From: Planctomycetota bacterium
Lineage (GTDB): Bacteria > Planctomycetota > UBA1135 > GCA-002686595
Direction: 5' to 3'
Assembly: GCA_016795325.1 (NCBI GenBank)
Contig: JAEUHY010000059.1
Location: 310,001-374,000 of the forward strand
DNA: 64,000 nt
The translations under genes and the position numbers were made by a program. Under the pieces are notes generated by a model. It was not told the origin of the DNA. It did no database searches and saw nothing but the letters and a program-made list of their open reading frames with translations. How positions within the stretch are numbered: position 1 is the stretch's first letter; every line of letters starts with the position of its first letter. Positions 1 through 64,000 of this stretch are shown in pieces.

Positions 1-2
1 CC

Positions 3-488
3 GCCGGACCGTTCGCCCGGCCGGCGGAGGAACAGGCGGCGCCGCGTCGCCCCGGACCGCCCGCGCCCGCGCCGCGCAAGCTCGAGGACGCTCCGTCGGA
101 GGCGTTGATCGCGACGCGGGCCACGCCGCGTGTGGAGCCGGCCGCGCCCGTGCTGCAACACTCGATGCTCGACACGGGCTTCGGCCGCTCGAACGCGCCC
201 GCCGGCGCCACGATCAGCCGCGGCGCGCGCGGGCCGGGCGAGCGCGTGCTGCAGTACAACAAGGTCGAAGCCAGCGGAGGCACGGACCTCGCGCAGTTGC
301 CGACGCCCGCGCGTTGGGGGCTCTACCTCGTGGCTTTTGCCGTGCTCGGCGCCGGTGCGTGGTTCGCGTTCAGCGGCGCGTCGCTGCTCAAGCAGCGCGT
401 CGCGGTCGAAGAGGATGCGCAGCCCGAGGACGGCGAATCCGCGCCGGAATCCGGCTCGGGTGTCACTCCCGCGGACGAGCAGCGCTGA
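3..488 (+). CDS. C-terminal part of a membrane-anchored hypothetical protein
   Basis: The reading frame is open from the first bases of the window to the stop at 486-488, so this is probably the 3' end of a gene that starts upstream; a TTG at 105 is a possible but unconvincing internal start. The visible part is rich in Pro, Ala and Glu, then has one hydrophobic segment (around WGLYLVAFAVLGAGAWFAF) and a short acidic tail. This looks like a protein anchored by a single C-terminal membrane helix. No family is recognised. Its 3' end overlaps the convergent glycosyltransferase gene by 26 bases. Confidence 0.5.
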   Translation, partial: AGPFARPAEEQAAPRRPGPPAPAPRKLEDAPSEALIATRATPRVEPAAPVLQHSMLDTGFGRSNAPAGATISRGARGPGERVLQYNKVEASGGTDLAQLPTPARWGLYLVAFAVLGAGAWFAFSGASLLKQRVAVEEDAQPEDGESAPESGSGVTPADEQR

Positions 489-1545
489 TCCAACATTCGA
501 CGTAGGCTCGCGCCGTGTCGTCCCACGTGGCGAGCTGCGGAGCTTCTCGCGGCGCACGGGCCTCGCGCACGGCCGCTGCGAGCGCTTGCGGCGAACGCGG
601 ATCGAAGTAGCGCGCGTGCGATCCCGCGAGTTCGCGGTGCACGGCGAGATCGGAGCACGCCAGCGGCGCGCCCGCGCGCAACGCTTCGACGAGCGGGATG
701 TCGAAGCCTTCGCGCAGCGACGGCAGCACGACGGCGCGACAGCGCGCGTAGTGGCGCGCGAGCTCGGTGTCGGAGAGCAGGCCGAGGAACTCGACGCGCG
801 CAGCGATGCCGAGTTCGCGCGCGAGGCGTTCGAGTTCGGCGCGTTCGTCGCCCTTGGGTGCGCCGGCGAGCTGGAGTTTGCCCAGGTCCGGCGCGAGCGC
901 GAGCGCGCGCAGCAACAGCCCCAAGTTCTTGCGCGGCTCGAGGTGGCCGACGAACAGCAAGTCCGCGTCGGCCGTCGCTTGGCGTGGTTCGAGCGGCAAA
1001 TGGTCGCAGCCGTTGGGCGCGTGGGCGAGTTGCGCGGGCTGCGCGCCGAGGTGTTCGCGCAGCTCGTCGCACAACGTGCGCGACACCGCGAGCACACGTT
1101 GCGCGCGCTTGAGCGCGTCCTGCAGCAAGCAGCGTCCGACGAAGCGCCGCACGCCGCCTTCGCCGGGCGCGAGCACACTCTTCAGATCGTGGAGCGTCAG
1201 CGTGAACGGCGCGTCGAGCGAGCGCGGCGCGGGAAGGTGCGCGGTGTGCACGAGATCGAAGGGCGCACCGCGCTCGCGGGCCTCGCGCAAGGCGCGCTGC
1301 ACGGCGCTCGACTCGAGCGCGGCGCGCAAGGCCGCAGGTTGTGCCGGCGCCGTGCTCGCGAGCACTTCGACCTGCGGGCCCGGATCGAGCGCGAGCCCGT
1401 CGCGGCCGGCCAGCACGCTCAGCGCGCCGCCGCGTTCGCGCAGCAGACTCGCTGCGCGCGGAAGGAACTCTTGGTTGTGGCGGCGCACGCCGCCCATGGG
1501 CTGCGACAGGACGCTGCCGACGACGAGGACACGCGGCGCGTTCAT
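463..1545 (-). CDS. GT4-family glycosyltransferase
   Basis: A 360-residue protein with the two-Rossmann-domain layout of GT-B, family 4 glycosyltransferases. The N-terminus (MNAPRVLVVGSVLSQPMGG) carries the early glycine-rich acceptor-side loop. The C-terminal half has EPRKNLGLLLRA and the nucleotide-sugar-binding stretch SLREGFDIPLVEAL, which holds the family's E-x7-E motif. The start at 1545 overlaps the stop of the upstream glycosyltransferase gene as ATGA, so the two are translationally coupled; a longer frame upstream has no supporting features. It probably transfers a sugar from an NDP-sugar onto a cell-surface polysaccharide or lipid-linked intermediate at the cytoplasmic membrane face. 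Donor and acceptor cannot be told from sequence. Confidence 0.85.
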   Translation of the reverse strand: MNAPRVLVVGSVLSQPMGGVRRHNQEFLPRAASLLRERGGALSVLAGRDGLALDPGPQVEVLASTAPAQPAALRAALESSAVQRALREARERGAPFDLVHTAHLPAPRSLDAPFTLTLHDLKSVLAPGEGGVRRFVGRCLLQDALKRAQRVLAVSRTLCDELREHLGAQPAQLAHAPNGCDHLPLEPRQATADADLLFVGHLEPRKNLGLLLRALALAPDLGKLQLAGAPKGDERAELERLARELGIAARVEFLGLLSDTELARHYARCRAVVLPSLREGFDIPLVEALRAGAPLACSDLAVHRELAGSHARYFDPRSPQALAAAVREARAPREAPQLATWDDTARAYVECWISAARPRE

Positions 1546-2588
1546 GCGAGGCGTTGCCACAGGGCTTCGACGCGCTCGGCGCACGCGTCCCACGTGAAGG
1601 CCGCGGCGCGCTCGATTCCGTCGTAGCGCAGGTTCTCACGCTCGCGCAGCGCGCGCTCGAATCCGTCGGCGACGCTCGCGGGATCGGCGCTGTCGACGGC
1701 GATCCCGACCGGACCGGCGAGTTCGGCCTGCGCCGTTGCGCGCGCGACAAGCGCCGGTGCGCCGCACGCGAGCGCCTCGAGCGCCGGGAACGCGAAGCCC
1801 TCCGACTTCGACAGCACGACAACGCAGCTCGAAAGGCGCATCAAGCTCGCCAGGTCGCCGTCGCTGATCGCGCCGGGCGTCGATACGAAGCGCGATAGCC
1901 CCAGTTTCTGTGCAAGGCCCAGATCGCGGCGCAAATCCGGCGTCTCGGCGCCGGTGACGACGAGTTGGAAGCGTGCTCCGTTGCGGCGGCGCACTTCGGC
2001 GAGCCCGTGCAGCGCGGCGGCGAGGTTCTTCTTCTCGCGCACGGCGCCGACGCACAGCGCGAGCGGGTCCTGGCCCAGCCGCAGCTTGCCGAGCACCACC
2101 TCGTCGACCGCGCCCGGTTCGGGCAGGTCGCCGAAGGGCGCTCCGACGCCCCACGGCGCGACCTGGATCTTCGCGGCGCCCGGCAGCCAACGGCGCTTCA
2201 AGTCGCGTGCGACGAACTCGCTCGGGCACAGCGTCGCGTCCGCGCGCCAGGGCCCGTACTCGGCCCAGAACTTGTGCTTGAGGTCCGCGTTCTCCGCGAC
2301 GCCGTGCCGCCACGGAAGTTCGTGGAGCGTGTGCACGCGTTGTCCGGGGCCCGAGCGCGGGAAGGCGCTGATGGGCGAGTGCACGCCGAAGAGCTCGAGC
2401 TCGCGCACGAGGTGCGGCACGCGCGAGTGGCGCCACGTCCTCTCGTCGCCCTGCGGAACGAGGCGCACGACTTCGAGCACCGCCCGGCGCTCGAGCGCTT
2501 CGACCAGGCCGCGCGTTGCGCGCACGACGCCCGGCGGATACGCGGCGTGCAGCGGCGCGACGTCGAAGCCAACTCGGAGGCTAGGCAT
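1542..2588 (-). CDS. GT4-family glycosyltransferase
   Basis: A 348-residue GT-B glycosyltransferase starting MPSLRVGFDVAPLHAAYPPG. The C-terminal domain has VGAVREKKNLAAALHGLAE and a donor-site motif around SKSEGFAFPALEALACGAP, matching the GT4 E-x7-E signature. The start at 2588 fits the usual N-terminal beta strand; the upstream in-frame extension is Arg/Ala-rich and lacks family features. It is the first gene of a two-gene unit with the following glycosyltransferase (ATGA overlap) and is divergent from the molybdopterin oxidoreductase gene. A role in exopolysaccharide or lipopolysaccharide glycan assembly is inferred from family and from the flippase and third glycosyltransferase nearby. 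Confidence 0.83.
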   Translation of the reverse strand: MPSLRVGFDVAPLHAAYPPGVVRATRGLVEALERRAVLEVVRLVPQGDERTWRHSRVPHLVRELELFGVHSPISAFPRSGPGQRVHTLHELPWRHGVAENADLKHKFWAEYGPWRADATLCPSEFVARDLKRRWLPGAAKIQVAPWGVGAPFGDLPEPGAVDEVVLGKLRLGQDPLALCVGAVREKKNLAAALHGLAEVRRRNGARFQLVVTGAETPDLRRDLGLAQKLGLSRFVSTPGAISDGDLASLMRLSSCVVVLSKSEGFAFPALEALACGAPALVARATAQAELAGPVGIAVDSADPASVADGFERALRERENLRYDGIERAAAFTWDACAERVEALWQRLA

Positions 2589-2745
2589 GCGCTGGAGCGT
2601 ACGGGGGCGGCGACTCGGGCGACAACTGCGCGCTCGCGCGGCGGCGCGGGAAGTCGCAGCAAACTCGAAATGCGCCCGCGCGCGCGCCGCTGTTACCAGG
2701 ACATGCACGCGCGGGGCTCGCGCGCTGCGCCGCTACGATCTCGAC

Positions 2746-4755
2746 ATGAAGACAACGCCGCTCGCCTGTCCTCTCGATTGTCCCGATGCGTGCGGAATCC
2801 TGGTCGATGCCGATGACTCCGGGCGCTTCGTCGCGCTGCGCGGCAACCCCGAGCACGGCTATTCACGCGGACATCTGTGCGGCAAGACCGCGATCTACGG
2901 CGATCTGATCCACGCGCCCAATCGGCTGCTCACGCCGCTGGTGCGGCGCGGCGACAAACGCACGGGCGAGCTGGTTCCCGCGACGTGGGATGAGGCGCTG
3001 GAGCGCATCGTGGAACGTGTCGGGCCGCTCAAGGAGCACGGCGAGCGCATCCTCGTCGCCTTCTACGCCGGCACGATGGGCCGCATCCAGCGCTTCTTTC
3101 CGCTGCGCATGTTCCACGCGCTCGGCGCGACGCTGACCGACGGCGGACTGTGCGACAACTCGACCACCGCGGGCTACGAGTGCGTGCTCGGCAGCGTCGT
3201 CGGCGCGGATCTCGAGCACGCTGACGAGAGCGACGCGGTGGTGCTGTGGGGCTGCGACATGGTGCGCACGGTGCAGCACCTGCAGCCGGCCGTGCAGCGG
3301 CTCGCCAAACGCGGCGTGCCTGTTGTTGCGCTCGACATCTACCGCAGCGACACGATCCAAGCGCTCGAGCGTTGGGGTGGGCGCGGACTGATCGTGAAGC
3401 CCGGAAGCGATGCGGCGCTCGCACTCGCGCTCGCGCGGATCGCCTTCGAGCGCGGGTGGGTGGACCGTGGGTTCCTCGAAAGCAATTGTCTCGGCGCGCC
3501 AGAGTTCGAACGCCACGTACGCGCTGGTCACGACCTCGCCTGGGCGAGCGCTGCCACCGGCCTGAGCGAAGCTGAGATCGTCGCGCTGGCGGAACTCATC
3601 GCGCGTTCGCCGAAGTTGCTGCTCAAGACGGGCGTCGGCTTCGGCCGCCGGCGCAACGGCGCGATGAGCATGCGCGCGATCTGCTCGCTCGCGGCGGTGC
3701 TCGGCAAGGTCGACAACCTGCACTACGAGAGCTTCTCGTGCTTCGAGCTCGCCGACGATGTCGTGCGGCTGCCGCAGCTGCAGCGCGCGGGCCGCGCGTG
3801 TGCGACGTTCAAGCACGTGCAATTGGGCCGCGAACTCGAGAGCGGCAAGTACGGCGCGTTGTTCGTGTGGGCCCACAACCCGGCCGTGGTGTGCCCCGAA
3901 GCCGCGCGGGTGCGCGCCGGCATGCAGCGGGACGACGTGTTCGTCGTCGTGCACGAGCAGTTCCTGACCGAGTCCGCCGAGCTCGCCGACGTCGTGCTGC
4001 CCTCCACGATGTTCGTCGAACACACCGACTTGTACCGCAGCTACGGCCACCGGTGCCTGCAGGTGGCGCGCAAGGCTTGCGAGGCGCCGAGCGGGCCTCG
4101 TTCGGTGCTCGACACCTTCAGCGCGATCGCCAAAGCGCTCGATTTGCCGCGCGAAACCTGGGATGCGGACGCGGACCGGCTGTGTGACGAGCTCGTCGAC
4201 GCGTCGCTCAAGCTCAAGGACGGCGAACAGCGCGCGGAGCTGCTCGCGGGCAAGCCGATCAAGGTGACGCCGCGCGCGCGCGCTGGGCAGGGCACTCCAA
4301 GCGGCAAGGTCGAGCTGTTCAGCGCCGCTGCGTTGGCGCTCGGCCAACCGCCGATGGCGAGTTATGTGCCCGACGAAGGCGGCGCGACGCGCGGCGCCTT
4401 TTGGCTCGTGAGCGCGCCGAGCGTGCACACGCACAACTCGACCTTCTCGCACAGCGAGCGGCACGTGAAGCGTGTGGGGGGGCAGCGGGTGAAGCTCAAT
4501 CCACTCGACGCGCAGCGCCTGGGCCTCGTCGACGGCGCGCGGGCAACGCTCTCCAACCAGCTCGCGCGCGTCAGCTTTCCCGTCGAAATCAGCGCCGACA
4601 TGCCGCCGGGCCTGGTGCGCATCGACGGCCTGCCGCGCGCGCAGGACACCCTCGAAGGCGTGGGCGTCAACGCGCTCGTCGCGGGCGAGGTCTCCGACCT
4701 CGGCGACAGCAACACGCTCTACAGCACGCGCGTCGACGTGAGCGCGGCGCGCTAG
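2746..4755 (+). CDS. Molybdopterin-dependent oxidoreductase (DMSO reductase superfamily)
   Basis: A 669-residue protein of the molybdopterin oxidoreductase superfamily. The N-terminus has four cysteines placed to bind a [4Fe-4S] cluster: C8, C12 and C16 in CPLDCPDAC, and C45 in HLCGK. The molybdopterin core follows (LVPATWDEALERIVERV; GGRGLIVKPGSDAALALALA), and the C-terminal dinucleotide-binding domain starts around HTHNSTFSHSERHVKR and includes VKLNPLDAQRLGLVDG. No twin-arginine signal is visible, so the enzyme is probably cytoplasmic. The chosen ATG at 2746 directly precedes the Fe-S motif. The gene stands alone, without electron-transfer or membrane-anchor subunits beside it, so substrate and electron partner are unknown. 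It resembles the CPxxCPDxC group often annotated as BisC/formate-dehydrogenase-like. Confidence 0.85.
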   Translation: MKTTPLACPLDCPDACGILVDADDSGRFVALRGNPEHGYSRGHLCGKTAIYGDLIHAPNRLLTPLVRRGDKRTGELVPATWDEALERIVERVGPLKEHGERILVAFYAGTMGRIQRFFPLRMFHALGATLTDGGLCDNSTTAGYECVLGSVVGADLEHADESDAVVLWGCDMVRTVQHLQPAVQRLAKRGVPVVALDIYRSDTIQALERWGGRGLIVKPGSDAALALALARIAFERGWVDRGFLESNCLGAPEFERHVRAGHDLAWASAATGLSEAEIVALAELIARSPKLLLKTGVGFGRRRNGAMSMRAICSLAAVLGKVDNLHYESFSCFELADDVVRLPQLQRAGRACATFKHVQLGRELESGKYGALFVWAHNPAVVCPEAARVRAGMQRDDVFVVVHEQFLTESAELADVVLPSTMFVEHTDLYRSYGHRCLQVARKACEAPSGPRSVLDTFSAIAKALDLPRETWDADADRLCDELVDASLKLKDGEQRAELLAGKPIKVTPRARAGQGTPSGKVELFSAAALALGQPPMASYVPDEGGATRGAFWLVSAPSVHTHNSTFSHSERHVKRVGGQRVKLNPLDAQRLGLVDGARATLSNQLARVSFPVEISADMPPGLVRIDGLPRAQDTLEGVGVNALVAGEVSDLGDSNTLYSTRVDVSAAR

Positions 4756-4759
4756 GCTC

Positions 4760-6001
4760 TCAGCCGCCCGCTGGCGCGCTGCGCTTCTCACGACACTCCG
4801 CGATGCGCTTCTTGAGGCGCTGGGTGTCCGACTCGCGTGCCTTGGCCAAAAAGCGTTCGCGCTTGCTCTTTTCGCTGGCCGAGATGTTTGCCGTGGCAAG
4901 CGGGCGGAGGCGTTCGTGGTGGGCCTCCGCTCTCTGAAGCGCTTTGGCGAAGAACGGCGCGGCGCGCTCGCGGTCCTCCGATTTGAGCAGTCGCTCGCCT
5001 GCTACCTCCCACCCGAGGAACTGCGTGTTGAGACAGCCATTGCACGCGCGGAACCGCAATCCGTCGCAGCGCCAACAGTCCCCGCGTGAGCTACGCAGAC
5101 CCTTGCAGTTTGCGCAAGTGATCTTCCCATCGGAGCACTTGTCGCACGCGGTCTTGCCGCGCTTCTTGCAGCTGTCGCAGCCGCCCGACGCAGTCTTCCC
5201 GCGTCCACTGCAGGTTGTGCACGGCTTCATGCCAGTTCCTACGCACTGGGCGCAGGTGAGCTCGCCCTCCGCGTTGCAATGCCAACACCAAGTCTCGAGC
5301 ACGCCTTCCTCTTGGCACTGCGTGCAAGCGGCCAGGACGACTCCCAGGCACAGCGGACACGCGTCCACGTCACCGACCGGTCGCAGCGCTGGATCAGGAA
5401 TGCGACCGACGCCCACACAACTCTCGCAGACCTGTTGAAGCTCTCCCTTGCGTTTGCAGTGGTTGCAGGCGATCCAGCCGGCCGGCTCGCAATCCACGCA
5501 CTTCATGCTGCCTCGCCCCTTGCAGTAGGCGCACGTGTCCTCGCCCTTCAGTCCCTTCTTGCCGTCCTTGCAGCGCGCCGGGCACGGCGCGCTGCCGGGC
5601 GAGCTGCGACTGGGGTGCAGCATGTCCATCTCCTCGAGGAACTTGCGCGTCTTTTCGAGCAGCGCATCCATCTCTGCTCTCTCCCGGGCGCGCGCCTCCC
5701 ACCTCTCCACGAGTTTGTCCCGCTGTGACGCCTTCTCGGGAAGTTTGGATAGGTCGACCGCGCGCAAACTCTCGATGTCGCCGGCCAGATCGAGCGGCCA
5801 GAGGGCGCCATCCGGCGGGTTGCAGCGCACACAGATGCGTTTGCCGTCTCCCGAGCAATAGGAGCAGCGCTGCAACGCGTGCCCCGTGCCGTCGCACGTG
5901 GGGCATTCGACTGTGGCCTGTTGGGATGCGGGCCCCGCGCTGTGCGCAAGGACCGCGAGCGTGATCCAGATCAACAAGGTGCGAGCCAATTGATCGAGCA
6001 T
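4760..6001 (-). CDS. Secreted CxxCxGxG-repeat (DnaJ-type zinc-finger-like) protein
   Basis: A 413-residue protein with an N-terminal signal-like helix (LARTLLIWITLAVLAHSAG) followed by a long series of CxxC pairs resembling the DnaJ central zinc-finger module: CPTCDGTGH, CSYCSGDGK, CAYCKGRGS, CVGVG, CAQCVGTGMK, CTTCSGRGK, CDSCKKRGK, CDKCSDGK and CWRC. The first and later Cys blocks are separated by a charged, probably helical stretch (KLVERWEARARERAEMDAL). The C-terminus is Lys/Arg-rich and likely helical. The start at 6001 is supported by AGGAGAG just upstream; the longer frame begins before that Shine-Dalgarno. Each Cys quartet could bind zinc. Function is unknown; export of so many Cys-zinc modules is unusual. 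No J-domain is present, so it is not DnaJ. Confidence 0.75.
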   Translation of the reverse strand: MLDQLARTLLIWITLAVLAHSAGPASQQATVECPTCDGTGHALQRCSYCSGDGKRICVRCNPPDGALWPLDLAGDIESLRAVDLSKLPEKASQRDKLVERWEARARERAEMDALLEKTRKFLEEMDMLHPSRSSPGSAPCPARCKDGKKGLKGEDTCAYCKGRGSMKCVDCEPAGWIACNHCKRKGELQQVCESCVGVGRIPDPALRPVGDVDACPLCLGVVLAACTQCQEEGVLETWCWHCNAEGELTCAQCVGTGMKPCTTCSGRGKTASGGCDSCKKRGKTACDKCSDGKITCANCKGLRSSRGDCWRCDGLRFRACNGCLNTQFLGWEVAGERLLKSEDRERAAPFFAKALQRAEAHHERLRPLATANISASEKSKRERFLAKARESDTQRLKKRIAECREKRSAPAGG

Positions 6002-6055
6002 GTCTCTCTCCTGGTTGCGCGAGTTTATCCGCGCTCCGAGCGCTAGCCTACGCAC

Positions 6056-6904
6056 GTGGAACTCGGGCTCTCAGACAAGGTGGCGCTCATCACGGGCGCG
6101 TCGGGCGGAATCGGGCGCGCGCTGAGCGAGGGCTTTGCGGCCGAGGGAGCGCGGCTCGTGCTCGTCGGCGGGACGCGGACGCAGGAACTCGAGCAGTTTG
6201 TTGCGGCGCAGCCCTGGCGTGAGCGCGCGCTGTGCGTGCGCGCAGACGTCAGCCGGCCCGCGGAGATCGAGCGCGCGTTCGAGCTCGGCCGCGAGCGTTT
6301 CGGGCGCGTCGATGTCGCGGTGGCGAACGCTGGTTTGTGGCCAAAGCCCGACGAACTGCTCCACCGCGCGAGCGAAGCGCGCGTCCGCGCGGCGCTGGAC
6401 GCGAACCTGTTCGGCTCGTTGTGGACCGCGCGCGCCTTCATGGCTTCGCTCGAAGCGACCGGTCCGCGCGCCGATGGCCACGGCGCGTCGCTGGTCTTCA
6501 TCGGCTCGACCGCTGGCCGCTTCGGCGAGCGCGGCCACGCCGACTACGCGACGGCGAAGGCCGGTCTGCACGGCCTGATGCTCTCGCTCAAGAACGAGAT
6601 CGTGCGCCTCGACCCTTATGCACGCGTGAACCTCGTCGCGCCGGGTTGGACCGTGACGCACATGGTCCGCGCGGAACTCTCGCAGCCGGGCGTGATCGAA
6701 AACGTCACGCGCACCATGGCCCTGCGCCAGCTTGCGCGTGCAGCCGACGTCGCCCGCAGCGTGCTGTTCCTCGCCTCGCCGCTCGCGTCGCGCCACATCA
6801 GCGGCGAGACGGTCACCGTCGCCGGCGGCATGGAAGGCCGCTCGCTCTGGAAGGCCGGCGAGGTCGACGAAGCTGCGGTGCGCGCGCGGCTTTCGGCCGA
6901 CTAG
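6056..6904 (+). CDS. Short-chain dehydrogenase/reductase (SDR)
   Basis: A 282-residue classical SDR oxidoreductase. It has the cofactor-binding TGASGGIG at residues 13-20, the NAG motif (VANAGLW) near 90, and a catalytic triad of S151 (FIGSTAG), Y164 and K168 (YATAKAG). The gene uses a GTG start at 6056, placed by the standard distance to the Rossmann motif. An NAD(P)-dependent alcohol/ketone interconversion is expected; the substrate is not predictable. It is divergent from the Cys-rich secreted protein gene and is followed by a 137-base gap with no recognisable signal. Confidence 0.88.
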   Translation: MELGLSDKVALITGASGGIGRALSEGFAAEGARLVLVGGTRTQELEQFVAAQPWRERALCVRADVSRPAEIERAFELGRERFGRVDVAVANAGLWPKPDELLHRASEARVRAALDANLFGSLWTARAFMASLEATGPRADGHGASLVFIGSTAGRFGERGHADYATAKAGLHGLMLSLKNEIVRLDPYARVNLVAPGWTVTHMVRAELSQPGVIENVTRTMALRQLARAADVARSVLFLASPLASRHISGETVTVAGGMEGRSLWKAGEVDEAAVRARLSAD

Positions 6905-7041
6905 CGCCGACGAGGCTTCGCGGCGAGCGTCGCGAACTCGCACACCTTGCCAGCAGGCTGCATGCAGGTCTGTTGGCAGCACATGACGCTGAGTCCACGC
7001 TCGTTGTGCTGCGTGGAAGCCGCGGCCGGGCGGCTCGTTGG

Positions 7042-8193
7042 CTAGAACACGTGCTTGAGCTTGGGCTCGTCGGCGTCGGGCTCGAGCGCCTTGCGGTAGG
7101 CGAGCAGCGTGTGCTTCGCGCACTCGCGCCAAGTGAACTTGCGCGCTTGCACTTTGCCGCGCGTGCGCAACTCGATCGCGATCTCCGGCTCCGCGAGCAC
7201 GCGCCGCACGGCTTCGAAGATGCGCTCGGACTCGGTGGGTTCGACGAGGAACGCCGCGTCGCCGCACACTTCGGGCAGCGAAGTGACGCAACTCGCAACG
7301 ACCGGCGCGCCGCAGGCCATGGCTTCGAGCGGCGGCAGACCGAAGCCTTCGTTGAGGCTCGCGAACACGAAGCAGTCGGCCTGTGCGTAGAGCTTGGGGA
7401 GATCGGCTTCGGGCGCGTCGACGATCCACTGCACGCGGTTCTTCGCCGGAGATAGCTCGAGCGCGCGCGAGAACACCTCGTGCTGGTAACCGCGTGGACC
7501 GGCGATGACCCAGCGGTGCGGAAAACCCTCGCGCACCAAACGCTCGAACGCTTCGAGCATGCGCAAGTGGTTCTTGCGCGGATCGACGCGCGCGACGGTG
7601 AGGATGTAGGGCTCGGCAGCTTTGCCGAAACCCGCGGGCGGCAGCGTGCGCACGATGTGGTCGCAGCCCAGTTCGGTGACGCTGACCCGCGCGGGGTGCG
7701 CGCCGAGCGCCATCACGACTTCGGCGCCGACGTACTGGCTCGGCACGAGGATGCGTTTGGCGAGCCGGACCTGCTCGCGCGCGGCCTGGGTCATGCGCTC
7801 GGCGACGGCGTCGTCGAGGTAGCCCGCGCCGCGCAGCATGAAGATGCAGTCGAAGATGGTCGCGACCTGCGCGGCCTTGCGCACCGGAAGCACGTTGGGC
7901 TGAGTGTGGTGGTAGACCTCGGCGCCGCCCACGAGATCGTCCGCGCCGCGGCCCAAGCGCTGCATCAGTCCGGGCAGCCATTTCGACGGCACGCGCAGGC
8001 GCACGAGCTCGGCCTTGGTTCCCTCGATCCCGAGTTCCGCGCGAGAAAAACGCATGGGCGCGAGCGTGTAGCCGAACAGGCCGAGGTCCTGCGCGAAGCC
8101 CAGCTCGATCATGCCGCGCACGAGTTCGCGCGCGTAGCGGCCGATGCCTTCGCGGTTTTGGAGGGCCGGGCGGTAGTCGATGCCAACTCGCAT
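7042..8193 (-). CDS. GT4-family glycosyltransferase (mannosyltransferase-like)
   Basis: A 383-residue GT-B fold enzyme beginning MRVGIDYRPALQNREGIGRYAR, typical of the GT4 branch that includes mannosyltransferases of polysaccharide clusters. Donor-site features include VARVDPRKNHLRMLEAFER and ASLNEGFGLPPLEAMACGAP, containing the E-x7-E signature. It starts 8 bases after the stop of the flippase gene on the same strand, so the two very likely form an operon. The role inferred is adding a sugar to a lipid-linked repeat unit that the neighbouring flippase then exports. Confidence 0.87.
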   Translation of the reverse strand: MRVGIDYRPALQNREGIGRYARELVRGMIELGFAQDLGLFGYTLAPMRFSRAELGIEGTKAELVRLRVPSKWLPGLMQRLGRGADDLVGGAEVYHHTQPNVLPVRKAAQVATIFDCIFMLRGAGYLDDAVAERMTQAAREQVRLAKRILVPSQYVGAEVVMALGAHPARVSVTELGCDHIVRTLPPAGFGKAAEPYILTVARVDPRKNHLRMLEAFERLVREGFPHRWVIAGPRGYQHEVFSRALELSPAKNRVQWIVDAPEADLPKLYAQADCFVFASLNEGFGLPPLEAMACGAPVVASCVTSLPEVCGDAAFLVEPTESERIFEAVRRVLAEPEIAIELRTRGKVQARKFTWRECAKHTLLAYRKALEPDADEPKLKHVF

Positions 8194-8201
8194 GGGGCGC
8201 G

Positions 8202-9476
8202 CTATCCGAGCGGGAGCAGGCTCGAGATCCAAGCGGCAAGTGCGAACAGCGCGACGCCGCCGAGCCAACGCCAGGCGGAACCCAGGGCAACTCCGTGGCG
8301 TGTCAGCACCCAGGCGGCCGAGACGGCCACGAACAGCTCGGTCGCGAAGGTCGTCGCGCCGGCGCCGGCGATCCCAAAGCGCGGAACGGCCCAGAAGTTC
8401 GCGCCGATGTTGAGCGCCAGTCCGCCGGCCGAGATCCACAGGCGCGCGCGGTTGAGGCCGAGTGCGACGACCGCGGTGAGCAGCGTCGAGCCCGCGTAGA
8501 TCGCGACCACCGCGAGCAGCAGCCACTTCAAGCTGTCCGCAGCGACGCCGAAGCCTGGGCGGAAGAGCTCGAGCAGCTCGTAGGTCCACGGAAACAAGAG
8601 CCCGGCGCCCGCGCCGGCGAGTGCAAACAGCGGCGGCCCGACGTTGCCCAGCGCATCGCCCAGCTCGCGGCCGACGTGGCGGCGCCGCAGCCAGGGCAGG
8701 AGCGAGAGCGACGCGTACTGCGCGATCATGATGCAGTAGCTCAGGACGCGCACCGCGATGTTGTAGGGGCCGAGTTCCTCTTCGCCGCGCAGCTCGCGAA
8801 TGAACACGTTGTCGACGTAGAAGTAGGTCTGCGCGAACAACGCGGAGACGCCGAGCGGCCACGCTTCGCTCCACAGCTCGCGCAGCGGCGTCGGCGTAGC
8901 GCCGGTGCGCGGAATCTGGCGGCGCGCGACGGCGTGGAGCAGGACGTTGGCCGTCGCGCTGCCCGCGGCGACGCCGCACACGTAGAGCGCAGGACTGCGT
9001 GCGTCGTTCGTGGCGAGCAAGACGACCGCGGCGAGGCTGAGCGCGCTCGCCGTCGCGCGCAGCGCCACCGGCACGCCCCAGGCGATTTGGTTGCGGAACA
9101 CCGTCGCCGAAAGCTCGAGCGTGTGCGTGAGCGGATAGAGCGCGGCGACCACGAGCAGCCACGCATCGGTCTCGCCGTAGCCGAGCGCGATGGCGGCGGT
9201 GAGCAGCACGCCGACGAGTCCGCCGGCGAAGCGGATGCGCCGCGCGCCGCCGAGCACGCTTTCCAGCTCGTTCGGATGCGCGGCGGTGCGCTGCACCGCG
9301 ACCTCGCCCGTGCCCATGTTCGCGAGCGAATCGAGCCAGGCGAACAGGGCCAGATAAAACGTGAAACGGCCGAAGCTCTCGACGTCGAGTTCGCGCGAGG
9401 CCAGCCAGAGGATCGCGACGGTGCACCCCGCGCCCCAAAAACGCCCGAGCACTTGCAGCGCGGTGCCCTGGAGCAC
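8202..9476 (-). CDS. Polysaccharide flippase (Wzx/RfbX-like, MOP superfamily)
   Basis: About 424 residues with roughly twelve hydrophobic segments, starting around LQGTALQVLGRFWGAGCTVA, the characteristic opening of lipopolysaccharide O-unit flippases and related MOP exporters. The reading frame continues far upstream, but that part is Ser/Arg/Pro-rich and unlike membrane protein; the GTG at 9476 is the nearest plausible start, without a clear Shine-Dalgarno, so the true start is uncertain by some tens of codons. It is expected to flip undecaprenyl-linked glycan across the cytoplasmic membrane. It lies 8 bases upstream of a GT4 gene, which supports a surface-polysaccharide role. Confidence 0.78.
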   Translation of the reverse strand: MLQGTALQVLGRFWGAGCTVAILWLASRELDVESFGRFTFYLALFAWLDSLANMGTGEVAVQRTAAHPNELESVLGGARRIRFAGGLVGVLLTAAIALGYGETDAWLLVVAALYPLTHTLELSATVFRNQIAWGVPVALRATASALSLAAVVLLATNDARSPALYVCGVAAGSATANVLLHAVARRQIPRTGATPTPLRELWSEAWPLGVSALFAQTYFYVDNVFIRELRGEEELGPYNIAVRVLSYCIMIAQYASLSLLPWLRRRHVGRELGDALGNVGPPLFALAGAGAGLLFPWTYELLELFRPGFGVAADSLKWLLLAVVAIYAGSTLLTAVVALGLNRARLWISAGGLALNIGANFWAVPRFGIAGAGATTFATELFVAVSAAWVLTRHGVALGSAWRWLGGVALFALAAWISSLLPLG

Positions 9477-10289
9477 GGCGCGCGGCGGACGGGCGGAGTC
9501 GGTCGAAGTGGCGGGCGGCAAGGGCGGCGAAGGCCTCGAGTCTACGACCGGGCGCGCCGCGGCTTCCCAGTCTGCGTCCTTTCGGCGGCACGGTTGCCGT
9601 GCCCGCCGAACACTCTCGCTCGAGGCGCCGCGCGCGTCGTCACGCAGGCGCGAGGAGTGCTCGCAGCCTTCGAGCCGTTGCGTGCGCCCAGCGACGGAAC
9701 GCGAGGCGCGTCGCAACGCGGCGGGGCAAGTCCTTCTCGCGGGGAAATCACAGGATGCAGCGCGTTGCGAAGGCGCCTGCGCACGTTTCCTTCCCAATTG
9801 GAAGGGATCCGACAACTCTGAAATCGGATCGCTGGGGTCCGTACGAGCTGGCGGTGTGCTCGTTTGCGCTCGAGACCATGCAGCGGACTTGCTCCGTAAA
9901 CCCACTGCGATGCGTCACACGCGCTCGTGCGGCGCTCGAGCAGCAGAGCGCGAAAACAACGCATTCGTGGGACGTCGCAGTTCTTGGAATCAGCTACATT
10001 CTGCACAGCTGAGCCGCGCGACTTCGGCGTGCGTTGCGCGCCTTGTTGAGGCGCCGACGCTGAACCGTGCGCACGTCGAGTTAGGGCCCGCACGACGAAA
10101 CTCACGCTGTTCTGCCGCAGCGGGCTGATCGGCGAGCGCTACCCAGTACTGCGGAGCGCTGCGCTCCGTCGGCGTGGATACTATCCCGAGCGATTGATCG
10201 GTTGTGACTCTCCAGGCGCGGCGACGTCGAGAGACCGTGGGTGCAAGACCAGTTCGTCGTTGGATTCGAAGCAGCCCTGGAGGTGTGCA
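9477..10289. other. Long gap without a convincing gene
   Basis: About 800 bases lie between the divergently oriented flippase and histidine-kinase genes. Open frames on both strands here translate to Arg/Ser/Ala-rich sequence without family features or membrane segments. A small inverted repeat CCTTCC-CAATT-GGAAGG lies near 9790-9806. The flippase and kinase promoters should be here, but no clear -35/-10 pair is recognised. The base composition looks somewhat less extreme than in the neighbouring genes. Confidence 0.5.
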
Positions 10290-11975
10290 GTGTCGGACCG
10301 ATTCCTTGAATCTCCCAGTGAAGCGGCGCAGACCCAGCGATCCTCGGCGGCCAACGGCGAGTCCGGGGGCATGACGAGGGGCGCGATTCCCAGCGGCAAA
10401 GACGTGCGGCCCGAACGTCGAGGGCCGCTCGAGCCGGCGCACGGACAGTTCGCTTCCGACTCGCTTCGAGCCCACGAGATTCTGCGCGCTGTCGGTCGCC
10501 GTTTGGGCGCCGCAGCCTGCGAGCTTTGGCGCACGCCGAAGGATGGGGGCCTGGAAGTTCTGGAGTCGAGCTGGCGCGACGGAGAGTTCGCGACCGCGGC
10601 GCCAGATGCGAACGAAAACCGGCGAACGCATGCGCAGCCGCTCCCGGAGGCCTGCGACCGTGCGGAGTGGATCGTCGACGTCGCGACGGACGCACGGGTC
10701 GGTCGCGACGAGTGGCTGCGCGCCAACGGCCTGCACGCGCTGCTGCGCGCGCCCGTACGAAGCGAGCGGGCTTCGCTCGGAAGCGTTCGCGTGTACTGGC
10801 GACAGCGCCGCGCCCACGATGCCGCCGCGGCGGACCTCGTGGCGAACGGCGCAGGGGTGCTCGCCACACACCTCGAGGAGCGTCCATCGAACTTGGCCGA
10901 CGTACCGCATCTGCCTTGCCTGGGCGCCCTGCTTCGGGTGACTTCCGACCCCACGCTGGTGACCGACTTCAACGGTCGCATCGTCGAGGCCAATTCGCCT
11001 GCAGAGGTGCTGCTGGGACGCTCACGGGACGCGCTCCTCGGCCGCGCGTTCATCGAAACCGCTGTTCCAGAGCGACTGCGCCCCGACGCTGCTGCGGCGC
11101 TCGTCCGCTTGGTGGCGCAGCCGGCTCGTGTGGGCAAGCGCGAGCGGTTGGCGACGTGCATGTTGCTGCCCAACGACGAAGAACAGGCCGTGAGCGTGGA
11201 CGCGGTCGCCTCGCACGCACCGGATCCGGAACTGGTGTTCGTCAGCGCCATTCCCACGCAAGCTTGCGTTTGCGGCGCAGCCGAACCCGATCCAACGCGG
11301 ACCCAAATGCGCTCGCTCATGACCAGTCTGTTGGTCGCCGAGGAGCGCGAACGTCGGCGCCTCGCGCAGGACCTCCACGACGGACTCAGTCAGTTGATCG
11401 CGCTCGCCCAGATGAAGCTTGCGGCCTTGAGTCACGCGACGGGCGGCCATGCAAGCGAACAGCACAAGGCGCTTGACGAGATCCAGGCGCTGATCGTGGC
11501 GGCGGACCGGTCGGCGCGTTCGATCGGTTGCGAACTGAGCCCGCCGAGTTTGCACCAGCTCGGACTGGTCCCTGCGCTTCGGTGGCTCGTCGAAAGCCTG
11601 CACGAACGCTACGGCGTGTCGATCCAGTTCACCGAACCTGAGCCGTTGCCCGAGCTGGACGAAACGCGCAACGTGGTCCTGTTCCGATCGGTGCGTGAGT
11701 TGCTGATCAACGCCGCGAAGCACGCACAAGCCGCAAGCGTCGAGCTCTCGTTGCGCGAGGCGTTCGGCCGGCTCGTCGTCCGGGTCCGCGACGACGGCGT
11801 CGGCATGCGGAACGACGTCGAGCAGAGCGCCGGAACTGGATTGGTGAGCATGCGAGAGCGTCTCGCGCACATCGGGGGCGCCCTGCGCATCAAGTCAAAG
11901 CGCGGCGCCGGGACTTCGGTCGAGATCGAGTTGATATTGCCAGTCGCGGCGAACCAGCCGGGGAGCTTGTCATGA
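10290..11975 (+). CDS. NarL-type sensor histidine kinase with GAF-like and PAS domains
   Basis: A 561-residue cytoplasmic histidine kinase. The GTG start at 10290 follows GGAGG at 10279-10283. After a low-complexity N-terminus comes a GAF-like region (roughly 60-200), then a PAS domain (TDFNGRIVEANSPAEVLLG). A HisKA_3 dimerisation box follows with RRRLAQDLHDGLSQLIALAQ, the phospho-accepting residue being H363, and the HATPase domain has ELLINAAKHAQA (N box) and DDGVGM (G box). There is no membrane helix, so it senses a cytosolic signal. Its stop overlaps the response-regulator start as ATGA, so the two are almost certainly a cognate two-component pair. Confidence 0.88.
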   Translation: MSDRFLESPSEAAQTQRSSAANGESGGMTRGAIPSGKDVRPERRGPLEPAHGQFASDSLRAHEILRAVGRRLGAAACELWRTPKDGGLEVLESSWRDGEFATAAPDANENRRTHAQPLPEACDRAEWIVDVATDARVGRDEWLRANGLHALLRAPVRSERASLGSVRVYWRQRRAHDAAAADLVANGAGVLATHLEERPSNLADVPHLPCLGALLRVTSDPTLVTDFNGRIVEANSPAEVLLGRSRDALLGRAFIETAVPERLRPDAAAALVRLVAQPARVGKRERLATCMLLPNDEEQAVSVDAVASHAPDPELVFVSAIPTQACVCGAAEPDPTRTQMRSLMTSLLVAEERERRRLAQDLHDGLSQLIALAQMKLAALSHATGGHASEQHKALDEIQALIVAADRSARSIGCELSPPSLHQLGLVPALRWLVESLHERYGVSIQFTEPEPLPELDETRNVVLFRSVRELLINAAKHAQAASVELSLREAFGRLVVRVRDDGVGMRNDVEQSAGTGLVSMRERLAHIGGALRIKSKRGAGTSVEIELILPVAANQPGSLS

Positions 11976-12625
11976 CCATTCGCGTGCTGCTGGTGGACGA
12001 CCACACCATGATGCGTGACGGACTTCGCCGTCTTTTGTCCGAGAACTCGGACGTCGAGGTGGTCGGGGAGTGCGCGGATGGCTCCACAGCGGTGGACCTC
12101 GCGCGGATGCTGATTCCGGACCTGGTCTTGATGGACGTCGGGATGCCCGAACTCAACGGCATCGAAGCCACGCTTCGCATTCGCCAGTCGAACGCCTCGG
12201 TCCGAGTTCTGGGGCTGTCGACTCACGGTGATCCGCGCTACGTCCAACACATGCTGGCGGCCGGCGCCAGCGGCTATGTTCCGAAGATCTGCGCCTACGA
12301 TGAGCTGCTCCGCGCTGTACGGGCCATCGCGGCCGGCGGCGTCTACATCAGCCCGGAAATCGCGTCGGCGGTGGTCGAGCGCAGCGTCCGCGGCGCCCCA
12401 GGGCCGGCGGCCTCCGCGTACTCGGTGCTGAGCTCGCGGGAGCGCGAGGTGCTGCAGCTGGTCGCCGAAGGCAGAACGTCGGGTGAATCGGCGCGCAGGC
12501 TCAGCATCTCGATCAAGACCGTCGAGACCCATCGACGCAACATCGTTCAGAAGCTGGGTCTCCACGGGACAGCCGAACTCACCAAGTACGCCATTCGGGA
12601 GGGGCTCACCAGTCTCGATACGTGA
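11972..12625 (+). CDS. NarL/FixJ-family response regulator
   Basis: A 217-residue response regulator. The receiver domain (1-120) has the acidic pair D9/D10 in LLVDDHTMMRDG, the phosphorylation site D55 in LVLMDVGMPELNG, the conserved Thr/Ser region replaced by LSTHGD, and K105 in YVPK. A LuxR-type helix-turn-helix (about 152-210; LSSREREVLQLVAEG, IKTVETHRRNI) ends the protein. It overlaps the upstream kinase gene by four bases, and a second NarL-type kinase gene lies downstream, so it may receive phosphate from both. DNA targets are unknown; the small membrane proteins and GGDEF protein downstream are reasonable candidates. Confidence 0.9.
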   Translation: MTIRVLLVDDHTMMRDGLRRLLSENSDVEVVGECADGSTAVDLARMLIPDLVLMDVGMPELNGIEATLRIRQSNASVRVLGLSTHGDPRYVQHMLAAGASGYVPKICAYDELLRAVRAIAAGGVYISPEIASAVVERSVRGAPGPAASAYSVLSSREREVLQLVAEGRTSGESARRLSISIKTVETHRRNIVQKLGLHGTAELTKYAIREGLTSLDT

Positions 12626-12769
12626 GGGATGCTTGGAACTGTCGATGGTGAGGTTGAGACCCGCAGGTTTGAATGAAAATGATCGAGCACTGTGATTTCA
12701 CAGCTCGAGAGCTCCGCGGCGCGCACCGGAGCCCACGTTGAGCGCGTAACGGACGGAGAGGCTGAGACG

Positions 12770-13972
12770 ATGGGCGCCCCTTACGAACTCAAGAGCGTGG
12801 AATCGGCGCGTAGGGAAGTCGACGCCCTGCTGGAGCGCATCTGGGGACTTGGACAGCACAGCGAGTCGCTCGCGTTGGGCGACGCGCTGGCTGAGTTGAA
12901 AGCCATCGGAGAGGCTCTCCAGGCGCGGTGCCTGCTTCTGCGAAGCGTGCTGGATCGATCGGGCGAGGTCGTGTTCGCCAAGCACAAGGACGGGCGTTTC
13001 GCGCTGCTCAATCCCTACGCGGCCAGCGTGTTCGGCTGCCGCGTCGAAGACATCCTCGGGAAGGACGATCGCGCGCTCGCCACCCCGGCGGAGGCGCAAC
13101 GCATCATGGACATCGACGCCGCCGTCATGCGTTCGGGAACGCCGAGCACCCACACCCAGCGGCACGAGTTCGGCGGACGAAAGGTGGAGCTGATGGTGAC
13201 AACTACGGTCTGGCGCGATGAGGATTCCGAAGTGCGCGGCGTGATCGGAGTCGCTCGGGACGCTGCGAACAACCCGGTCGAGCAGGCCAAGACGAGCAAG
13301 CAACTCGACGCCCTGCGTGGCCTCGCCACGGAATCGGTGCTGCGCGAGGAGCGGCTCCGCCGAGCGCTGGCCGCAGAGTTGCACGAAGGGCTCGGCCAAG
13401 ACATCGCGTTGGCGCGCCTGCGCTTGTCGCAGCTACGGGCGCGGGCGGGGACGCAGCTGGACGCTCCACTGCGGGACATCGAAAGTCTGGTCGAGCAGGC
13501 CGACCGCTCGCTGCGAGCCATCTCGTTCCAACTCAGTCCGTCCGCGTTGCACGACCTGGGTTTGATCGCGGCGTTGGAATCGCTCGCGGACGAGCTCCGG
13601 CGTACGCTGCATCTCAGCGTCCGACTCGATTGCTCTTCGTCCGCGGCCCGCCTGGATGAACGCGTGGCGCTGATCGTGTACCGCGCCGTTCGAGAGCTGC
13701 TCGTCAACGTGGCGCATCACTCCGGTGTGCACGAGGCGACGGTGCGCGTCGAGTATGTCGAGCAAAGTCTGCGCGTGACCGTCGAAGATGTGGGCCGCGG
13801 CTTCGACGTGAACGACGCGTCGCTGCGCGGCTACGGGCTGTTCGGAATCGGGGAGCAGCTGCGCGCGCTGGGCGGCGGCATGCTCGTCGAGTCTTCCGCG
13901 GAGCATGGGGCCCGCGTGACGCTGACGGCTCCGCTCCACGTCGCCGCGACAGTGCTATCGCGCGACGTTTAG
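12770..13972 (+). CDS. NarL-type sensor histidine kinase with PAS domain (orphan)
   Basis: A 400-residue soluble kinase with an N-terminal helical segment, a PAS domain (about 60-180; VLDRSGEVVFAKHKDGRFAL, VFGCRVEDILGKD), a HisKA_3 box with H205 in AAELHEGLGQDIALARLRL, and an HATPase domain (ELLVNVAHHSG, DVGRGFD, GYGLFGIGEQL). The ATG at 12770 has GGAGAGG about eight bases upstream; a GTG at 12692 would add 26 residues. The H box reads LHE where LHD is usual, which may alter phosphatase activity in this family. No response regulator follows, so it probably feeds the upstream regulator. Confidence 0.85.
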   Translation: MGAPYELKSVESARREVDALLERIWGLGQHSESLALGDALAELKAIGEALQARCLLLRSVLDRSGEVVFAKHKDGRFALLNPYAASVFGCRVEDILGKDDRALATPAEAQRIMDIDAAVMRSGTPSTHTQRHEFGGRKVELMVTTTVWRDEDSEVRGVIGVARDAANNPVEQAKTSKQLDALRGLATESVLREERLRRALAAELHEGLGQDIALARLRLSQLRARAGTQLDAPLRDIESLVEQADRSLRAISFQLSPSALHDLGLIAALESLADELRRTLHLSVRLDCSSSAARLDERVALIVYRAVRELLVNVAHHSGVHEATVRVEYVEQSLRVTVEDVGRGFDVNDASLRGYGLFGIGEQLRALGGGMLVESSAEHGARVTLTAPLHVAATVLSRDV

Positions 13973-14433
13973 GCTTGTGCGCCCGTGGTGTTTGCGCGAG
14001 CGCCGTTTCGCAAACTTGCTGCGGAGGCGCGGGGAGAAGAAGTGCACGTTGATGCGCATGGTGCGCGGTTTGGCGTCCTCACACCGAGCTCCCACGACGG
14101 ATCCATGCGCCGCGAGTTGGCGTCGACGGCCGCTGTGGAGCGAGGTGCGCGACGCGTGATGCCCGCTGCGGAGTTCTCTAGAACGTGCAGGCAGCCGTCA
14201 ACGCAGCGGCTCTTTGTGGGCACGAGCGTGTCCGAGGCGGCGCACTCACTGCGTCCGTGCGCCCTTGTGTCGTGGGTGATGGAGTCGCAGGCTGGCGAAT
14301 CAGTGCAAACGCCGATGTTCGAGTGAGGGGCCGGCGCCTAGCGTGCGTCATGTCCGGTCAAAGCCCGTTTCGCGGCGACCAACTCCGAGGCCATAAGGCC
14401 GCCGCGCGTCCCACCGAGTAGTCGGGAGCCAAC
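13973..14433. other. Intergenic gap, no gene recognised
   Basis: About 460 bases between the second kinase and the GGDEF gene. Short frames exist on both strands (for example 13985-14326 plus and 13969-14223 minus), but they lack a Shine-Dalgarno and any family features, and their composition is not protein-like. The promoter of the GGDEF gene should lie in the 3' part; no clear promoter motif is seen. Confidence 0.5.
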
Positions 14434-16134
14434 ATGAACACGAGATCCGCGCAGCGAGTGGAACCCCGGGAGTCCGTCGGCGTAACCCATACACGCCAAC
14501 TCGTAGCGTCCAGTCGCTTGCTGCGAGTTTTCCTGGACGCCAACCCATTCGCCAACTTGGTGCTGTCCGAAGACGGTGCGGTGCTGATGGCGAGTCGCAA
14601 GGCCGCGTTGCTCCTGAAGCGGACCGAGTCCCAATTGCGAGCTGCGCTCCCGGGGCTCTACGTCGAGCGAGGCGCCTGCTTCAGCACCGCGGCCGATCCT
14701 GAACGCAGATTCGATGTGCGGACCTCGACGGTCGAAGTTGAGGACGCCCTCTTTCGGCTGGTGACGCTCTTCGAGCGCAACGCCGTGACGCCCGACCATG
14801 TGACGCTGGAGACGCTGCTGCGCACGTCCCGCGCGCGCGAGGAGCAGCTCTCGTATTTGGCCAGTCATGACCCGTTGACCGGGGTGCTCAACCGGCGGGG
14901 CTTGGAGCTCGAGGCGCTTTCGGAAGCTGGGCGTTCGCGCCGCTCGGGCGCAACTCTGGCCGCGGTGTTGATCGACTTCGACGACTTCAAGCTCGTGAAT
15001 GCGAGCCTCGGTCAGTCGGGTGGGGACCGCGCGCTGCGGGAGATGGCGATGCGGATCGAGGGCGCTCTCCGGCCGACGGATCGAATCGGCAGGATCGGCG
15101 GAGACGAATTCCTGGTGCTCTTGCCGGACACACGCTTGGCGGAAGCAGGTCGCGTTGCCGAGCGCATCCGAGCGGAGATCGCGACCCTCGAGTTCGCGAG
15201 TTCGGGCGGTCCCGTTGCGCTCACAGTCAGCGTGGGCGTGGTCGCCCTGCCCGACGATGTCACTTCCCTGGAGCGCGTGGTTTCGCTGGCGGACGCCCCG
15301 CTGCGTCGGAGCAAGGCTCTGGGCAAAAACCACGTGTACACGCTGACAGATAGCGCTGGGGTGGAGGCCCGTAGCGGGGAGGACTCCGCGCAATCGCCCG
15401 GACTCCCAGGTCTCCGCGTCGTGGTGCGCCCGGTGGTCAGGATCGGAGATCGCCGAACGGTTGCATGGAAGCTTGACGCTCTCGACGGGTGCGGTCGCTC
15501 CAGCGGTGCGCTCGATCCTCGCTCCTCGCTGAGTGCTCTCGCCGAGTCCGAAGCGCTGGATCTCGAACGCCTTCGTTTGTGTCTGGACCATCGCGCGCCG
15601 GGCGGGGACGGTTGCGAATGGCGAGTGCGGCTCGCGCCGGGCACGCTGCTCGAGCGTCGGTCGCGTGACGTGGTCCTGGGGCTGCTCGCCGCCAACGTTG
15701 GTCAGCCCGTGTGTCTGGAGTTCAGCGAACAGCAACTGGTTGGCGACCCGGGGGATTTCGTGGCCGCGCGAATGTCGTTGCGCGAAGCCGGCGCGCGAAT
15801 GGCGTTGATCGACGTAGGCGTCGGTCGCGCTGCGCTCGAGGCCCTGGTCGTGCTCGCGCCGGACGTCGCCGAGTTGAGCTCGCGCCTTGCGCCTCTCGCG
15901 GTCAACGACGCTTTGCGGGAGCGCGCGCTCGGTCGGCTCGCTCGACTCGTACGTGGTCTGGACTGCGAATTGGACATCGCAGGGGTGGACGATGAGCACG
16001 TATTGAACTGTGCGCGCACCGCAGGCGCCGACTACGCGGTGGGTGCGATGTGGGACGCGGCGCTACCTGCTTCCAGCGCGAAGACTGATGGTTGGCCCCG
16101 ATCGTCGCGACTGCAGGTCCGGGCTACAAAGTGA
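14434..16134 (+). CDS. GGDEF diguanylate cyclase with degenerate EAL-like C-terminus
   Basis: A 566-residue protein. An N-terminal PAS-like region (about 28-120; LRVFLDANPFANLVLSEDG) precedes a GGDEF domain (about 140-305) with the entry motif SHDPLTGVLNRRG and an intact GGDEF active site (IGRIGGDEFLVLLPD), so c-di-GMP synthesis is plausible. The C-terminal 230 residues keep the length and fold cues of an EAL domain (VVVRPVVRIGDRRTVAWKL, CLEFSEQQL, MALIDVGVG), but the EAL triplet is replaced by KLD and the metal-binding acidic residues are largely gone. It is probably a non-hydrolytic binding or regulatory domain. The ATG at 14434 follows GGGAG. It probably ties the two-component module to c-di-GMP signalling. 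Confidence 0.8.
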   Translation: MNTRSAQRVEPRESVGVTHTRQLVASSRLLRVFLDANPFANLVLSEDGAVLMASRKAALLLKRTESQLRAALPGLYVERGACFSTAADPERRFDVRTSTVEVEDALFRLVTLFERNAVTPDHVTLETLLRTSRAREEQLSYLASHDPLTGVLNRRGLELEALSEAGRSRRSGATLAAVLIDFDDFKLVNASLGQSGGDRALREMAMRIEGALRPTDRIGRIGGDEFLVLLPDTRLAEAGRVAERIRAEIATLEFASSGGPVALTVSVGVVALPDDVTSLERVVSLADAPLRRSKALGKNHVYTLTDSAGVEARSGEDSAQSPGLPGLRVVVRPVVRIGDRRTVAWKLDALDGCGRSSGALDPRSSLSALAESEALDLERLRLCLDHRAPGGDGCEWRVRLAPGTLLERRSRDVVLGLLAANVGQPVCLEFSEQQLVGDPGDFVAARMSLREAGARMALIDVGVGRAALEALVVLAPDVAELSSRLAPLAVNDALRERALGRLARLVRGLDCELDIAGVDDEHVLNCARTAGADYAVGAMWDAALPASSAKTDGWPRSSRLQVRATK

Positions 16135-16214
16135 TTCTCTGCGTGGGCGGGGCGCTCGGTCGTCGAGCCAGGGGTAGCTGGAGTGTGCCAGGCCTCAACG
16201 CTCCACACGTACCA

Positions 16215-17117
16215 ATGAATGGAATGCAAATGGTTACCAACAATCTCATGGGCGTGGCAGGGGCTGTGCTTGGACTCGCAACCTTCACAACCGTCAACAT
16301 GGACGCCAAGACCGCACCCAACATCTGGTTGACCACCGAGTTGATCGGAATGAAGGTCGTTTCGCAGGACGGCGTCGGCTTGGGGAAGATCGAAGACGTG
16401 GTCGTACACCCGGGAAGTCGCCCCGCGTACGCGGTGTTGACGTTCGGCGAATGGCACGGGATGGGCGACAAGCACTTCGCCATGCCCTGGAGCGTTCTTC
16501 GCACCGTGCAGCTCGATTCGACCAAGAAGGACAGCGCGCGCTCGCTGGTGCTGCCGCTGGACCGCGAACGCCTGAAGACTGCGCCCGGTTTCGACAAGAA
16601 CAACTGGCCCAGCTTCGCGAACGCCGACTGGGCGAAGGACATCGACGTGTTCTACGTCGGTGACAGCAATCCCAACTTGGCGGCGACCACCGGCGTGGCT
16701 CCTGCGCCGCTCACTCACCTCGTTTGGCGCGTGAGCGAACTCAAGGGTGTCACGGTGACCAATCCGGACAACGTGACCTTGGGTGACATCCAGCAGCTGG
16801 CGATCGACGGGAACGGCCGGGTCAGTTATGCGACCCTGTCGGTCGGCGGCTTCCTCGGCATCGGCGACCGCGTCGTTCCGATTCCCTGGGACATGCTCAA
16901 ATTCAGCGTCGGCGGCGACAAGTCCGACAAGAAGCTGATCAGTTTGGCTTCCACGAAGAAGCAACTGGAGCAGGCGCCCGAGTTCCAGTCCGGCAAGGAA
17001 CACCGCGCGCAGATGTGCGACTTGAAGTGGGTCCAGCGCGTTTACGACCACTTCTCCTGCCCGATCTACTGGACCCCGTCGGGCGCCATCGAAGCCGGTT
17101 CGGGTTCCGCCAAGTGA
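16215..17117 (+). CDS. Tandem PRC-barrel domain protein, probably exported
   Basis: About 300 residues with a hydrophobic N-terminus (NNLMGVAGAVLGLATF) resembling a signal segment and two PRC-barrel domains. The first begins TELIGMKVVSQDGVGLGKIE and ends FAMPWSVLR; the second begins SELKGVTVTNPDNVTLGDIQ and ends VPIPWDMLK. Such domains occur in stress-induced and envelope-associated proteins and usually bind partners. Three closely spaced ATGs (16215, 16224, 16230) make the start uncertain. A GC-rich hairpin lies 43 bases after the stop. Its position next to DUF883 and holin-like genes points to an envelope-stress role. Confidence 0.78.
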   Translation: MNGMQMVTNNLMGVAGAVLGLATFTTVNMDAKTAPNIWLTTELIGMKVVSQDGVGLGKIEDVVVHPGSRPAYAVLTFGEWHGMGDKHFAMPWSVLRTVQLDSTKKDSARSLVLPLDRERLKTAPGFDKNNWPSFANADWAKDIDVFYVGDSNPNLAATTGVAPAPLTHLVWRVSELKGVTVTNPDNVTLGDIQQLAIDGNGRVSYATLSVGGFLGIGDRVVPIPWDMLKFSVGGDKSDKKLISLASTKKQLEQAPEFQSGKEHRAQMCDLKWVQRVYDHFSCPIYWTPSGAIEAGSGSAK

Positions 17118-17160
17118 CTCGGGGCGCCACCGCTGTGTCCTCGCCGCAGCGGGCGCCCTT

Positions 17161-17200
17161 CGAGGGCCGCGAGTTCGGGTCAACCGACTCGCGGCCCTCG
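17161..17200 (+). terminator. GC-rich hairpin, probable terminator
   Basis: An inverted repeat with left arm CGAGGGCCGCGAGTTCGG, loop GTCAA and right arm CCGACTCGCGGCCCTCG forms about 17 base pairs with one bulged T. It sits 43 bases after the PRC-barrel stop. No strong U-tract follows, so it may act as a transcript-end stabiliser rather than a classical terminator. It is the only structure noted in the 364-base gap 17118-17481; no gene is supported in the rest of the gap. Confidence 0.55.
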
Positions 17201-17481
17201 TCTCACCGCGCTCGGCGCGGAGAAGCGATACAGCCCGGCGAAGCTGCCGAACGGCGTCGCTGCTTGCTTCTCGCCATCGCGTTCGGCGGCTTCTGCCTGT
17301 GCTTCATGACTTCCGCGTCGCCCGTAGCCCGCGTCTCGCCCGACACGTCGACCGCGACGGTGGGCGTCGTCGCGACTCGCGCACGGGCGTCCGCGCGAAC
17401 TCGAAACGTGCGCCGCTCAGGCGCGCGCGACGATTGCGCTCTTGTGACTTCTCCCATTCTCCTTCGTCTGCACAAACTCCA

Positions 17482-17754
17482 ATGACCAGTACGCACTCGA
17501 CTCTCTCGGACCTTTCCGACTCCGTGTCCCGACAAGCTTCCAAGCTCATGGGCTCGACGCCCGACGGTTCGACGCTCGGCGACTCCGGAATTGCCTCGCG
17601 GATTCGTGAAACCGTCGACGCCACCAAGGATCGCGCCGTCCACTGGACTCACACTCTGCAGGAGGGCGTCCGCCAGGACCCGATCCGCTCGCTGGCGATC
17701 GCCGCCGGAGTCGGCGTGGTTCTCGGCGTCATCCTGGGCCGCCGAAGCCGCTAG
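17482..17754 (+). CDS. DUF883/YqjD-like membrane-anchored protein
   Basis: A 90-residue protein with a long amphipathic helical region (SDSVSRQASKLMG; SRIRETVDATKDRAVHWTHT) and a C-terminal glycine-containing membrane helix (SLAIAAGVGVVLGVILGRRSR). This is the hallmark layout of the DUF883 (ElaB/YqjD) family, tail-anchored inner-membrane proteins that can bind ribosomes in stationary phase. Start chosen at MTSTHSTLSDL. It heads a close group with the holin-like and third membrane genes, matching the yqjD-yqjE-yqjK type arrangement known elsewhere. Confidence 0.75.
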   Translation: MTSTHSTLSDLSDSVSRQASKLMGSTPDGSTLGDSGIASRIRETVDATKDRAVHWTHTLQEGVRQDPIRSLAIAAGVGVVLGVILGRRSR

Positions 17755-17780
17755 ACAAAGAAGCCGGGACGCCGCTCGCC

Positions 17781-18302
17781 ATGCAGCACTCGAACCCCTG
17801 CGCGTCGGATGCGCCCCCGTTTGGGGCTGACGGCCTTGCGGCGTCAGCCTCAGCGACGGCCTCGGCGCCTTCGACATCTCCCGACGATTCCAAGGGGCGT
17901 CCTCCAGAGAGCGGTGGTGACGTGCTCACCGACCTCGGCGGCGCGACACAGGCCGTGCAGCGCTGGTTCGAGGTGCTCACGGACCGCGCCGCGTTTGCGG
18001 CCCGTCGCTCCATGCTTCGGGTCGTGATCGCGCTTGTCGTCGCAGCCAGCGCGACCCTGTGGATCGGAGCTGCATTGCTCGCGCTGCTGCGCGGAGTGTG
18101 CGGCGCTTTCGCCTCGCTCGGCGGCGGCGCGGCTTGGGTCGGCGACCTGGTCGGAGGCGCCGTTGCCGTCGGCGCCGCGTGCGGCGCCTTCGCGCTCGGT
18201 CTACGCGTGGATTCGTGGTTGCGCCTGCGCGCGCTCCGCGTGAAGTACGCGCGCATGACGAGTCCCGCCGGCGGCGTCGATGTCCCCGGAGGAACAGCGT
18301 GA
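17781..18302 (+). CDS. Putative holin-superfamily (YqjE-like) membrane protein
   Basis: A 173-residue protein with a Ser/Ala-rich disordered N-terminus, a cytosolic helical stretch (ATQAVQRWFEVLTDRAAFAARR) and two hydrophobic helices (VVIALVVAASATLWIGAALLAL and VGGAVAVGAACGAFALG). This matches the small phage-holin superfamily III/YqjE-type proteins that accompany DUF883 genes. It starts 26 bases after the DUF883 stop and its stop overlaps the next start as GTGA, so it is co-translated with its neighbours. It is more likely an envelope-stress factor than a phage holin, since no phage genes are near. Confidence 0.65.
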   Translation: MQHSNPCASDAPPFGADGLAASASATASAPSTSPDDSKGRPPESGGDVLTDLGGATQAVQRWFEVLTDRAAFAARRSMLRVVIALVVAASATLWIGAALLALLRGVCGAFASLGGGAAWVGDLVGGAVAVGAACGAFALGLRVDSWLRLRALRVKYARMTSPAGGVDVPGGTA

Positions 18303-18619
18303 GCGCGCTCGAGGATTTCCTGGCGGAGCAAGAAGCTCGAGCTCTTGCAGACCTCGGCGGCTCACTCTCCGCCGCGGGCGAGCGCGTCCTGCGTTCGGTC
18401 GATGTGCGAGGCTGGGTTCGCGCCCGGCCGTTGGTCGCTATTGGTTTCGCTGGCGTCTGCGGAATAGCGCTCGCCCGCTTGTTCGCCGGCGGCCTCACGG
18501 GCGCCGGACGCTCTGTGGCGCAGTCGGGCGCCGCTCTCGCCGTACGCCATCAGCTGTTCTCCATGGCTCATCGCGCCTTCTTCCGAGGCTCGAGCCCACC
18601 GCGCTCCGGGTCGGTTTGA
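18299..18619 (+). CDS. Small membrane protein, third gene of a YqjD/YqjE-type cluster
   Basis: A 106-residue protein starting with GTG at 18299 that overlaps the previous stop and has GGAGGA at 18288-18293. An amphipathic N-terminal helix (ALEDFLAEQEARALADLG) is followed by one membrane helix (RPLVAIGFAGVCGIALARLFAGG). This is similar in layout to DUF883/DUF3618-type proteins, and the segment RARPLVAIG is typical of them. Coupled translation with the holin-like gene suggests the three proteins act together at the inner membrane. Confidence 0.68.
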   Translation: MSALEDFLAEQEARALADLGGSLSAAGERVLRSVDVRGWVRARPLVAIGFAGVCGIALARLFAGGLTGAGRSVAQSGAALAVRHQLFSMAHRAFFRGSSPPRSGSV

Positions 18620-18671
18620 TCTTCGGTGCGCCTCCTTTTCGTTCCTTCTACGTCGGATCGGGAGATTCGTA

Positions 18672-18821
18672 GTGCTCTACACCATCGCAGTCGTCCTTCT
18701 TGTTCTCTGGCTCCTCGGCATGGTCACCACGACCACGCTCGGCGGCTTCATTCACGTTTTGCTCGTCATCGCTGTGGTGATCGTGCTGCTGCGCGTGATC
18801 TCCGGCCGCAGGGCGGTCTGA
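18672..18821 (+). CDS. DUF5670 (lmo0937)-type small membrane protein
   Basis: A 49-residue protein translated from GTG at 18672, preceded by GGAG at 18661-18664. It reads MLYTIAVVLLVLWLLG, then a Thr-Gly turn (TTTTLGGFIH), then VLLVIAVVIVLLRVI with a short basic end. Two membrane helices joined by a Gly-Gly-(F/L)-I-H hinge are the signature of the lmo0937/DUF5670 family, widespread in stress-related gene groups of Gram-negative bacteria. It sits between the YqjD-type trio and a DUF3185-like gene, all on one strand. Confidence 0.8.
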   Translation: MLYTIAVVLLVLWLLGMVTTTTLGGFIHVLLVIAVVIVLLRVISGRRAV

Positions 18822-18839
18822 AAAGGGATTGCCAAGACC

Positions 18840-19040
18840 ATGAATCGAACACTATCGATCGTCGTGCTCCTCGTTGGACTGGTCCTGCTCGTTCTAGGTT
18901 TCAACGAGTCGGAGTCCGTCGCCTCGGACTTCTCACGCCTGTTCACCGATGAGCCGACCGATCGCGCGCTGTGGCTGCTGATCGGCGGCGGAGCGTTGGC
19001 GTTGATCGGCGCCGCCGGGCTGTTTCGCGGCGAGAAGTGA
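18840..19040 (+). CDS. DUF3185-like small membrane protein
   Basis: A 66-residue protein with two membrane helices (IVVLLVGLVLLVLGF and WLLIGGGALALIGAAGLF) separated by a polar loop containing SESVASDFSRLFTDEPTD. The helix/acidic-loop/helix pattern with SD-SRLFT-PTD-WLL matches the DUF3185 family. The ATG at 18840 lies 18 bases after the DUF5670-like stop. Function is unknown; the context points to envelope homeostasis. Confidence 0.75.
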   Translation: MNRTLSIVVLLVGLVLLVLGFNESESVASDFSRLFTDEPTDRALWLLIGGGALALIGAAGLFRGEK

Positions 19041-19103
19041 AGCGGCGCAGCTTCTGCTTCCCACGTGGATAGCGGATGACGCGACGCAGGTTCCCGGCGT
19101 TCT

Positions 19104-19550
19104 TCAGCCGGGGCCAGTCGGCGCGGTTCGTCGCTGGATTTCGCGCTCGAGCGCTAGCGCGCGCGACAACGCGCTGGCCAGCACGACGACGTACAGGCCG
19201 TGCCACAAAGCGCCGCGCGTCAGCAGTTCGGGCTCCAAAACGCCTTTGCAGATCCACGAGAGCACGTACGCGAGGAGTGCGCCGCCCATGGCCTTCGCCG
19301 GGCTGCGCCGAGCGAAGGCGAAGGCCGCGAAGTGGCATGCGCACTCGAGCGCAAGGCGGACACAATGCAGCCAAGCGATTCGCCGTGCGTCTGAGTCGAG
19401 TCCGACACCGCTCGCCTGCGCCGCGCTCAGTGCGCTGCCGATAAGGCAAAAGATGCCGAGCGTCAGCACGAACCAAGCGGCGTACCGCAGTTGGCTTCGT
19501 AAGGACTCGACGGTGTAGGACGGCGCTACGCGGCGTTCGATGTCGGACAT
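19104..19550 (-). CDS. Hypothetical four-helix membrane protein
   Basis: A 148-residue protein, MSDIERRVAPSYTVESLRSQ, with about four hydrophobic helices (AAWFVLTLGIFCLIGSALSAA, VRLALECACHFAAFAF, GGALLAYVLSWI, LYVVVLASALSRALAL). No family is recognised. It follows the YkgJ-type gene by 27 bases on the same strand and may be the last gene of the aminomutase/ATP-grasp operon. The hydrophobic pattern makes it a credible gene even without homology. Confidence 0.65.
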   Translation of the reverse strand: MSDIERRVAPSYTVESLRSQLRYAAWFVLTLGIFCLIGSALSAAQASGVGLDSDARRIAWLHCVRLALECACHFAAFAFARRSPAKAMGGALLAYVLSWICKGVLEPELLTRGALWHGLYVVVLASALSRALALEREIQRRTAPTGPG

Positions 19551-19577
19551 GTGCAGCGCCGTTCGACTGCGTTGCGG

Positions 19578-20114
19578 CTACTTGCGGAAGCGCCAGTCCT
19601 CGTCGCCCGACTCGAGGCGTTCGACGAGCGCGATTTCCGGCGCGCTGGTCTTGACCGCCTTCTTCGGCGACTCCTTCGGGTTGAGGCAGAACAGGTCCCA
19701 CGCTTCGCCGCGCACCTTCCACTGCCGCACGTACCACTTGTTGCCCTTGACCTGATCGAGCGGGAACACCGCACACACCCAGGGCTTGTACTTAAAGGTC
19801 GAGCCTTCGGTCGCGCCGACCTTGTGCAGGACGCAGCCTTCGTTGAAGAACACGCACCAGCTGGCGTCGACGGCGAGCATCGGCAACCCGCCCTTGGTGC
19901 GCTTGGTGAGAAACCCGCGGGTCTCGATCACTTTGCGCGCGCTGGGGCGCAGGTGCGGCAGGAACTTCTTCAAGTTCGCCTGGATGCGTTTGGCTTCGCC
20001 GGGCTCGACCGGCGGCCGGCCGTTCTGGCAGCACACACCGCCGCACTTGGGGAACACGCACTCAAAGCGCGCGGTGGCGGCGTTTTCGATCTCGATCTTG
20101 GCCTGGTCGCTCAT
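19578..20114 (-). CDS. YkgJ-family Cys-cluster protein (DUF3109-like)
   Basis: A 178-residue soluble protein with the N-terminal Cys cluster C19, C24, C28 and C29 (FECVFPKCGGVCC), followed by PVEPGEAKRI and further cysteines in WCVFFNEGC, WVCAVFPL and FCLN. This is the YkgJ/DUF3109 type, thought to bind a metal or Fe-S cluster. The length fits the family. It starts 27 bases after the GNAT stop within a same-strand run led by lysine 2,3-aminomutase; related genes often accompany modification systems, but its role here is unknown. Confidence 0.78.
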   Translation of the reverse strand: MSDQAKIEIENAATARFECVFPKCGGVCCQNGRPPVEPGEAKRIQANLKKFLPHLRPSARKVIETRGFLTKRTKGGLPMLAVDASWCVFFNEGCVLHKVGATEGSTFKYKPWVCAVFPLDQVKGNKWYVRQWKVRGEAWDLFCLNPKESPKKAVKTSAPEIALVERLESGDEDWRFRK

Positions 20115-20124
20115 CGCTGGATAG

Positions 20125-20156
20125 CAGGGGTAGTAGACGAATCAGGGGTAGTAGAC
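20125..20156. repeat. 18-bp tandem duplication at the GNAT 3' end
   Basis: CAGGGGTAGTAGAC occurs at 20125-20138 and again at 20143-20156, a period of 18 bases. On the minus strand this repeats the last codons VYYP of the acetyltransferase, so a second copy lies directly after its stop codon. Confidence 0.7.
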
Positions 20157-20621
20157 ATAGACGAGCTTGTCGTCGCCCACGCGGTAGAAGTCGGGATAAC
20201 GGGCCAGCAGTTTGCAGCCCACGCGTTCGTAGAACGCGCGCTGCTTCTCGTACTCGGGCTTGCCCGCGGTTTCGATGATGATCATGCGGCCGGCGAGCGC
20301 GCGGATGCGTTCGGCGGTCGCGTGGAGGAGCTGGCGGCCGACGCCGAAGCGCTGCGCGTCGTCGCGTACGACGATCCAGTACAGGTCGTACACGCCGTCG
20401 GTCATCGCGGTGCGGCCGAAGCACGAGTAACCGAGCGCCGCATCGTGCTCATCTGCGGCGACGACGAACAAGTACGGATCGACGCGCTGGGCGCCCAGGC
20501 CGGCGTCGATCAGTTCGAGCGCGACCGCGACCTCTTCCTCGTTGAACGCGCCCGTGCTGCGGATGGCGCGCTCGAGCGGCGCGCGGTCGGCGGCGCGCAA
20601 TTCACGCAGCTGGATGTGCAC
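20142..20621 (-). CDS. GNAT-family N-acetyltransferase
   Basis: A 159-residue GNAT protein. The core has beta strand 4 (GVYDLYWIVVRDDAQRFGVG), the acetyl-CoA pyrophosphate loop RFGVGRQLL (R/Q-x-x-G-x-G/R type), and AFYERVGCKLLARYPDFYR near the C-terminus. It overlaps the 3' end of the second ATP-grasp gene by 20 bases, so translation is coupled. Next to lysine 2,3-aminomutase it recalls AblB, the beta-lysine N-acetyltransferase, but it is much shorter than AblB; acetylation of a beta-amino acid or a derived peptide is inference only. Confidence 0.83.
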   Translation of the reverse strand: MHIQLRELRAADRAPLERAIRSTGAFNEEEVAVALELIDAGLGAQRVDPYLFVVAADEHDAALGYSCFGRTAMTDGVYDLYWIVVRDDAQRFGVGRQLLHATAERIRALAGRMIIIETAGKPEYEKQRAFYERVGCKLLARYPDFYRVGDDKLVYVYYP

Positions 20622-21612
20622 GTCGCAGGGCGCTTTCCACGATGCGGGCGATCACATCGTCGTAGGACAGTCCCGCGCGTTGCGCGGCGAGCAGGAAGCC
20701 CGCGCCGGGCGAGATGTCGGGGTTGGGGTTGACGTCGATCACGAACGGCTCGTCGCGCGCGTCGAGCCGGAAGTCGACGCGGCCGTAGTCGCAAAGGCCC
20801 AGCACCTCGAAGGCGCGGCGCGCGACGCGCTCGAGCTTGTCGCGCTGCCCGGCGGCGAACTCGCGCGCGGGGATGACCTGCGTGAGGTTCCAATCGCGAC
20901 TGCCTTCGATCCACTTGCCGGCGTAGGTCACGATGTGCGCCTCGTCGCGGGCAAAGCCTGAGTAGTCGATCTCCGACAGCGGCAGCAGTTCGAGACCGCG
21001 CGGCCCGGCGAGCAGCGCGGCATTGATCTCGCGCGCTTCGATGTACTCCTCGACCAGCGCGGGCTGCGCGTAGCGCTCGATCACGAAGCTCGCGCGCGCA
21101 CGCAGCGCGCGTTCGTCGCGCACCACGCTCTCGGCCGCGATGCCGTGGCTGGCGTCCTCACGCGCCGGCTTGACGATCAGCGGGAAGCGCAGGTCGCCCA
21201 GCGGCGCGTCCGGCCGCTCGAACACCGCGCCGCGCGGAACGGGCAGTCCGGCCGCGGCGAGCACGCCGCGCGCCAGGGGCTTTTCGAGGCACAGCCCGAG
21301 CGCGCGTGGCCCGGCGCCGGTGTAGGCGATGCCGTGCAACTCCAGCAGCCAGGCGAAGGCCTGGTCCTTGCGCGGGTCTCCGCCGAGGCCTTCGACGAGG
21401 TTGAAGGCGAGCTCGGTGCGCAGCTCGGCGACCTGGCGCACGGCCTCACGCGGATCCGGCGCGAGGCCGAGTTCCTGCGCGGCGTGTCCGTGCGTGCGCA
21501 ACGCCTTCGCGACGGCCGCGGCGCACTCCGCCACCGCTTGAACGGCGATGGCGTCCTGCGCGTCGCCGTGCGTCAGCGAGGCGTCGTCGTTGTAGAGAAC
21601 CGCGATGTTCAT
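20602..21612 (-). CDS. ATP-grasp ligase, D-Ala-D-Ala-ligase-like (second of two)
   Basis: A 336-residue ATP-grasp protein. The N-terminal domain (MNIAVLYNDDASLTHGDAQD) is followed by LAFNLVEGLGGD, the ATP-binding lysine region FPLIVKPAREDASHGI, the carboxylate loop VEEYIEAREINAALL and the metal-binding end VDFRLDARDEPFVIDVNPNPD. The tail SYDDVIARIVESAL matches D-Ala-D-Ala ligases. The predicted chemistry is ATP-dependent formation of an amide between two amino acids via an acylphosphate. It follows its paralogue by 48 bases and overlaps the GNAT gene. Because a housekeeping Ddl would not be duplicated beside an aminomutase, a dedicated dipeptide-forming role is inferred. Confidence 0.82.
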   Translation of the reverse strand: MNIAVLYNDDASLTHGDAQDAIAVQAVAECAAAVAKALRTHGHAAQELGLAPDPREAVRQVAELRTELAFNLVEGLGGDPRKDQAFAWLLELHGIAYTGAGPRALGLCLEKPLARGVLAAAGLPVPRGAVFERPDAPLGDLRFPLIVKPAREDASHGIAAESVVRDERALRARASFVIERYAQPALVEEYIEAREINAALLAGPRGLELLPLSEIDYSGFARDEAHIVTYAGKWIEGSRDWNLTQVIPAREFAAGQRDKLERVARRAFEVLGLCDYGRVDFRLDARDEPFVIDVNPNPDISPGAGFLLAAQRAGLSYDDVIARIVESALRRAHPAA

Positions 21613-21660
21613 GCTCGTGGGCCGGAGTGCGGCGGCGCCGCAAAATCCGGCCAGGCGCCG

Positions 21661-22665
21661 TCAGAGCCGCAAGCGCGCGCAGGCGCGGTCGAGGATCGAC
21701 AGGATCAGATCGTCGTAGCTGCGCCCGACGCGCTCCCACAGGAGCGCGATGTCGCTCCAGCCCGGCGCGAGTCCGGGCAGGGGATTGAGCTCGATGAACT
21801 TCGGCGCGCCGTTCGCGTCGCAGCGGACGTCGACGCGGCCCACGTCGCGGCAGTCGAGCGCGCGGTACGCGTCGAGCGCGACCTGCTCGATCTGCGCCAC
21901 CTCGCGCACGGGCCGGCGCGGCGGGGCGTCGTAGCGGATCTCCTCGCGCCAGTTGGGGTTGCGCTTGACCTCGAGCGAGTAGACGAAGTCGGCGACGGGC
22001 GTGACCAGCGGAACGACCTCCATCGCCGAGACCACGCGCGCCTCGGCGCCCGTGCCGAGGATCGCCACGGTGAACTCGTGTCCGCCGCAGAACTCCTCGA
22101 CCAGCACCGGTTCGCCGTAGTCGTCGAGCAGGCGCTGGACACGTTCGCGCAACTGCGCTTCGTCGGCGCAGCGCGAACGGCGTCGCACGCCCATGCTCGA
22201 GCCTTCGAACAGCGGTTTGGCGAACAGCGGGTAGGGCAGCACCAAGTCGGAGAGCTGCGCAACCTGGGTCACCACGGCGAAACGCGGCGTGGGCACGCCG
22301 GCGCTCGCCACGACGCGCTTGGCCATGGCCTTGTCGAGCGACACGGCCATGGTCAGCGGATCGGAGTGAGTGCACGGAATGCCGAGCAACTCGCACAAGG
22401 CGGGCACGTGCGCTTCCCGCGAGCGTGAACCGCGCCCTTCGGCGAGGTTGAAGACCAGATCCGGCCGCGCTTCGAGCAGGCGCTCGACGAAACGCCGCCC
22501 GCCCCCGAGCAACACCGGCTCGTGCCCGCGCGTGGTGAGCACGCGCGCGATGGCCTCGACGGTGGCGGGGGAGTCGTACTCCTCCAGCAGGTCATCGGGC
22601 GCGTCGGCCGGCAGGGCCGACGCGTCGAAGTCCGCCTTCAAATCGAAGGCGATGCCGATTTTCAT
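21661..22665 (-). CDS. ATP-grasp ligase, D-Ala-D-Ala-ligase-like (first of two)
   Basis: A 334-residue ATP-grasp protein starting MKIGIAFDLKADFD. Motifs seen are PDLVFNLAEGRGSRSREAHV, the ATP-site lysine in YPLFAKPLFEGSSMGV, VEEFCGGHEFTVAIL, and the Mg-binding VDVRCDANGAPKFIELNPLP. The N-terminal segment with DDLLEEYDSPATVEAIARVL replaces the usual GG-S-E-H motif of true Ddl enzymes. It starts 10 bases after the aminomutase stop, so it is in the same transcript. The substrate is probably an unusual amino acid; beta-lysine supplied by the neighbour is an inference. Confidence 0.82.
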   Translation of the reverse strand: MKIGIAFDLKADFDASALPADAPDDLLEEYDSPATVEAIARVLTTRGHEPVLLGGGRRFVERLLEARPDLVFNLAEGRGSRSREAHVPALCELLGIPCTHSDPLTMAVSLDKAMAKRVVASAGVPTPRFAVVTQVAQLSDLVLPYPLFAKPLFEGSSMGVRRRSRCADEAQLRERVQRLLDDYGEPVLVEEFCGGHEFTVAILGTGAEARVVSAMEVVPLVTPVADFVYSLEVKRNPNWREEIRYDAPPRRPVREVAQIEQVALDAYRALDCRDVGRVDVRCDANGAPKFIELNPLPGLAPGWSDIALLWERVGRSYDDLILSILDRACARLRL

Positions 22666-22675
22666 GGCGCTGCGC

Positions 22676-24091
22676 TCAGCTCTTGGGCTTGGGCTCGCCC
22701 TCGGCGGCCCGCGCTCCGGCGTTGCGGCGCGGCGCCGCTCCGCGGTGCACCCAGCGGCTCTTGCCGACGACCTTGGCTTCGCCGGGCGCCGCGTTTTCGC
22801 CGTCCTTGTTCACCGACTCCACGGGACCCGAGCGCTTCTTGCGCGGCCGGATCTCGTCGCCCACGCGCAGCGGCTCGATGTACTCGTACAGCTTGCCCGC
22901 GAAGTTGCGCAGCAGTGCGCGGCCGTTCTTCGGCTCGTAGCGCAGCAGGTAGTCCGGCTGCACCGGGATCTTCCCGCCGCCGCCCGGCGCGTCGACCACG
23001 TAGGTCGGCACGGCGAGACCGCTGATGTGACCGCGCAGGCCCTCGATGATCTCCAGGCCCTTGGAGATCGGCGTGCGGAAGTGCTCCGCGCCGCGCACCG
23101 GGTCGCACTGGTAGAGGTAGTACGGGCGCACGCGTTGCTTCATCAACCCCGTGCACAGCGCGCGGATGGTCGACACGCTGTCGTTCACGCCGCGCAGCAG
23201 CACCGCCTGGTTGTTGAGCGGAATGCCCGCTCGGCTGAGCTTGTCGCAGGCGCGCGCGGTCTCGGGCGTGAGCTCGCGCGGGTGGTTGAAGTGCACGTTG
23301 ATCCACAGCGGGTGGTAGCGCTGCAGCATGTCGACGAGCTCGTCGTCGATGCGCTGCGGCAGCGCGACCGGCACGCGCGTGCCGATGCGGATGATCTCCA
23401 GGTGCGGGATCGCGCGCAGCTTGGAGAGGATCGACTCGAGCTTCTGGTTCGAGTAGTTGAGCGGGTCGCCGCCCGACACGATCACGTCGCGGATCTGCGG
23501 CGTGCGCGCGATGTAGGCGACCATCGCGTCGATCTCGACGTCGGGGGTCGCGCCCTCGTACATCGTGCGCTTGCGCGTGCAGTAGCGGCAGTAGATCGCG
23601 CAGTTGTTCGAGATCACCATCAGCGCCCGGTCGGGGTAGCGATGGGTGATCCCGGGCACCGGCGAGTAGTTCTCCTCGCCCAGCGGATCTTCGTCTCCGA
23701 CCGCGCGGTAGCGGAACTCCTCTTCGAGCGGCACGACCTGGCGCAGGATCGGATCGTTCGGATCGTCCGCGTCGATCAGCGAGAGGTAGTAGGGCGTGAT
23801 GCCCATGCGGAAGTCGCGCAGCACCTGGGCGCGCGCTTCCCACTCGCTGGGCGGGATCGCGAGCTTCTTGGCCAGCTCCTCGAGCGTCGTGACGCGGTTC
23901 TTGAACTGCCAGCGCCAGTCGGACCACTCGGCGTCCGACACTTCTGGGTAGTAGTGCGCCCGGCCTGTGCGTCGATGCGCTGCGGGTGCTGCGAGCGACG
24001 GAGCGATGGAGTCGCTCGCCAGTTGCGTGCTAACTGGTGGTTCCGAGTCGATGACGTTTTGGAGGGTCGACAGATCGACGTTTTCGGGCAT
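22676..24091 (-). CDS. kamA: Lysine 2,3-aminomutase (radical SAM, PLP)
   Basis: A 471-residue KamA-family protein. The radical-SAM cluster ligands are C164, C168 and C171 in CAIYCRYCTRKR, followed by the SAM-binding SGGDPL. The PLP lysine is K374 in DAPGGGGKIPV. D330 (YLYQCD) and D367 (VVDAPG) have the same 37- and 7-residue spacing to each other and to the PLP lysine as Asp293, Asp330 and Lys337 of the clostridial lysine enzyme, where the two Asp residues bind the lysine side-chain amine; this favours L-lysine over glutamate. The product would be L-beta-lysine. About 60 extra residues at the C-terminus are Lys/Arg/Ala-rich. It leads the ATP-grasp/GNAT run. Confidence 0.88.
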   Translation of the reverse strand: MPENVDLSTLQNVIDSEPPVSTQLASDSIAPSLAAPAAHRRTGRAHYYPEVSDAEWSDWRWQFKNRVTTLEELAKKLAIPPSEWEARAQVLRDFRMGITPYYLSLIDADDPNDPILRQVVPLEEEFRYRAVGDEDPLGEENYSPVPGITHRYPDRALMVISNNCAIYCRYCTRKRTMYEGATPDVEIDAMVAYIARTPQIRDVIVSGGDPLNYSNQKLESILSKLRAIPHLEIIRIGTRVPVALPQRIDDELVDMLQRYHPLWINVHFNHPRELTPETARACDKLSRAGIPLNNQAVLLRGVNDSVSTIRALCTGLMKQRVRPYYLYQCDPVRGAEHFRTPISKGLEIIEGLRGHISGLAVPTYVVDAPGGGGKIPVQPDYLLRYEPKNGRALLRNFAGKLYEYIEPLRVGDEIRPRKKRSGPVESVNKDGENAAPGEAKVVGKSRWVHRGAAPRRNAGARAAEGEPKPKS

Positions 24092-24367
24092 GGAGTCCGA
24101 CTCCGAGCGCGGGGCTCGAACACTTGGCTCCGCTCGTGGATCGTCTCGTCAGCCGCACTTCGCGGCGAGATCAGTCCACGTGCGTGGAGAGTTGAGGGTC
24201 ACGATGCTTCAGGGTGTCCGGCGGGGGGTCGCGTTACCCGTTTGTCGCGACGCGGCGCGCGGCCGGTCGCCAAGCGGATGCGCGCGAAAGTGCTGCGCTG
24301 GACGAAGCGGCGACACTCTACCGCTCGCGTGAGCTTGGTCCAGCTTGATCCAGAATTCGCGGCGCCT

Positions 24368-25210
24368 TCAGCGCAACGGCTTGCGGGCGACGACCTCGAA
24401 GACCGTCGGCAGCACCACAAAGTCCGTGTCCGCCCGCAGGCCGTCGAAGTCCTCGTGGAAGCGCCGTTCCTCGGCCGGGCTGATTTCGCCGAGCTTGACG
24501 AGCTTGGGGGTGAACGTCCGCCACCAGCTCGCGACCCACTGCCACATGCTCTCGCCCGGCCGGGCGATGCGCTGGTGCACCTCGAGCCGCTCGAGTTCGA
24601 GGCCGTGGGCGGCCAGCAGACTCGGAACGCGCCCCATGACATCGGGGTCTCCGCCGGGCTTGCGCCACGAACGCGCCGTCGCGGCGACGACCCGCGTGAA
24701 CGATTCGCGCCGCGGCGCCGCAGTCATGCACTCGTAGTTGAAGTAGTCGTGGATCACGAGGCGGCCGCCCGGGGCCAACGCCGCGGCCGCGCCCGCGATC
24801 ACCGCCCCGGGATCGGGAACGAAGCACAGCACCCAGCGCGCGTAGGCGAGCTCGAACGGCGCCTCGCCGGCCAGAACTTCCCTCAGTTTCTGGACGTCGC
24901 CGACGCGCCCCGCGAGCTGGGTCAGGCCTCGCGCGGCGGCCTGTGCGCGCAGGTGCTCGACGAAGGCGCGTGATTCGTCGACGCCGACGACGCGGCCGGC
25001 CGACTGCACGAGTTGCGCGAGGTCGAACGCCGCGTAGCCCGGCCCGCAACCGATGTCGAGCGCGCGTTGGCCCGGCTGGACACGGGCGCTCTTCCAGGCC
25101 TGATGAGCGGCGTCGGACCACAGGCGGTGCTGCAGCCCGAGCCGTTCGAGTTCGTCGGCGCCGGTTCCCAGAACGTATTCGCGCTCGTCGACGTTGGCTG
25201 TCGGTTTCAT
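24368..25210 (-). CDS. SAM-dependent class I methyltransferase
   Basis: A 280-residue methyltransferase beginning MKPTANVDEREYVLGTGADE. The SAM-binding motif I is ALDIGCGPGYAAFDLA, motif II is VVGVDESRAFVEHL, and the post-motif region contains ARWVLCFVPDPGAVIAGAAA and LAPGGRLVIHDYFNY. This is typical of methyltransferase domain 11/25 enzymes. The ATG at 25210 is preferred over a TTG three codons upstream. The acceptor is unknown. It lies 18 bases after the DabB-like gene on the same strand and may be a passenger of that operon. The 276-base gap downstream towards kamA (24092-24367) shows no gene. Confidence 0.85.
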   Translation of the reverse strand: MKPTANVDEREYVLGTGADELERLGLQHRLWSDAAHQAWKSARVQPGQRALDIGCGPGYAAFDLAQLVQSAGRVVGVDESRAFVEHLRAQAAARGLTQLAGRVGDVQKLREVLAGEAPFELAYARWVLCFVPDPGAVIAGAAAALAPGGRLVIHDYFNYECMTAAPRRESFTRVVAATARSWRKPGGDPDVMGRVPSLLAAHGLELERLEVHQRIARPGESMWQWVASWWRTFTPKLVKLGEISPAEERRFHEDFDGLRADTDFVVLPTVFEVVARKPLR

Positions 25211-25228
25211 CGACCCCAAACTAGCGCG

Positions 25229-27535
25229 CTACGCGTGCGGGAGCAGCAGCGCGGGCGCGAAGCCGAACAGGAGCAGGACCAGCACCGCCGCCGTGAGCAG
25301 CGCGAGCTTCCAGCGCTCGGTCGCCTTGGGGTCGACGTCCTGCGTCGCTCGTTCGGGCCCGCCGAACAGGCCCAGGTAGAGCCGGTAGAACGCGAGCGCG
25401 TTGAACGCAGCCGCCACGATGAAGCCTGCGGTGGCCGCGACCGAATGTTCCACCAACGCGTGGAACAGGAGGTCTTCGGCGAAGAACGCCACGCCGCCCG
25501 GCAGTCCGACGCACAACCAACCGCACACGCCGAACAGGCGATGGAGCGCGGGCGCGCGCTCGGCCAAGCCCTGTTGCGAGTTGGCCGAGAGCGCGCCGAA
25601 GCGCCGGCGCAACTCGAGCGTGATGGCGAGCAGCACGGCGCCGCAGCCCATCAGGCTCACGAGCATCGTGCGCGCCGCGTCCCAACCGTGCTCGCCCGCG
25701 GCCGCGCCGGCGAGTACGAGCGCGGACTGCGACTGCAGGATCGCGCCGAGCACGCGTTCGGGTTCGCTGCGCACCAGGCCCAGGCCCGCTTGCAGCACTG
25801 CGGCGCCGACGAAGAGGACCTGCAGCACTTCGAGCGTGTGCGGTTCGAGCGCCGTGGGGTGTGCGTGGACGAAGCCGTGCAGCAACGCCACGAACGGTTG
25901 TGCGACGAGCACGATGGCGTAGTCCGCGCGGCCCAGCGAACGGCGCAGGGACTCGAGCCACAGGTGCGCCGGCGCCACGCCGGAGCCGATCAGCAGGCAC
26001 AGGGCGAGCGCCCACTGCGGCATGTCCGGTGCGTACAGCGCCACCGCGCCAGCCGCGCCGCCGACGAGCGCGAGCAGCGGCAGGCCGGCGCCAGAGCGGC
26101 CGAGGCCGCGCACGACCGTCCACGCGCCGAAGGCCAGCCACACCGCGCTCAGCGCGAGCGGTTCGCGCAGGAACCAGATCGAGGCGGCGAGGAGCAGGCC
26201 GACGACGAACCCTGCGAGTCCGCCGCGTGCCTTGTCCGTGGCTGTGGGCTCGCCGGCGCCGACGATGCGCGCCTCGAGCCACTGCACGCCGGCGAGGGCG
26301 CTGAGCAGCGGCCTCGCGAACATGCGCCACTGCAGCGCGTCCAACCAGAATTGCCGCACTGCCGCCAGGTAGACCCGTCGCTCCCAGCGCGAGCCGCCCA
26401 GCGCCGAGCCGACGCCGCTGCGCAAGCGCAGCTTGACGTCCGCACCGACGAGCGGATTGGCCTGGAAATCCTGGATCAACGAGCTCGAACGCAGGAACTG
26501 CCATGTCCGCAGACCGGCATGGGCCCACAGGTGGGCCAGTGCGATCTCGTGCAGGCCGAGCGCGACTTCGACGTACATCACGCCCAGCTGGCTCATCGTC
26601 GCGTAGGCGATCGCCGTCTTCGCGTCGGAGCGTGTGCGGCCCACGAGCGAGCCGTAGACCGCAGTGCTCACGCCCACGATGGCGCACGCCGCACGCACGA
26701 CGAACTGCTCGCCCCACAGCGGCTCGGTGCGCAGCAGCAGCCAGGGACCCAGGTGCACGCTCAGCGCGCCGTAGAAGATCGCGCTCGACGCCGCCGGGCC
26801 TTCCATGGCGCGGTGCAGCCAGGGCGACATCGGGAGCTGCGCCGACTTCGCGAGCGAGCTGAACAGGATCAACAGGCCGATCGCCGTCGCGCTCGCCGCG
26901 CTGGCCCCGGGGCCGAACTGAAGGAAGTCCGCGCTGGCGAGGTCGTGGTGGATGAGCACCACGGCGAACAACATGCCCGCGTCGCAGATGCGGTAGTAGA
27001 CCAGCGTGCGCAGGCTGTTCTGCGTGCTGCGCGGGTTGGCGCGGAAGAAGGCGATCAGGCTCACCGAGCACACGCCGACCAGTTCCCAGCCGACGAACAA
27101 CACGTCGATGTTGCCGGCCAGCGACACCAGCCAGAGGGCGAGCGCGAGCAGGCTCACGAGGAACCAGTAGCGCTGCGCGCCGGGCTCGCGATGGAAGGCT
27201 GGAATCGAGAAGCGCACGACGACCGGATAGATCAGCGCGACCAGCAGCACGTACGCGAGGGAGAGCCGGTCGAGCAGGAACACGGGCGTCCACTGGTAGC
27301 CGTGGAACTCGAGCAACGCCGGGAGGCGCAGCTCTCGCGCGGGACTGTCGCCGGCGACGTGCGAAATGCACAGCCCTGCGGCGACGATCAGCAGCGCGAC
27401 GGCCTGGGCGTTCGCGCTCTGTTGGCAGCGGCGTTCGCTCAGCGGCGCACCTACGAGCAACGTCAGCCCCATCGCGATGACCGGCAGGAACGCGGCGACC
27501 AGACCCGCCGCAAGCAGCGTTTCGAGCAGGCTCAC
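25229..27535 (-). CDS. dabB: DabB-like proton-conducting membrane subunit
   Basis: A 768-residue polytopic membrane protein related to NuoL/MrpA proton-translocating subunits. Features are FVGWELVGVCSVSLIAFF, the channel region SPWLHRAMEGPAASSAIFYGA (with the E and neighbouring residues of the antiporter fold) and DAKTAIAYATMSQLGVM. It has a second hydrophobic half with APAHLWLESLRRSLGRADYA. The GTG start at 27535 overlaps the DabA stop as GTGA, so subunits are co-translated. In characterised DAB systems this subunit couples a cation gradient to DabA for directional CO2 hydration. No other Nuo or Mrp genes are near, which argues against complex I or Mrp. A longer upstream frame lies within dabA and is rejected. 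Confidence 0.83.
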   Translation of the reverse strand: MSLLETLLAAGLVAAFLPVIAMGLTLLVGAPLSERRCQQSANAQAVALLIVAAGLCISHVAGDSPARELRLPALLEFHGYQWTPVFLLDRLSLAYVLLVALIYPVVVRFSIPAFHREPGAQRYWFLVSLLALALWLVSLAGNIDVLFVGWELVGVCSVSLIAFFRANPRSTQNSLRTLVYYRICDAGMLFAVVLIHHDLASADFLQFGPGASAASATAIGLLILFSSLAKSAQLPMSPWLHRAMEGPAASSAIFYGALSVHLGPWLLLRTEPLWGEQFVVRAACAIVGVSTAVYGSLVGRTRSDAKTAIAYATMSQLGVMYVEVALGLHEIALAHLWAHAGLRTWQFLRSSSLIQDFQANPLVGADVKLRLRSGVGSALGGSRWERRVYLAAVRQFWLDALQWRMFARPLLSALAGVQWLEARIVGAGEPTATDKARGGLAGFVVGLLLAASIWFLREPLALSAVWLAFGAWTVVRGLGRSGAGLPLLALVGGAAGAVALYAPDMPQWALALCLLIGSGVAPAHLWLESLRRSLGRADYAIVLVAQPFVALLHGFVHAHPTALEPHTLEVLQVLFVGAAVLQAGLGLVRSEPERVLGAILQSQSALVLAGAAAGEHGWDAARTMLVSLMGCGAVLLAITLELRRRFGALSANSQQGLAERAPALHRLFGVCGWLCVGLPGGVAFFAEDLLFHALVEHSVAATAGFIVAAAFNALAFYRLYLGLFGGPERATQDVDPKATERWKLALLTAAVLVLLLFGFAPALLLPHA

Positions 27536-30090
27536 GAGCGCACCCCGATCAAGCGGTCCGAGTTCCAGTCGAGGATCGCAGGCAATCCGACGGTTTCGGG
27601 CGCCGGCGCCTGCGGCCACGCCGCACGCCACGGTTCGAAGCGCGCGCCGGTCCACAGCTCGATCGCGCCGCTGTCAGGGTCGATCCGTCCCAGCCGCATC
27701 CACTCGCCCGCGACCAGCCGCGTGAGCCGACGGTTGCCGCTCACCAGGGCGACGATGTGCTCCGCGCGCGCCTCGAGCAGCACCAGCACGCGTTGCGGTT
27801 CGTGCAACTCGACCATCTGGCGCGCCAGTCCGATGCGCAGATCGCTCTTGGAGCCGGTGACGACGCCGAGCAGCGAGGCCACGTTGAGCGGGAGCTTCGA
27901 ACCCGCGCCGAAACCGTCGGGATCCACGCGCGAGAAGTAGTAGTCCATCGCGATGTTGACCGCGACGGGCACCGAGCCGAGCACCGCCGCGGCCAGCACG
28001 GATCCGTCGCTGTCCTGCTTGGGGTCGTACGACACGAGGAAACAGCGCCGGTCCAGGAACAGCTCGGACGTGAGTGCGCGGCGTCCCACGATGCACGCGG
28101 CGACACGGTTGTGACCGTACTCCGGCCGCGGCTGCGCGAGGTCGTGCCCGCGGTCCTGCACGTGCTGCGCGGCGCGCGCGGCGCCGCGCGCGTCGAGCTC
28201 GCGGCGTCGATAGACCGGGCCCTGTGCGAAACGTGCGCTACGCTCGCCCGCATTGCGGCGCGCCGCAGCGGAGAGCTTGCCCGCCAAGGCTTCGATCTCC
28301 TGGGTGCGTTCGTTGGGCCACAGGTGGCGGTCGAGCTTCTCGATCGTGTCGAGCGCGGTGTCGTGCAAGAAGGGCACGAACAAGGTCGTGTCGGGCACGG
28401 CGAGTCCACGCGCGCGCAGCCGTTCGCGCACCTGTGGCGTGTTCGCCATGGCGCAGAACGCGCGCGCGTTGGGCGCACCGGAGTTGCCCGAACACGCGCC
28501 GCAGCCGTAGGCCTGGCGGAAGGGATTGTTCGAGCTCGTCGAACCGTGCGCGATGATTGCGACCAGCGGCGCGAAGTTGGCCGTCAGCCCGCAGGTGGTC
28601 AGCACGCCGGCCACGATCTGCGCTTGTTCGTCGAGCGAATAGCCGTCCGCGGCCTCGAGCGCGATGCGCGTGCGCGGGCGCGGGAACGCCGTGCGCAGGA
28701 CGCCCTGGCGCCAACCCTCGATGCGGCTGGGCATCAACGTCTTGAACACCAGCGGGACGAAGCTCGCGAGGCCCAGTCCCAGCGAGACCAACAAGCCGCG
28801 CAGCAGCGTGCGCGAGTGGTAGTACATCGCAAGGCTCGCCGCGCCGCCGGCGGCGCCGGCCTGTTTGACGCGCGCCAAGGCTGCGCCTTCGCCGTCGAGC
28901 GGCTCTTCGCGCAGCGTGCGCGACGGTTTGATCACCGGCGGGCACTGGCACGTTGCGAGCGCGGCGCCGACGCGCTCGAAGCGCATGTCGACGCCGAAGA
29001 ATCCGACCGCGCCCCAGGTGTGGATGCCGCACTCCGGGCGTTCGAGGGCGCGTCGGAACGACTCTTCGCGATCGTCCATGCACACGAGCGCCTGGGCGGC
29101 GATCGGACGCTGCTGCGCGGGCGCTGGACGGGCTTCGAGGTGGGCCAGGAACTGGCCCTGGAACGAGCGTTCGTACGCGCACTGCCACAGGTGCGTGCGC
29201 GCGAGCCCGCGCGTGGCCTCGATCGGGGCCGCTCGCTCGCGCACTTGCGCGCGCGTCGCGCCGCACTGCGCGAGCAGCCAATCGTCGAGCGCGTGCTGCA
29301 CGACGAGCAGCACCGCGAGCCAGTCGCGCAAGCGCAGCTGTGCGGGCGCGCGCACCGGCGCGAGCGCGGGGTCGCTCTCCATGCGCGCTACGGCGCCGGA
29401 CCAGCCCTTGAGCACGAACAGCGTCGCGAGGCAGTACTCGGCCTCGCGTCCGGCGGGCGCGCCTTCGATCGCCTCACGCTCGATGAGCGCGTCGAGCGTT
29501 TCGCCTCCCGCGGCGTGGCGCGCCAGGCGCGCGCGCAGCTCCGGCATCCAGTCGAAGGCCCAGCTCGGCGCCGCAGCGACGTGCTCGACGAACGCGCTCC
29601 ACAGCCCGTCGTCGCGCAGCGGGCTCGTCCAACCGGCGAGCCCTTGGTCGAGGTGCGACGCGATCAGCGGCGCGAGGCAGTCGAGCAGTTGGCGTTGGTG
29701 GCGCAGCTCGAGCTCCGCGCCCAGGCGCGGCGCCAGGCGCAGGTGTTCGAGCGGCGGCAGTTCGTCGCCCAGCGAACGGTCGGCGAGGAAGCGCTCGAGC
29801 GACGTCGACGCGTCGCGCGCCCAAGCCTCGCCCGCGAAGCGCTCGGCGAGCACGCGCGCGAGCTCCTCGCGACGGATGCGTCCGCGCGCGAGCTCCGCGC
29901 GATAGAACTCCTCGCTCTCGAAGGGCCGGGCTCCGTAGAGCCCGGCGGCTTCGCGCACCGCGGCGAGGAAAGGCTGCTCCTCGAACTCGAGCAGGATGTT
30001 GTTGTGGACGAAGGCCCACAGCGGATTTTGAAGCGGCAGGCGCACGCGGCAGTGCGCAAGCCACGCATCGACGCGTGACGTCTCGGACAT
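27532..30090 (-). CDS. dabA: DabA-like inorganic carbon transporter subunit (DUF2309)
   Basis: An 852-residue DUF2309 protein. The beta-carbonic-anhydrase-like zinc site is complete: C337 and D339 in VCMDDREESF, H515 in AIIAHGSTS and C530 in AYGCGACSGNSG, with the same 15-residue His-Cys spacing as in characterised DabA. The N-terminus MSETSRVDAWLAHCRVRLPL then NPLWAFVHNN is also typical. DabA with DabB forms a vectorial carbonic anhydrase that hydrates CO2 to bicarbonate in the cytoplasm. The operon order here is sulP-dabA-dabB. No RuBisCO or carboxysome gene is in the window, so the bicarbonate may feed anaplerotic carboxylation. Confidence 0.88.
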   Translation of the reverse strand: MSETSRVDAWLAHCRVRLPLQNPLWAFVHNNILLEFEEQPFLAAVREAAGLYGARPFESEEFYRAELARGRIRREELARVLAERFAGEAWARDASTSLERFLADRSLGDELPPLEHLRLAPRLGAELELRHQRQLLDCLAPLIASHLDQGLAGWTSPLRDDGLWSAFVEHVAAAPSWAFDWMPELRARLARHAAGGETLDALIEREAIEGAPAGREAEYCLATLFVLKGWSGAVARMESDPALAPVRAPAQLRLRDWLAVLLVVQHALDDWLLAQCGATRAQVRERAAPIEATRGLARTHLWQCAYERSFQGQFLAHLEARPAPAQQRPIAAQALVCMDDREESFRRALERPECGIHTWGAVGFFGVDMRFERVGAALATCQCPPVIKPSRTLREEPLDGEGAALARVKQAGAAGGAASLAMYYHSRTLLRGLLVSLGLGLASFVPLVFKTLMPSRIEGWRQGVLRTAFPRPRTRIALEAADGYSLDEQAQIVAGVLTTCGLTANFAPLVAIIAHGSTSSNNPFRQAYGCGACSGNSGAPNARAFCAMANTPQVRERLRARGLAVPDTTLFVPFLHDTALDTIEKLDRHLWPNERTQEIEALAGKLSAAARRNAGERSARFAQGPVYRRRELDARGAARAAQHVQDRGHDLAQPRPEYGHNRVAACIVGRRALTSELFLDRRCFLVSYDPKQDSDGSVLAAAVLGSVPVAVNIAMDYYFSRVDPDGFGAGSKLPLNVASLLGVVTGSKSDLRIGLARQMVELHEPQRVLVLLEARAEHIVALVSGNRRLTRLVAGEWMRLGRIDPDSGAIELWTGARFEPWRAAWPQAPAPETVGLPAILDWNSDRLIGVRS

Positions 30091-30118
30091 GGGCTGACTC
30101 GCTGGATGGAGAGGCGGG

Positions 30119-31618
30119 TCAGCTCGCGGTCGCGCTGCGCGCCGGGGCCGGAGCGCCCGAGCGGCCCTGCGTGAGTTCGCGCCACAGTTCGTCGAGCGGC
30201 TGCTTGATGACCTTGCCGCCGCCGGCTTCGTAGCCCACGCGCCAGGCGCGGATCGCCTCGATCGCCGCGTGGTCGATCTGCTGGATGTCGAGCAACAGCC
30301 GCACTTGCCGTCCGGCCGGGATCTCCGCCAATCGTGCGGAGATGGTCGGCACGCTGAGGAAGGTCAGCGCGCCGCGCAACGTGAGCTCGAGCTCGCCGCC
30401 GACTTCACGCTTCGAGAACTCGATGCGTGAGAAGCGCCGCAGCAGCAGCACGAGCGCCAGCGCGACGCCGATGCCGATGCCCCACAGCAGGTTGATGAAC
30501 ACGACGCCCAGCAACGTGACGGCGTACACCGCGAACTCGCCGAACTTCGCGACCTTGCGCATCTCGGGAACCTTCACGAGGTTGATGCCGACGTGCACCA
30601 GGAGCGCGGCGAGCGCTGCGCGCGGGATGAAGGCCAGGAAACCCGCCAGGAAAGCGACGAACACGAGCATCCACACGCCGTGCAGGATCGCCGAGAGGCG
30701 CGTCTTGCCGCCTGCGGCGATGTTCGCGGAGCTGCGCACGATCACGCCCGTGATCGGCAAGCCGCCCAGGGCGCCGGAGACGATGTTGCCCGCGCCCTGC
30801 GCGAGCAACTCGCGGTCGAGCCGGGCGCGCGGCCCGGAGTGGAGCTTGTCCGTGGCGACCGCGCACAAGAGCGATTCGCAGCTGGCGACGAAGGCCAGCG
30901 CGAGCGCCGCCACGGCGAGGTCCGAGAGCGAGTTGTCGCCCAAGCTCGGCCAGGTGAAGGCGGCGAGCACGTTCGGCGGGACTTCGACGCGCGGCGGTGC
31001 GGCAGGGAGCAGAGCTCCGAGCGCCGTTCCTGCCGCGATCGCGACGAGCGAGCCCGGGATCACGGGAATGCGTTTGGCGAGCAGCTTGTTCCAACCGAAG
31101 AGCAGCGCGAGCGTCGTCGCGCCGACGATGAGCGCGCTCGTGTCGGTCGCCGAGAGCGTGGCCGGCAACTGCCGCAGGTTCTCGAGCGCGGAGCTCTTGG
31201 GGCCGCTGCCGAACAGCACGTGGAGTTGCCCGAGCGTGATGAGCACGCCGATGCCGGCGAGCATCGCCTGCAGCACCGCGGGCGAGATCGCCATGGCGGC
31301 GCGCGCGATGCGCGCCGAACCCGCGAGCACCTGGATCACTCCGGCCGCGACGGCGACCGCGCAGGTCGCCTCGAAGCCGAACTTCTCGACGTAGCCGTAG
31401 ACCATGACGGTCAGGCCTGCGGCGGGTCCGCTGACCTGCAGGGGCGCGCCGCCGAGCAAGCCGACGACGATGCCGCCGACGACGGCTGCGACCAGGCCGG
31501 CGCGCAGCGGAGCGCCGGAGGCGACGGCGATGCCGATCGAGAGCGGCAGCGCGACCAGGAACACGACGATGGACGCCGCCAGGTCCTTGGACCAGGTGGG
31601 GGAGTCTTGGTTGCTCAC
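30119..31618 (-). CDS. SulP-family anion transporter with STAS domain
   Basis: A 499-residue SulP transporter: about 12 membrane segments beginning AASIVVFLVALPLSIGIAVAS, the conserved GGLPITGVIVRSSANIAAGGKT region, and a cytosolic STAS-like end (VRLLLDIQQIDHAAIEAIRAW). The protein starts with GTG at 31618, preceded by GAGG. It is 28 bases upstream of dabA on the same strand. SulP members include the bicarbonate transporter BicA, so with DabAB this is most likely a bicarbonate (or related anion) uptake system; sulfate cannot be excluded from sequence alone. Confidence 0.85.
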   Translation of the reverse strand: MSNQDSPTWSKDLAASIVVFLVALPLSIGIAVASGAPLRAGLVAAVVGGIVVGLLGGAPLQVSGPAAGLTVMVYGYVEKFGFEATCAVAVAAGVIQVLAGSARIARAAMAISPAVLQAMLAGIGVLITLGQLHVLFGSGPKSSALENLRQLPATLSATDTSALIVGATTLALLFGWNKLLAKRIPVIPGSLVAIAAGTALGALLPAAPPRVEVPPNVLAAFTWPSLGDNSLSDLAVAALALAFVASCESLLCAVATDKLHSGPRARLDRELLAQGAGNIVSGALGGLPITGVIVRSSANIAAGGKTRLSAILHGVWMLVFVAFLAGFLAFIPRAALAALLVHVGINLVKVPEMRKVAKFGEFAVYAVTLLGVVFINLLWGIGIGVALALVLLLRRFSRIEFSKREVGGELELTLRGALTFLSVPTISARLAEIPAGRQVRLLLDIQQIDHAAIEAIRAWRVGYEAGGGKVIKQPLDELWRELTQGRSGAPAPARSATAS

Positions 31619-31993
31619 GCGGACACCTCGGTGGCGAGCGCCGAGAGCGGCGCGAGATCGGACGGGACTTCGTGGGAAGAAACGTGGAGGCCGGGCGCGT
31701 CGGCGCTCGCGGCGTGGAGAGAGTGTTTCAAGCGGGGCTCAGGCTCAAGCCGTGCTGCCGTCCAGCCAGACGTGCAGCGGATGTTCAGTGGGTGAGATTC
31801 GGACTGCGCGACGGGCGCGGCGAAACCTACGCCGCTGGCCGTCAAGCCGCAGATGCGCCTGGGGCGCCGAGTGCACGCCCGAATTGGCGCGCAAGCTCGC
31901 GTCGCGGCCGTGCCGCAACGAAAAGGAATTCCCGCTCGACGATGGGCGGCTCGGCGACTGTCCCGCCGAGCGGCCGCGTCGTCGCAGCGGCCT
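31619..31993. other. Gap upstream of the sulP-dabAB operon
   Basis: About 375 bases with no convincing gene. A minus-strand frame (31615-32178) ends on the sulP start but is Arg/Ser/Ala-rich and overlaps the neighbouring hypothetical gene in another frame, so it is not called. The promoter of the sulP-dabA-dabB operon should be here; no clear motif is recognised. Confidence 0.45.
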
Positions 31994-32509
31994 TCACTCC
32001 ACCGAAGGCGGCGCGCGTGAGCGGCGCCGCGCGTGCGAGTCCGCGCGCAGCAGCAGTCGGACTCGACGGGCGCGGATCGTCGCCGATCCGCCTGCGACTT
32101 CGAACACTTCGCTCGCCAGCGCGGCGGCGTCGACCTGGACTTCGACCTCGAAGGTCTTGGCCGCGCTTCCCGCTTCACTCACGCCGCTGAACAGCGTGTG
32201 CTTGTCGGGGTCGGAGTCGGGGTGTTCGGCGCCGCTGGCAAGACCGAACAGCGCTGTGGCGAGCGCGTTGTCGTCGCACTGCTCGAGTGCGGGCCCTCGG
32301 CGCTGCTCGGAGCGCGCGAGTCCCTCGCCGTCGGCGGCAGCGTGCAACGCGCCCGCGCAGCCCAGCCAGAGCACAACGATCGACAGCAGCAGGCGCCAAA
32401 GGGAAGCGCCAACTCGCGGCTCAGGCGGGCGCTCGGCCCGCTGTGCTCGACTCGGCTCGCTGTCCAGCTCCACGTGCGAGAAACTACCACGTCGCACCGG
32501 GCGCACCAT
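31994..32509 (-). CDS. Hypothetical single-helix membrane or exported protein
   Basis: About 171 residues from ATG at 32509 (GTG at 32506 or an ATG at 32566 are alternatives). A charged N-terminus is followed by a hydrophobic helix (LWRLLLSIVVLWLGCAGALHAA), then a polar region with an Asp/Glu-rich stretch and alternating hydrophobics (FEVEVQVDAAALASEVFEV), ending Arg-rich. The helix could be an anchor or an uncleaved signal. No family is recognised. The protein-like composition of the middle part supports a real gene, but the ends are doubtful. Confidence 0.45.
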   Translation of the reverse strand: MVRPVRRGSFSHVELDSEPSRAQRAERPPEPRVGASLWRLLLSIVVLWLGCAGALHAAADGEGLARSEQRRGPALEQCDDNALATALFGLASGAEHPDSDPDKHTLFSGVSEAGSAAKTFEVEVQVDAAALASEVFEVAGGSATIRARRVRLLLRADSHARRRSRAPPSVE

Positions 32510-32751
32510 CTCCGCGATGGAAACTGCACGCGGGCAGTCGGGCCGGAACGGGGGACGGGCGAGCATGTCGGACGTGGGGGAGAGCGCCTCACACAACCGC
32601 AGCGGAAGCCTCGCACGAGTCCGCGCGGGGGGCGACGCGGAGCCGTGCGCCGCGGCTCGGGCGCCGAGTCGTATCGACGTTCGCCACGTCAGCGGTTGAA
32701 CCCGCTCGAGGATCACGGCTTGCGGGGGGGCCGCGCCCCGCGGCGGCGACG

Positions 32752-32794
32752 AAAAAACACGGCCGGGAGCGCGGTGAACGCGCTCCCGGCCGTG
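32752..32794 (-). terminator. Rho-independent terminator of the isocitrate dehydrogenase-family gene
   Basis: A perfect 16-bp stem, CACGGCCGGGAGCGCG (32758-32773) paired with 32779-32794 around loop GTGAA, is followed on the minus strand by six T residues (32752-32757). It lies 57 bases after the stop of the minus-strand gene at 32852. This is the clearest classical terminator in the window. The rest of the gap 32510-32851 shows no gene. Confidence 0.9.
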
Positions 32795-32851
32795 CTTTCA
32801 GGCGTTTGGCGGTCCGCGCCCGTCGCGAGCGCGCCGCCGCAGCTTGGGTCC

Positions 32852-33883
32852 TCAGGCCGGCGAAAGCTGCGCCTGCACCCGGCGGATCACGACGGCGGTG
32901 AACTCGTCGGTCTTGAGCTTGCCCCCGATGTCGCCGGTCTTCTCGCCGGCGGCGATCGCATCGAGCAGCGCCGTGCGCAGCGCGCGGCTCGCGTCGAGTT
33001 CGCCGATGTGGCGCAGCATGGAGGACAGCGCGAGCAGCGCCGCCGTCGGGTTGCACAGGTTCTTGCCGGCGATGTCGGGCGCCGTGCCGCCCGCGGGGTC
33101 GAACATCGCCTGCGCGATCACGCCGTTGTCTTGGAAGGCGTAGCTCGCGCTGTCGCCCAAGCCCACCGAGCCGATCAGGCCGCACAGCATGTCGGACAGG
33201 AAGTCGCCGTACTCGTTGGGCGTCACGATCACGGAGTAACGCTCGGGGCGCATGATGATGTTCGCGAGCATCGAGTCGAACAACTCGCGGCGGTAGGGGA
33301 TGCCGGGGTAGTCCTGGCTCACGTTGCCGCACACTTCCTCGAACAGGCCGTCGGTGCCCTTCTGGATCGTGTACTTCGAGCTCGACACGACGCCCGCCTT
33401 GCGCACCATCGCGAGCTTGAACGCGAAGCGCGCGGCGTGGCGCGTCGGCAGGCGCTCGATCACGCGCAGGCTCACCGCCGTGTCGGGGCCGATGCGGCGG
33501 CCCGCGTCCTCGTAGGTGCCGCCGGTGCCGATGCGCACGACGTCGATGTCGATCGACTTGGTGAAGTTCGTCTCGATGCCCGGGATGGTCGTCACGGGCC
33601 GGTGGATGACCGAGAACTGGCAACGGTCGCGCAGGATCTTGTTCGGGCTGGCGTCTTCGCTGGTCGTGGTCGTCGGGTACTTCAGCGACACGCGGCAGGC
33701 GCGCATGTTGCGCTCCGCTTCGTCGTAGACCTCGGCGCCGCGGCGGGCGCGGGCGCCTTCCGAGAGGTCGACCGGCACGAACTCGAGCTTCAGCGGAAGA
33801 ACCTCCGCGACGGCGTGGATGGCGCGCGACAACTCGGCGCTGATGCCGTCTCCCAACAACTCGACGACGCGGTAGCTCTTCAC
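32852..33883 (-). CDS. Isocitrate/isopropylmalate dehydrogenase-family enzyme, probably isocitrate dehydrogenase
   Basis: A 343-residue beta-decarboxylating dehydrogenase. The substrate motif is S79-P80-N81 with R85 (SPNKILRDR), resembling the S-x-N-x-x-x-R signature of isocitrate dehydrogenases. LFDSMLANIIMRPERY and TPNEYGDFLSD supply the metal-binding Asp residues (D203, D227, D231), and GGTAPDIAGKNLCNPTAALL is the adenine-binding loop. The loop reads AGGTAPD where HGSAPD is common. SSKYTIQKGTDGLF is closer to dimeric NADP-type enzymes. The only plausible start is GTG at 33883; the frame continues upstream into sequence belonging to another gene. The expected reaction is oxidative decarboxylation of isocitrate; cofactor preference is uncertain. 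Confidence 0.8.
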   Translation of the reverse strand: MKSYRVVELLGDGISAELSRAIHAVAEVLPLKLEFVPVDLSEGARARRGAEVYDEAERNMRACRVSLKYPTTTTSEDASPNKILRDRCQFSVIHRPVTTIPGIETNFTKSIDIDVVRIGTGGTYEDAGRRIGPDTAVSLRVIERLPTRHAARFAFKLAMVRKAGVVSSSKYTIQKGTDGLFEEVCGNVSQDYPGIPYRRELFDSMLANIIMRPERYSVIVTPNEYGDFLSDMLCGLIGSVGLGDSASYAFQDNGVIAQAMFDPAGGTAPDIAGKNLCNPTAALLALSSMLRHIGELDASRALRTALLDAIAAGEKTGDIGGKLKTDEFTAVVIRRVQAQLSPA

Positions 33884-34351
33884 GGAGGGGCTCTTCTGTC
33901 GGACGTGGACCGGGAATGGGGGCGCCGCTGGGGCGCGGCCCAAAAATCGAGTGCGGGGAGCGTCGAACTGGACCGCTGGCGCGGGTTCAGGAGCACCGCG
34001 CTGAGCCGCAGGTCGAGCGCTCCGCCACACTTGAAGGGCGAATAGGATAGGGACGGCGCGAGCGCCATCAAGTCGCATGTGCGCGGGGGCCGCCCGCGGA
34101 CGCGATTGGGTGGGAACTTTTTCTGCGAGGGGGTTAGAACAACGCTCGGGGCGCGCGCTGGCAGGCGCAGGGCTCGAAATGGCCGGGAAAAGGCGCGTCA
34201 CGCTCCGCGGCGGCGCAGCGGGCGCGGCGCGCTGACCCGGTAGGCCAGGCTCGGCCGGATCCGCGTGGTCCGACCGGCAGGGTCGGGCGGATACGGTTGG
34301 GCGAGCTCCGTCGGGCGCGCCCGGTGGGGCAGGCGACAGACAAGGCGAACG
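33884..34351. other. Divergent intergenic region
   Basis: About 470 bases between the minus-strand dehydrogenase gene and the plus-strand surface-protein gene. No supported gene lies here. Promoters for both genes are expected; a somewhat AT-richer patch around 34115-34140 (GGGAACTTTTTCTGCGAG) is the only visible composition change. Confidence 0.45.
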
Positions 34352-36094
34352 ATGGCGAAGAAAGCGAACACGGCTTGGGTGCTCGTGGCGGCGGCCGCCG
34401 CTGCACTGGCGATCGGCGTCGCGCTCTGGGTGAGCGGCGGCGCGAACCCTGACTCCCAGGCCGCCATGCCGGCGGCGCCGCGCGTGCCGGGCGACACCTC
34501 GCCCGACAACGCCCCGAGCGACCGCGACGTGCAACTGGCGCCGACGCTGGAGATCCAGCCAGTGGGCAAGAGCACCTCGACCGTGGCTTGGCCGCTGAAG
34601 CTCGAGCTGGAGCTGGTGCGCGCCGCTCACCTTCCGCGGGCGCCGGGGCTCGCGCCGCTCGGGTCGGGCGCCACCGCGCGCCTCAACGGCCGACTCTCCG
34701 CGGGCGAGCGCCCGATTCTGGGCAAGCTCACCTTCGTCGGCGGCCCCAACACGGGGCGCGTGCTCGAGTGCAGTTCCAGCGGCCACTTCGGCGCCGTCGA
34801 CCTGTATCCGGGCCTGGCCGAGGTCAAGGTCACGGGCCCGGGCGTCGAGTCGATCCGCGAGGTCAACCTGCGCGCCAACGCGCTCGAGCAACTCAACATC
34901 ACCTACGACTTTCCCGGCTCGGTCACCGGCGTGGTGTTCGACCGCGATGCGCAACCGCTCGAGGCGGTCGATGTCGAGCTCGATGGCCAGCACGTGTTCA
35001 CCGACGAGCGCGGCCAGTTCCACTTCGCCACGGCCTTCGGCGGCGAGCGCGTGCGCATCGTGCTGCGCAAGAGCGGCTATGCAACGCTCACCGACATCGT
35101 CGGCGTCGCGACCGGGCGCCCGCTCGGCGTCGAGCAGTTCACCTACACGCTGCATCCGGCCGCGTCGCTCGCGATCCAACTCGGCCCGCGCATCGGCGCG
35201 CAGGGCGACGCGACGGTGATCCTGCTTCCGGAGATCCAAGGTCTCAACCGCGTCTATCCGTGGCATCGCATCTCGCCGCTGCGCATGCCGCCGGGCACGA
35301 CGCGCGTGCTCGACGACCTGCCGGCGATGCGCCTCACGGTGCGCGTGTTCCACGAAGGCGCCGTCGCCAATCCCGAGTCCGAAACGGTCTACCTGCGCAG
35401 CGGCGCGCTCGAACGTCACGAGGTGCGCTTCGCGCCCGGCCCGTCGGTCGAAGGCGTCGTCGTCGACGAGCAGGGCCGGCGCCAGGAAGGCGCGCGCGTG
35501 GTGTGCGAGGCCGCGGACCGCCTCGCTGCCGTGCACCAGTATCTGGCGCGCACGCCGTACGAAACGGGCGCGGAAATCCTGCCGCCGTTTCCGATGGGCT
35601 CGGGCGAGGTGCGCACGGACTTCGACGGCGTGTTCCAGCTCTCGAGCTGGCCCAAACTCGGCGGACAGCGCTACCTGTGGGCGCTCAGCGCCGACGGCAA
35701 GCGCTGGGGCGCGCGTGTGATCGCGACCGAAAAACCCGGCGTGATCGAACTGGTGGTGAAGCCGGTCGAGTCGGGGCAGTGGGCCCTGAGCGTCGATTTT
35801 CCCGGCCGCCACCAGGGCCTGCCCGTGGTCGCATCGATCGGCGGCGCCGCGCAGCCCGAAGTGCTCGTGCCCGCGCGTGAACCGCTCGTGCTGCGCGGAC
35901 TGGCTGCGGGCACGTGGCGCATCAAGGCCACTTGGAACGGCAAGGCGTTGCTCGCCCCCGAAGGTCAGGAGTTCGAGCTCGACGGCGACCTGACGCGCAC
36001 CGTGCCGCTGCCGGAAGGTGCGATCGCCGGGCAGGATCAGGACACGCTGCTGCGCGCCGGCCGGCTCGAGCAGGCGAAACCCGACGGGTCGTGA
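34352..36094 (+). CDS. Membrane-anchored carboxypeptidase-regulatory-like surface protein
   Basis: A 580-residue protein with a short basic N-terminus and one hydrophobic helix (WVLVAAAAAALAIGVALWV), then a Pro/Asp-rich linker and several beta-sandwich modules. The modules show the carboxypeptidase-regulatory-like/CnaB pattern, for example GSVTGVVFDRDAQPLEAVDV with DERGQFHF, and PSVEGVVVDEQGRRQEGARV with DFDGVFQL. The ATG at 34352 is preceded by AAGG. It is probably anchored in the inner membrane with a periplasmic or surface domain. No catalytic motif is seen. It ends one base from the convergent Ser/Thr kinase gene. Confidence 0.72.
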   Translation: MAKKANTAWVLVAAAAAALAIGVALWVSGGANPDSQAAMPAAPRVPGDTSPDNAPSDRDVQLAPTLEIQPVGKSTSTVAWPLKLELELVRAAHLPRAPGLAPLGSGATARLNGRLSAGERPILGKLTFVGGPNTGRVLECSSSGHFGAVDLYPGLAEVKVTGPGVESIREVNLRANALEQLNITYDFPGSVTGVVFDRDAQPLEAVDVELDGQHVFTDERGQFHFATAFGGERVRIVLRKSGYATLTDIVGVATGRPLGVEQFTYTLHPAASLAIQLGPRIGAQGDATVILLPEIQGLNRVYPWHRISPLRMPPGTTRVLDDLPAMRLTVRVFHEGAVANPESETVYLRSGALERHEVRFAPGPSVEGVVVDEQGRRQEGARVVCEAADRLAAVHQYLARTPYETGAEILPPFPMGSGEVRTDFDGVFQLSSWPKLGGQRYLWALSADGKRWGARVIATEKPGVIELVVKPVESGQWALSVDFPGRHQGLPVVASIGGAAQPEVLVPAREPLVLRGLAAGTWRIKATWNGKALLAPEGQEFELDGDLTRTVPLPEGAIAGQDQDTLLRAGRLEQAKPDGS

Positions 36095-36095
36095 G

Positions 36096-36950
36096 TCAAG
36101 GCGCGCCGCGCGCGAAGGGCGCGAGCGCGTCGCGGAATGCCCGCGCGCTCGCGAAGCGTTCGTCGCGGCGCTTGGCCATGGCGCGCGCGACGAGCGCGAC
36201 GAACTCAGCGGGCAGATGCTCGCGGAGATGATCGAGCGGCTCGGGCGCTTCGCGTTCGATCGCGACCACCGTGGCGGTGAGCGAGCGGCCGTGGAAGGCC
36301 GGCACGCCGCAGGTGAGCGCGTAGAGCATCGCGCCGACCGAGTAGATGTCGGCGCGCCCGTCGACGCGTTCGCCGCGCAGTTGTTCCGGCGCCGCGTACA
36401 GCGGAGTGCCGACCGACGCGCCCAGGCTCGTGATCGTCGCGCCGCTCGCGCGCAGGCGCGCCAGGCCGAAGTCGCCCAGCCGCACGCCGCCGACGAAGTC
36501 GAGGAAGCAGTTGGCGGGCTTGACGTCGCGGTGCAGCACGCCGACCTCGTGGACCGCCGCCAAGCCGTCGAGCGCCTGCAGCACCCAGTCGACGACCTGC
36601 TCGAAGGGCGCGGGTTCGTCGAACAAGAAGGACTCGAGCGACCGCCCGCTCATGCGTTCGAGCACGAGCGCCGGAATTCCGCCCACGGTGCGCGCCTCGA
36701 GCACGCGCACGCAGTTGGGGTGCGTGATGCGCTCCATGAGCGCGCCCTCGCGGCGAAAGCGCTCGAGCGCGAGCGGATCGCTGGAGCGGGCCTGCGGCAG
36801 GAGCTTGATCGCGACGTCGAGGTTGTGGCGCAGGTCGCGCGCCGCGAACACCTCGCCCATCGAACCGCGCCCGAGCGAATGCTCGAGCCGGTAGCCGTCG
36901 ACTTCGAGCGGCAGGCGGCCGTCGAGCATCGAACGTTCGCGGGGTTGCAT
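36096..36950 (-). CDS. Hanks-type serine/threonine protein kinase
   Basis: A 284-residue protein consisting of one kinase domain. The glycine loop is GRGSMGEV, the ATP lysine is K49 (VAIKLL), the catalytic loop is HRDVKPAN with D142, the metal motif is DFG at 160-162, and APE is at 187-189. All key residues are present, so it should be active. There is no transmembrane or sensor domain, so it is a small cytosolic kinase probably recruited by partners. It is divergent from hutH, 71 bases away. Substrates are unknown. Confidence 0.92.
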   Translation of the reverse strand: MQPRERSMLDGRLPLEVDGYRLEHSLGRGSMGEVFAARDLRHNLDVAIKLLPQARSSDPLALERFRREGALMERITHPNCVRVLEARTVGGIPALVLERMSGRSLESFLFDEPAPFEQVVDWVLQALDGLAAVHEVGVLHRDVKPANCFLDFVGGVRLGDFGLARLRASGATITSLGASVGTPLYAAPEQLRGERVDGRADIYSVGAMLYALTCGVPAFHGRSLTATVVAIEREAPEPLDHLREHLPAEFVALVARAMAKRRDERFASARAFRDALAPFARGAP

Positions 36951-37021
36951 GCAGCGCCCGATCGTACCGAGCGGGAGAGCTGCGCCGCTCCGACACGCTC
37001 TGCGCCTACAATCGCCGCCCC

Positions 37022-38569
37022 GTGAATACGCTCACTCTCGACGGCCATTCCCTCCGACTCGAACACCTCGAACCGTGCCTGCGCGGCCTCGCGCTGCGCC
37101 TGGAGCTCGCGCCGCGAGCGCGCGAGGCCGTGGCGCTCGCGCGCCGGCTCGTGGATGCGCACATCGAGGCCGGCGACATCGTGTACGGGCTCACGACCGG
37201 CTTCGGCAAGCTCAAGAGCGTCGCCATCGCGCGCGGAGACCTCGCGCAGCTCCAGCGCAACCTCGTGCTCTCGCACTGCTGCGGCGTCGGCGAGCCGCTG
37301 GCGATCGGCGAGGTGCGCGCCGCGCAGATCTGCCGCATCAACGAGCTCGCGCGCGGCCACTCGGGCGTGCGCGTCGAGTTGCTCGAGGCGCTGGTGCGCC
37401 AGTTCAACGCGGGCTTCGTGCCCGTGGTTCCGCAGCAGGGTTCGGTCGGCGCCAGCGGCGACCTCGCTCCGCTCGCGCACATGGCGGCGGCCGCGATGGG
37501 CGTGGGCGAGGCGTACGTGTGGACGCCCGGCGGCGCGCGGCGGATGAGCGCGGCCGAGGCGCTGAAGGCGATCGGCGAAGCGCCGCTCGAGTACCAGGCG
37601 AAGGAAGGCCTCGCGGTCATCAACGGCACCGAAGTGATGAAGGCCGTCGGCGCGCTCGTGCTGCTGCGCGCGCGCAACCTCTCGAAGTGCGCCGACGTGC
37701 TCGCCGCACTTTCGATCGAAGCGCTGCAGGGTTCGGCGCGGCCGTTCGAAGAGCGCTTCGCGCTGCTCAAGGGCCAGCCGTCGCACGGGCGCGCTTCGGC
37801 GAACGTGCGCAAGTGCCTGGCGAATTCCGAGGTGCTCGAGAGCCACGCCAACTGCACGCGCGTGCAGGACGCGTATTCGCTGCGTTGCACGCCGCAGGTC
37901 CACGGCGCGTTCAAAGCCGCGCTCGAGCACGTCGAACAGGTCTTCGCGGCCGAGCTCAACTCGGTCACCGACAACCCGGTGATCTTCGCCGAGACCGGCG
38001 AGGTCGTCAGCGCGGGCCAGTTCCACGGCCAGCCGATTTCGATTCCGCTCGACTACCTCGCCGCAGCGCTGGCGACGCTCGCCAACATCTCCGAGCGCCG
38101 GCTCGAGCAACTCGTCAATCCCGACATCTCGCGCCTGCCGGCCTTCCTCACGCCCAATCCCGGCCTCAACTCGGGCTTCATGATCGCGCAGGTCACGGCG
38201 GCCTCGCTCGCGTCCGAGAACAAGAGCCTCGCGCACCCCGCGTCGGTCGACACGATCCCGACCAGCGCGAATCAAGAGGACCACGTCTCGATGGGCCTCA
38301 CCGCGGCGCGCAAGGCGCGCGCGATCTGCGCCAACACCGAGTCCGTGCTCGCCATCGAGTGGCTCGCGGCCGCGCAGGCGCGCGAGTTCCACGCTGAGTT
38401 GCGCGCCGGCGACGGCGCCCAGGTCGCACACGAGTTCCTGCGCCGGCACGTCGCCAAGCTCGAGCAGGACCGCTACTTCCACACCGACATCGAGTCGGCG
38501 CGCGCGCTGCTCGCGAACGGCGAACTTGCGGCCGCCGTCGAACGCGTCACGGGGCCGCTGCTGGCGTGA
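37022..38569 (+). CDS. hutH: Histidine ammonia-lyase
   Basis: A 515-residue aromatic amino acid lyase. The MIO-forming triad is A144-S145-G146 within GSVGASGDLAPLAH; Y55 lies in GDIVYGLTTGFGKL, and the active-site region NSVTDNPVIF and QEDHVSMG are conserved. The length matches bacterial HutH. It converts L-histidine to urocanate plus ammonia in the cytosol, the first step of histidine breakdown; hutU, the next step, is 4.5 kb downstream. It starts with GTG and no Shine-Dalgarno is visible. Its stop overlaps the start of a PAP2 gene (GTGA), an unusual partner. Related tyrosine or phenylalanine lyases exist, but the nearby hutU supports histidine. Confidence 0.9.
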   Translation: MNTLTLDGHSLRLEHLEPCLRGLALRLELAPRAREAVALARRLVDAHIEAGDIVYGLTTGFGKLKSVAIARGDLAQLQRNLVLSHCCGVGEPLAIGEVRAAQICRINELARGHSGVRVELLEALVRQFNAGFVPVVPQQGSVGASGDLAPLAHMAAAAMGVGEAYVWTPGGARRMSAAEALKAIGEAPLEYQAKEGLAVINGTEVMKAVGALVLLRARNLSKCADVLAALSIEALQGSARPFEERFALLKGQPSHGRASANVRKCLANSEVLESHANCTRVQDAYSLRCTPQVHGAFKAALEHVEQVFAAELNSVTDNPVIFAETGEVVSAGQFHGQPISIPLDYLAAALATLANISERRLEQLVNPDISRLPAFLTPNPGLNSGFMIAQVTAASLASENKSLAHPASVDTIPTSANQEDHVSMGLTAARKARAICANTESVLAIEWLAAAQAREFHAELRAGDGAQVAHEFLRRHVAKLEQDRYFHTDIESARALLANGELAAAVERVTGPLLA

Positions 38570-39318
38570 CGACGTCCGTTTCGACGTCCCGCGCGTCCAA
38601 CGTCGCGTTTTGGATCACGCACTTCGCGGCGCCGCTGGGCGCCGGCGTTGCAGCGATTTTTTGGCTGCAGTCGAGCGGCTGGGACCGCGCGGCGATCGAC
38701 GCCGCCTTCGACCCTGCCAGCGGGAAGTTTCCTTGGCGCCACCACTGGCTCACCGAGGACGTGATCCACACCGGTGGGAAGAACCTGGTGATCGCGCTCG
38801 CCGCGCTGGTTGCGCTCGCGCTGCTGGCGTCGCGCTGGAAGCCCGCACTCGTCCGTTGGCGTGGTCCGTTGGCGTTGTTTTTGGCGGCTGTGGTGCTCGG
38901 TCCGCTCGCCACGGGCCTGGGCAAGAACCTCTCCGACGCGCGCTGTCCCTGGGATCTGGCGCGCTACGGCGGCTTCGCAGTGCACGAGCACAACAACGCC
39001 GAGGACGGCACCCTGGGACGGCGCGGGTGCTTTCCTTGCGGTCAAGCTTCCGCGGGTTTCGCGCTCACGGCCGGTTACTTCGCCCTGCGGCGGCGGCGTC
39101 CGCGCGCCGCGCGCTCCGCGTTGGGAATCGGCCTCGTCTACGGAACGATCCTCGGCGCGGGCCGCGTGCTCCAAGGGGCCCACTACCCCAGCCATGTGGT
39201 GGGCACGGCGCTGGTGTGTTGGAACGTTTCGCTCGGTCTCTACGCGCTGACGCTCAAGCGCCGCGAAGATCAGTGCGACACGCTCACCGCGCCGATCGAG
39301 AGCCTGCGCGCCTCGTAG
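38566..39318 (+). CDS. PAP2-superfamily membrane phosphatase
   Basis: A 250-residue membrane protein with about six hydrophobic segments and a PAP2 active site: motif 1 KNLSDARCPWD, motif 2 CGQASAGFAL (in place of PSGH) and motif 3 GRVLQGAHYPSHV with the catalytic His. The C-P-W and C-G-Q variants are typical of the branch that includes LpxT/LpxE-like lipid phosphatases. It starts with GTG overlapping the hutH stop. The 3' end overlaps the convergent LTA-synthase-like gene by 49 bases. The substrate may be undecaprenyl pyrophosphate or a lipid A phosphate. Confidence 0.82.
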   Translation: MTTSVSTSRASNVAFWITHFAAPLGAGVAAIFWLQSSGWDRAAIDAAFDPASGKFPWRHHWLTEDVIHTGGKNLVIALAALVALALLASRWKPALVRWRGPLALFLAAVVLGPLATGLGKNLSDARCPWDLARYGGFAVHEHNNAEDGTLGRRGCFPCGQASAGFALTAGYFALRRRRPRAARSALGIGLVYGTILGAGRVLQGAHYPSHVVGTALVCWNVSLGLYALTLKRREDQCDTLTAPIESLRAS

Positions 39319-41198
39319 TTCTCGTAGGCGGTTTGGAACACCGCCGTCGCGTCGTCGGCGAGCGCGCGCAGACGTTCGTCGTCGCCCGCGGGAGCGAACT
39401 CATCGCTCTCCCGGCCGCTGCGCCGCGCGAAGGTCACCGATTTCCTGAGGCCGAGCACGACCATGGCGTCGTCGAGGACCATGCCGATGTCGCGGTTGTG
39501 GTGCACGAACGCTCGACCGCCGTCGGCGGGCAGTCCGAGCAGGCTTTGACCGACGAAGCTCGCGCGAGCGCGAATGCCGCACAGGTCGAGCAGCGTTGGA
39601 ACCAGATCGACCTGCGAACACAGGCGCTCGAGCCGCTGACCGTTCGGCGTCACCCCGGCGCCGACGAAGAGCGCTGGGATGCGATAGCTGCGGATCGGGA
39701 TCGCTTCGGAGCCGTAGACGCGTGCGCCGTGATCGCCCACAACCAGCACCAGCGTGGATTCGAGCAGTCCGTTGGAGCGCAGCGTGTCGAGGTAGCGTCC
39801 GATGCACCAATCGGCGTACTGAACGGCGTCCTTGCGACTGGGGGCGTCGGCGCTGAAGCCCGGCCGTCCCGGCGGGACTCGATAGGGCTTGTGGTTGGAG
39901 ACCGAAAGCAACGTGGCGAAGAACGGTGCGCGGCTTTCGCGTTGCTCGAGTTGGCGCGCGACGAGTGCATCGAAGATGTACTCGTCGGCGACGCCCCAAA
40001 TCGTGGAGAAGGCCTCCGACGGGTAGTCGGGCTGTTCGACGAACTGCTCGTATCCGTTGGCGAGCATGAACGGCTTCATCGAATCGAAGATGCCGTAGCC
40101 GCCGTAGAAGAAGGCCGTCGCGTAGCCGGCCTTGCGAAACACGTTCGCGACGCAGGCGACATCCTGCGACTTGTCGCGCTTGACGATCGAATCTCCCGGC
40201 AGCGGCACGAAGGAGCACAACACGCCTTCGAGCCCGCGCACCGTGCGGTTGCCGTTCGAGATGAGGTTGGTGAGCGCGAGCCCCTGCGGCATCCAGCGGT
40301 CGAGTTCCGGGGTGCAGTGACTCTTGGCGTGCCCTGACGAGCCCACGTAATCGCTGCCCAGGCTCTCCTCGAGAACGATGACGACCTGCTCGGGAGTGCG
40401 GCGACATTCCGAGGGCATGAACTCCTTCTGCAGCGCGCCTCGGGGAGCGTCCGGGGCGAGCGCCAATGCGCGCGCTGCGCGCTCGTGCGCCTCAGCGGCG
40501 GGCAGCGTCCGGTAGTACAGCTCGTAGTCCAGGCTGGCCGACCACCAAGCGCGGAACAACTGCACGACCCCGTTCGCGGCGAACTCGTTCGCTTCCCGGC
40601 TCTGGAAGTTGTCGCGCGGGAGCACGAGCAACCCCGCGAGGCCGGCGAAAGAAGCCGCGACGGCTAGAGATGCGCTGCCCAGCCGTACTTTCCAACTCCT
40701 CTGGAGTTCGGGCGCGGGCTCGGACTGCCCGCGAGTGATCCAGGCGAGCGCCAGGCCGGCCGCCGCCGCGAGCGACACGAACAGCGGCACGTTGTAGCTC
40801 TCGAAGACGTTGCCCACGACTTCGTGCGGGAACAGCAGGTAGTCGACGGCGATGTTGTTGAAGCGCGCGTCGAACTCCTCGAAGTAGAAGAACTCGACGA
40901 CGGCGCTGAACACGACCGTGGCGCCGAACGTGCCGATCAGCACTGCGCGCGGCCCCGGGCGGCGCAGCCAGCGTTCGGCTCCGAGCGCCCACGCGACCAG
41001 GATCGGGGTCGTGAGCAACAGCGCCACCAGCAGGTCGTCGGCGCCGCCTCGCAGCAGCCCGACGGCGACTTCAAAGGTGCTCAGCCGCTCGACGACAAGC
41101 GCCGCGAGCGCCACGCGCAGGCCGGCTCCGAGTCCGACGGCGGTGAGGATCAGGACCGAGGCGAGTCGGACACCGGCGCGCCGCGAGGGCATTGACAT
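39270..41198 (-). CDS. LTA-synthase-family membrane sulfatase-fold phosphotransferase
   Basis: A 642-residue protein with five N-terminal membrane helices and an extracytoplasmic alkaline-phosphatase/sulfatase-fold domain. Metal and catalytic residues include E277 (VLEESLGSD), the nucleophile T319 (SNGNRTVRGLEG), and D489/H490 (VVGDHGARV). FNNIAVDYLLFPHEVVGNV between the helices is typical of the Gram-negative branch. Family members transfer phosphoglycerol or phosphoethanolamine from phospholipids to surface glycans. It is convergent with the PAP2 gene; both could act on lipid-linked envelope molecules. Confidence 0.85.
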   Translation of the reverse strand: MSMPSRRAGVRLASVLILTAVGLGAGLRVALAALVVERLSTFEVAVGLLRGGADDLLVALLLTTPILVAWALGAERWLRRPGPRAVLIGTFGATVVFSAVVEFFYFEEFDARFNNIAVDYLLFPHEVVGNVFESYNVPLFVSLAAAAGLALAWITRGQSEPAPELQRSWKVRLGSASLAVAASFAGLAGLLVLPRDNFQSREANEFAANGVVQLFRAWWSASLDYELYYRTLPAAEAHERAARALALAPDAPRGALQKEFMPSECRRTPEQVVIVLEESLGSDYVGSSGHAKSHCTPELDRWMPQGLALTNLISNGNRTVRGLEGVLCSFVPLPGDSIVKRDKSQDVACVANVFRKAGYATAFFYGGYGIFDSMKPFMLANGYEQFVEQPDYPSEAFSTIWGVADEYIFDALVARQLEQRESRAPFFATLLSVSNHKPYRVPPGRPGFSADAPSRKDAVQYADWCIGRYLDTLRSNGLLESTLVLVVGDHGARVYGSEAIPIRSYRIPALFVGAGVTPNGQRLERLCSQVDLVPTLLDLCGIRARASFVGQSLLGLPADGGRAFVHHNRDIGMVLDDAMVVLGLRKSVTFARRSGRESDEFAPAGDDERLRALADDATAVFQTAYENYEARRLSIGAVSVSH

Positions 41199-41384
41199 GT
41201 TGTTGGTATTTCAAGGCGATCGCACGAAGTGCAACGCGCCAACGCAGGCGCGCAGGTTCAGCTTCGGTCGGTGACCGCCTTGCTTCGGCCGTGGCAATCG
41301 ATGTGCCGCTGTGCGAGGCCAAGCTCACAAAGCCGTTTGGCGCCCAGGACGCTCGACCAACGGACGGATTCGAACTTGACTGCG

Positions 41385-41622
41385 ATCGGACCGCAGCGCG
41401 CGCCGCGCCGGGCGTAGCTCACGCGCCAGAGCTGGGGCGCGCAAGCGGCGCTGCGCATGCTGAGGAACAGCCTCGCCCCCAAGGTGGCCGAGGATCCCAC
41501 GAACCCCGTCGTGCGAAGCGGCGCCGGCAAGGCCGCGCGCGACTGGCCGCGTCGCCCGGTGATCGTGGCGACGCTGCGCCGACCCGATGCGGACGAAGGT
41601 CTGCTTGTGAGCGGCGAACTCG
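41385..41622 (+). pseudogene. Decayed 5' fragment of urocanate hydratase (hutU)
   Basis: This stretch aligns without gaps to codons near 20-90 of the intact hutU at a constant offset of 1736 bases. GGACCGCAGCGCGCGCCGCG is shared exactly, and so are AGCTGGGGCGCG, GTGGCCGAGGATCC and ATCGTGGCGACGCTGCGCCGAC. Read in the hutU frame it gives SWGAQAALRML, then [19 protein letters not shown] and VIVATLRRPDADE, but with an in-frame TAG at 41415-41417. The start codon region and the remaining 470 codons are missing. It is a truncated duplicate. The rest of the gap 41199-41710 holds no other recognisable gene. Confidence 0.88.
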
Positions 41623-41710
41623 CGGCCGCCCTCGCGCGTGCCACGCCGCCCTTGACGGCCTGACTTCGGCGCGCAAACTCGCGGACGAAACGCTCGCAAC
41701 GTCTTCGCCC

Positions 41711-42943
41711 ATGGAGAGCAACTCGCAGTTCTCGGGGCTACTCGTGGAGTGGCCGCACCACGCGCGTCGCGCGCCGCTGACTGCGTTGGCCGTAGCGATC
41801 TGTGTTGGTGTCTGGCTCGCCGTTGCGATCCGTGGGGCGCCGCAGGACGTGGGCGACTGGCATCGACTTGGTGTGTTCTCTGGTCCGGAGCAGCTCGCCG
41901 GCGCCTGGTGGAGCCTGCTGACTGGATGCTTCGTGCACATCTGGTTCGCGCATCTGGCGTTGAACGTCTACTGGCTGTGGACGCTTGGCTCGCGCGTCGA
42001 GCGCGAACTCGGTGCGTGGCGTTACTTGGGCCTGTCCCTCACCTCCGGTGTGGTCTCTAGCCTGGCGCAGGCGCTCGCATCCGACGGTATGGGCATCGGC
42101 TACTCGGGAATCGGCTACGCGCTCTTTGGCTTCGCGTACTCCGTGAGTTCGCGTTGGCCAGCTCTGCACGCGTTGGTGAGCGGACGGGTCGCGTATGCGT
42201 GGATCGGCTGGCTCTTCCTGTGCGTCGTCCTCACGCACACGGGCCTTCTCGCCATCGGCAACGGCGCGCACGCTGCGGGTCTGGCTAGTGGGATGGCGCT
42301 CGGATGGCTCGCTTCGGGCCGAGTGGCGCGCGGTGCGGCGCTCGCGTCTGCGCTCGCGGCTGTCCTGCTCACAGCGTGTTTCTGGCGTCCGTGGTCGCCG
42401 CACTGGAACTACATCGAAGCCTCTCACGCGGAGCGTGCGGGCGACTTCGAGCACGCTCGAATGCGCTATCGCGCGATGATCGACGCTGGCGGGGACGAGG
42501 TTTGGGCGCGGGGCATGCTCGCTCGGCTGCACCATGTGCGCGGCGAGCGCCATCAGCGCGAGGGCCAGCTCGCGCGCATCGCCGAACTCGAGTCGGAGCG
42601 TTTGGGCTGGGTCCAGGGCATGATCCAGCACGTCGACGAGGTCCGTGCCTGGGCCGCCGCGACGCCGGACGCAGCGCGAGCAGAACTTGTTCGCGCGGCG
42701 CTCGCGCGCGCGGAGGGGCGTCTCGACGAAGCGCGGCAGGCCTACGGCGTGCACCTCGAACAAGACCCGGACGATCACGAAGCGCGGCTGCGCTTCGTGC
42801 AGATGACTCAGTGGGATGCTCTGGCGACGCAAGCCGACATCCGCGAAGCCCTGGTGTTGGCGCGCCAGGTCGAGGAGCGCGCCCCAGCTTTCGCCGCCGA
42901 GGCCCGCGAGGCTCGCGAAGCGCTCGAGCAGATGCGGCGCTGA
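41711..42943 (+). CDS. Rhomboid-family intramembrane serine protease with TPR-like tail
   Basis: A 410-residue protein. Residues about 20-215 form a rhomboid core: H81 and N85 in HLALNVYWLWTLG, the catalytic serine S132 in GYSGIGYALFGF, and H187 in NGAHAAGLASG. The dyad is intact. The C-terminal 190 residues are helical TPR-like repeats (HAERAGDFEHARMRYRAMI; LARAEGRLDEARQAYGVHL). The ATG at 41711 precedes the first helix well; the upstream frame runs through the hutU fragment. It should cleave membrane proteins within the bilayer; the tail probably binds partners or substrates in the cytosol. Confidence 0.85.
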   Translation: MESNSQFSGLLVEWPHHARRAPLTALAVAICVGVWLAVAIRGAPQDVGDWHRLGVFSGPEQLAGAWWSLLTGCFVHIWFAHLALNVYWLWTLGSRVERELGAWRYLGLSLTSGVVSSLAQALASDGMGIGYSGIGYALFGFAYSVSSRWPALHALVSGRVAYAWIGWLFLCVVLTHTGLLAIGNGAHAAGLASGMALGWLASGRVARGAALASALAAVLLTACFWRPWSPHWNYIEASHAERAGDFEHARMRYRAMIDAGGDEVWARGMLARLHHVRGERHQREGQLARIAELESERLGWVQGMIQHVDEVRAWAAATPDAARAELVRAALARAEGRLDEARQAYGVHLEQDPDDHEARLRFVQMTQWDALATQADIREALVLARQVEERAPAFAAEAREAREALEQMRR

Positions 42944-43066
42944 GGTTTCGAGGGCGCGCGGGCCGGCGTCGGCGCGGGGCGTACGCGCCCGTTCCGCTTC
43001 GTGATTGGAACCGTGACGCGCTGGGAGTGGCTCTCGCGGCCGCGGGCTAAACTCCCCGGCCACGCC

Positions 43067-44764
43067 ATGCAGACCACTACGAAGACGACGCTCGCGCCCA
43101 AGGACCTCGCCACGATTCCGACCGGACCGCAGCGCGCGCCGCGCGGCACGCAACTCAGCTGCAAGAGCTGGGGCGCGGAAGCGGCCATGCGCATGCTCAT
43201 GAACAACCTCGACCCCGAAGTGGCCGAGGATCCGGCGAACCTCGTCGTGTACGGCGGCAGCGGCAAAGCCGCGCGCGATTGGCCGAGCTTCCAGGCGATC
43301 GTGGCGACGCTGCGCCGACTCGAGCCCGACGAAACGCTGCTCGTGCAGTCCGGCAGGCCGGTGGGAGTGTTCAAGACTCACGCGCGCGCGCCGCGTGTGC
43401 TGATCGCGAACTCCAACCTCGTCGGCAAGTGGGCGACCTGGGAGCATTTCCGCAAGCTCGAGGCCGAGAACAAGATGATGTACGGCCAGATGACGGCCGG
43501 CTCGTGGATCTACATCGGCACGCAGGGGATTCTGCAAGGCACGTACGAAACGTTCGCGGCGGCGGCGAACAAGCTCTTCGGCGGCACGCTCAAGCACCGG
43601 CTCGTCGTGACGGGCGGACTGGGCGGCATGGGCGGCGCGCAGCCGCTCGCCGCGACGATGAACGAAGCGACCGCGCTGGTCGCGGAGGTCGACGCGGGCC
43701 GCATGCAAAAGCGCCTCGACACGCGCTACCTCGACGTGCGCGTCGACGGCATCGACAAGGCGATCGACCAGGCGCTCGCGTGGAAGCGTGAGGGACGCGC
43801 GAAGTCGATCGGCGTGCTGTGCAACGCGACCGAGCTGCTCGCGCGTTTGATCGAGCGCAACATCACGCCCGACGTGCTCACCGACCAGACCAGCGCGCAC
43901 GATCCGCTCGGCGGTTACGTGCCGGACGGCATGGCGTACGAGGCGGCGCTCGAGCTGCGCGCGAGCGATCCGGCGCGTTACCAGCGCGAATCGTTCCGCA
44001 CGATGGTGCGCCACTGCGAGCAGATGATCGAGCTGCAGCGCCGCGGCGCCGACACCTTCGACTACGGCAACAACTTGCGCGGCCACGCCAAGGAAGCGGG
44101 CCTCGCAAACGCCTTCGATTTCGAGGGTTTCGTACCCAAGTACATCCGGCCGCTGTTCTGCGAAGGCCTCGGGCCCTTCCGTTGGGTCGCGCTCTCCGGC
44201 GATCCCAAGGACATCGCGGTCACCGACCAGATCATCCTCGAGTTGTTCCCGCACAAGGCTTCGCTCGCGCGTTGGATCAAGCTCGCGGGCGAGCGCATCC
44301 AGTTCCAAGGCCTGCCGGCGCGCATCTGTTGGCTCGGCTACGGCGAGCGAGCGAAAGCGGGCCTGGCGTTCAACGCCGCCGTGCGTTCGGGCCGCATCTC
44401 GGCGCCGATCGTGATCGGCCGCGACCACCTCGACTGCGGTTCGGTGGCGAGCCCCAACCGCGAAACCGAGGCGATGAAGGACGGCACCGACGCGGTCGCC
44501 GACTGGGCGATCCTCAACGCGATGGTGAACATCGCCAGCGGCGCCTCGTGGGTGAGCTTCCACCACGGCGGCGGCGTGGGCATCGGCTACTCGCTGCACG
44601 CGGGCCAGGTCACCGTCGCCGACGGTTCGCGCGAGGCGGACGACGCCGTGCAACGCGTGCTGACGAACGACCCGGGCATGGGCGTCATCCGCCACGTCGA
44701 CGCCGGCTACGACGAAGCGATCGCGTGCGCGCGCGAGCGCGGCGTCGATGTGCCGATGCTCTAG
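43067..44764 (+). CDS. hutU: Urocanate hydratase
   Basis: A 565-residue urocanase. The N-terminal block [26 protein letters not shown], seen in parts as [12 protein letters not shown] and EAAMRML, is characteristic. The NAD site has [15 protein letters not shown], and ICWLGYGER contains the active-site cysteine. [15 protein letters not shown] and [14 protein letters not shown] are also conserved. It converts urocanate to imidazolone propionate using tightly bound NAD. Start at 43067 (MQTTTKT). hutI and the later hut genes are not in this window, and hutH is 4.5 kb upstream with unrelated genes between. Confidence 0.93.
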
Positions 44765-44779
44765 CCGCACGGCATCCGC

Positions 44780-45301
44780 ATGAGCGGTTCGCTGCTGACG
44801 GTCGCACTGCTCTTCTCAGTTGCGTGCGTCGTTGCGCTCATCGGCGCCGCAGCCGTCGGCTGGCTCGCGTTCAGCCGCGCCGCGGCCAGCTCGCAGCCGC
44901 GTGGCGTGCGCCAAGCTGCACGCGGCTGCCTCGGCGCGGCGCTCATGGGTTTCGTCGTGATGGTGGTCGTGCTCACCGTCATGAGCGAGCCGTACCGGCA
45001 TCCCGAGCGCCACGTCGAAGCGGTGGCGGCGCGCGGCGAGAGCGTGGTGCGCGCGCTCGAAGCGTTCGAGGCTCGCCACGGGCGCCCCGCGACGACTCTG
45101 CACGAGCTCGTACCGGAGTTCCTCGCCGCCGTGCCGAGCTCGGACTACGCGCCCGATCCCGACTTCGACTACGCGCTGCTCGTGGGCGACGCCGGGGCCG
45201 CCGGTTGGCGGCTCAGCGTGGACTGCGCTTTCCTCGAAGCGCAGCGCAACGGCGTGATCCGCTACGAATCGCGCACGCGCCGTTGGGAGTACGCGCCGTG
45301 A
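44780..45301 (+). CDS. Hypothetical two-helix membrane protein with extracytoplasmic domain
   Basis: A 173-residue protein with two N-terminal membrane helices (LLTVALLFSVACVVALIGAAAVGWLAF and CLGAALMGFVVMVVVLTVM) and a polar C-terminal domain (VVRALEAFEARHGRPATTLHEL, FLAAVPSSDYAPDPDFDYALL). The domain resembles the globular part of pseudopilin-like proteins, where ALEAFEARHGRPATTLHELVP would be the helix-loop, but no prepilin peptidase site is seen. It starts 15 bases after hutU. Function is unknown. Confidence 0.65.
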   Translation: MSGSLLTVALLFSVACVVALIGAAAVGWLAFSRAAASSQPRGVRQAARGCLGAALMGFVVMVVVLTVMSEPYRHPERHVEAVAARGESVVRALEAFEARHGRPATTLHELVPEFLAAVPSSDYAPDPDFDYALLVGDAGAAGWRLSVDCAFLEAQRNGVIRYESRTRRWEYAP

Positions 45302-45350
45302 GTAGCGCTGCGCGAACGTTCCGCCTCTACCGTCAACCGACGAAGCCCGC

Positions 45351-46052
45351 ATGAAGCCCGCAGCTCTCGCGGCACTCCTGCTCCTGTTCGGTCCGGCTTG
45401 CGTATCGAGGCCGTCCGCGGAGGCTTCGTCAGCGGCCTTTGAAGTTCGATTCGAGCACCTCTTGATGGACCTCGATGCGCTGAGTGTTGCCGACGCGTCC
45501 TCGGCCGGAGCGTCCGAAGTCGACGAAGAATCTCCTGAGTACGACTCGCCGTGGAAGCTCACCGCCGAGGAGGCGGCTGCTCTGACGTCGAGTGTGGCGC
45601 ACTTCGCCCCGGCGTACGTCAACGCTGACCTGGTGCAGCTGGCGCGCCTGTTGGTTTTCGCCAAGTCGTTGAGCGCGGGCGAGCTCGACGAACTCGAGCG
45701 CCTCGCGCGCTGCGAGCGGTTTCGCGGACGGGAGTTGATCGTTGCGATTGTTCTCATCGAGCGCTCGCGCTCGCTCGCTGCCGCGCGTTGTTTGCTGAAG
45801 GGGTTTGTCGCGCGGAACGAATCGGACCCGCGCTACGTCTTGTGGAAGACGTGGGAGTTCTGCTTCGGCGGCCACGCCGACGAGCTGCGGCGGAGGGGCG
45901 AGTTGGGGCTTGCGATCCTGGATGTGGCCGAAGGGACGGACACCACTTCCGCGGAGCGCGACGTCGCCGCAAAGCTCCTCAGCGTGGAAGTCCTAGACGC
46001 CGCGACGTGCGCGCATCTACGCGCGAGTGTTCGCAGCTCGCTCGGCGACTAG
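45351..46052 (+). CDS. Hypothetical lipoprotein
   Basis: A 233-residue protein with an N-terminal signal (KPAALAALLLLFGPAC) whose cysteine at residue 17 is a plausible but imperfect lipobox (FGPAC). The mature part is mainly helical, rich in Leu, Glu and Arg (ELDELERLARCERFRGREL; AARCLLKGFVARNESDPRYVLW). It is reminiscent of alpha-solenoid repeats, but no family is recognised. It lies 49 bases after the preceding membrane-protein gene on the same strand. Confidence 0.6.
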   Translation: MKPAALAALLLLFGPACVSRPSAEASSAAFEVRFEHLLMDLDALSVADASSAGASEVDEESPEYDSPWKLTAEEAAALTSSVAHFAPAYVNADLVQLARLLVFAKSLSAGELDELERLARCERFRGRELIVAIVLIERSRSLAAARCLLKGFVARNESDPRYVLWKTWEFCFGGHADELRRRGELGLAILDVAEGTDTTSAERDVAAKLLSVEVLDAATCAHLRASVRSSLGD

Positions 46053-46062
46053 CGGCGCAGCG

Positions 46063-46794
46063 TCAGCCGCTCAGCGCCTGCCACACGAGTCCGAGCAACT
46101 CGTGCAGCGCCCAAGTCGTCTCACGCAGCGCCTTCGAGGTCGGCAGGAAGCTCGACATCCGCCACTCGAAGGGCGCGCGGAATCCGGTGGGGGCCGCGAC
46201 GACGTCGAGCTCTGCGGCGCGCGCCCAGCCGACGGCGCGCGGCATGTGCCAGGCGTGCGTGACGAGGTACACGCGGCGCACGTCGTTCTCGCGCAGCAGT
46301 AGCGCCGACTTCGCGAGGTTCTCGCGCGTGTCCGCCGAGCGGTCTTCGAGCCAGCGAACAGGCAAGTCGAAATCGCGCTCGAGCGCCTCGCGCATCAGCT
46401 CCGCGTGCGAGCGCACGCCCGCGCGCGGCGGACCGCCTGACACGAGCAGCGGCAAGCCGCTCGCCCGCGAGAGGCGCGCTCCGTAGCGCAGGCGCTCGAG
46501 CGTGAGCGGCCCGCACGCCGCGCCTCCGTACTCCGGCGCGTGCAACTGCGCATCGCCGGCGAGCACGACGATCGCGCCGCAGCCGTGGGTGAGCTCGCGC
46601 TCGTCGAGCGCTGGATGACGTTGGAGCGCACCGAGCAGCAGCGCCGAACTCAACGGCAAGCTCGCCAACACGAGCAGCACCGTCGCCGAGACCAGCAGGA
46701 TTCGCGCCGCGAGCGGCCTTCGCTTGCGCAGCGCCCAACCCACGCCGCCGAGCACAAGCAGCGCGAGCGGCGGCATGAGGAAGGGCTCGAACAC
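46063..46794 (-). CDS. DUF218 (ElyC/SanA/YdcF-type) membrane protein
   Basis: About 243 residues starting with GTG at 46794. Two N-terminal membrane helices (MPPLALLVLGGVGWAL; ILLVSATVLLVLASLPL) precede a DUF218 domain: CGAIVVLAGDAQ, LERLRYGARLSRASGLPLLVSGG, EDRSADTRENLAKSALLL and YLVTHAWHMPRAVGWA. This is the ElyC layout. ElyC affects peptidoglycan and undecaprenyl-phosphate metabolism in E. coli; the biochemical activity is unclear. Further upstream in-frame residues are Arg-rich and unlikely. It is downstream of the porin gene on the same strand. Confidence 0.82.
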   Translation of the reverse strand: MFEPFLMPPLALLVLGGVGWALRKRRPLAARILLVSATVLLVLASLPLSSALLLGALQRHPALDERELTHGCGAIVVLAGDAQLHAPEYGGAACGPLTLERLRYGARLSRASGLPLLVSGGPPRAGVRSHAELMREALERDFDLPVRWLEDRSADTRENLAKSALLLRENDVRRVYLVTHAWHMPRAVGWARAAELDVVAAPTGFRAPFEWRMSSFLPTSKALRETTWALHELLGLVWQALSG

Positions 46795-46923
46795 AGCGGC
46801 ATCATGGCGTTGCGCTGGCCACCCGCGCGAGAGGCAGGTTCGCGCGCGGCAGCGCGCTCGACCGCCCGCTTTCGCCAAGCGAAGGGGGCGTCGCCGCGCA
46901 GTCCGCCGGCGCCGCCCCCCCTG

Positions 46924-46999
46924 GTTTGGATCGAGCCGCGCTCCGCGCGGCTCGTGGGTCAGTTTGGATCGAACCGCGCTCCGCGCGGCTCGCGCGTCA
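46924..46999. repeat. Two 38-bp direct repeats with hairpins after the porin gene
   Basis: Units at 46924-46961 and 46962-46999 both begin GTTTGGATCGA and contain CCGCGCTCCGCGCGG, an inverted repeat with a short TCC loop (nine-bp stem in the first unit). They differ at about four positions. The second unit ends in the porin stop codon. The hairpins may stabilise or end the porin transcript, although no U-tract follows. The remainder of the gap 46795-46923 is featureless. Confidence 0.7.
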
Positions 47000-48136
47000 G
47001 AACGAGAACTGCGCGCCGATCGTCAAGGTGCCCAGGTTGGCGAGCGGCGCGTTGCTGTTCGCGTCCGCATACTCCATGTGCCACTTCACATCGTGGCCCT
47101 CGAGGTAGTGCGTGAAGCCGAAGCGGAACACGTCGGTGCCGTCGTCGCGGTCAAAGTTCTCGACTCGAGTTTGGATCGAGAACTCATCGGTGATCATCAT
47201 CGCGCCGGTCAAGCCCCACGAGTACAGGTCGCCCAGTCCCGCGCCGTTGTCGACCAGCTCGCCGCTGAACCAGAACGGGCGCACCGAGACGTAGGCCTCG
47301 AGCGACTGCGCCGAGACGTCGTCGGTTTCGGTGTCGAAGAAGGCCGCCGCAGCGAGGGTCACGGCGAGCTCCTCGGTGGCGTCGTACGGACCCTCGTTGA
47401 TGTGCATCGCGCCGCGGGGGGCGCCCAGGTGCAGGAGGCCGCGACCGGTGATCGCGACGCTGCTGCCTTCGCGGTCGACGCCGTCTTGCACGCTGAGCCA
47501 ACCCTCGAGGGGGCCCAGCCTCACGTTCAGCGCGGCGCCTTCACTGAAGGCGTCCCAGTCCTCGCCGAGGAACGAACGTTCGAAGAACAGCAGCTGGTTG
47601 TCGTCCCACAGCGCCGTCTGCACGAAGGGCGTGCGGATGCGGCCCGCTTGCACGCGGATGTTCTCGTTGAATTCGCGCGTGGCCACGATTTCGAACAGGC
47701 GCAACTCGTCGGCCGTGCCGGCCAATCCGAAGTAGCCCAGGCCCGTGTGCTCTTCGCCGCGCAAGCCAAAGCGCAGGTTCCAGCCTTCGATTTCGGCGTC
47801 GACCCACAGGCGCGCAGCGGTGAGCGAGAGTCCGACGAGATCGTTGTTGCTCTGCAGCGGACGTTCGGTGTCCGAGCCGACGACGCCGAACTTCAGATAA
47901 CCGAGCACGTTGACGTTCCAGCCCGACTCGAACTCGCGCGCGAAGTCCTCGAGCTTGGCGTCCAACTCCCCAAGGCCCGACGTCGGCGCGGCGCTCTCAC
48001 CGCCGCCTTGCTGCGCGCCTTCCTCTTTCGGCTTGGCCGCGTCCTGGCCCTGGCGGGCGTACAGGGAGGCCGTGTTGAGATCGTTCTGCGGTTCTTGCAG
48101 TGCGAGAGCGACGGCGGCGCAGGCGAGGATCGACAT
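46997..48136 (-). CDS. Outer-membrane porin (phosphate-selective porin O/P-like)
   Basis: A 379-residue protein with a signal segment (ILACAAVALALQ), a coiled linker (LGELDAKLEDFAREF) and a beta-barrel with alternating aromatic strands (WNVNVLGYLKFGVVG; FELNENIRVQAGRIRTPF-like NIRVQAGRIRTPFVQ; GWNLRFGLRGEEH). It ends in phenylalanine (LTIGAQFSF), the usual barrel-assembly signal. RIRTPFVQTALWDDNQLLFFERS is characteristic of OprO/OprP-type porins in its order. The ATG at 48136 is chosen because it starts the signal. It should form an outer-membrane channel, possibly for phosphate or other anions. Confidence 0.78.
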   Translation of the reverse strand: MSILACAAVALALQEPQNDLNTASLYARQGQDAAKPKEEGAQQGGGESAAPTSGLGELDAKLEDFAREFESGWNVNVLGYLKFGVVGSDTERPLQSNNDLVGLSLTAARLWVDAEIEGWNLRFGLRGEEHTGLGYFGLAGTADELRLFEIVATREFNENIRVQAGRIRTPFVQTALWDDNQLLFFERSFLGEDWDAFSEGAALNVRLGPLEGWLSVQDGVDREGSSVAITGRGLLHLGAPRGAMHINEGPYDATEELAVTLAAAAFFDTETDDVSAQSLEAYVSVRPFWFSGELVDNGAGLGDLYSWGLTGAMMITDEFSIQTRVENFDRDDGTDVFRFGFTHYLEGHDVKWHMEYADANSNAPLANLGTLTIGAQFSF

Positions 48137-48330
48137 CGGGGGGGCAGAGGCAGTCGGGCGGGGAGGAGGGACGAGGTGGCGAGCGAGCACCGGTGGGCGC
48201 GCGCTGCCTCGTGCGGCGGCCGAGGATAGCCCGCTGCGCGAGGCCGCGCCAAGCCGTGTCCGGTCCGACGCCGAACGCCGGATTCGCAAGCGGCCTGCGA
48301 CGGCGCGTGGGTTCGCCGTAGACTCCGCCG

Positions 48331-49626
48331 ATGCACCTCGACGCCGCGCAGTCTCGGGCCTGGCCGTTCCTCTCGGCCGCGCCGCCGATTCCCGGACGTT
48401 TCAAGGCGCGCAACGAGGATTTCGTCGTCGACGAGCTGCCGGCCTACCCGCCGAGCGGGGAGGGTGAGCACTGGCTGGTGCGCATCCGCAAGCAGGGCCT
48501 GTCGACCCACGAGGCGGTGCGGCGCATCGCGCGCGCTCTCGGTGTTTCTCCGCCGCAAATCGGCGTGGCCGGACTGAAGGACGCCCAGGGCGTGACGACG
48601 CAGTGGCTCAGCCTGCAGGGCGTCGAACGCAGCCGCGTCGAGCAACTGCGCGAGCGCGGGATCGAAGTGCTCGAGATCGCCGCCCACAAGAACAAGCTGC
48701 GCATCGGCCACCTGCGCGGCAATCGTTTCGCGATCAAGCTGCGCGACGTGCCGAGCGAGGCCGACGCGGCCGCCCGCGCGGTGTTCGACGAACTCGCGCG
48801 GCGCGGCGTGCCCAACTACTTTGGCGAGCAACGCTTCGGCGCGCGCGGCGACACGTGGCGCATCGGACGCGCGTTGTTGATGGGCGACCACGCTGAAGCG
48901 CTCGCGTGGTTGTGCGGGCGTCCGGGGCCGCACGATCACGGGGGCGTGCGGCGGGCGCGCGAGCTGTACGACGCCGGCGACTACGAACGCGCGGCGCAGG
49001 CTTGGCCCGGCGGCTTCCGCGTGTGCATCCGCGTGTGTCGAGCGCTGGTGAAGTCGCACGGCGACACGCGGCGCGCGCTGTACGCCGTCGAGCGCGACCT
49101 GCTGCGCTTCTACACCTCCTCGTACCAGAGTTGGCTGTTCAACGCGGTGCTCGCCGAGCGCCTGACGAACTTCGATCGCGTCGAACTCGGTGACCTGGCG
49201 TGGTTGCACCGCAACGGCGCGGTGTTCTTGGTCAAGGATCTCGACGTGGATGCGCCGCGCGCCGCGAGCCTCGAGATTTCGGCCTCCGGGCCGCTGTTCG
49301 GTTCGCGCATGAGCGCGCCGCAGGGCGCACCGCTCGCCGTCGAGCAGCGCGTGCTCGAGCGCGAGGGCCACACGCTCGAGGTGTTCACTCGCCCCGGACG
49401 CCTGCAGTGGCAGGGCGGACGTCGACCACTGCGTTTCCCGCTCTACGAGTGCTCCTTCGAACGCGGCGAGGACGCGCACGGCGGTTTCCTCGAACTGCGC
49501 TTCAGCGCGCCGCCCGGCTGCTACGCGACGAGCGTGCTGCGTGAGTTGTTCAAGCGCGACGACGTGGCGCTCGCCGCGACGGAACCCGCGGACGGCGAAG
49601 CCTCGGACGACAGCGCGGGCGGCTGA
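48331..49626 (+). CDS. truD: tRNA pseudouridine(13) synthase TruD
   Basis: A 431-residue TruD-family enzyme. The catalytic aspartate is D84 in VAGLKDAQGVTTQWLS; RFKARNEDFVVDELP at the N-terminus and VPNYFGEQRFGARGDTW are family signatures. YTSSYQSWLFNAVLAERL lies before the inserted TRUD domain. The enzyme makes pseudouridine at tRNA position 13. It is a single gene, divergent from the porin gene by about 190 bases. The last 20 residues are Ala/Asp-rich and dispensable-looking. Confidence 0.92.
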   Translation: MHLDAAQSRAWPFLSAAPPIPGRFKARNEDFVVDELPAYPPSGEGEHWLVRIRKQGLSTHEAVRRIARALGVSPPQIGVAGLKDAQGVTTQWLSLQGVERSRVEQLRERGIEVLEIAAHKNKLRIGHLRGNRFAIKLRDVPSEADAAARAVFDELARRGVPNYFGEQRFGARGDTWRIGRALLMGDHAEALAWLCGRPGPHDHGGVRRARELYDAGDYERAAQAWPGGFRVCIRVCRALVKSHGDTRRALYAVERDLLRFYTSSYQSWLFNAVLAERLTNFDRVELGDLAWLHRNGAVFLVKDLDVDAPRAASLEISASGPLFGSRMSAPQGAPLAVEQRVLEREGHTLEVFTRPGRLQWQGGRRPLRFPLYECSFERGEDAHGGFLELRFSAPPGCYATSVLRELFKRDDVALAATEPADGEASDDSAGG

Positions 49627-49673
49627 ACGCCCGGACGGGCCGTTCGAAGTCGAGCCAGGCGGAGCGCTTTGCT

Positions 49674-49920
49674 CTAGCCCGACCTATTCATGTGCCCGCT
49701 ACTGCAGACGCAGGATCATCCTGCCCTGCGGCGCTTTCTTCGACGTGCGGCGTCCTCAGCGACCCGACAGGTCGCTCCCGCCGCCGAGCATCCGAGGGGA
49801 TGCTCGGCCACGTGCGCTGCGCGAACTGACGCGGGAACCCTTGGCGGCGCCCGCCGAAGAACCTCGCACGACAGGCGCTCTGACGTTTTCGCGACGCGGT
49901 TCATGAATAGGCCGGGCTAG
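49674..49920. mobile_element. MITE-like element with 19-bp terminal inverted repeats
   Basis: CTAGCCCGACCTATTCATG (49674-49692) is matched in inverse orientation by 49902-49920 with one mismatch, bounding about 247 bases without a credible gene. If the palindromic CTAG at both ends is a 4-bp target duplication, the element is 49678-49916 with 15-bp repeats. Inside are compact hairpins: CCGAGCATCC-GAGG-GGATGCTCGG, AGCGACC-CGACA-GGTCGCT and GCAGGA-TCA-TCCTGC. Two ends without a transposase indicate a non-autonomous miniature transposon. It fills the gap between truD and the DinB-like gene. Confidence 0.65.
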
Positions 49921-49949
49921 CGCCCCGCTTCGTTCGTGCGCCGCGCGCT

Positions 49950-50621
49950 CTACGGCTTGCTCGGACGCGCTTCTTCGGCGCGCTTGCGCCAGTTCCACAG
50001 CTCGTAGCCCTGCGCCTGCGGCAGCGGCTTGCCCAAGAGGCGCGCGAGGATGCAGATCTGTCCGCGGTGGTGCGCTTCGTGCGCAATCGCGTAGCCGACA
50101 AAGCCCGCGACGTCGGGTTTGAACTCGGCCATGTGCCCGCCGCCAGCGAGCGTTTCGCGCAGCAGCGCGGTGACTGCGGCGCAACTCGCAGTGAGCGCCG
50201 CGCGCGTCTCTTCGATGGTCGCGCTGTCGCGCTCGAGCTTGGCCGGGGCGTTGGACTCGTCGGCCCGGCGCGCGAGCCACAGGCGCCGCACGTTGTGGAT
50301 GTGCGCGAAAACGCCGCGGATCACGCGGCCTTTGCCGACCGGCGCCTCGAGATCCCAGATCTCCGGCGCGAGTTGCTCGAGCAGGTATTGGTTGATGCGC
50401 TCGTTCGTCTCGAACGCGTGCACGAGCGCGTCAGCCAGATCGACGGGTTGTTTGCCGCGGCCGCGAGCGGGCTTGGGTGCGGCGGCGGCCGGAGCCGCCT
50501 GAGCTTCCGCTGCCGGCGTCTCGGCGAGCGCCGCGGCGGGTTGTGCGACCTTCGGTGCGGCGGCGCGTTTGCTCGGACGCTTCGGCTTCTCGTCGGCGGA
50601 CTTGGATTTGGAGGCGCTCAT
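49950..50621 (-). CDS. DinB/YfiT-like four-helix protein with basic N-terminal extension
   Basis: A 223-residue protein. The first 60 residues are Lys/Ala/Pro-rich and disordered (KPKRPSKRAAAPKVAQPAAA). The rest is a DinB fold with metal ligands placed as in the family: FAHIHNVRRLWL for the first His and AIAHEAHHRGQICIL for the HxxxH pair. DinB-like proteins include mycothiol/bacillithiol-dependent enzymes and DNA-damage-induced proteins of unknown activity. The basic tail recalls histone-H1-like tails and could bind nucleic acid. The start at 50621 has no good Shine-Dalgarno. Confidence 0.78.
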   Translation of the reverse strand: MSASKSKSADEKPKRPSKRAAAPKVAQPAAALAETPAAEAQAAPAAAAPKPARGRGKQPVDLADALVHAFETNERINQYLLEQLAPEIWDLEAPVGKGRVIRGVFAHIHNVRRLWLARRADESNAPAKLERDSATIEETRAALTASCAAVTALLRETLAGGGHMAEFKPDVAGFVGYAIAHEAHHRGQICILARLLGKPLPQAQGYELWNWRKRAEEARPSKP

Positions 50622-50805
50622 GGGGGGGTGCGGACAGACGTGCGGCGTGCGGCCAAGAAATCGAGCGCAGAGGCTAGGACGCGCCGGCCGCGCGCGCACG
50701 TGTCGGCAGCTGGTGAAGGGCCCGAAACCTGGCTGAATTCTCGTCTCTGAGCGCTGCGCCCGGCCGCAACTCAAGGGACGGTACGACGCGTTCGATGCCC
50801 CGGAC

Positions 50806-51582
50806 ATGCCCAACTCGCACCAGCCTCGCCCGTCGTTTTCTCGCTGTTCGTTCGTGGCGCGCGTGACGCTCGCCGCTGGGCTGGCGCTGAGCGCCGCCAG
50901 TTGCTCCGCGCCGCGCCAAGCTCCGGATTGGCTGACCCAAGCGAGTGCGACGCCCGCGTCCTTCGTCTCGCGCACGCCCGACGACGCGCCGCCGGCCCAC
51001 TTTGCCAAGCGCGGCTTCTACCTCGGCGCCCTGGCCGCCGCGGCGACGCTCTCGGACAGCGACTTCGACGGGCAGAGCGGTCTGATCGACCCGGTCAACA
51101 ACAACCAGTTCATCCTGCCCAAGCTCGATCCGGGTTTCGGCTGGGGCGCCGCGGTGGGCTACCGCGGGCGCGAGAACTCGGTGCAGTTCTCCTACAACAC
51201 CACGGACCACGACGACGAGTTCGCGAACAACTCGCTCGAGAGTTCGATCAGCACCTACAGCCTCGACTTCAAGCACCACTGGAACGTCGACGGTGCGTTG
51301 CAGCCGTTCCTGCTGGTCGGACTCTCGGTTCCGCGCATCCGCATCACCGATGGCGTGTCCAACGGCGGAAACGTAGGCGACGCTGTGTACCAGGGACTCG
51401 GCGCGAATTTCGGCGGCGGCGCCGCGCTGTACCTCACTCCCGCGATCGCCCTGTTCGGCGAGGGCTACTACCGCTGGGCCTACATCGAGGATGCGCGTGG
51501 GCTCGGTACGCGCCGCGACATCGACCAGCGGCTCGACGGTTCGGGACTGGGTTTGCGCGCCGGGATTTCGTTCACCTTCTGA
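50806..51582 (+). CDS. Outer-membrane beta-barrel lipoprotein-like protein
   Basis: A 258-residue protein with a signal ending in a lipobox-like LSAASC, then a linker and an eight-strand-type barrel: GFYLGALAAAATLSDSDFDG, PGFGWGAAVGYRGRENSVQF, STYSLDFKHHW, ALQPFLLVGLSVPRIRI, FGGGAALYLTPAIALFGEGYYRW, and LGLRAGISFTF with the terminal aromatic. It resembles OmpA/OmpW-type small barrels annotated as outer-membrane beta-barrel proteins. Function is unknown. It is divergent from the DinB-like gene and precedes the oxidase cluster by about 150 bases. Confidence 0.75.
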   Translation: MPNSHQPRPSFSRCSFVARVTLAAGLALSAASCSAPRQAPDWLTQASATPASFVSRTPDDAPPAHFAKRGFYLGALAAAATLSDSDFDGQSGLIDPVNNNQFILPKLDPGFGWGAAVGYRGRENSVQFSYNTTDHDDEFANNSLESSISTYSLDFKHHWNVDGALQPFLLVGLSVPRIRITDGVSNGGNVGDAVYQGLGANFGGGAALYLTPAIALFGEGYYRWAYIEDARGLGTRRDIDQRLDGSGLGLRAGISFTF

Positions 51583-51738
51583 CGCCGACGCGCGGCGTTC
51601 GCGAGCGCCGCCGAGCGTAGTCGGACTACGCACTTTGACGTGCCGAGCGTACGTCCCTCGGCCCTTCGTATTTGCGGTTGCAGCGCATCTAGCTTGGCGC
51701 CCCTGCGCGTGGGAGTCCCCCGCGCGGCCCCAAACTCG

Positions 51739-52794
51739 ATGCAAGCACCCCCTCGACTTCGCAGGGCTTCGCAGGCGCGCTCCAGGCGCGGCGGAGCAGG
51801 ATTCTCGGCGCTTTTGTGGCTCTTCGGCATCGCGGTCGTCGCGCTGCCGTTCCTGCGCGAGCGCGACAACATCGGCAGCTACGAAGGCGACTTCGGTCGG
51901 ACCTCGGAGAAGGACGTGCCCTTCGCCGACGCCCAGGCCGCCGTCGAGGAACTCGTCCCCGGTGTGACGGCGCTGATCGCGAAGTCCTCCGACGAGTACT
52001 TCGGACTCCAGTCTCCGTGGTTGCGCGACTCGGGCGCGGTGGACTTCTTCCGCATCCCGAGCGGGCGCCAGAACTACGAAATCCACTGCGTCGGTTGCCA
52101 CGCCGCGACTGGCGACGGCGGCGGACCCGCGGCGCGCTTCCTCAGCCCGCGCCCGCGCAATTTCCGGCGCGGACTGTTCAAGTTCACGAGCACCGACGCA
52201 GCGTCGCGGCCGCAGCGCCGCGATCTGTTCCAGACCATCACGCGCGGACTGGCGGGGAGTTCGATGCCCGAGTTCCGGCTGGTCAACGAAGAGAAGCGCT
52301 GGGACCTGGTCGAGTACGTGCGCTGGCTGTCGATGAAGGGCGAGTTCGAGCAGATGATGCTCGCCGACGCCGAGGACAACGAAGAACTGCCGGACGCCGC
52401 CGAGATCGCGGACATCGTGATCAAGCGCTGGCACCCCGCGAACCTGCGCACGATCTACCCGGGTATCCCCGAGACGGCGTACGACCAGGCTTCGATCGAC
52501 CGCGGTCGCGCCCTGTTCAACGATTCGAACAAGGGCAGCTGCTACACCTGCCACGGGCCCGCGGGGCGCGGCGATGGGCAGACCGCGGACGCGTACAAGG
52601 ACGACTGGGGTTATCCCATTCGCCCGCGTGATTTGACGGCCGGCACGTTCCGCGCCGGCTCGGAAGGCGCAGACCTCTACCGCACGATCGCCGCCGGCAT
52701 CAAGGGCACTCCGATGGGGTCGTTCGAAGGCGCGCTGTCGCCCGCAGAGATCTGGGACCTCGTCCACTTCATCCAGTCGCTCTCCAAGAGGTAA
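51739..52794 (+). CDS. Membrane-anchored dihaem cytochrome c, CcoP-like
   Basis: A 351-residue protein with one N-terminal helix (FSALLWLFGIAVVALPFL) and two haem c sites, CVGCH at 117-121 and CYTCH at 268-272, each in a cytochrome c domain (axial Met candidates in SSMPEF and GTPMGSF). It is the first gene of the cbb3 region, six bases before ccoN. A one-helix, dihaem protein is what CcoP is, but CcoP is normally encoded after CcoNO. It therefore probably serves as the electron-entry subunit. The ATG at 51739 is chosen because it lies just before the helix. Confidence 0.82.
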   Translation: MQAPPRLRRASQARSRRGGAGFSALLWLFGIAVVALPFLRERDNIGSYEGDFGRTSEKDVPFADAQAAVEELVPGVTALIAKSSDEYFGLQSPWLRDSGAVDFFRIPSGRQNYEIHCVGCHAATGDGGGPAARFLSPRPRNFRRGLFKFTSTDAASRPQRRDLFQTITRGLAGSSMPEFRLVNEEKRWDLVEYVRWLSMKGEFEQMMLADAEDNEELPDAAEIADIVIKRWHPANLRTIYPGIPETAYDQASIDRGRALFNDSNKGSCYTCHGPAGRGDGQTADAYKDDWGYPIRPRDLTAGTFRAGSEGADLYRTIAAGIKGTPMGSFEGALSPAEIWDLVHFIQSLSKR

Positions 52795-52800
52795 TTCACC

Positions 52801-54246
52801 GTGAGTGCAACCGCTGCCATCGCCGGCGTTCACGGCGAATCCCTGGTCAACTACAAGCTCATCAAGTCGCACCTGTTCGCAGGCGCGTTGTTCCTGACGG
52901 TCAGCATGGTCGCTGGCTACCTCTACTCGCTGCAGTTCCTCGGCTTTTATCCGCTGCAGGACAGCTGGACGCACTCGCCAGGTCACTTCCGCCTGCTGCA
53001 CACCAACATGGTGGCGTACGGCTGGCTCGTGAACGGCTTCACGGCGATGCTGTACTACGTCGTACCGCGGCTCACAGGAAAGAAGGTGCTGAGCGACAAA
53101 CTCGGCGTCCTGATCTTCTGGGCTTGGCAGTTGATCATGGTGCTCGCCATCGGCGGGTACATGACCGACAAGGCGCAGGCGATCGAATGGGGCGAGACGC
53201 CGACCGGTTTCCGGCCGGGGACGTTCGAGCTGAACTACGTGCCGGTCGACGCCCTCGTCGTCGTCGGCGCGGTGCTCGTGATCCTTCAGTTCATGACGCC
53301 GCTGTTCCAGGCGCGCGAGCAGCGTTTCTACGTCACGCTCTGGTACATCACCGCCGGTCTGGTGTGGCTCGCGCTCACCTATTTGATGGGCAACATCATG
53401 CCGGAGTGGATGCTGCCGGGCGCAGCTGGCGCGGCGGTCACCGGCCTGTTCATCCACGACCTCGTCGGTCTGTACGTGACGCCGATGGGCTGGGGGATGA
53501 TGTACTTCTTCGTCCCGCTGATCCTGCGCAAGCCGATCTGGAGCCACTCGCTCTCGGTGATCGGCTTCTGGGCGCTGGCGTTCTTCTACCCGCTCGGCGG
53601 CGTGCACCACTTCCTGATCTCGCCGATTCCCGACTACGTCGAGTTCGGCGCGATCACGACCACGATTGCGATCGAAGTCGTCGTGACGACCGTCGTCGTG
53701 AACTTCTTCATGACGCTGCGCGGCAAGTGGAGCGCGCTGCGCAGCAGCATGGCGATCCGCTGGTTCTACGTCGGCGCGGTGTTCTACTTCATCACCTGCT
53801 TCCAGTGCGCCTTCCAGGTCACGTGGATGTTCCAGAAGGTGATCCACTTCACCGACTGGGTCGTCGGTCACGCGCACTTGATCATGTTCGGCGTGTTCAC
53901 GTTCTGGCTGTTCGGCGTGATCGAGTGGCTCTGGCCGCGCGTCTGCCGCCGCAACTGGTACTCGCAGTCCCTGCGTGGTTGGCACTTCTGGTTGTGGTCG
54001 GTGGGCGTGCTGATCATGTTCTTCGATCTCATGATCGCCGGCCTGGTCCACGGCTTCATGCAACGTGACCTCAACGACTGGTCCGACATCCTGCGCACCG
54101 CGGAGCCCTTCTGGTGGGTGCGCACGTTCTCGGGCGCGATGATCTTGGCCGGCCTTTTCTGCGTCATCTACAACATGTACATGACCGCCAAGGCTGGCGA
54201 GGCGTACGAAGAAGAGAAGCACCTCATTCCGCTCAACGCGGATTGA
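52801..54246 (+). CDS. ccoN: cbb3-type cytochrome c oxidase subunit I
   Basis: A 481-residue haem-copper oxidase subunit with about 12 helices. Metal ligands are visible: H67 (RLLHTNMVAYGW) for low-spin haem b, H219 (FIHDLVGLYV) and H269/H270 (GGVHHFLISPIPD) for CuB, and H357/H359 (VVGHAHLIMFGVF) for the haems. Y263 in FFYPLGGVHH sits at the cross-linked tyrosine position of C-family oxidases. It reduces O2 to water at high affinity while pumping protons. The GTG start at 52801 is six bases after the CcoP-like stop. In place of NAVGFF it reads DLVGLY, a somewhat divergent subgroup. Confidence 0.92.
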   Translation: MSATAAIAGVHGESLVNYKLIKSHLFAGALFLTVSMVAGYLYSLQFLGFYPLQDSWTHSPGHFRLLHTNMVAYGWLVNGFTAMLYYVVPRLTGKKVLSDKLGVLIFWAWQLIMVLAIGGYMTDKAQAIEWGETPTGFRPGTFELNYVPVDALVVVGAVLVILQFMTPLFQAREQRFYVTLWYITAGLVWLALTYLMGNIMPEWMLPGAAGAAVTGLFIHDLVGLYVTPMGWGMMYFFVPLILRKPIWSHSLSVIGFWALAFFYPLGGVHHFLISPIPDYVEFGAITTTIAIEVVVTTVVVNFFMTLRGKWSALRSSMAIRWFYVGAVFYFITCFQCAFQVTWMFQKVIHFTDWVVGHAHLIMFGVFTFWLFGVIEWLWPRVCRRNWYSQSLRGWHFWLWSVGVLIMFFDLMIAGLVHGFMQRDLNDWSDILRTAEPFWWVRTFSGAMILAGLFCVIYNMYMTAKAGEAYEEEKHLIPLNAD

Positions 54247-54267
54247 TGCAGGGCAGGAACAACAACC

Positions 54268-54894
54268 ATGGAACGTTTCTCAACTCTCGTGTTCGTGGCG
54301 GGCATCGGCTGCTTTGCGATCGCCTTCCTGCTTTCGATGATCTTTCCGTGGATGAGCCTCTACGGCTATCACGGCATGGATTACCAGACGCTCGAGCAGC
54401 TGGCCGAGAAGCCCAGCCGCGAGTTCGTCGAACTCTCGCAGAAGTTCCCTGAGAGCTTCCGCGAGCACTACGGCGAGGTTTCGCAGGCCAGCTACGCCGA
54501 GGCTTTGCAGCGCGGTCGCGACGTCTACGTCGGCCAGGCGTGCTGGCACTGCCACAGCCAGTACGTGCGCGTCGTTTCGAACGAGCACGTGCGATGGGGT
54601 GCGCCTTCGTCCGCCCAGGAGTACCAGAATGCGCTCAACCAACCGCATCTGTGGGGCACGCGTCGCGTCGGCCCTGACCTGGCGCGAACCGGCGGCAAGA
54701 AGTCGAACGATTGGCACATCGCGCACTTCATCAACCCCAAGAGCGTGGTTCCGCACTCGGTCATGCCGCCCTACCCGTTCTACTTCGACGAGAAGGGCGT
54801 GCCCGGCAAGGACGGGATCGCGCTGATCACGTACCTGCAGTGGCTCGGCACCGTGCAGGCCGGCATCCCGGTCGCGGACCGCATCACTCCCTGA
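54268..54894 (+). CDS. ccoO: cbb3-type oxidase monohaem cytochrome c subunit II
   Basis: A 208-residue subunit with one N-terminal helix (STLVFVAGIGCFAIAFLLSMIFPW) and a single haem c site CWHCH at 92-96, in QACWHCHSQYVRVV, followed by WGTRRVGPDLARTGGKKSN and the axial Met in SVMPPYPF. These are signature CcoO features. It passes electrons from the dihaem subunit to CcoN. It lies 21 bases after ccoN. Confidence 0.93.
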   Translation: MERFSTLVFVAGIGCFAIAFLLSMIFPWMSLYGYHGMDYQTLEQLAEKPSREFVELSQKFPESFREHYGEVSQASYAEALQRGRDVYVGQACWHCHSQYVRVVSNEHVRWGAPSSAQEYQNALNQPHLWGTRRVGPDLARTGGKKSNDWHIAHFINPKSVVPHSVMPPYPFYFDEKGVPGKDGIALITYLQWLGTVQAGIPVADRITP

Positions 54895-54927
54895 GCGCCT
54901 CGAGCGAATCCCACAGCGAGCCCCTCC

Positions 54928-55251
54928 ATGGCCAATCCCCAACGCACTGAGCGCTTTCGCTGGCACGCGACGCACGTCTTCTTCACGACGGTGTGCCTGA
55001 TCGCGGGCTGCATGTTCTTCTTCAAGCTGCACGAGTTCCTGAGGACGATCAAGAAGGACGAGCTCGCAGGCTTCGCCTTCGATCCGATCCTCACCTATGG
55101 ATTCGTTGCGCTCGGCTTCTTCTTCCTGCTGGTGTGGGCCTTCCTCACCGGGCAGTTCAAGGACATCGAGAAGACCAAGCACGAAATGATCGAACGTGTG
55201 CTCCAGCAGGAGCGCGATGAAGGCCTCCAGATCCGCGAGGAAATCCTGTGA
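54928..55251 (+). CDS. Small two-helix subunit of the cbb3 cluster
   Basis: A 107-residue protein with two helices (HVFFTTVCLIAGCMFFFKLHEFL and ILTYGFVALGFFFLLVWAFLTG) and a charged C-terminal helix (DIEKTKHEMIERVLQQERDEGL). No direct match to canonical CcoQ is evident, but position and size suggest an assembly or stability subunit. Its stop overlaps the next start as GTGA. Confidence 0.75.
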   Translation: MANPQRTERFRWHATHVFFTTVCLIAGCMFFFKLHEFLRTIKKDELAGFAFDPILTYGFVALGFFFLLVWAFLTGQFKDIEKTKHEMIERVLQQERDEGLQIREEIL

Positions 55252-55442
55252 CCCACGACGTCGAGCCGCGCGACGCGGAGAAGTTTCACCCCGGCTATGG
55301 GCACGGCGGTGTTCCGTGGTACCTGCTGCTTGGGTACCTCGCCTTTCTGATCTTCTTCACCTGGTACTCCCTCGAGTTCCAGTTGCCCGACTACCTCGAG
55401 AAGGGCCCGGTCAAGCCCACCGAGTCCGCCGCGACCAAGTGA
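55248..55442 (+). CDS. Small single-helix subunit of the cbb3 cluster
   Basis: A 64-residue protein starting with GTG at 55248, overlapping the previous stop. A short N-terminus with FHPGYGHGGVPWY is followed by one helix (LLLGYLAFLIFFTWYSLEFQ) and a polar tail. The W-Y-helix pattern resembles the N-terminal part of CcoP (GIEEYNNPLPRWW then helix), so it could stand in for that segment or for CcoQ. Role inferred from position only. Confidence 0.72.
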   Translation: MTHDVEPRDAEKFHPGYGHGGVPWYLLLGYLAFLIFFTWYSLEFQLPDYLEKGPVKPTESAATK

Positions 55443-55506
55443 GCGTCCGTCGCCGGCCTGAGGGCCGACGGCGGCCTCGATAGGCTCGAGCACCTTGGCG
55501 ACGGCG

Positions 55507-57627
55507 ATGGCGACGCAGCACGCAGGAGCGTTGGTCGGCGCCGCGTGCGCCCACTGCGGGCTGCCGTTGCAACGCGAGTCCTCGTCCGACGAGGAGCGCT
55601 ACTGCTGCAGCGGTTGCTACCTCGCACACCGCCTCAGCCACCGCGGACTCGACGCCAGCACGGACCGCCTTCTGTCGCGGGTAGTCCTCTCGGGCTTCCT
55701 CGCGATGGGGGTGATGGTGTTCTCTCTCGCGCTCTACTCGCGCGTGCTGCACGAAGATGGCGACGGCGAAACGGCGCAGGCGCTGACCGGGATCTTCCGC
55801 CTCGGCGCGCTCGCGTTCTCGACGCCCGCGCTGCTGCTGCTCGGCCTGCCGCTGCTCGACGCCGTCGTCGCGCTCCGTCGCTGGCTCTCCGCGGAAGCGC
55901 TGATCCTCGCCGGCGCTGCGTCGGCGTGGGGTGTGTCGGCTTGGAACACGTTCCACGGCGGCGGCGAGGTCTACTACGACACTGCGACCATGGTCGTCGT
56001 GCTCTACAGCCTCGGGCGCTGGCTCGACGTGCGCGCTCGGGAGAAGGCGACGGAGGAGCTGCGCGCCCTGGCCCCGGAGCGTGAGACGCCCGTCGCGCGC
56101 GTTGTCGACGGCGCCGAAGAACTCGTGGCGATCGCGGCGCTCAGGCCCGGCGATCTGATCCGCGTGCGGCCCGGCGAAATCGTTCCCGTCGACGGCGAAG
56201 TGGTCTCCGGGCGCTCGTTCGTGGACACCTCCGCACTGACCGGCGAGTCGCAACCGCGCAGCATCGGCGAGAGCGACGCGCTGCACGCCGGCAGTGTGCT
56301 CGTCGACGGCTCGCTGCTGATGCGCGCGAGCGCCGTGGTGGGCAATCGCCTGCGCGATGAGGTGGAGCGCCTGCTGCGCGAGGCCTTGGAGCAACGTTCG
56401 CGCTGGGTGCGTGTCGCCGACCGCATCGCCGGCGCCCTGCTCCCGTTCGTGCTCGTGCTCGCGGCGGCGACGGTGTGGCTGCGCCACGAGGTCGCTGGTT
56501 GGGAGTCCGCTTGGCTCGATGCGCTTTCGGTGGTGCTCATCTCGTGCCCGTGCGCCCTGGGCATCGCGACGCCGCTCGCGTTCTGGACTGCGATGGGGGC
56601 CGCGTACCGCAGCGGTGTGCTCGTCCGCGGCGGCGAAGCGCTCGAGCGCCTGGCGCGCGCGCGCTGCATTTTCCTCGACAAAACCGGCACGCTGACCTCC
56701 GGCGAGTTCGAACTGGTCGAGCTCCAGGCGCCCGGGCTCGGCGCGCGCGAGGCGCTGCGGCTCGCGGCCGCGCTCGAGGTCGGAAGCGAACATCCGATCG
56801 CGCGCTCGCTGCGCGGCGCGTGGGCGGCGCGCGAAGGCCGTGTCGAGTTGCCGCACGTCGACGGCTTCCGCGCCGTTCCGGGAGTCGGCGTGGTCGGGCG
56901 CATCGACGGCGTCGACTACGAACTGACCCGTGCGCGCGCGGCGCCGCTGCACGCACGCGAGGACGCGACCTGGATCGAACTGCGCCGCGGCGCCGACGTG
57001 CTCGCGAGCTTTGCGCTCGCTAGCTCGCTGCGGCCGGACGCCGCCGCCACGGTGCGTCGACTCGAACAACTGGGCCTGGCGCCCAAGGTGCTGACGGGGG
57101 ACGCCGAAGCGCCGGCCCGCGCTCTCGCGCGCGAGCTTGCGATCCAAGTCGATGCGCAGCTCAGCCCGGCGGACAAGGTCGCGCGCGTGCGCGGCGCCGC
57201 GGCGCCTGCAGCCTTCGTCGGAGATGGGCTCAACGACGCTGCGGCGCTCGCCGCGGCGGAAGTGGGCATCTCGGTTCAAGGCGGCGTCGCCGCAAGCCTG
57301 TCCGCCGCGCAGGTCAACCTCTTGCGGCCGGGTCTGGCCGCGCTTCCCGAGGTGATCGAACTCGCGCGCCGCGCGGTGTTCGCGGCGAAACTCAATCTGG
57401 CCTGGGCCTTCCTCTACAACGCCGTCGGTCTGTACTTCGCGGCGACGGGCCGACTCTCCCCGATCTTCGCCGCCTCGGCGATGGTCGCGTCGAGCTTGTT
57501 CAGCGCGTTGAATTCGCGCCGTCTGATTCTGCCCAGTCGCCCCGACGGCGAGCGCGAGCTACGCACTGTTGCGGGCGCCGCCTCCGCACTTGGCGCTACG
57601 GCGAGCGCTGCCGGTCCTGCCCGATGA
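55507..57627 (+). CDS. ccoI: CcoI-type copper-transporting P-type ATPase
   Basis: A 706-residue P1B-type ATPase. The N-terminus has Cys pairs C14/C17 (CAHCGLPL) and C33/C34/C37 (YCCSGC), the HMA-like region of FixI/CcoI enzymes. It has eight helices with the metal-translocating CPC motif in SCPCALGIATP, the TGES actuator motif (SALTGESQP), the phosphorylation site DKTGTLT, and the hinge GDGLNDAAAL. Copper delivery to the CcoN binuclear site is expected. ATG at 55507 is preferred; a TTG four codons earlier is possible. The C-terminal 30 residues are Ala/Arg-rich. Confidence 0.9.
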   Translation: MATQHAGALVGAACAHCGLPLQRESSSDEERYCCSGCYLAHRLSHRGLDASTDRLLSRVVLSGFLAMGVMVFSLALYSRVLHEDGDGETAQALTGIFRLGALAFSTPALLLLGLPLLDAVVALRRWLSAEALILAGAASAWGVSAWNTFHGGGEVYYDTATMVVVLYSLGRWLDVRAREKATEELRALAPERETPVARVVDGAEELVAIAALRPGDLIRVRPGEIVPVDGEVVSGRSFVDTSALTGESQPRSIGESDALHAGSVLVDGSLLMRASAVVGNRLRDEVERLLREALEQRSRWVRVADRIAGALLPFVLVLAAATVWLRHEVAGWESAWLDALSVVLISCPCALGIATPLAFWTAMGAAYRSGVLVRGGEALERLARARCIFLDKTGTLTSGEFELVELQAPGLGAREALRLAAALEVGSEHPIARSLRGAWAAREGRVELPHVDGFRAVPGVGVVGRIDGVDYELTRARAAPLHAREDATWIELRRGADVLASFALASSLRPDAAATVRRLEQLGLAPKVLTGDAEAPARALARELAIQVDAQLSPADKVARVRGAAAPAAFVGDGLNDAAALAAAEVGISVQGGVAASLSAAQVNLLRPGLAALPEVIELARRAVFAAKLNLAWAFLYNAVGLYFAATGRLSPIFAASAMVASSLFSALNSRRLILPSRPDGERELRTVAGAASALGATASAAGPAR

Positions 57628-57674
57628 TTCCAGGCGTCTGACGTGAGGCGCCAAGCTGCGTCAGCGCGCCCGCG

Positions 57675-58631
57675 ATGCCCAACGGAAAGCTCCGCGACAA
57701 AATCCTCACCGGCCTCGCCAAGAAGCGCGGCGGGGCGCATCGCTACTCGCACTGGCGTTGGGCCGTGGCGGCGGGCTTCACCTTGGTCGTGGCGGCCTTG
57801 CCCTTCTTCGATCTGATGCGGATCGACGTGTGGGGCGGCCATCACCACTACCTGGGGCGCGAATTGGGCCTCGTCGAGGCGCTCAAGCGCTTCGCGTTCC
57901 CGTTCCTCGGCATCAACCTCGCGATCATCCTCGCCAGCCGGTTCCTCGGCCGCTACCTGTGCGGCTTCGTGTGCCCGTACGGCGCGATGGCGCGCTTCGC
58001 CGACTGGTTGCGCCTGCGCGCCAAATCGCCGGCGCAGCGCTGGGGCAACCGCGCGCTGCTGCTGGCGGTGTGCGCCGCGATGTGCACGATCTCCTTCAAC
58101 TTCTGGGTCGATTGGCGCGTGTTCCGCGACGGGTCGTCCCTCGCAGCCTCCGGCGCAGCGCTGTTCCTGGCCGCGCTGATCCTGAGCTTCTATTGGATGG
58201 TGACCCGGCTCGGGCTCGAGTTCTGCCGCAACTGGTGCCCCTCCGGCGTCTACTTCGCGCTGCTCGGCCACGAGACTTACAACGGCGTCGAGTTCGCGCA
58301 TCCATCCGCGTGCACGGATTGCAAAGCCTGCGACCGTGTGTGTCCGATGGACCTCGCACCGCGCGAGATGTCCGGCGGCAAGTACCTCGACGGGCACGGC
58401 TTCTATCCCGACGGGACCTCCAACTTCTCGTTGTGCATCCGCTGCGGGGACTGCGTGGTCGCGTGCGAAGGCGCCGCCAAGCAAGCGGGTGACCCGACGC
58501 CGTTGCGCATGGGTTGGTTGCCCGACGGGGCGCGCAACTCGAGCCCTCCGGAAGCGAGTGAGCCGAGCGCCGAGGATTTCGGGCGCGTGAAGACCCCGGT
58601 CGGCGCCGACAGCGAACGAGTGGCGCGCTGA
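57675..58631 (+). CDS. CcoG/NapH-like membrane ferredoxin
   Basis: A 318-residue protein with about five helices. Membrane-side Cys motifs CGFVCPYGAMAR and CRNWCPSGVYF are typical of NapH/CcoG. Two [4Fe-4S] sites follow: CTDCKACDRVCPMD and CIRCGDCVVACEG. In cbb3 clusters this type of protein (CcoG/RdxA) reduces copper during cofactor delivery. It starts 47 bases after the ATPase gene, in the expected place. Confidence 0.88.
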   Translation: MPNGKLRDKILTGLAKKRGGAHRYSHWRWAVAAGFTLVVAALPFFDLMRIDVWGGHHHYLGRELGLVEALKRFAFPFLGINLAIILASRFLGRYLCGFVCPYGAMARFADWLRLRAKSPAQRWGNRALLLAVCAAMCTISFNFWVDWRVFRDGSSLAASGAALFLAALILSFYWMVTRLGLEFCRNWCPSGVYFALLGHETYNGVEFAHPSACTDCKACDRVCPMDLAPREMSGGKYLDGHGFYPDGTSNFSLCIRCGDCVVACEGAAKQAGDPTPLRMGWLPDGARNSSPPEASEPSAEDFGRVKTPVGADSERVAR

Positions 58632-58634
58632 AGC

Positions 58635-59375
58635 ATGGGAACGGCTGCGCTTTTCTCGAGTCTGCTGCTCCTGGGCCTCGCGGGCTCGCTGCACTGCGCC
58701 GGGATGTGCGGGCCGTTCGTGCTCGCACTCGGTTGGCGCCGCAACGACTCGCGCGGCGCCGCGGTGCGCATGACGCTGTACGTGCTCGGCAAGTGCTGCG
58801 CTTACGCGCTGCTCGCTCTCGCGCTGGCGCTCGGCGCCGCGGCGTTGTCGGGGGAGTTGCTCAGCGAGCGCGAGCACGCGCTCCACGCTGCACGATCGCT
58901 CTTGGCGTGGCTCGCCGGCGGCGCGATGGTGCTGGGCGGCGCGCACGCCCTCGGTCTGCGCTGGTCGGTCGGCACGCGACTCGCGGCGCGGCTCCAGGCT
59001 CCGTTCGCTGCGCTGCTGCGCGCCTCGCGCGCGCTGCCGCCGGCCGGCGGCGCGTTCGCGCTGGGCGCGATCAACGGTTGTCTGCCGTGTGGTCTGTCGT
59101 GGTCCGCGATCCTGTTCGCCGCCTCGCAGGGCGGCGTCGCGCTCGTCGCCGGACCGCTCGTGTTCGGTTTGGCGACAGCGCCCTCTCTCGTGGCGGTCGC
59201 GGCCGGAGGCGCGCTCGTGCCCGTCTCTTGGCGTCCGCGCCTCCAGCGCGTCGCGGCGCTGGCGATGATCGGCTTCGGCCTGTGGACCGGATGGCGCGGC
59301 GGAGCGCCCTTCGCGGTGGGAGACGGGAACAATCTTCCGCCTTGTTGCTCGAGCGTGCACGCCCTGGAGCACTGA
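58635..59375 (+). CDS. SafE/DsbD-like membrane protein of the cbb3 cluster (CcoH/UreH-like)
   Basis: A 246-residue, six-helix protein with the two paired signatures of this family: GSLHCAGMCGPFVLAL at the N-terminus and INGCLPCGLSWSAILFAAS in the second half. Such proteins follow CcoI and CcoG in many cbb3 operons and are annotated sulfite exporter/cytochrome biogenesis family; copper or thiol transfer is suspected. The C-terminus ends with a Cys pair (LPPCCSSVHAL). It is three bases after the ferredoxin gene, so co-translation is likely. Confidence 0.82.
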   Translation: MGTAALFSSLLLLGLAGSLHCAGMCGPFVLALGWRRNDSRGAAVRMTLYVLGKCCAYALLALALALGAAALSGELLSEREHALHAARSLLAWLAGGAMVLGGAHALGLRWSVGTRLAARLQAPFAALLRASRALPPAGGAFALGAINGCLPCGLSWSAILFAASQGGVALVAGPLVFGLATAPSLVAVAAGGALVPVSWRPRLQRVAALAMIGFGLWTGWRGGAPFAVGDGNNLPPCCSSVHALEH

Positions 59376-59484
59376 CACGGCGTCACGCGCGTGTTGCTCA
59401 AGGCGCGCAGTGCAAGCGGCGAAAAGCCAGGGTTGGCCATCTCGGCCCAAGATTCCCCGACAGCCTCCCCATCCTCGCCGCGCC

Positions 59485-60015
59485 ATGTCCCAGCCCCAAG
59501 TCAAGCAGCACGCTTCGCTCGAGATCGACCCGACGCTTCTGGACGCCGTGATCACCGGCACCAAGCAAGGCCTCGAGATGGCCGGCATCAATCCGCCGCC
59601 CGTCGGCGCTTCGCGCTTCTTCAGCACGTCGCGTCCGATCTCGGTGATGGTGGGCCTTGTCGGTCGCACCAACGGGACGTGCGCCGTGTCGCTCACGGAG
59701 AAGGCGATGTTGCACGTCGCCGGCAAGCTGACGGGCGAACCGTGCTCTCAGATGAACGCGGAGAGCATCGATGCGATCGGCGAGATCGGAAACATGATCG
59801 CGGGGCGGGTCAAGGAGCTGCTCGTCGGCTCGGAGTTCGAGATGCAGAACATCTCCGTACCCTCCGTCATCATCGGCCAGAGCTACGGAGTGCACTATGC
59901 GCGCGGCATGCACACCATCTCGGTCGACTTCGAGCTCGAGGAAATGCCGATCACGGACCTGCGCGAGCGCTTCTTCACGGTCTCGCTGTCGCTGCTACGC
60001 CGCGTCGCGGGCTGA
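59485..60015 (+). CDS. CheX-like chemotaxis phosphatase domain protein
   Basis: A 176-residue protein of the CheC/CheX/FliY fold. The motif E-x-x-N is present in the helix AIGEIGNMIAGRVKELL. Strand patterns RPISVMVGLVGRTNGTCAVSL and GMHTISVDFELEEM fit CheX, which dephosphorylates CheY. Only one phosphatase helix is evident, as in CheX. No chemotaxis genes are nearby, so the target response regulator is unknown. ATG at 59485 is preferred; the upstream extension is Pro/Arg-rich. Confidence 0.8.
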   Translation: MSQPQVKQHASLEIDPTLLDAVITGTKQGLEMAGINPPPVGASRFFSTSRPISVMVGLVGRTNGTCAVSLTEKAMLHVAGKLTGEPCSQMNAESIDAIGEIGNMIAGRVKELLVGSEFEMQNISVPSVIIGQSYGVHYARGMHTISVDFELEEMPITDLRERFFTVSLSLLRRVAG

Positions 60016-60031
60016 GCGCGACGTCGACGTT

Positions 60032-60940
60032 TCACTCGTCGAGTCGCAACACTCGCCGCAGCGCCGCGGCTTCGTCGGACTGCGCGGCAGCTTCCTCGAG
60101 GCGCGCAAGCAAAGCGTCGCGCACGTGCTCGGCGTTGAGCTGTCCAGCGAGGCGCCGGGCGTCGAACGGCGCGTTCGGATCGAGCGTGACACGTAGCGCG
60201 GCTGCGAAACGCGCCTGCACCGCCGCGTCGACCCGCAGCAGCGCGGCGCCTGCCGCCGCCGCGAGGCGTTGATCCTCGCCCCAGGCGAAAGCTTGTTCGC
60301 ACGGCCGGGTTGTCCGCGCGGCGAGCGAGTCGAGGATGCGCTCGCGCGCGGCGCTGTCGAGGCGCGGGTTGCGCGCGAGGAACTTCAGCAAGTCGGCGCA
60401 GTGGGCGGTGGCGTGCACCCAGCCCAGCTGCGGGTCCCAGCCGCGTTCGTCCGGTTCGCGCGCGAGGTAGTCGAGCGCGGCGCCGAGCAACTGCTCGAGT
60501 TCGTCCGGCGAGAGGAACGGCGTGTCGAGGTCGCGCGCCGCGACGAGCGAGAGGGCGAGTGCGTGGAACGAGCGGCGTAGTGCTCCGGCGTCGCGTTCGT
60601 CGCTCTCGCGCAACTGAAGTTGCGCAATCCACGGCCCGAGAACAGCTCGCAGGTCTTCGGGAGTTGCGCTGCGCTCGCGCACGATCCAGCGCACGGCCAA
60701 CTCGTACGCGACGCCGTCGCGCAGCTGCGGATCGGGAGACTCGAACAGTGGCGAGAGCTCCGCGAGCCACTCGCCGAGGCTGCGACCGCTCGACTCGAGC
60801 GGGGCCCCGGCGTGCAGTGCGCTCAGGCCTGACGTCACGCCGTCGCGCGTGTTCGACGGCGAGGGCGACGAAGCGGGTGTGGAGCAGGCGCCGAGGGCGA
60901 GGGCTGCCAGCGCCGCGATGGGCGGGAACGCAGCGCGCAT
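60032..60940 (-). CDS. DUF2785-like lipoprotein
   Basis: A 302-residue protein with a lipoprotein signal (IAALAALALGACS, Cys near residue 19) and a helical DUF2785-like domain: LRDGVAYELAVRWIV, RSFHALALSLVAARD and the signature GWVHATAHCADLLKFLARNPRL. DUF2785 is of unknown function. It lies three bases after the Fe-S protein gene stop on the same strand, so it may be co-transcribed. Confidence 0.75.
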   Translation of the reverse strand: MRAAFPPIAALAALALGACSTPASSPSPSNTRDGVTSGLSALHAGAPLESSGRSLGEWLAELSPLFESPDPQLRDGVAYELAVRWIVRERSATPEDLRAVLGPWIAQLQLRESDERDAGALRRSFHALALSLVAARDLDTPFLSPDELEQLLGAALDYLAREPDERGWDPQLGWVHATAHCADLLKFLARNPRLDSAARERILDSLAARTTRPCEQAFAWGEDQRLAAAAGAALLRVDAAVQARFAAALRVTLDPNAPFDARRLAGQLNAEHVRDALLARLEEAAAQSDEAAALRRVLRLDE

Positions 60941-60943
60941 CGC

Positions 60944-62299
60944 TCAGGCTTGGCTCTCGGGGCGCTGCACACGCTCGGGGAATCCGTCGGCGCGGTAGGC
61001 GCGCGCGAGGATCGACATGGGGTGCAGCGGCTTGCGGCCGGCGTGCTGCGCGAACTGGATCGCGGCGAGCGGACAGTCGGTGGCCCACACTTCGGCCTCG
61101 GCGGCCTGCATGCCCTCGAAGGCGTTCTTGCCGACGCGTTTGGAGGTTTCGAAGCCTTCGAGCTTCATCGCGTAGGTGCCGTCGTGGCCGCAGCACTCGG
61201 TGGTGAGTTTGGGAACGACGCCCGGGATCTTGCGCAGCAGATCGCGGCCGCGGAATCCGATCGCCTGAGCTCGCAGGTGGCATGGCGCGTGGTACGCGAC
61301 GCTCGCGCCCGGCGTGCTCTTGAAGTCGGTGTTGAAGCGCTCTTCGCTGCGGATCGACCACAGGTGTTCGCTCGGATCGCGCACGGCTTCGGCGAGCTTC
61401 TTGGCGCGTTCGCGGTCGGCGCCCTCGAGCAGTTCGGGGTACTCGCGCCGCATCATCATCGAGCACGTGGGATTCAGCGCGAGCACCTTGGCGCCCTGCT
61501 CGACGTGCGGCATGAGCAGGTCGAGGTTGTGCTTGGCGTTCTTGCGCAGCGTGTCGAGGTCGCCGTGCTCCCAGGCCGGCATCCCGCAGCACGCCAAGCC
61601 CTTGACGCACGCGCACGAGACCTTGTTCTTGTCGAGCACCTCGAGCGTGTCGCGCCCGATCTGCGGCTCGTTGTTCTGCACGTAACAGGTGGGGAACAGC
61701 ACCGTTTCCGCGCCCGGCCGGGTCTCGGTGCGCCCGGTCCCCTCGGCCCACTTTTCGAAGGTCGTGCTCGCAAACTCCGGCAGGAGTTTTTCGCGGTGCA
61801 CGCCGAGCAGCTTCTCCATGAACCAACGGTGCGCCGCGTTCTTGTCGAGCGTGTTGACGAGCCCGAAGCTCATGCGCGCCATCGCTCCTGCGCCGTCGGG
61901 ATCACCGAGCACGCGGTCGCGCAGCTTCACGCCGTCCTTCTTCGCGCGCACGGCCTGGTGGCGATGCACGAGTTTGGGGAAGTCGAGCTGGAACTCGTGC
62001 TTGTCGCGCGGCGTGTAGGGGCACTGCACGTCGCACAACTTGCACTGGAAGCAGGCGTCCGCGACGCGGTTGACCTCCGCCTCCGTCAGCTTGCGCACGT
62101 CGCCGCCGTGCGCGTTGTCGATGATGTCGAACATCACCGGGAAGCTGTCGCAGTACTTGAAGCACATGCGGCACCCGTGGCACAGATCGAACGCGCGCTC
62201 GATCTCCTTGCGCAGCAGTCCCGCGTCCCAGTACTTGGGCTCGCTGGGGTCGTACGTGAGGCCATCGGTCGGCGTGTAGGAGATCGGCGTCGTACTCAT
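60944..62299 (-). CDS. GlpC/heterodisulfide-reductase-type Fe-S protein
   Basis: A 451-residue protein with two N-terminal [4Fe-4S] motifs, [12 protein letters not shown] and [13 protein letters not shown], and two C-terminal CCG-type domains ([17 protein letters not shown], and [12 protein letters not shown] with CHLRAQAIG). The domain order matches GlpC, the anaerobic glycerol-3-phosphate dehydrogenase subunit C, and related oxidoreductase subunits. No flavoprotein subunit is nearby. A gene of this type beside rubrerythrin suggests electron delivery for peroxide reduction, which is inference. The start at 62299 is preferred; the longer frame covers terminator hairpins. Confidence 0.85.
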
Positions 62300-62362
62300 G
62301 CTGTCCAGGATCGTGCGGCGCGCCGCGCGTTCAAGTCTCGAGCGCCGCGCACGCGGCGCCGG

Positions 62363-62478
62363 AAAAAGAGCGACGCCGGCGGGGCCCGTCCGCGGTTGGG
62401 CCCGCCGCATTGCGCGCGAGCTTGGCTCGCGAGAAAGAGCAACGCCGGCGGGGCCCGTCCGAGGTTGGGCCCGCCGGC
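62363..62478 (-). terminator. Duplicated terminator hairpin after rubrerythrin
   Basis: Two near-identical copies (62363-62407 and 62431-62478) of an imperfect hairpin, arms GCCGGCGGGGCCC and GGGCCCGCCGGC, are each followed on the minus strand by a U-rich run (GCTCTTTTTCC and GCTCTTTCTC). They lie downstream of the rubrerythrin stop at 62510 and should end its transcript. One copy would do; the tandem pair looks like a local duplication. Confidence 0.72.
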
Positions 62479-62509
62479 GTCGCCGGAACTCATCTGACGT
62501 AGGCCAGAA

Positions 62510-62929
62510 TCAGCTGATCGAGTTCAGCATGTTGGTGAACTTGCCGGCGTGGGCCTTTTCGGCCTTGGCCAGCGTCTCGAACCAGTCGGCGATCTCGTTG
62601 AAACCTTCGGCGCGCGCGGTCTTGGCCATGCCCGGGTACATGTCGGTGTACTCGTGCGTCTCGCCCGCGATCGCGGCCTTGAGGTTCAACGTGGTGTCGC
62701 CGATGGGCAGGTCGGTCGCCGGGTCTCCGGCCTTCTTGAGGAAGTCCAGATGGCCGTGCGCGTGGCCGGTCTCACCTTCAGCGGTGTCGCGGAAGTTGCC
62801 CGCGACTTCGGGGTAGCCTTCGACGTCGGCGACCTTGGCGAAGTAGAGATAGCGGCGGTTGGCCTGGCTCTCGCCAGCGAACGCGGCCTTGAGATTCTGG
62901 TGCGTCTTGGAGCCCTTGAGTTGTGTCAT
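62510..62929 (-). CDS. Rubrerythrin without rubredoxin domain
   Basis: A 139-residue ferritin-like di-iron protein. The Glu and His ligands are in [18 protein letters not shown] (E, first helix), [13 protein letters not shown] (E-x-x-H, second helix), [17 protein letters not shown] (E-x-x-E-Y) and [13 protein letters not shown] (E-x-x-H). It is a short form that lacks the rubredoxin end. It reduces hydrogen peroxide in the cytosol. A very strong Shine-Dalgarno precedes it. The Fur-family regulator gene lies 100 bases upstream on the same strand. Confidence 0.92.
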
Positions 62930-62933
62930 CGCA

Positions 62934-62948
62934 GATCACCTCCTCCTT
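62934..62948 (-). promoter_or_regulatory. Unusually strong Shine-Dalgarno of rubrerythrin
   Basis: The minus strand reads AAGGAGGAGGTGATC just before the ATG. GGAGGTGATC is complementary to the full 16S 3' end core, the longest match seen in this window, and points to high expression. Confidence 0.85.
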
Positions 62949-63032
62949 GGTGGATGGATAGTCAGTCGGACAGGGGTTGGGGTTGAAGCCCGGAGGCGCG
63001 GCGCGCGCTCTCGAGCTTGCTCGGGAAGCGTT

Positions 63033-63494
63033 CTAGTGTGCCTTGCTGCGCCGTCGTGCGCACCTGGCGCAAAGCCCGCGGAAAAGCACGCTGAAATCGC
63101 GCACGGCGAATCCGCTGGCGGAGCGCGGCGGGCGCAGCGCGTCGAACTCGGCGTCGAACAGATCCTCGATCGTTCCGCAGCGCTCGCACACGAGGTGGTG
63201 GTGGCGCTCGACGCACGGGTCGTACCGGCAGGCGGCGCCGCTCTGCGCGACGCGGGTGGCGAGGCCGAGCTCGACCAGCGTCTCGAGCGTGCGGTAGACG
63301 GTGGCCCGGTTGATGCCCGCCAGGGCGCGCCCGACGTCCTCATGCAGCGTGTCCACCGTCGGGTGGTCCGTGCGGCCGAGGAACGCCTCGAGCAGCGCGC
63401 GGCGCTGGACCGTCACGGGCGACGCCTGCTCGCGCAGCGCCGTGCAGGCGCGATCGAGGGCGGCGGTGACGTCAGTTTGCGCGGCTCGTTGCAT
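63033..63494 (-). CDS. Fur-family metalloregulator (PerR/Nur-like)
   Basis: A 153-residue Fur-family repressor. The winged helix has HPTVDTLHEDVGR and NRATVYRTLETLVELG (DNA-recognition helix). The metal region is RHHHLVCERCGTIED, with C103 and C106, and a second Cys pair C142/C145 in FRGLCARC completes the structural zinc site. Next to rubrerythrin, a peroxide (PerR) or other metal sensor role is likely. A Nur-type inverted repeat lies directly upstream (63515-63531), consistent with autoregulation. Its exact metal is not readable from sequence. Confidence 0.9.
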   Translation of the reverse strand: MQRAAQTDVTAALDRACTALREQASPVTVQRRALLEAFLGRTDHPTVDTLHEDVGRALAGINRATVYRTLETLVELGLATRVAQSGAACRYDPCVERHHHLVCERCGTIEDLFDAEFDALRPPRSASGFAVRDFSVLFRGLCARCARRRSKAH

Positions 63495-63514
63495 CGGCCG
63501 CCGTTATGGAGCAG

Positions 63515-63531
63515 CTGCAAGCTGATTGCAA
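63515..63531. promoter_or_regulatory. Candidate Fur-family operator
   Basis: CTGCAAGCTGATTGCAA is an inverted repeat TGCAA-N5-TTGCA, 21 bases upstream of the Fur-family start codon. It agrees in 11 of 12 fixed positions with the tTGCaa-N5-ttGCAA box described for the actinobacterial Fur-family regulator Nur. Assignment to this protein is inference. Confidence 0.5.
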
Positions 63532-63533
63532 CC

Positions 63534-63628
63534 GTGATCGTACGGTGCCAGAGCAATTTGTCTCACGCCGTCGGTGCGCCCCGCGCACCGCCGGCGTGAG
63601 ACAAATTGCTCTGGCACCGTACGATCAC
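63534..63628. repeat. 95-bp near-perfect palindrome
   Basis: Arms of 37 bases (63534-63570 and 63592-63628) are perfect inverted copies, beginning GTGATCGTACGGTGCCAGAG. The centre 63571-63591 continues the helix as CGGTGCGC-CCC-GCGCACCG with a single mismatched pair between, giving about 45 base pairs closed by a three-base loop. It sits between the WrbA-like 3' end and the Fur-family gene. It is far longer than a terminator and contains no gene. Confidence 0.9.
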
Positions 63629-63634
63629 CGCCGG

Positions 63635-64000
63635 TCACCTTTTCATCCAGCGCGCCGCCGCTTCGGCCACGCGCCGGCCCAACAAGCGCGCCGTCTGGAG
63701 ATCGTCTTCGACCGGCTCGTTCGCGTGGTCGGCGCCCGGCGACTGCGCCATCGCGCCGAGGAACGAGCCCGCGCGGTTGATCTCGCGGCCCTGCTCGTCG
63801 CGATAGCGGGGCAGCAGCCCAAGGCTCACCCAAACCATGCCGTGTTGCGCCGCGAACGTCGCGAGCCCGACCAGCGTGTTGAACTTGTCGCCCGAAGGGG
63901 ACCCAGAGTTCGTGAAGCCGGCGGCGAGCTTGTCCTTCCACAGCTGCGAGTGCCAAATCCCGCCCGTTCCGTCCATGAAGGCCTTCATCGGCGCGGACAT
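63635..64000 (-). CDS. WrbA/flavodoxin-like NAD(P)H:quinone oxidoreductase, 5' part missing
   Basis: The visible 121 residues are the C-terminal two thirds of a WrbA-type flavodoxin-fold protein: MKAFMDGTGGIWHSQLWKDKLAAGF and FTNSGSPSGDKFNTLVGLATFAAQHG, in shorter pieces DGTGGIW, SQLWKDKLAAGFTNSG and LATFAAQHGMVWVSLG, then QTARLLGRRVAEAAAR at the end. The frame runs off the window edge; the methionine at 64000 is an internal residue, since the FMN-binding N-terminus is absent. It would reduce quinones by two electrons, fitting the oxidative-stress neighbours. Confidence 0.88.
   Translation of the reverse strand: MSAPMKAFMDGTGGIWHSQLWKDKLAAGFTNSGSPSGDKFNTLVGLATFAAQHGMVWVSLGLLPRYRDEQGREINRAGSFLGAMAQSPGADHANEPVEDDLQTARLLGRRVAEAAARWMKR

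Follow-up and report, generated by a model that had tools for sequence, protein, structure and literature searches.

The close succession of a lysine 2,3-aminomutase gene, two genes for Ddl-like ATP-grasp ligases, and an acetyltransferase gene raises the question of which product such a set would make. We consider it fairly probable that the operon specifies a dedicated small-molecule pathway, in which lysine would be converted to beta-lysine and, through two ligations and an N-acetylation, to a short, probably intracellular beta-lysine peptide. No description of such a pathway was found in the literature searched, which did not reach the survey of ATP-grasp amidoligases (Iyer et al. 2009), the likeliest place of an earlier mention. 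The genes, assigned to families by Pfam and NCBIfam profile matches, are listed below in operon order, with positions in the window, i.e. the whole stretch of 64,000 nucleotides that was analyzed.

22676..24091, minus strand: kamA, first in the operon, lysine 2,3-aminomutase-type radical SAM/PLP enzyme, 471 aa (TIGR00238; alignment with 2a5h)
21661..22665, minus strand: AG1, Ddl-like ATP-grasp ligase 1, 334 aa (PF07478)
20602..21612, minus strand: AG2, Ddl-like ATP-grasp ligase 2, 336 aa (PF07478)
20142..20621, minus strand: GNAT N-acetyltransferase, 159 aa (PF13508)
19578..20114, minus strand: CxxCxxCC/YkgJ-like (DUF3109) Cys-cluster protein, 178 aa (PF11307)
19104..19550, minus strand: membrane ORF, 148 aa, probably outside the conserved system (the sister genome gave no tblastn match)

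Extent and conservation of the operon

An earlier note on this DNA had described six same-strand genes with short gaps or overlaps, and its coordinates and all five gap values were reproduced. From kamA to the membrane ORF the gaps are 10, 48, -20, 27, and 27 nt; AG1 starts 10 nt past kamA, AG2 48 nt past AG1, and GNAT overlaps AG2 by 20 nt. GC3 was of coding type in all six ORFs and lowest in the membrane ORF (0.79 versus 0.89-0.92 in the other five). The same note had counted the membrane protein as the sixth member of the unit, and this part did not hold. Neither the sister genome, in which the CxxCxxCC gene is the last of the operon, nor the loci of the other genomes compared yielded a tblastn match for ORF 19104-19550, which is not conserved even within the genus. 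Because the membrane gene lacks a counterpart in the sister genome, it was ruled out as a member of the system, and the conserved unit is 19578-24091 rather than 19104-24091. Upstream, a methyltransferase gene (24368-25219) and DabA/DabB are syntenic in a genus-mate, but they lie 276 nt away and are unlinked elsewhere. At L059, L060, and L061, all of Planctomycetota, the operon is followed by syntenic genes for an EPS flippase and GT4 proteins (window 7045-9521), which were found at no other locus. Both sets were rejected as partners.

The gene order kamA-ddl-ddl-GNAT, for which the note had proposed a search, was found again, with genes overlapping, at the levels of genus, family, and order, and as kamA-AG1-AG2-GNAT it recurred across at least seven phyla. 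A neighborhood lacking conservation in every relative, which the note had named as a refutation, was therefore not what was observed. In the named scan, kamA, AG2, and GNAT surrounded AG1 in 34 of 52 well-flanked AG1 loci. When Desulfobacterota loci were retrieved by GNAT alone, AG1 and AG2 were present in 18/18 and kamA in 16/18. A match to AG1, which among the weaker matches may in some cases be of AG2 type, occurred in 52 of the 292 sampled Planctomycetota genomes; GNAT was found in 101 of the 345 sampled Desulfobacterota genomes. Incomplete versions were also seen. AG1-AG2 occurred without kamA in Nannocystis (L087 and L100) and in L062, and kamA-AG1 occurred without AG2 in L091 and L138 and without GNAT in L091, L106, and L138. 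Since loci without kamA or without AG2 exist, the product may vary between lineages.

Some neighbors were confined to few loci. A MarC (NAAT) transporter gene adjoins the operon in five Dehalococcoidia/Chloroflexi loci. A family S58 (DmpA/BapA-type) peptidase is encoded in L116, next to an AG1-AG1 fusion, and in L136, close to AG1; with these two loci only, and none in the genome studied here, it was rejected as a general partner. On a plasmid of Thioflavicoccus mobilis, biosynthesis genes for diaminobutyrate and diaminopropionate occur together with an AG2-like ligase and KamA. The S58 and plasmid contexts speak for the beta-lysine peptide reading, but both are rare.

The aminomutase and the two ligases

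The kamA product passed the TIGR00238 cut-off, and its catalytic part aligned with the lysine 2,3-aminomutase 2a5h (E=1.5e-142). It retains C125/C129/C132, R134, D293, D330, and K337, bearing out the lysine-type Asp/Asp/Lys spacing that the note had reported. All 95 operon-linked KamAs inspected (78 plus 17 more) possess the lysine-binding pair Asp293/Asp330, and the CxxxCxxC radical SAM motif, the PLP lysine, and Arg134 were likewise present throughout, whereas distant KamA-like paralogues outside the operon carry Arg/Ser in place of D293/D330. Conversion of L-lysine into beta-lysine by KamA is thus well supported by its residues. This pair, which AblA and further KamAs outside the operon possess as well, says nothing on later steps.

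In enterobacteria, beta-lysine is the modifier of EF-P. This fact and the family membership of KamA would fit a supply of beta-lysine for EF-P modification, the other genes being unrelated. Such a role is hardly credible here: KamA stayed far under the EpmB cut-off (284.8 versus 369.3), the genome contains no EpmA above the cut-off (the best score, 235.7 versus 286.9, came from a 518-aa frame that is probably LysRS), and the conserved ligase pair would be left without explanation.

Both ligases matched PF07478 and fell under every Ddl equivalog or subfamily cut-off (AG1, 152.3, and AG2, 122.4, versus a Ddl cut-off of 243). The note had named as refuting its proposal that the two prove to be the sole ddl copies in the genome, and this is not the case. 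A separate PF07478 protein (G000:C19:350k) passed the NF002378 Ddl cut-off (244.7 versus 243), and two more PF07478 paralogues are present besides AG1, AG2, and Ddl. In the phylogeny run against true Ddl, AG1 formed its own monophyletic clade (support 0.986), and AG2 formed a clade with a related paralogue family (support 0.981), both outside true Ddl, in keeping with the note's impression that they do not resemble the housekeeping enzyme. AG1 and AG2 share with Ddl and Van ligases the fold and the residues for ATP and Mg (Lys97, Lys144, Glu180, Glu187, Lys215, Arg255, Asp257, Glu270, and Asn272, with conservative Asp/Glu swaps and one gap as exceptions). They differ on the substrate side, where Glu68, Tyr216, and Ser281/Leu282 of Ddl are lost and other invariant residues appear, namely Arg at the position of Glu68 in AG1 and Trp at that of Tyr216 in AG2. 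A Ddl- or Van-like function, with D-amino acids joined for peptidoglycan or resistance-type termini and kamA as a chance neighbor, would agree with the common Pfam family and fold and with Ddl proteins as the best PDB profile matches. The separate Ddl, the exchanged residues, the tree, and the linkage to kamA across phyla make it very improbable. Among the homologues, rhizobial plasmid ATP-grasps (NGR234 and others) are AG2-like, and the two examined in detail lacked KamA; they were not taken as members of the system.

Acetyltransferase, deacetylase, and Cys-cluster protein

GNAT matched PF13508 and, among the NCBIfam models, gave only a weak match to RimI. The nearest solved structure was 2r7h/DDE_3044 of Desulfovibrio desulfuricans (E=2.5e-55, TM 0.92), a structural genomics deposit labeled "putative D-alanine N-acetyltransferase" that belongs to the same GNAT family and consists of the structure only. 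In the literature searched for Dde_3044/2R7H, the sole paper naming 2R7H concerns a Salmonella toxin, and the pathway is not described. Other structural neighbors were phosphinothricin, ArsN, and tabtoxin-resistance acetyltransferases. Plasmid-borne GNAT homologues in Deinococcus and Aquisphaera have no adjoining ligases and were set aside.

AblA/AblB constitute the N-epsilon-acetyl-beta-lysine osmolyte system (Pfluger et al. 2003, as cited in PMC3543383), in which, as here, one operon links a lysine 2,3-aminomutase and an acetyltransferase. AblA (TIGR03820) was also the best equivalog of KamA, and the AblA clade is nested among the operon KamAs in the tree. An operon of this type, in which KamA and GNAT would make the osmolyte and the ATP-grasps would be accessory, is nevertheless improbable. 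As the note had maintained, the composition differs: KamA remained below the TIGR03820 cut-off (489.9 versus 525.4), as did nine other linked KamAs, and AblB (TIGR03827) was matched neither by GNAT nor by any protein of the genome. In addition, kamA-AG1 occurs without GNAT, no partners of kamA are more constant than the two added ligases, and the fusion partner of GNAT is AG2 rather than KamA, the two being joined in one protein at about ten other loci.

These fusions mirror Ngg, the GNAT/ATP-grasp fusion of the N-acetylglutaminylglutamine amide (NAGGN) system, in which AsnO is asparagine-synthase-like. The logic is alike: in that system, acetyltransferase and ATP-grasp ligase are coupled and yield an N-acetyl dipeptide. 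The operon differs in that its ATP-grasps belong to another subfamily (PF07478) and are accompanied by a lysine aminomutase and a second ligase; Ngg was not matched by GNAT and was absent from the best 25 families listed for AG1 and AG2. No asparagine-synthase-like gene was seen for the operon.

In 13 loci the operon is joined by a gene, absent from the window, for a fusion of a GNAT-like domain with an acetylpolyamine amidohydrolase (APAH). Its deacetylase domain resembles 6phr and 3q9b, from which the protein is distinguished by the N-terminal GNAT-like domain and the linkage to the ligase operon. As a family, APAH enzymes act on acetylated aminoalkyl amines.

The CxxCxxCC protein conserves Cys19/24/28/29/87/94, and its structure model is of moderate confidence (pLDDT 75). 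Differing CxxCxxCC subtypes occupy other operon positions in 13 of 80 named loci. It is possibly an Fe-S or metal partner and, tentatively, would serve the Fe-S enzyme KamA.

The predicted pathway and its product

From the sequences we infer the following chemistry of a beta-lysine peptide and its acetylation. KamA would convert L-lysine to beta-lysine. AG1 would activate the carboxylate of an amino acid with ATP and join beta-lysine to it, or join beta-lysine to a second amino acid; this ligation was assigned to AG1 because AG1 stays with kamA where AG2 is missing. AG2 would form a second ATP-dependent amide bond. GNAT would acetylate a free amine, either on beta-lysine or on the peptide, and because AG2-GNAT fusions occur, this step would be linked to AG2. 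In some lineages the GNAT-like/APAH fusion may take the acetyl group off again, as deprotection or turnover. The end product would be a short N-acetylated beta-lysine peptide.

As the conserved core includes no exporter, the product is probably intracellular; the MarC transporter gene next to the operon at five loci counts against this. A role as compatible solute, as protectant, or in storage is more probable than that of a secreted antibiotic. An antibiotic-like, secreted beta-lysine peptide following the logic of streptothricin or bialaphos, with GNAT as a self-protection or protecting-group enzyme and the APAH domain activating the product, is unlikely. The structural neighbors of GNAT, the presence of acetyltransferase and deacetylase in one operon, and the patchy distribution would suit it. 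Against it stand the lack of an exporter in the core and of NRPS/PKS genes in the flanks examined. Moreover, the four-gene unit is the same in very different lineages, including Dehalococcoidia, and a primary-type metabolite therefore suits better than a secreted one.

More tentatively, intracellular N-acetylated beta-lysine di- or tripeptides serving as solute, protectant, or storage compound might form a widespread undescribed class, with acetylation reversed by the GNAT-like/APAH fusion in some lineages. If so, a large set of environmental bacteria would share an undescribed metabolite behind genes now mostly labeled by family likeness, e.g. "D-alanine--D-alanine ligase", "ATP-grasp domain-containing protein", or "GNAT". 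The Ddl superfamily might gain beta-amino-acid-specific ligases, and the misannotation of Ddl paralogues would be corrected. Placed in a single expression construct, the four genes could bring the compound to light in one experiment. A salt osmolyte gains no special support from the habitats named in many record titles, which were lakes, groundwater, peat, and sludge.

Conservation of the kamA operon

Family searches confirmed the labels of five genes in the six-gene same-strand block described in the earlier note. The sixth, a 148-aa membrane ORF, was matched neither in the sister genome nor at the loci compared from other genomes, and the operon unit is thus reduced to five genes. The intergenic gaps are, in order, 10, 48, -20, 27, and 27 nt.

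24091-22676, minus strand, kamA
22665-21661, minus strand, AG1, Ddl-like ATP-grasp ligase
21612-20602, minus strand, AG2, Ddl-like ATP-grasp ligase
20621-20142, minus strand, GNAT
20114-19578, minus strand, CxxCxxCC/DUF3109 protein
19550-19104, minus strand, membrane ORF, 148 aa, outside the conserved unit

The operon is conserved. A neighborhood without conservation in any relative had been set beforehand as refuting the proposed pathway; the order kamA-AG1-AG2-GNAT, with or without the CxxCxxCC gene, recurs in relatives from the same genus, family, and order. Rearranged or partial operons were seen at L041, L042, and L053, and Nannocystis retains AG1-AG2 without kamA beside the ligases. The nearest named record to AG1 (89% identity) is its counterpart in the Planctomycetota MAG PLA3. 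Scanning named records with an AG1 alignment gave no fewer than 584 relatives, and the top 80 belonged to Planctomycetota, Chloroflexota, Deltaproteobacteria, Alphaproteobacteria, Acidobacteria, Bacteroidota, Lentisphaerae, Ozemobacter, Cyanobacteria, and others. At the 52 AG1 loci with sufficient flank, kamA was present in 46, AG2 in 45, GNAT in 36, and all three in 34; start/stop codon overlaps between adjacent operon genes were frequent across loci. Among sampled Planctomycetota, AG1 distribution is patchy (matches at E<=1e-60 in 52/292 genomes, the weakest of which may be AG2-type).

Linkage was tested independently with the solved GNAT 2r7h (DDE_3044, Desulfovibrio desulfuricans) as query against 345 Desulfobacterota genomes. 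Close relatives occurred in 101 of these, and at the 18 loci read, AG1 and AG2 adjoined the GNAT gene in all 18 and kamA in 16. The more distantly related GNATs encoded on Deinococcus and Aquisphaera plasmids had no AG1-, AG2-, or kamA-type neighbors beside them, showing that the linkage is specific. One Desulfobacterota genome (G614) carries two operon copies ~1 Mb apart (L160 and L161).

KamA and the two ligases

In 95 linked KamAs compared under the numbering of lysine 2,3-aminomutase (2a5h), Arg134, Asp293, Asp330, and Lys337 were invariant, and the three cluster cysteines were kept, with a gap there in one sequence. The structure of the aminomutase established Asp293 and Asp330 as ammonium-binding residues and Lys337 as the PLP lysine. 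Because all 95 carry these lysine-type residues, beta-lysine is well supported as the predicted first product, in agreement with the lysine specificity proposed earlier. The KamA paralogue on contig C55 of the source genome (6.48 Mb, 64 contigs) and two relatives have Arg/Ser in place of Asp293/Asp330; at the sequence level this pair discriminates linked KamAs from C55-type paralogues, and some other non-operon KamAs retain it too. Classical AblA sequences grouped into one clade lying among the linked KamAs.

AG1 and AG2 are not the sole ddl copies, the other finding that the earlier note would have counted against the pathway: a separate PF07478 protein on contig C19 passes the Ddl cut-off (244.7 versus 243 bits), against which AG1 and AG2 scored 152 and 122 bits. 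As the note had suggested, a ligase tree (195 sequences) placed both outside the Ddl clade. AG1 was monophyletic (support 0.986), AG2 grouped with a second Planctomycetota paralogue family (0.981), and true Ddl stood apart from both (0.94). That family has two source-genome members, G000:C42:17397-18302 (L054) and G000:C21:12704-13597 (L055), the latter adjoining a Peptidase_Mx-type zinc metallopeptidase gene. Both ligases retain the ATP and Mg residues. Where Ddl has Glu68, every AG1 has Arg; Trp takes the place of Ddl Tyr216 in every AG2, and Ddl Ser281-Leu282 is also replaced. Both enzymes probably ligate substrates that are not D-Ala. At L091, L106, and L138, which lack AG2, AG1 is still found with kamA, and it is therefore probable that AG1 uses beta-lysine.

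Acetylation and relation to known systems

The predicted GNAT structure (pLDDT 95) was nearest to 2r7h (TM 0.92), followed by small-molecule acetyltransferases (PA4866 and ArsN among them) and RimI. AG2-GNAT gene fusions occurred at about ten loci. At 13 loci, including L113:4759-6501, an acetylpolyamine-amidohydrolase domain whose catalytic motifs agree with 6phr is fused to a GNAT-like domain at the N-terminus, for which Pfam gave a match in two of the 13; the fusion gene precedes AG1 or follows AG2 or GNAT. This deacetylase was absent from the window. Its family takes acetyl groups off aminoalkyl amines. Beta-lysine has an amine of this kind, consistent with its acetylation. In the proposed pathway, we infer the order of the two ligations, the identity of the ligation partners, the acetylation site, and the intracellular location of the product.

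By analogy, the operon would resemble the combined logic of the acetyl-beta-lysine osmolyte system AblAB and of N-acetylglutaminylglutamine amide (NAGGN). It is not AblAB, its GNAT family being distinct from AblB, nor did the analysis identify it as a NAGGN system. EF-P beta-lysylation was not supported as the operon's role. Full-text searches, whose coverage excludes the survey likeliest to mention the operon, found no published description.

Variable neighbors

CxxCxxCC proteins of differing subtypes occupied other operon positions at 13/80 loci, and a MarC/NAAT transporter was added at five Dehalococcoidia/Chloroflexi loci. In a Myxococcales MAG (L116:819-5174), a family S58 peptidase gene comes after an AG1-AG1 tandem fusion; beta-aminopeptidases are among the known members of this family. 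On the Thioflavicoccus mobilis plasmid pTHIMO01 (L141, 841-15728), genes for a diaminobutyrate transaminase, sbnA, and an ornithine-cyclodeaminase-like protein precede an AG2-like ATP-grasp gene, and KamA is convergent to these diaminobutyrate/diaminopropionate and ligase genes, a possible diamino-acid peptide pathway. In a Nostoc MAG, kamA and AG1 flank a gene for a SET-domain protein (L112:1945-2343).

In the window (25229-27655), a single 808-aa frame encodes the DabB-like antiporter; the sister genome (L059:4131-6466) has two overlapping frames of 433 and 345 aa instead, reflecting either a frameshift or a real split. In the window, ~9.5 kb (9521-19104) with PRC-barrel, DUF883-like, and GGDEF/EAL genes separates the operon from the EPS flippase/GT4 genes, which in the sister genome come directly after the operon.
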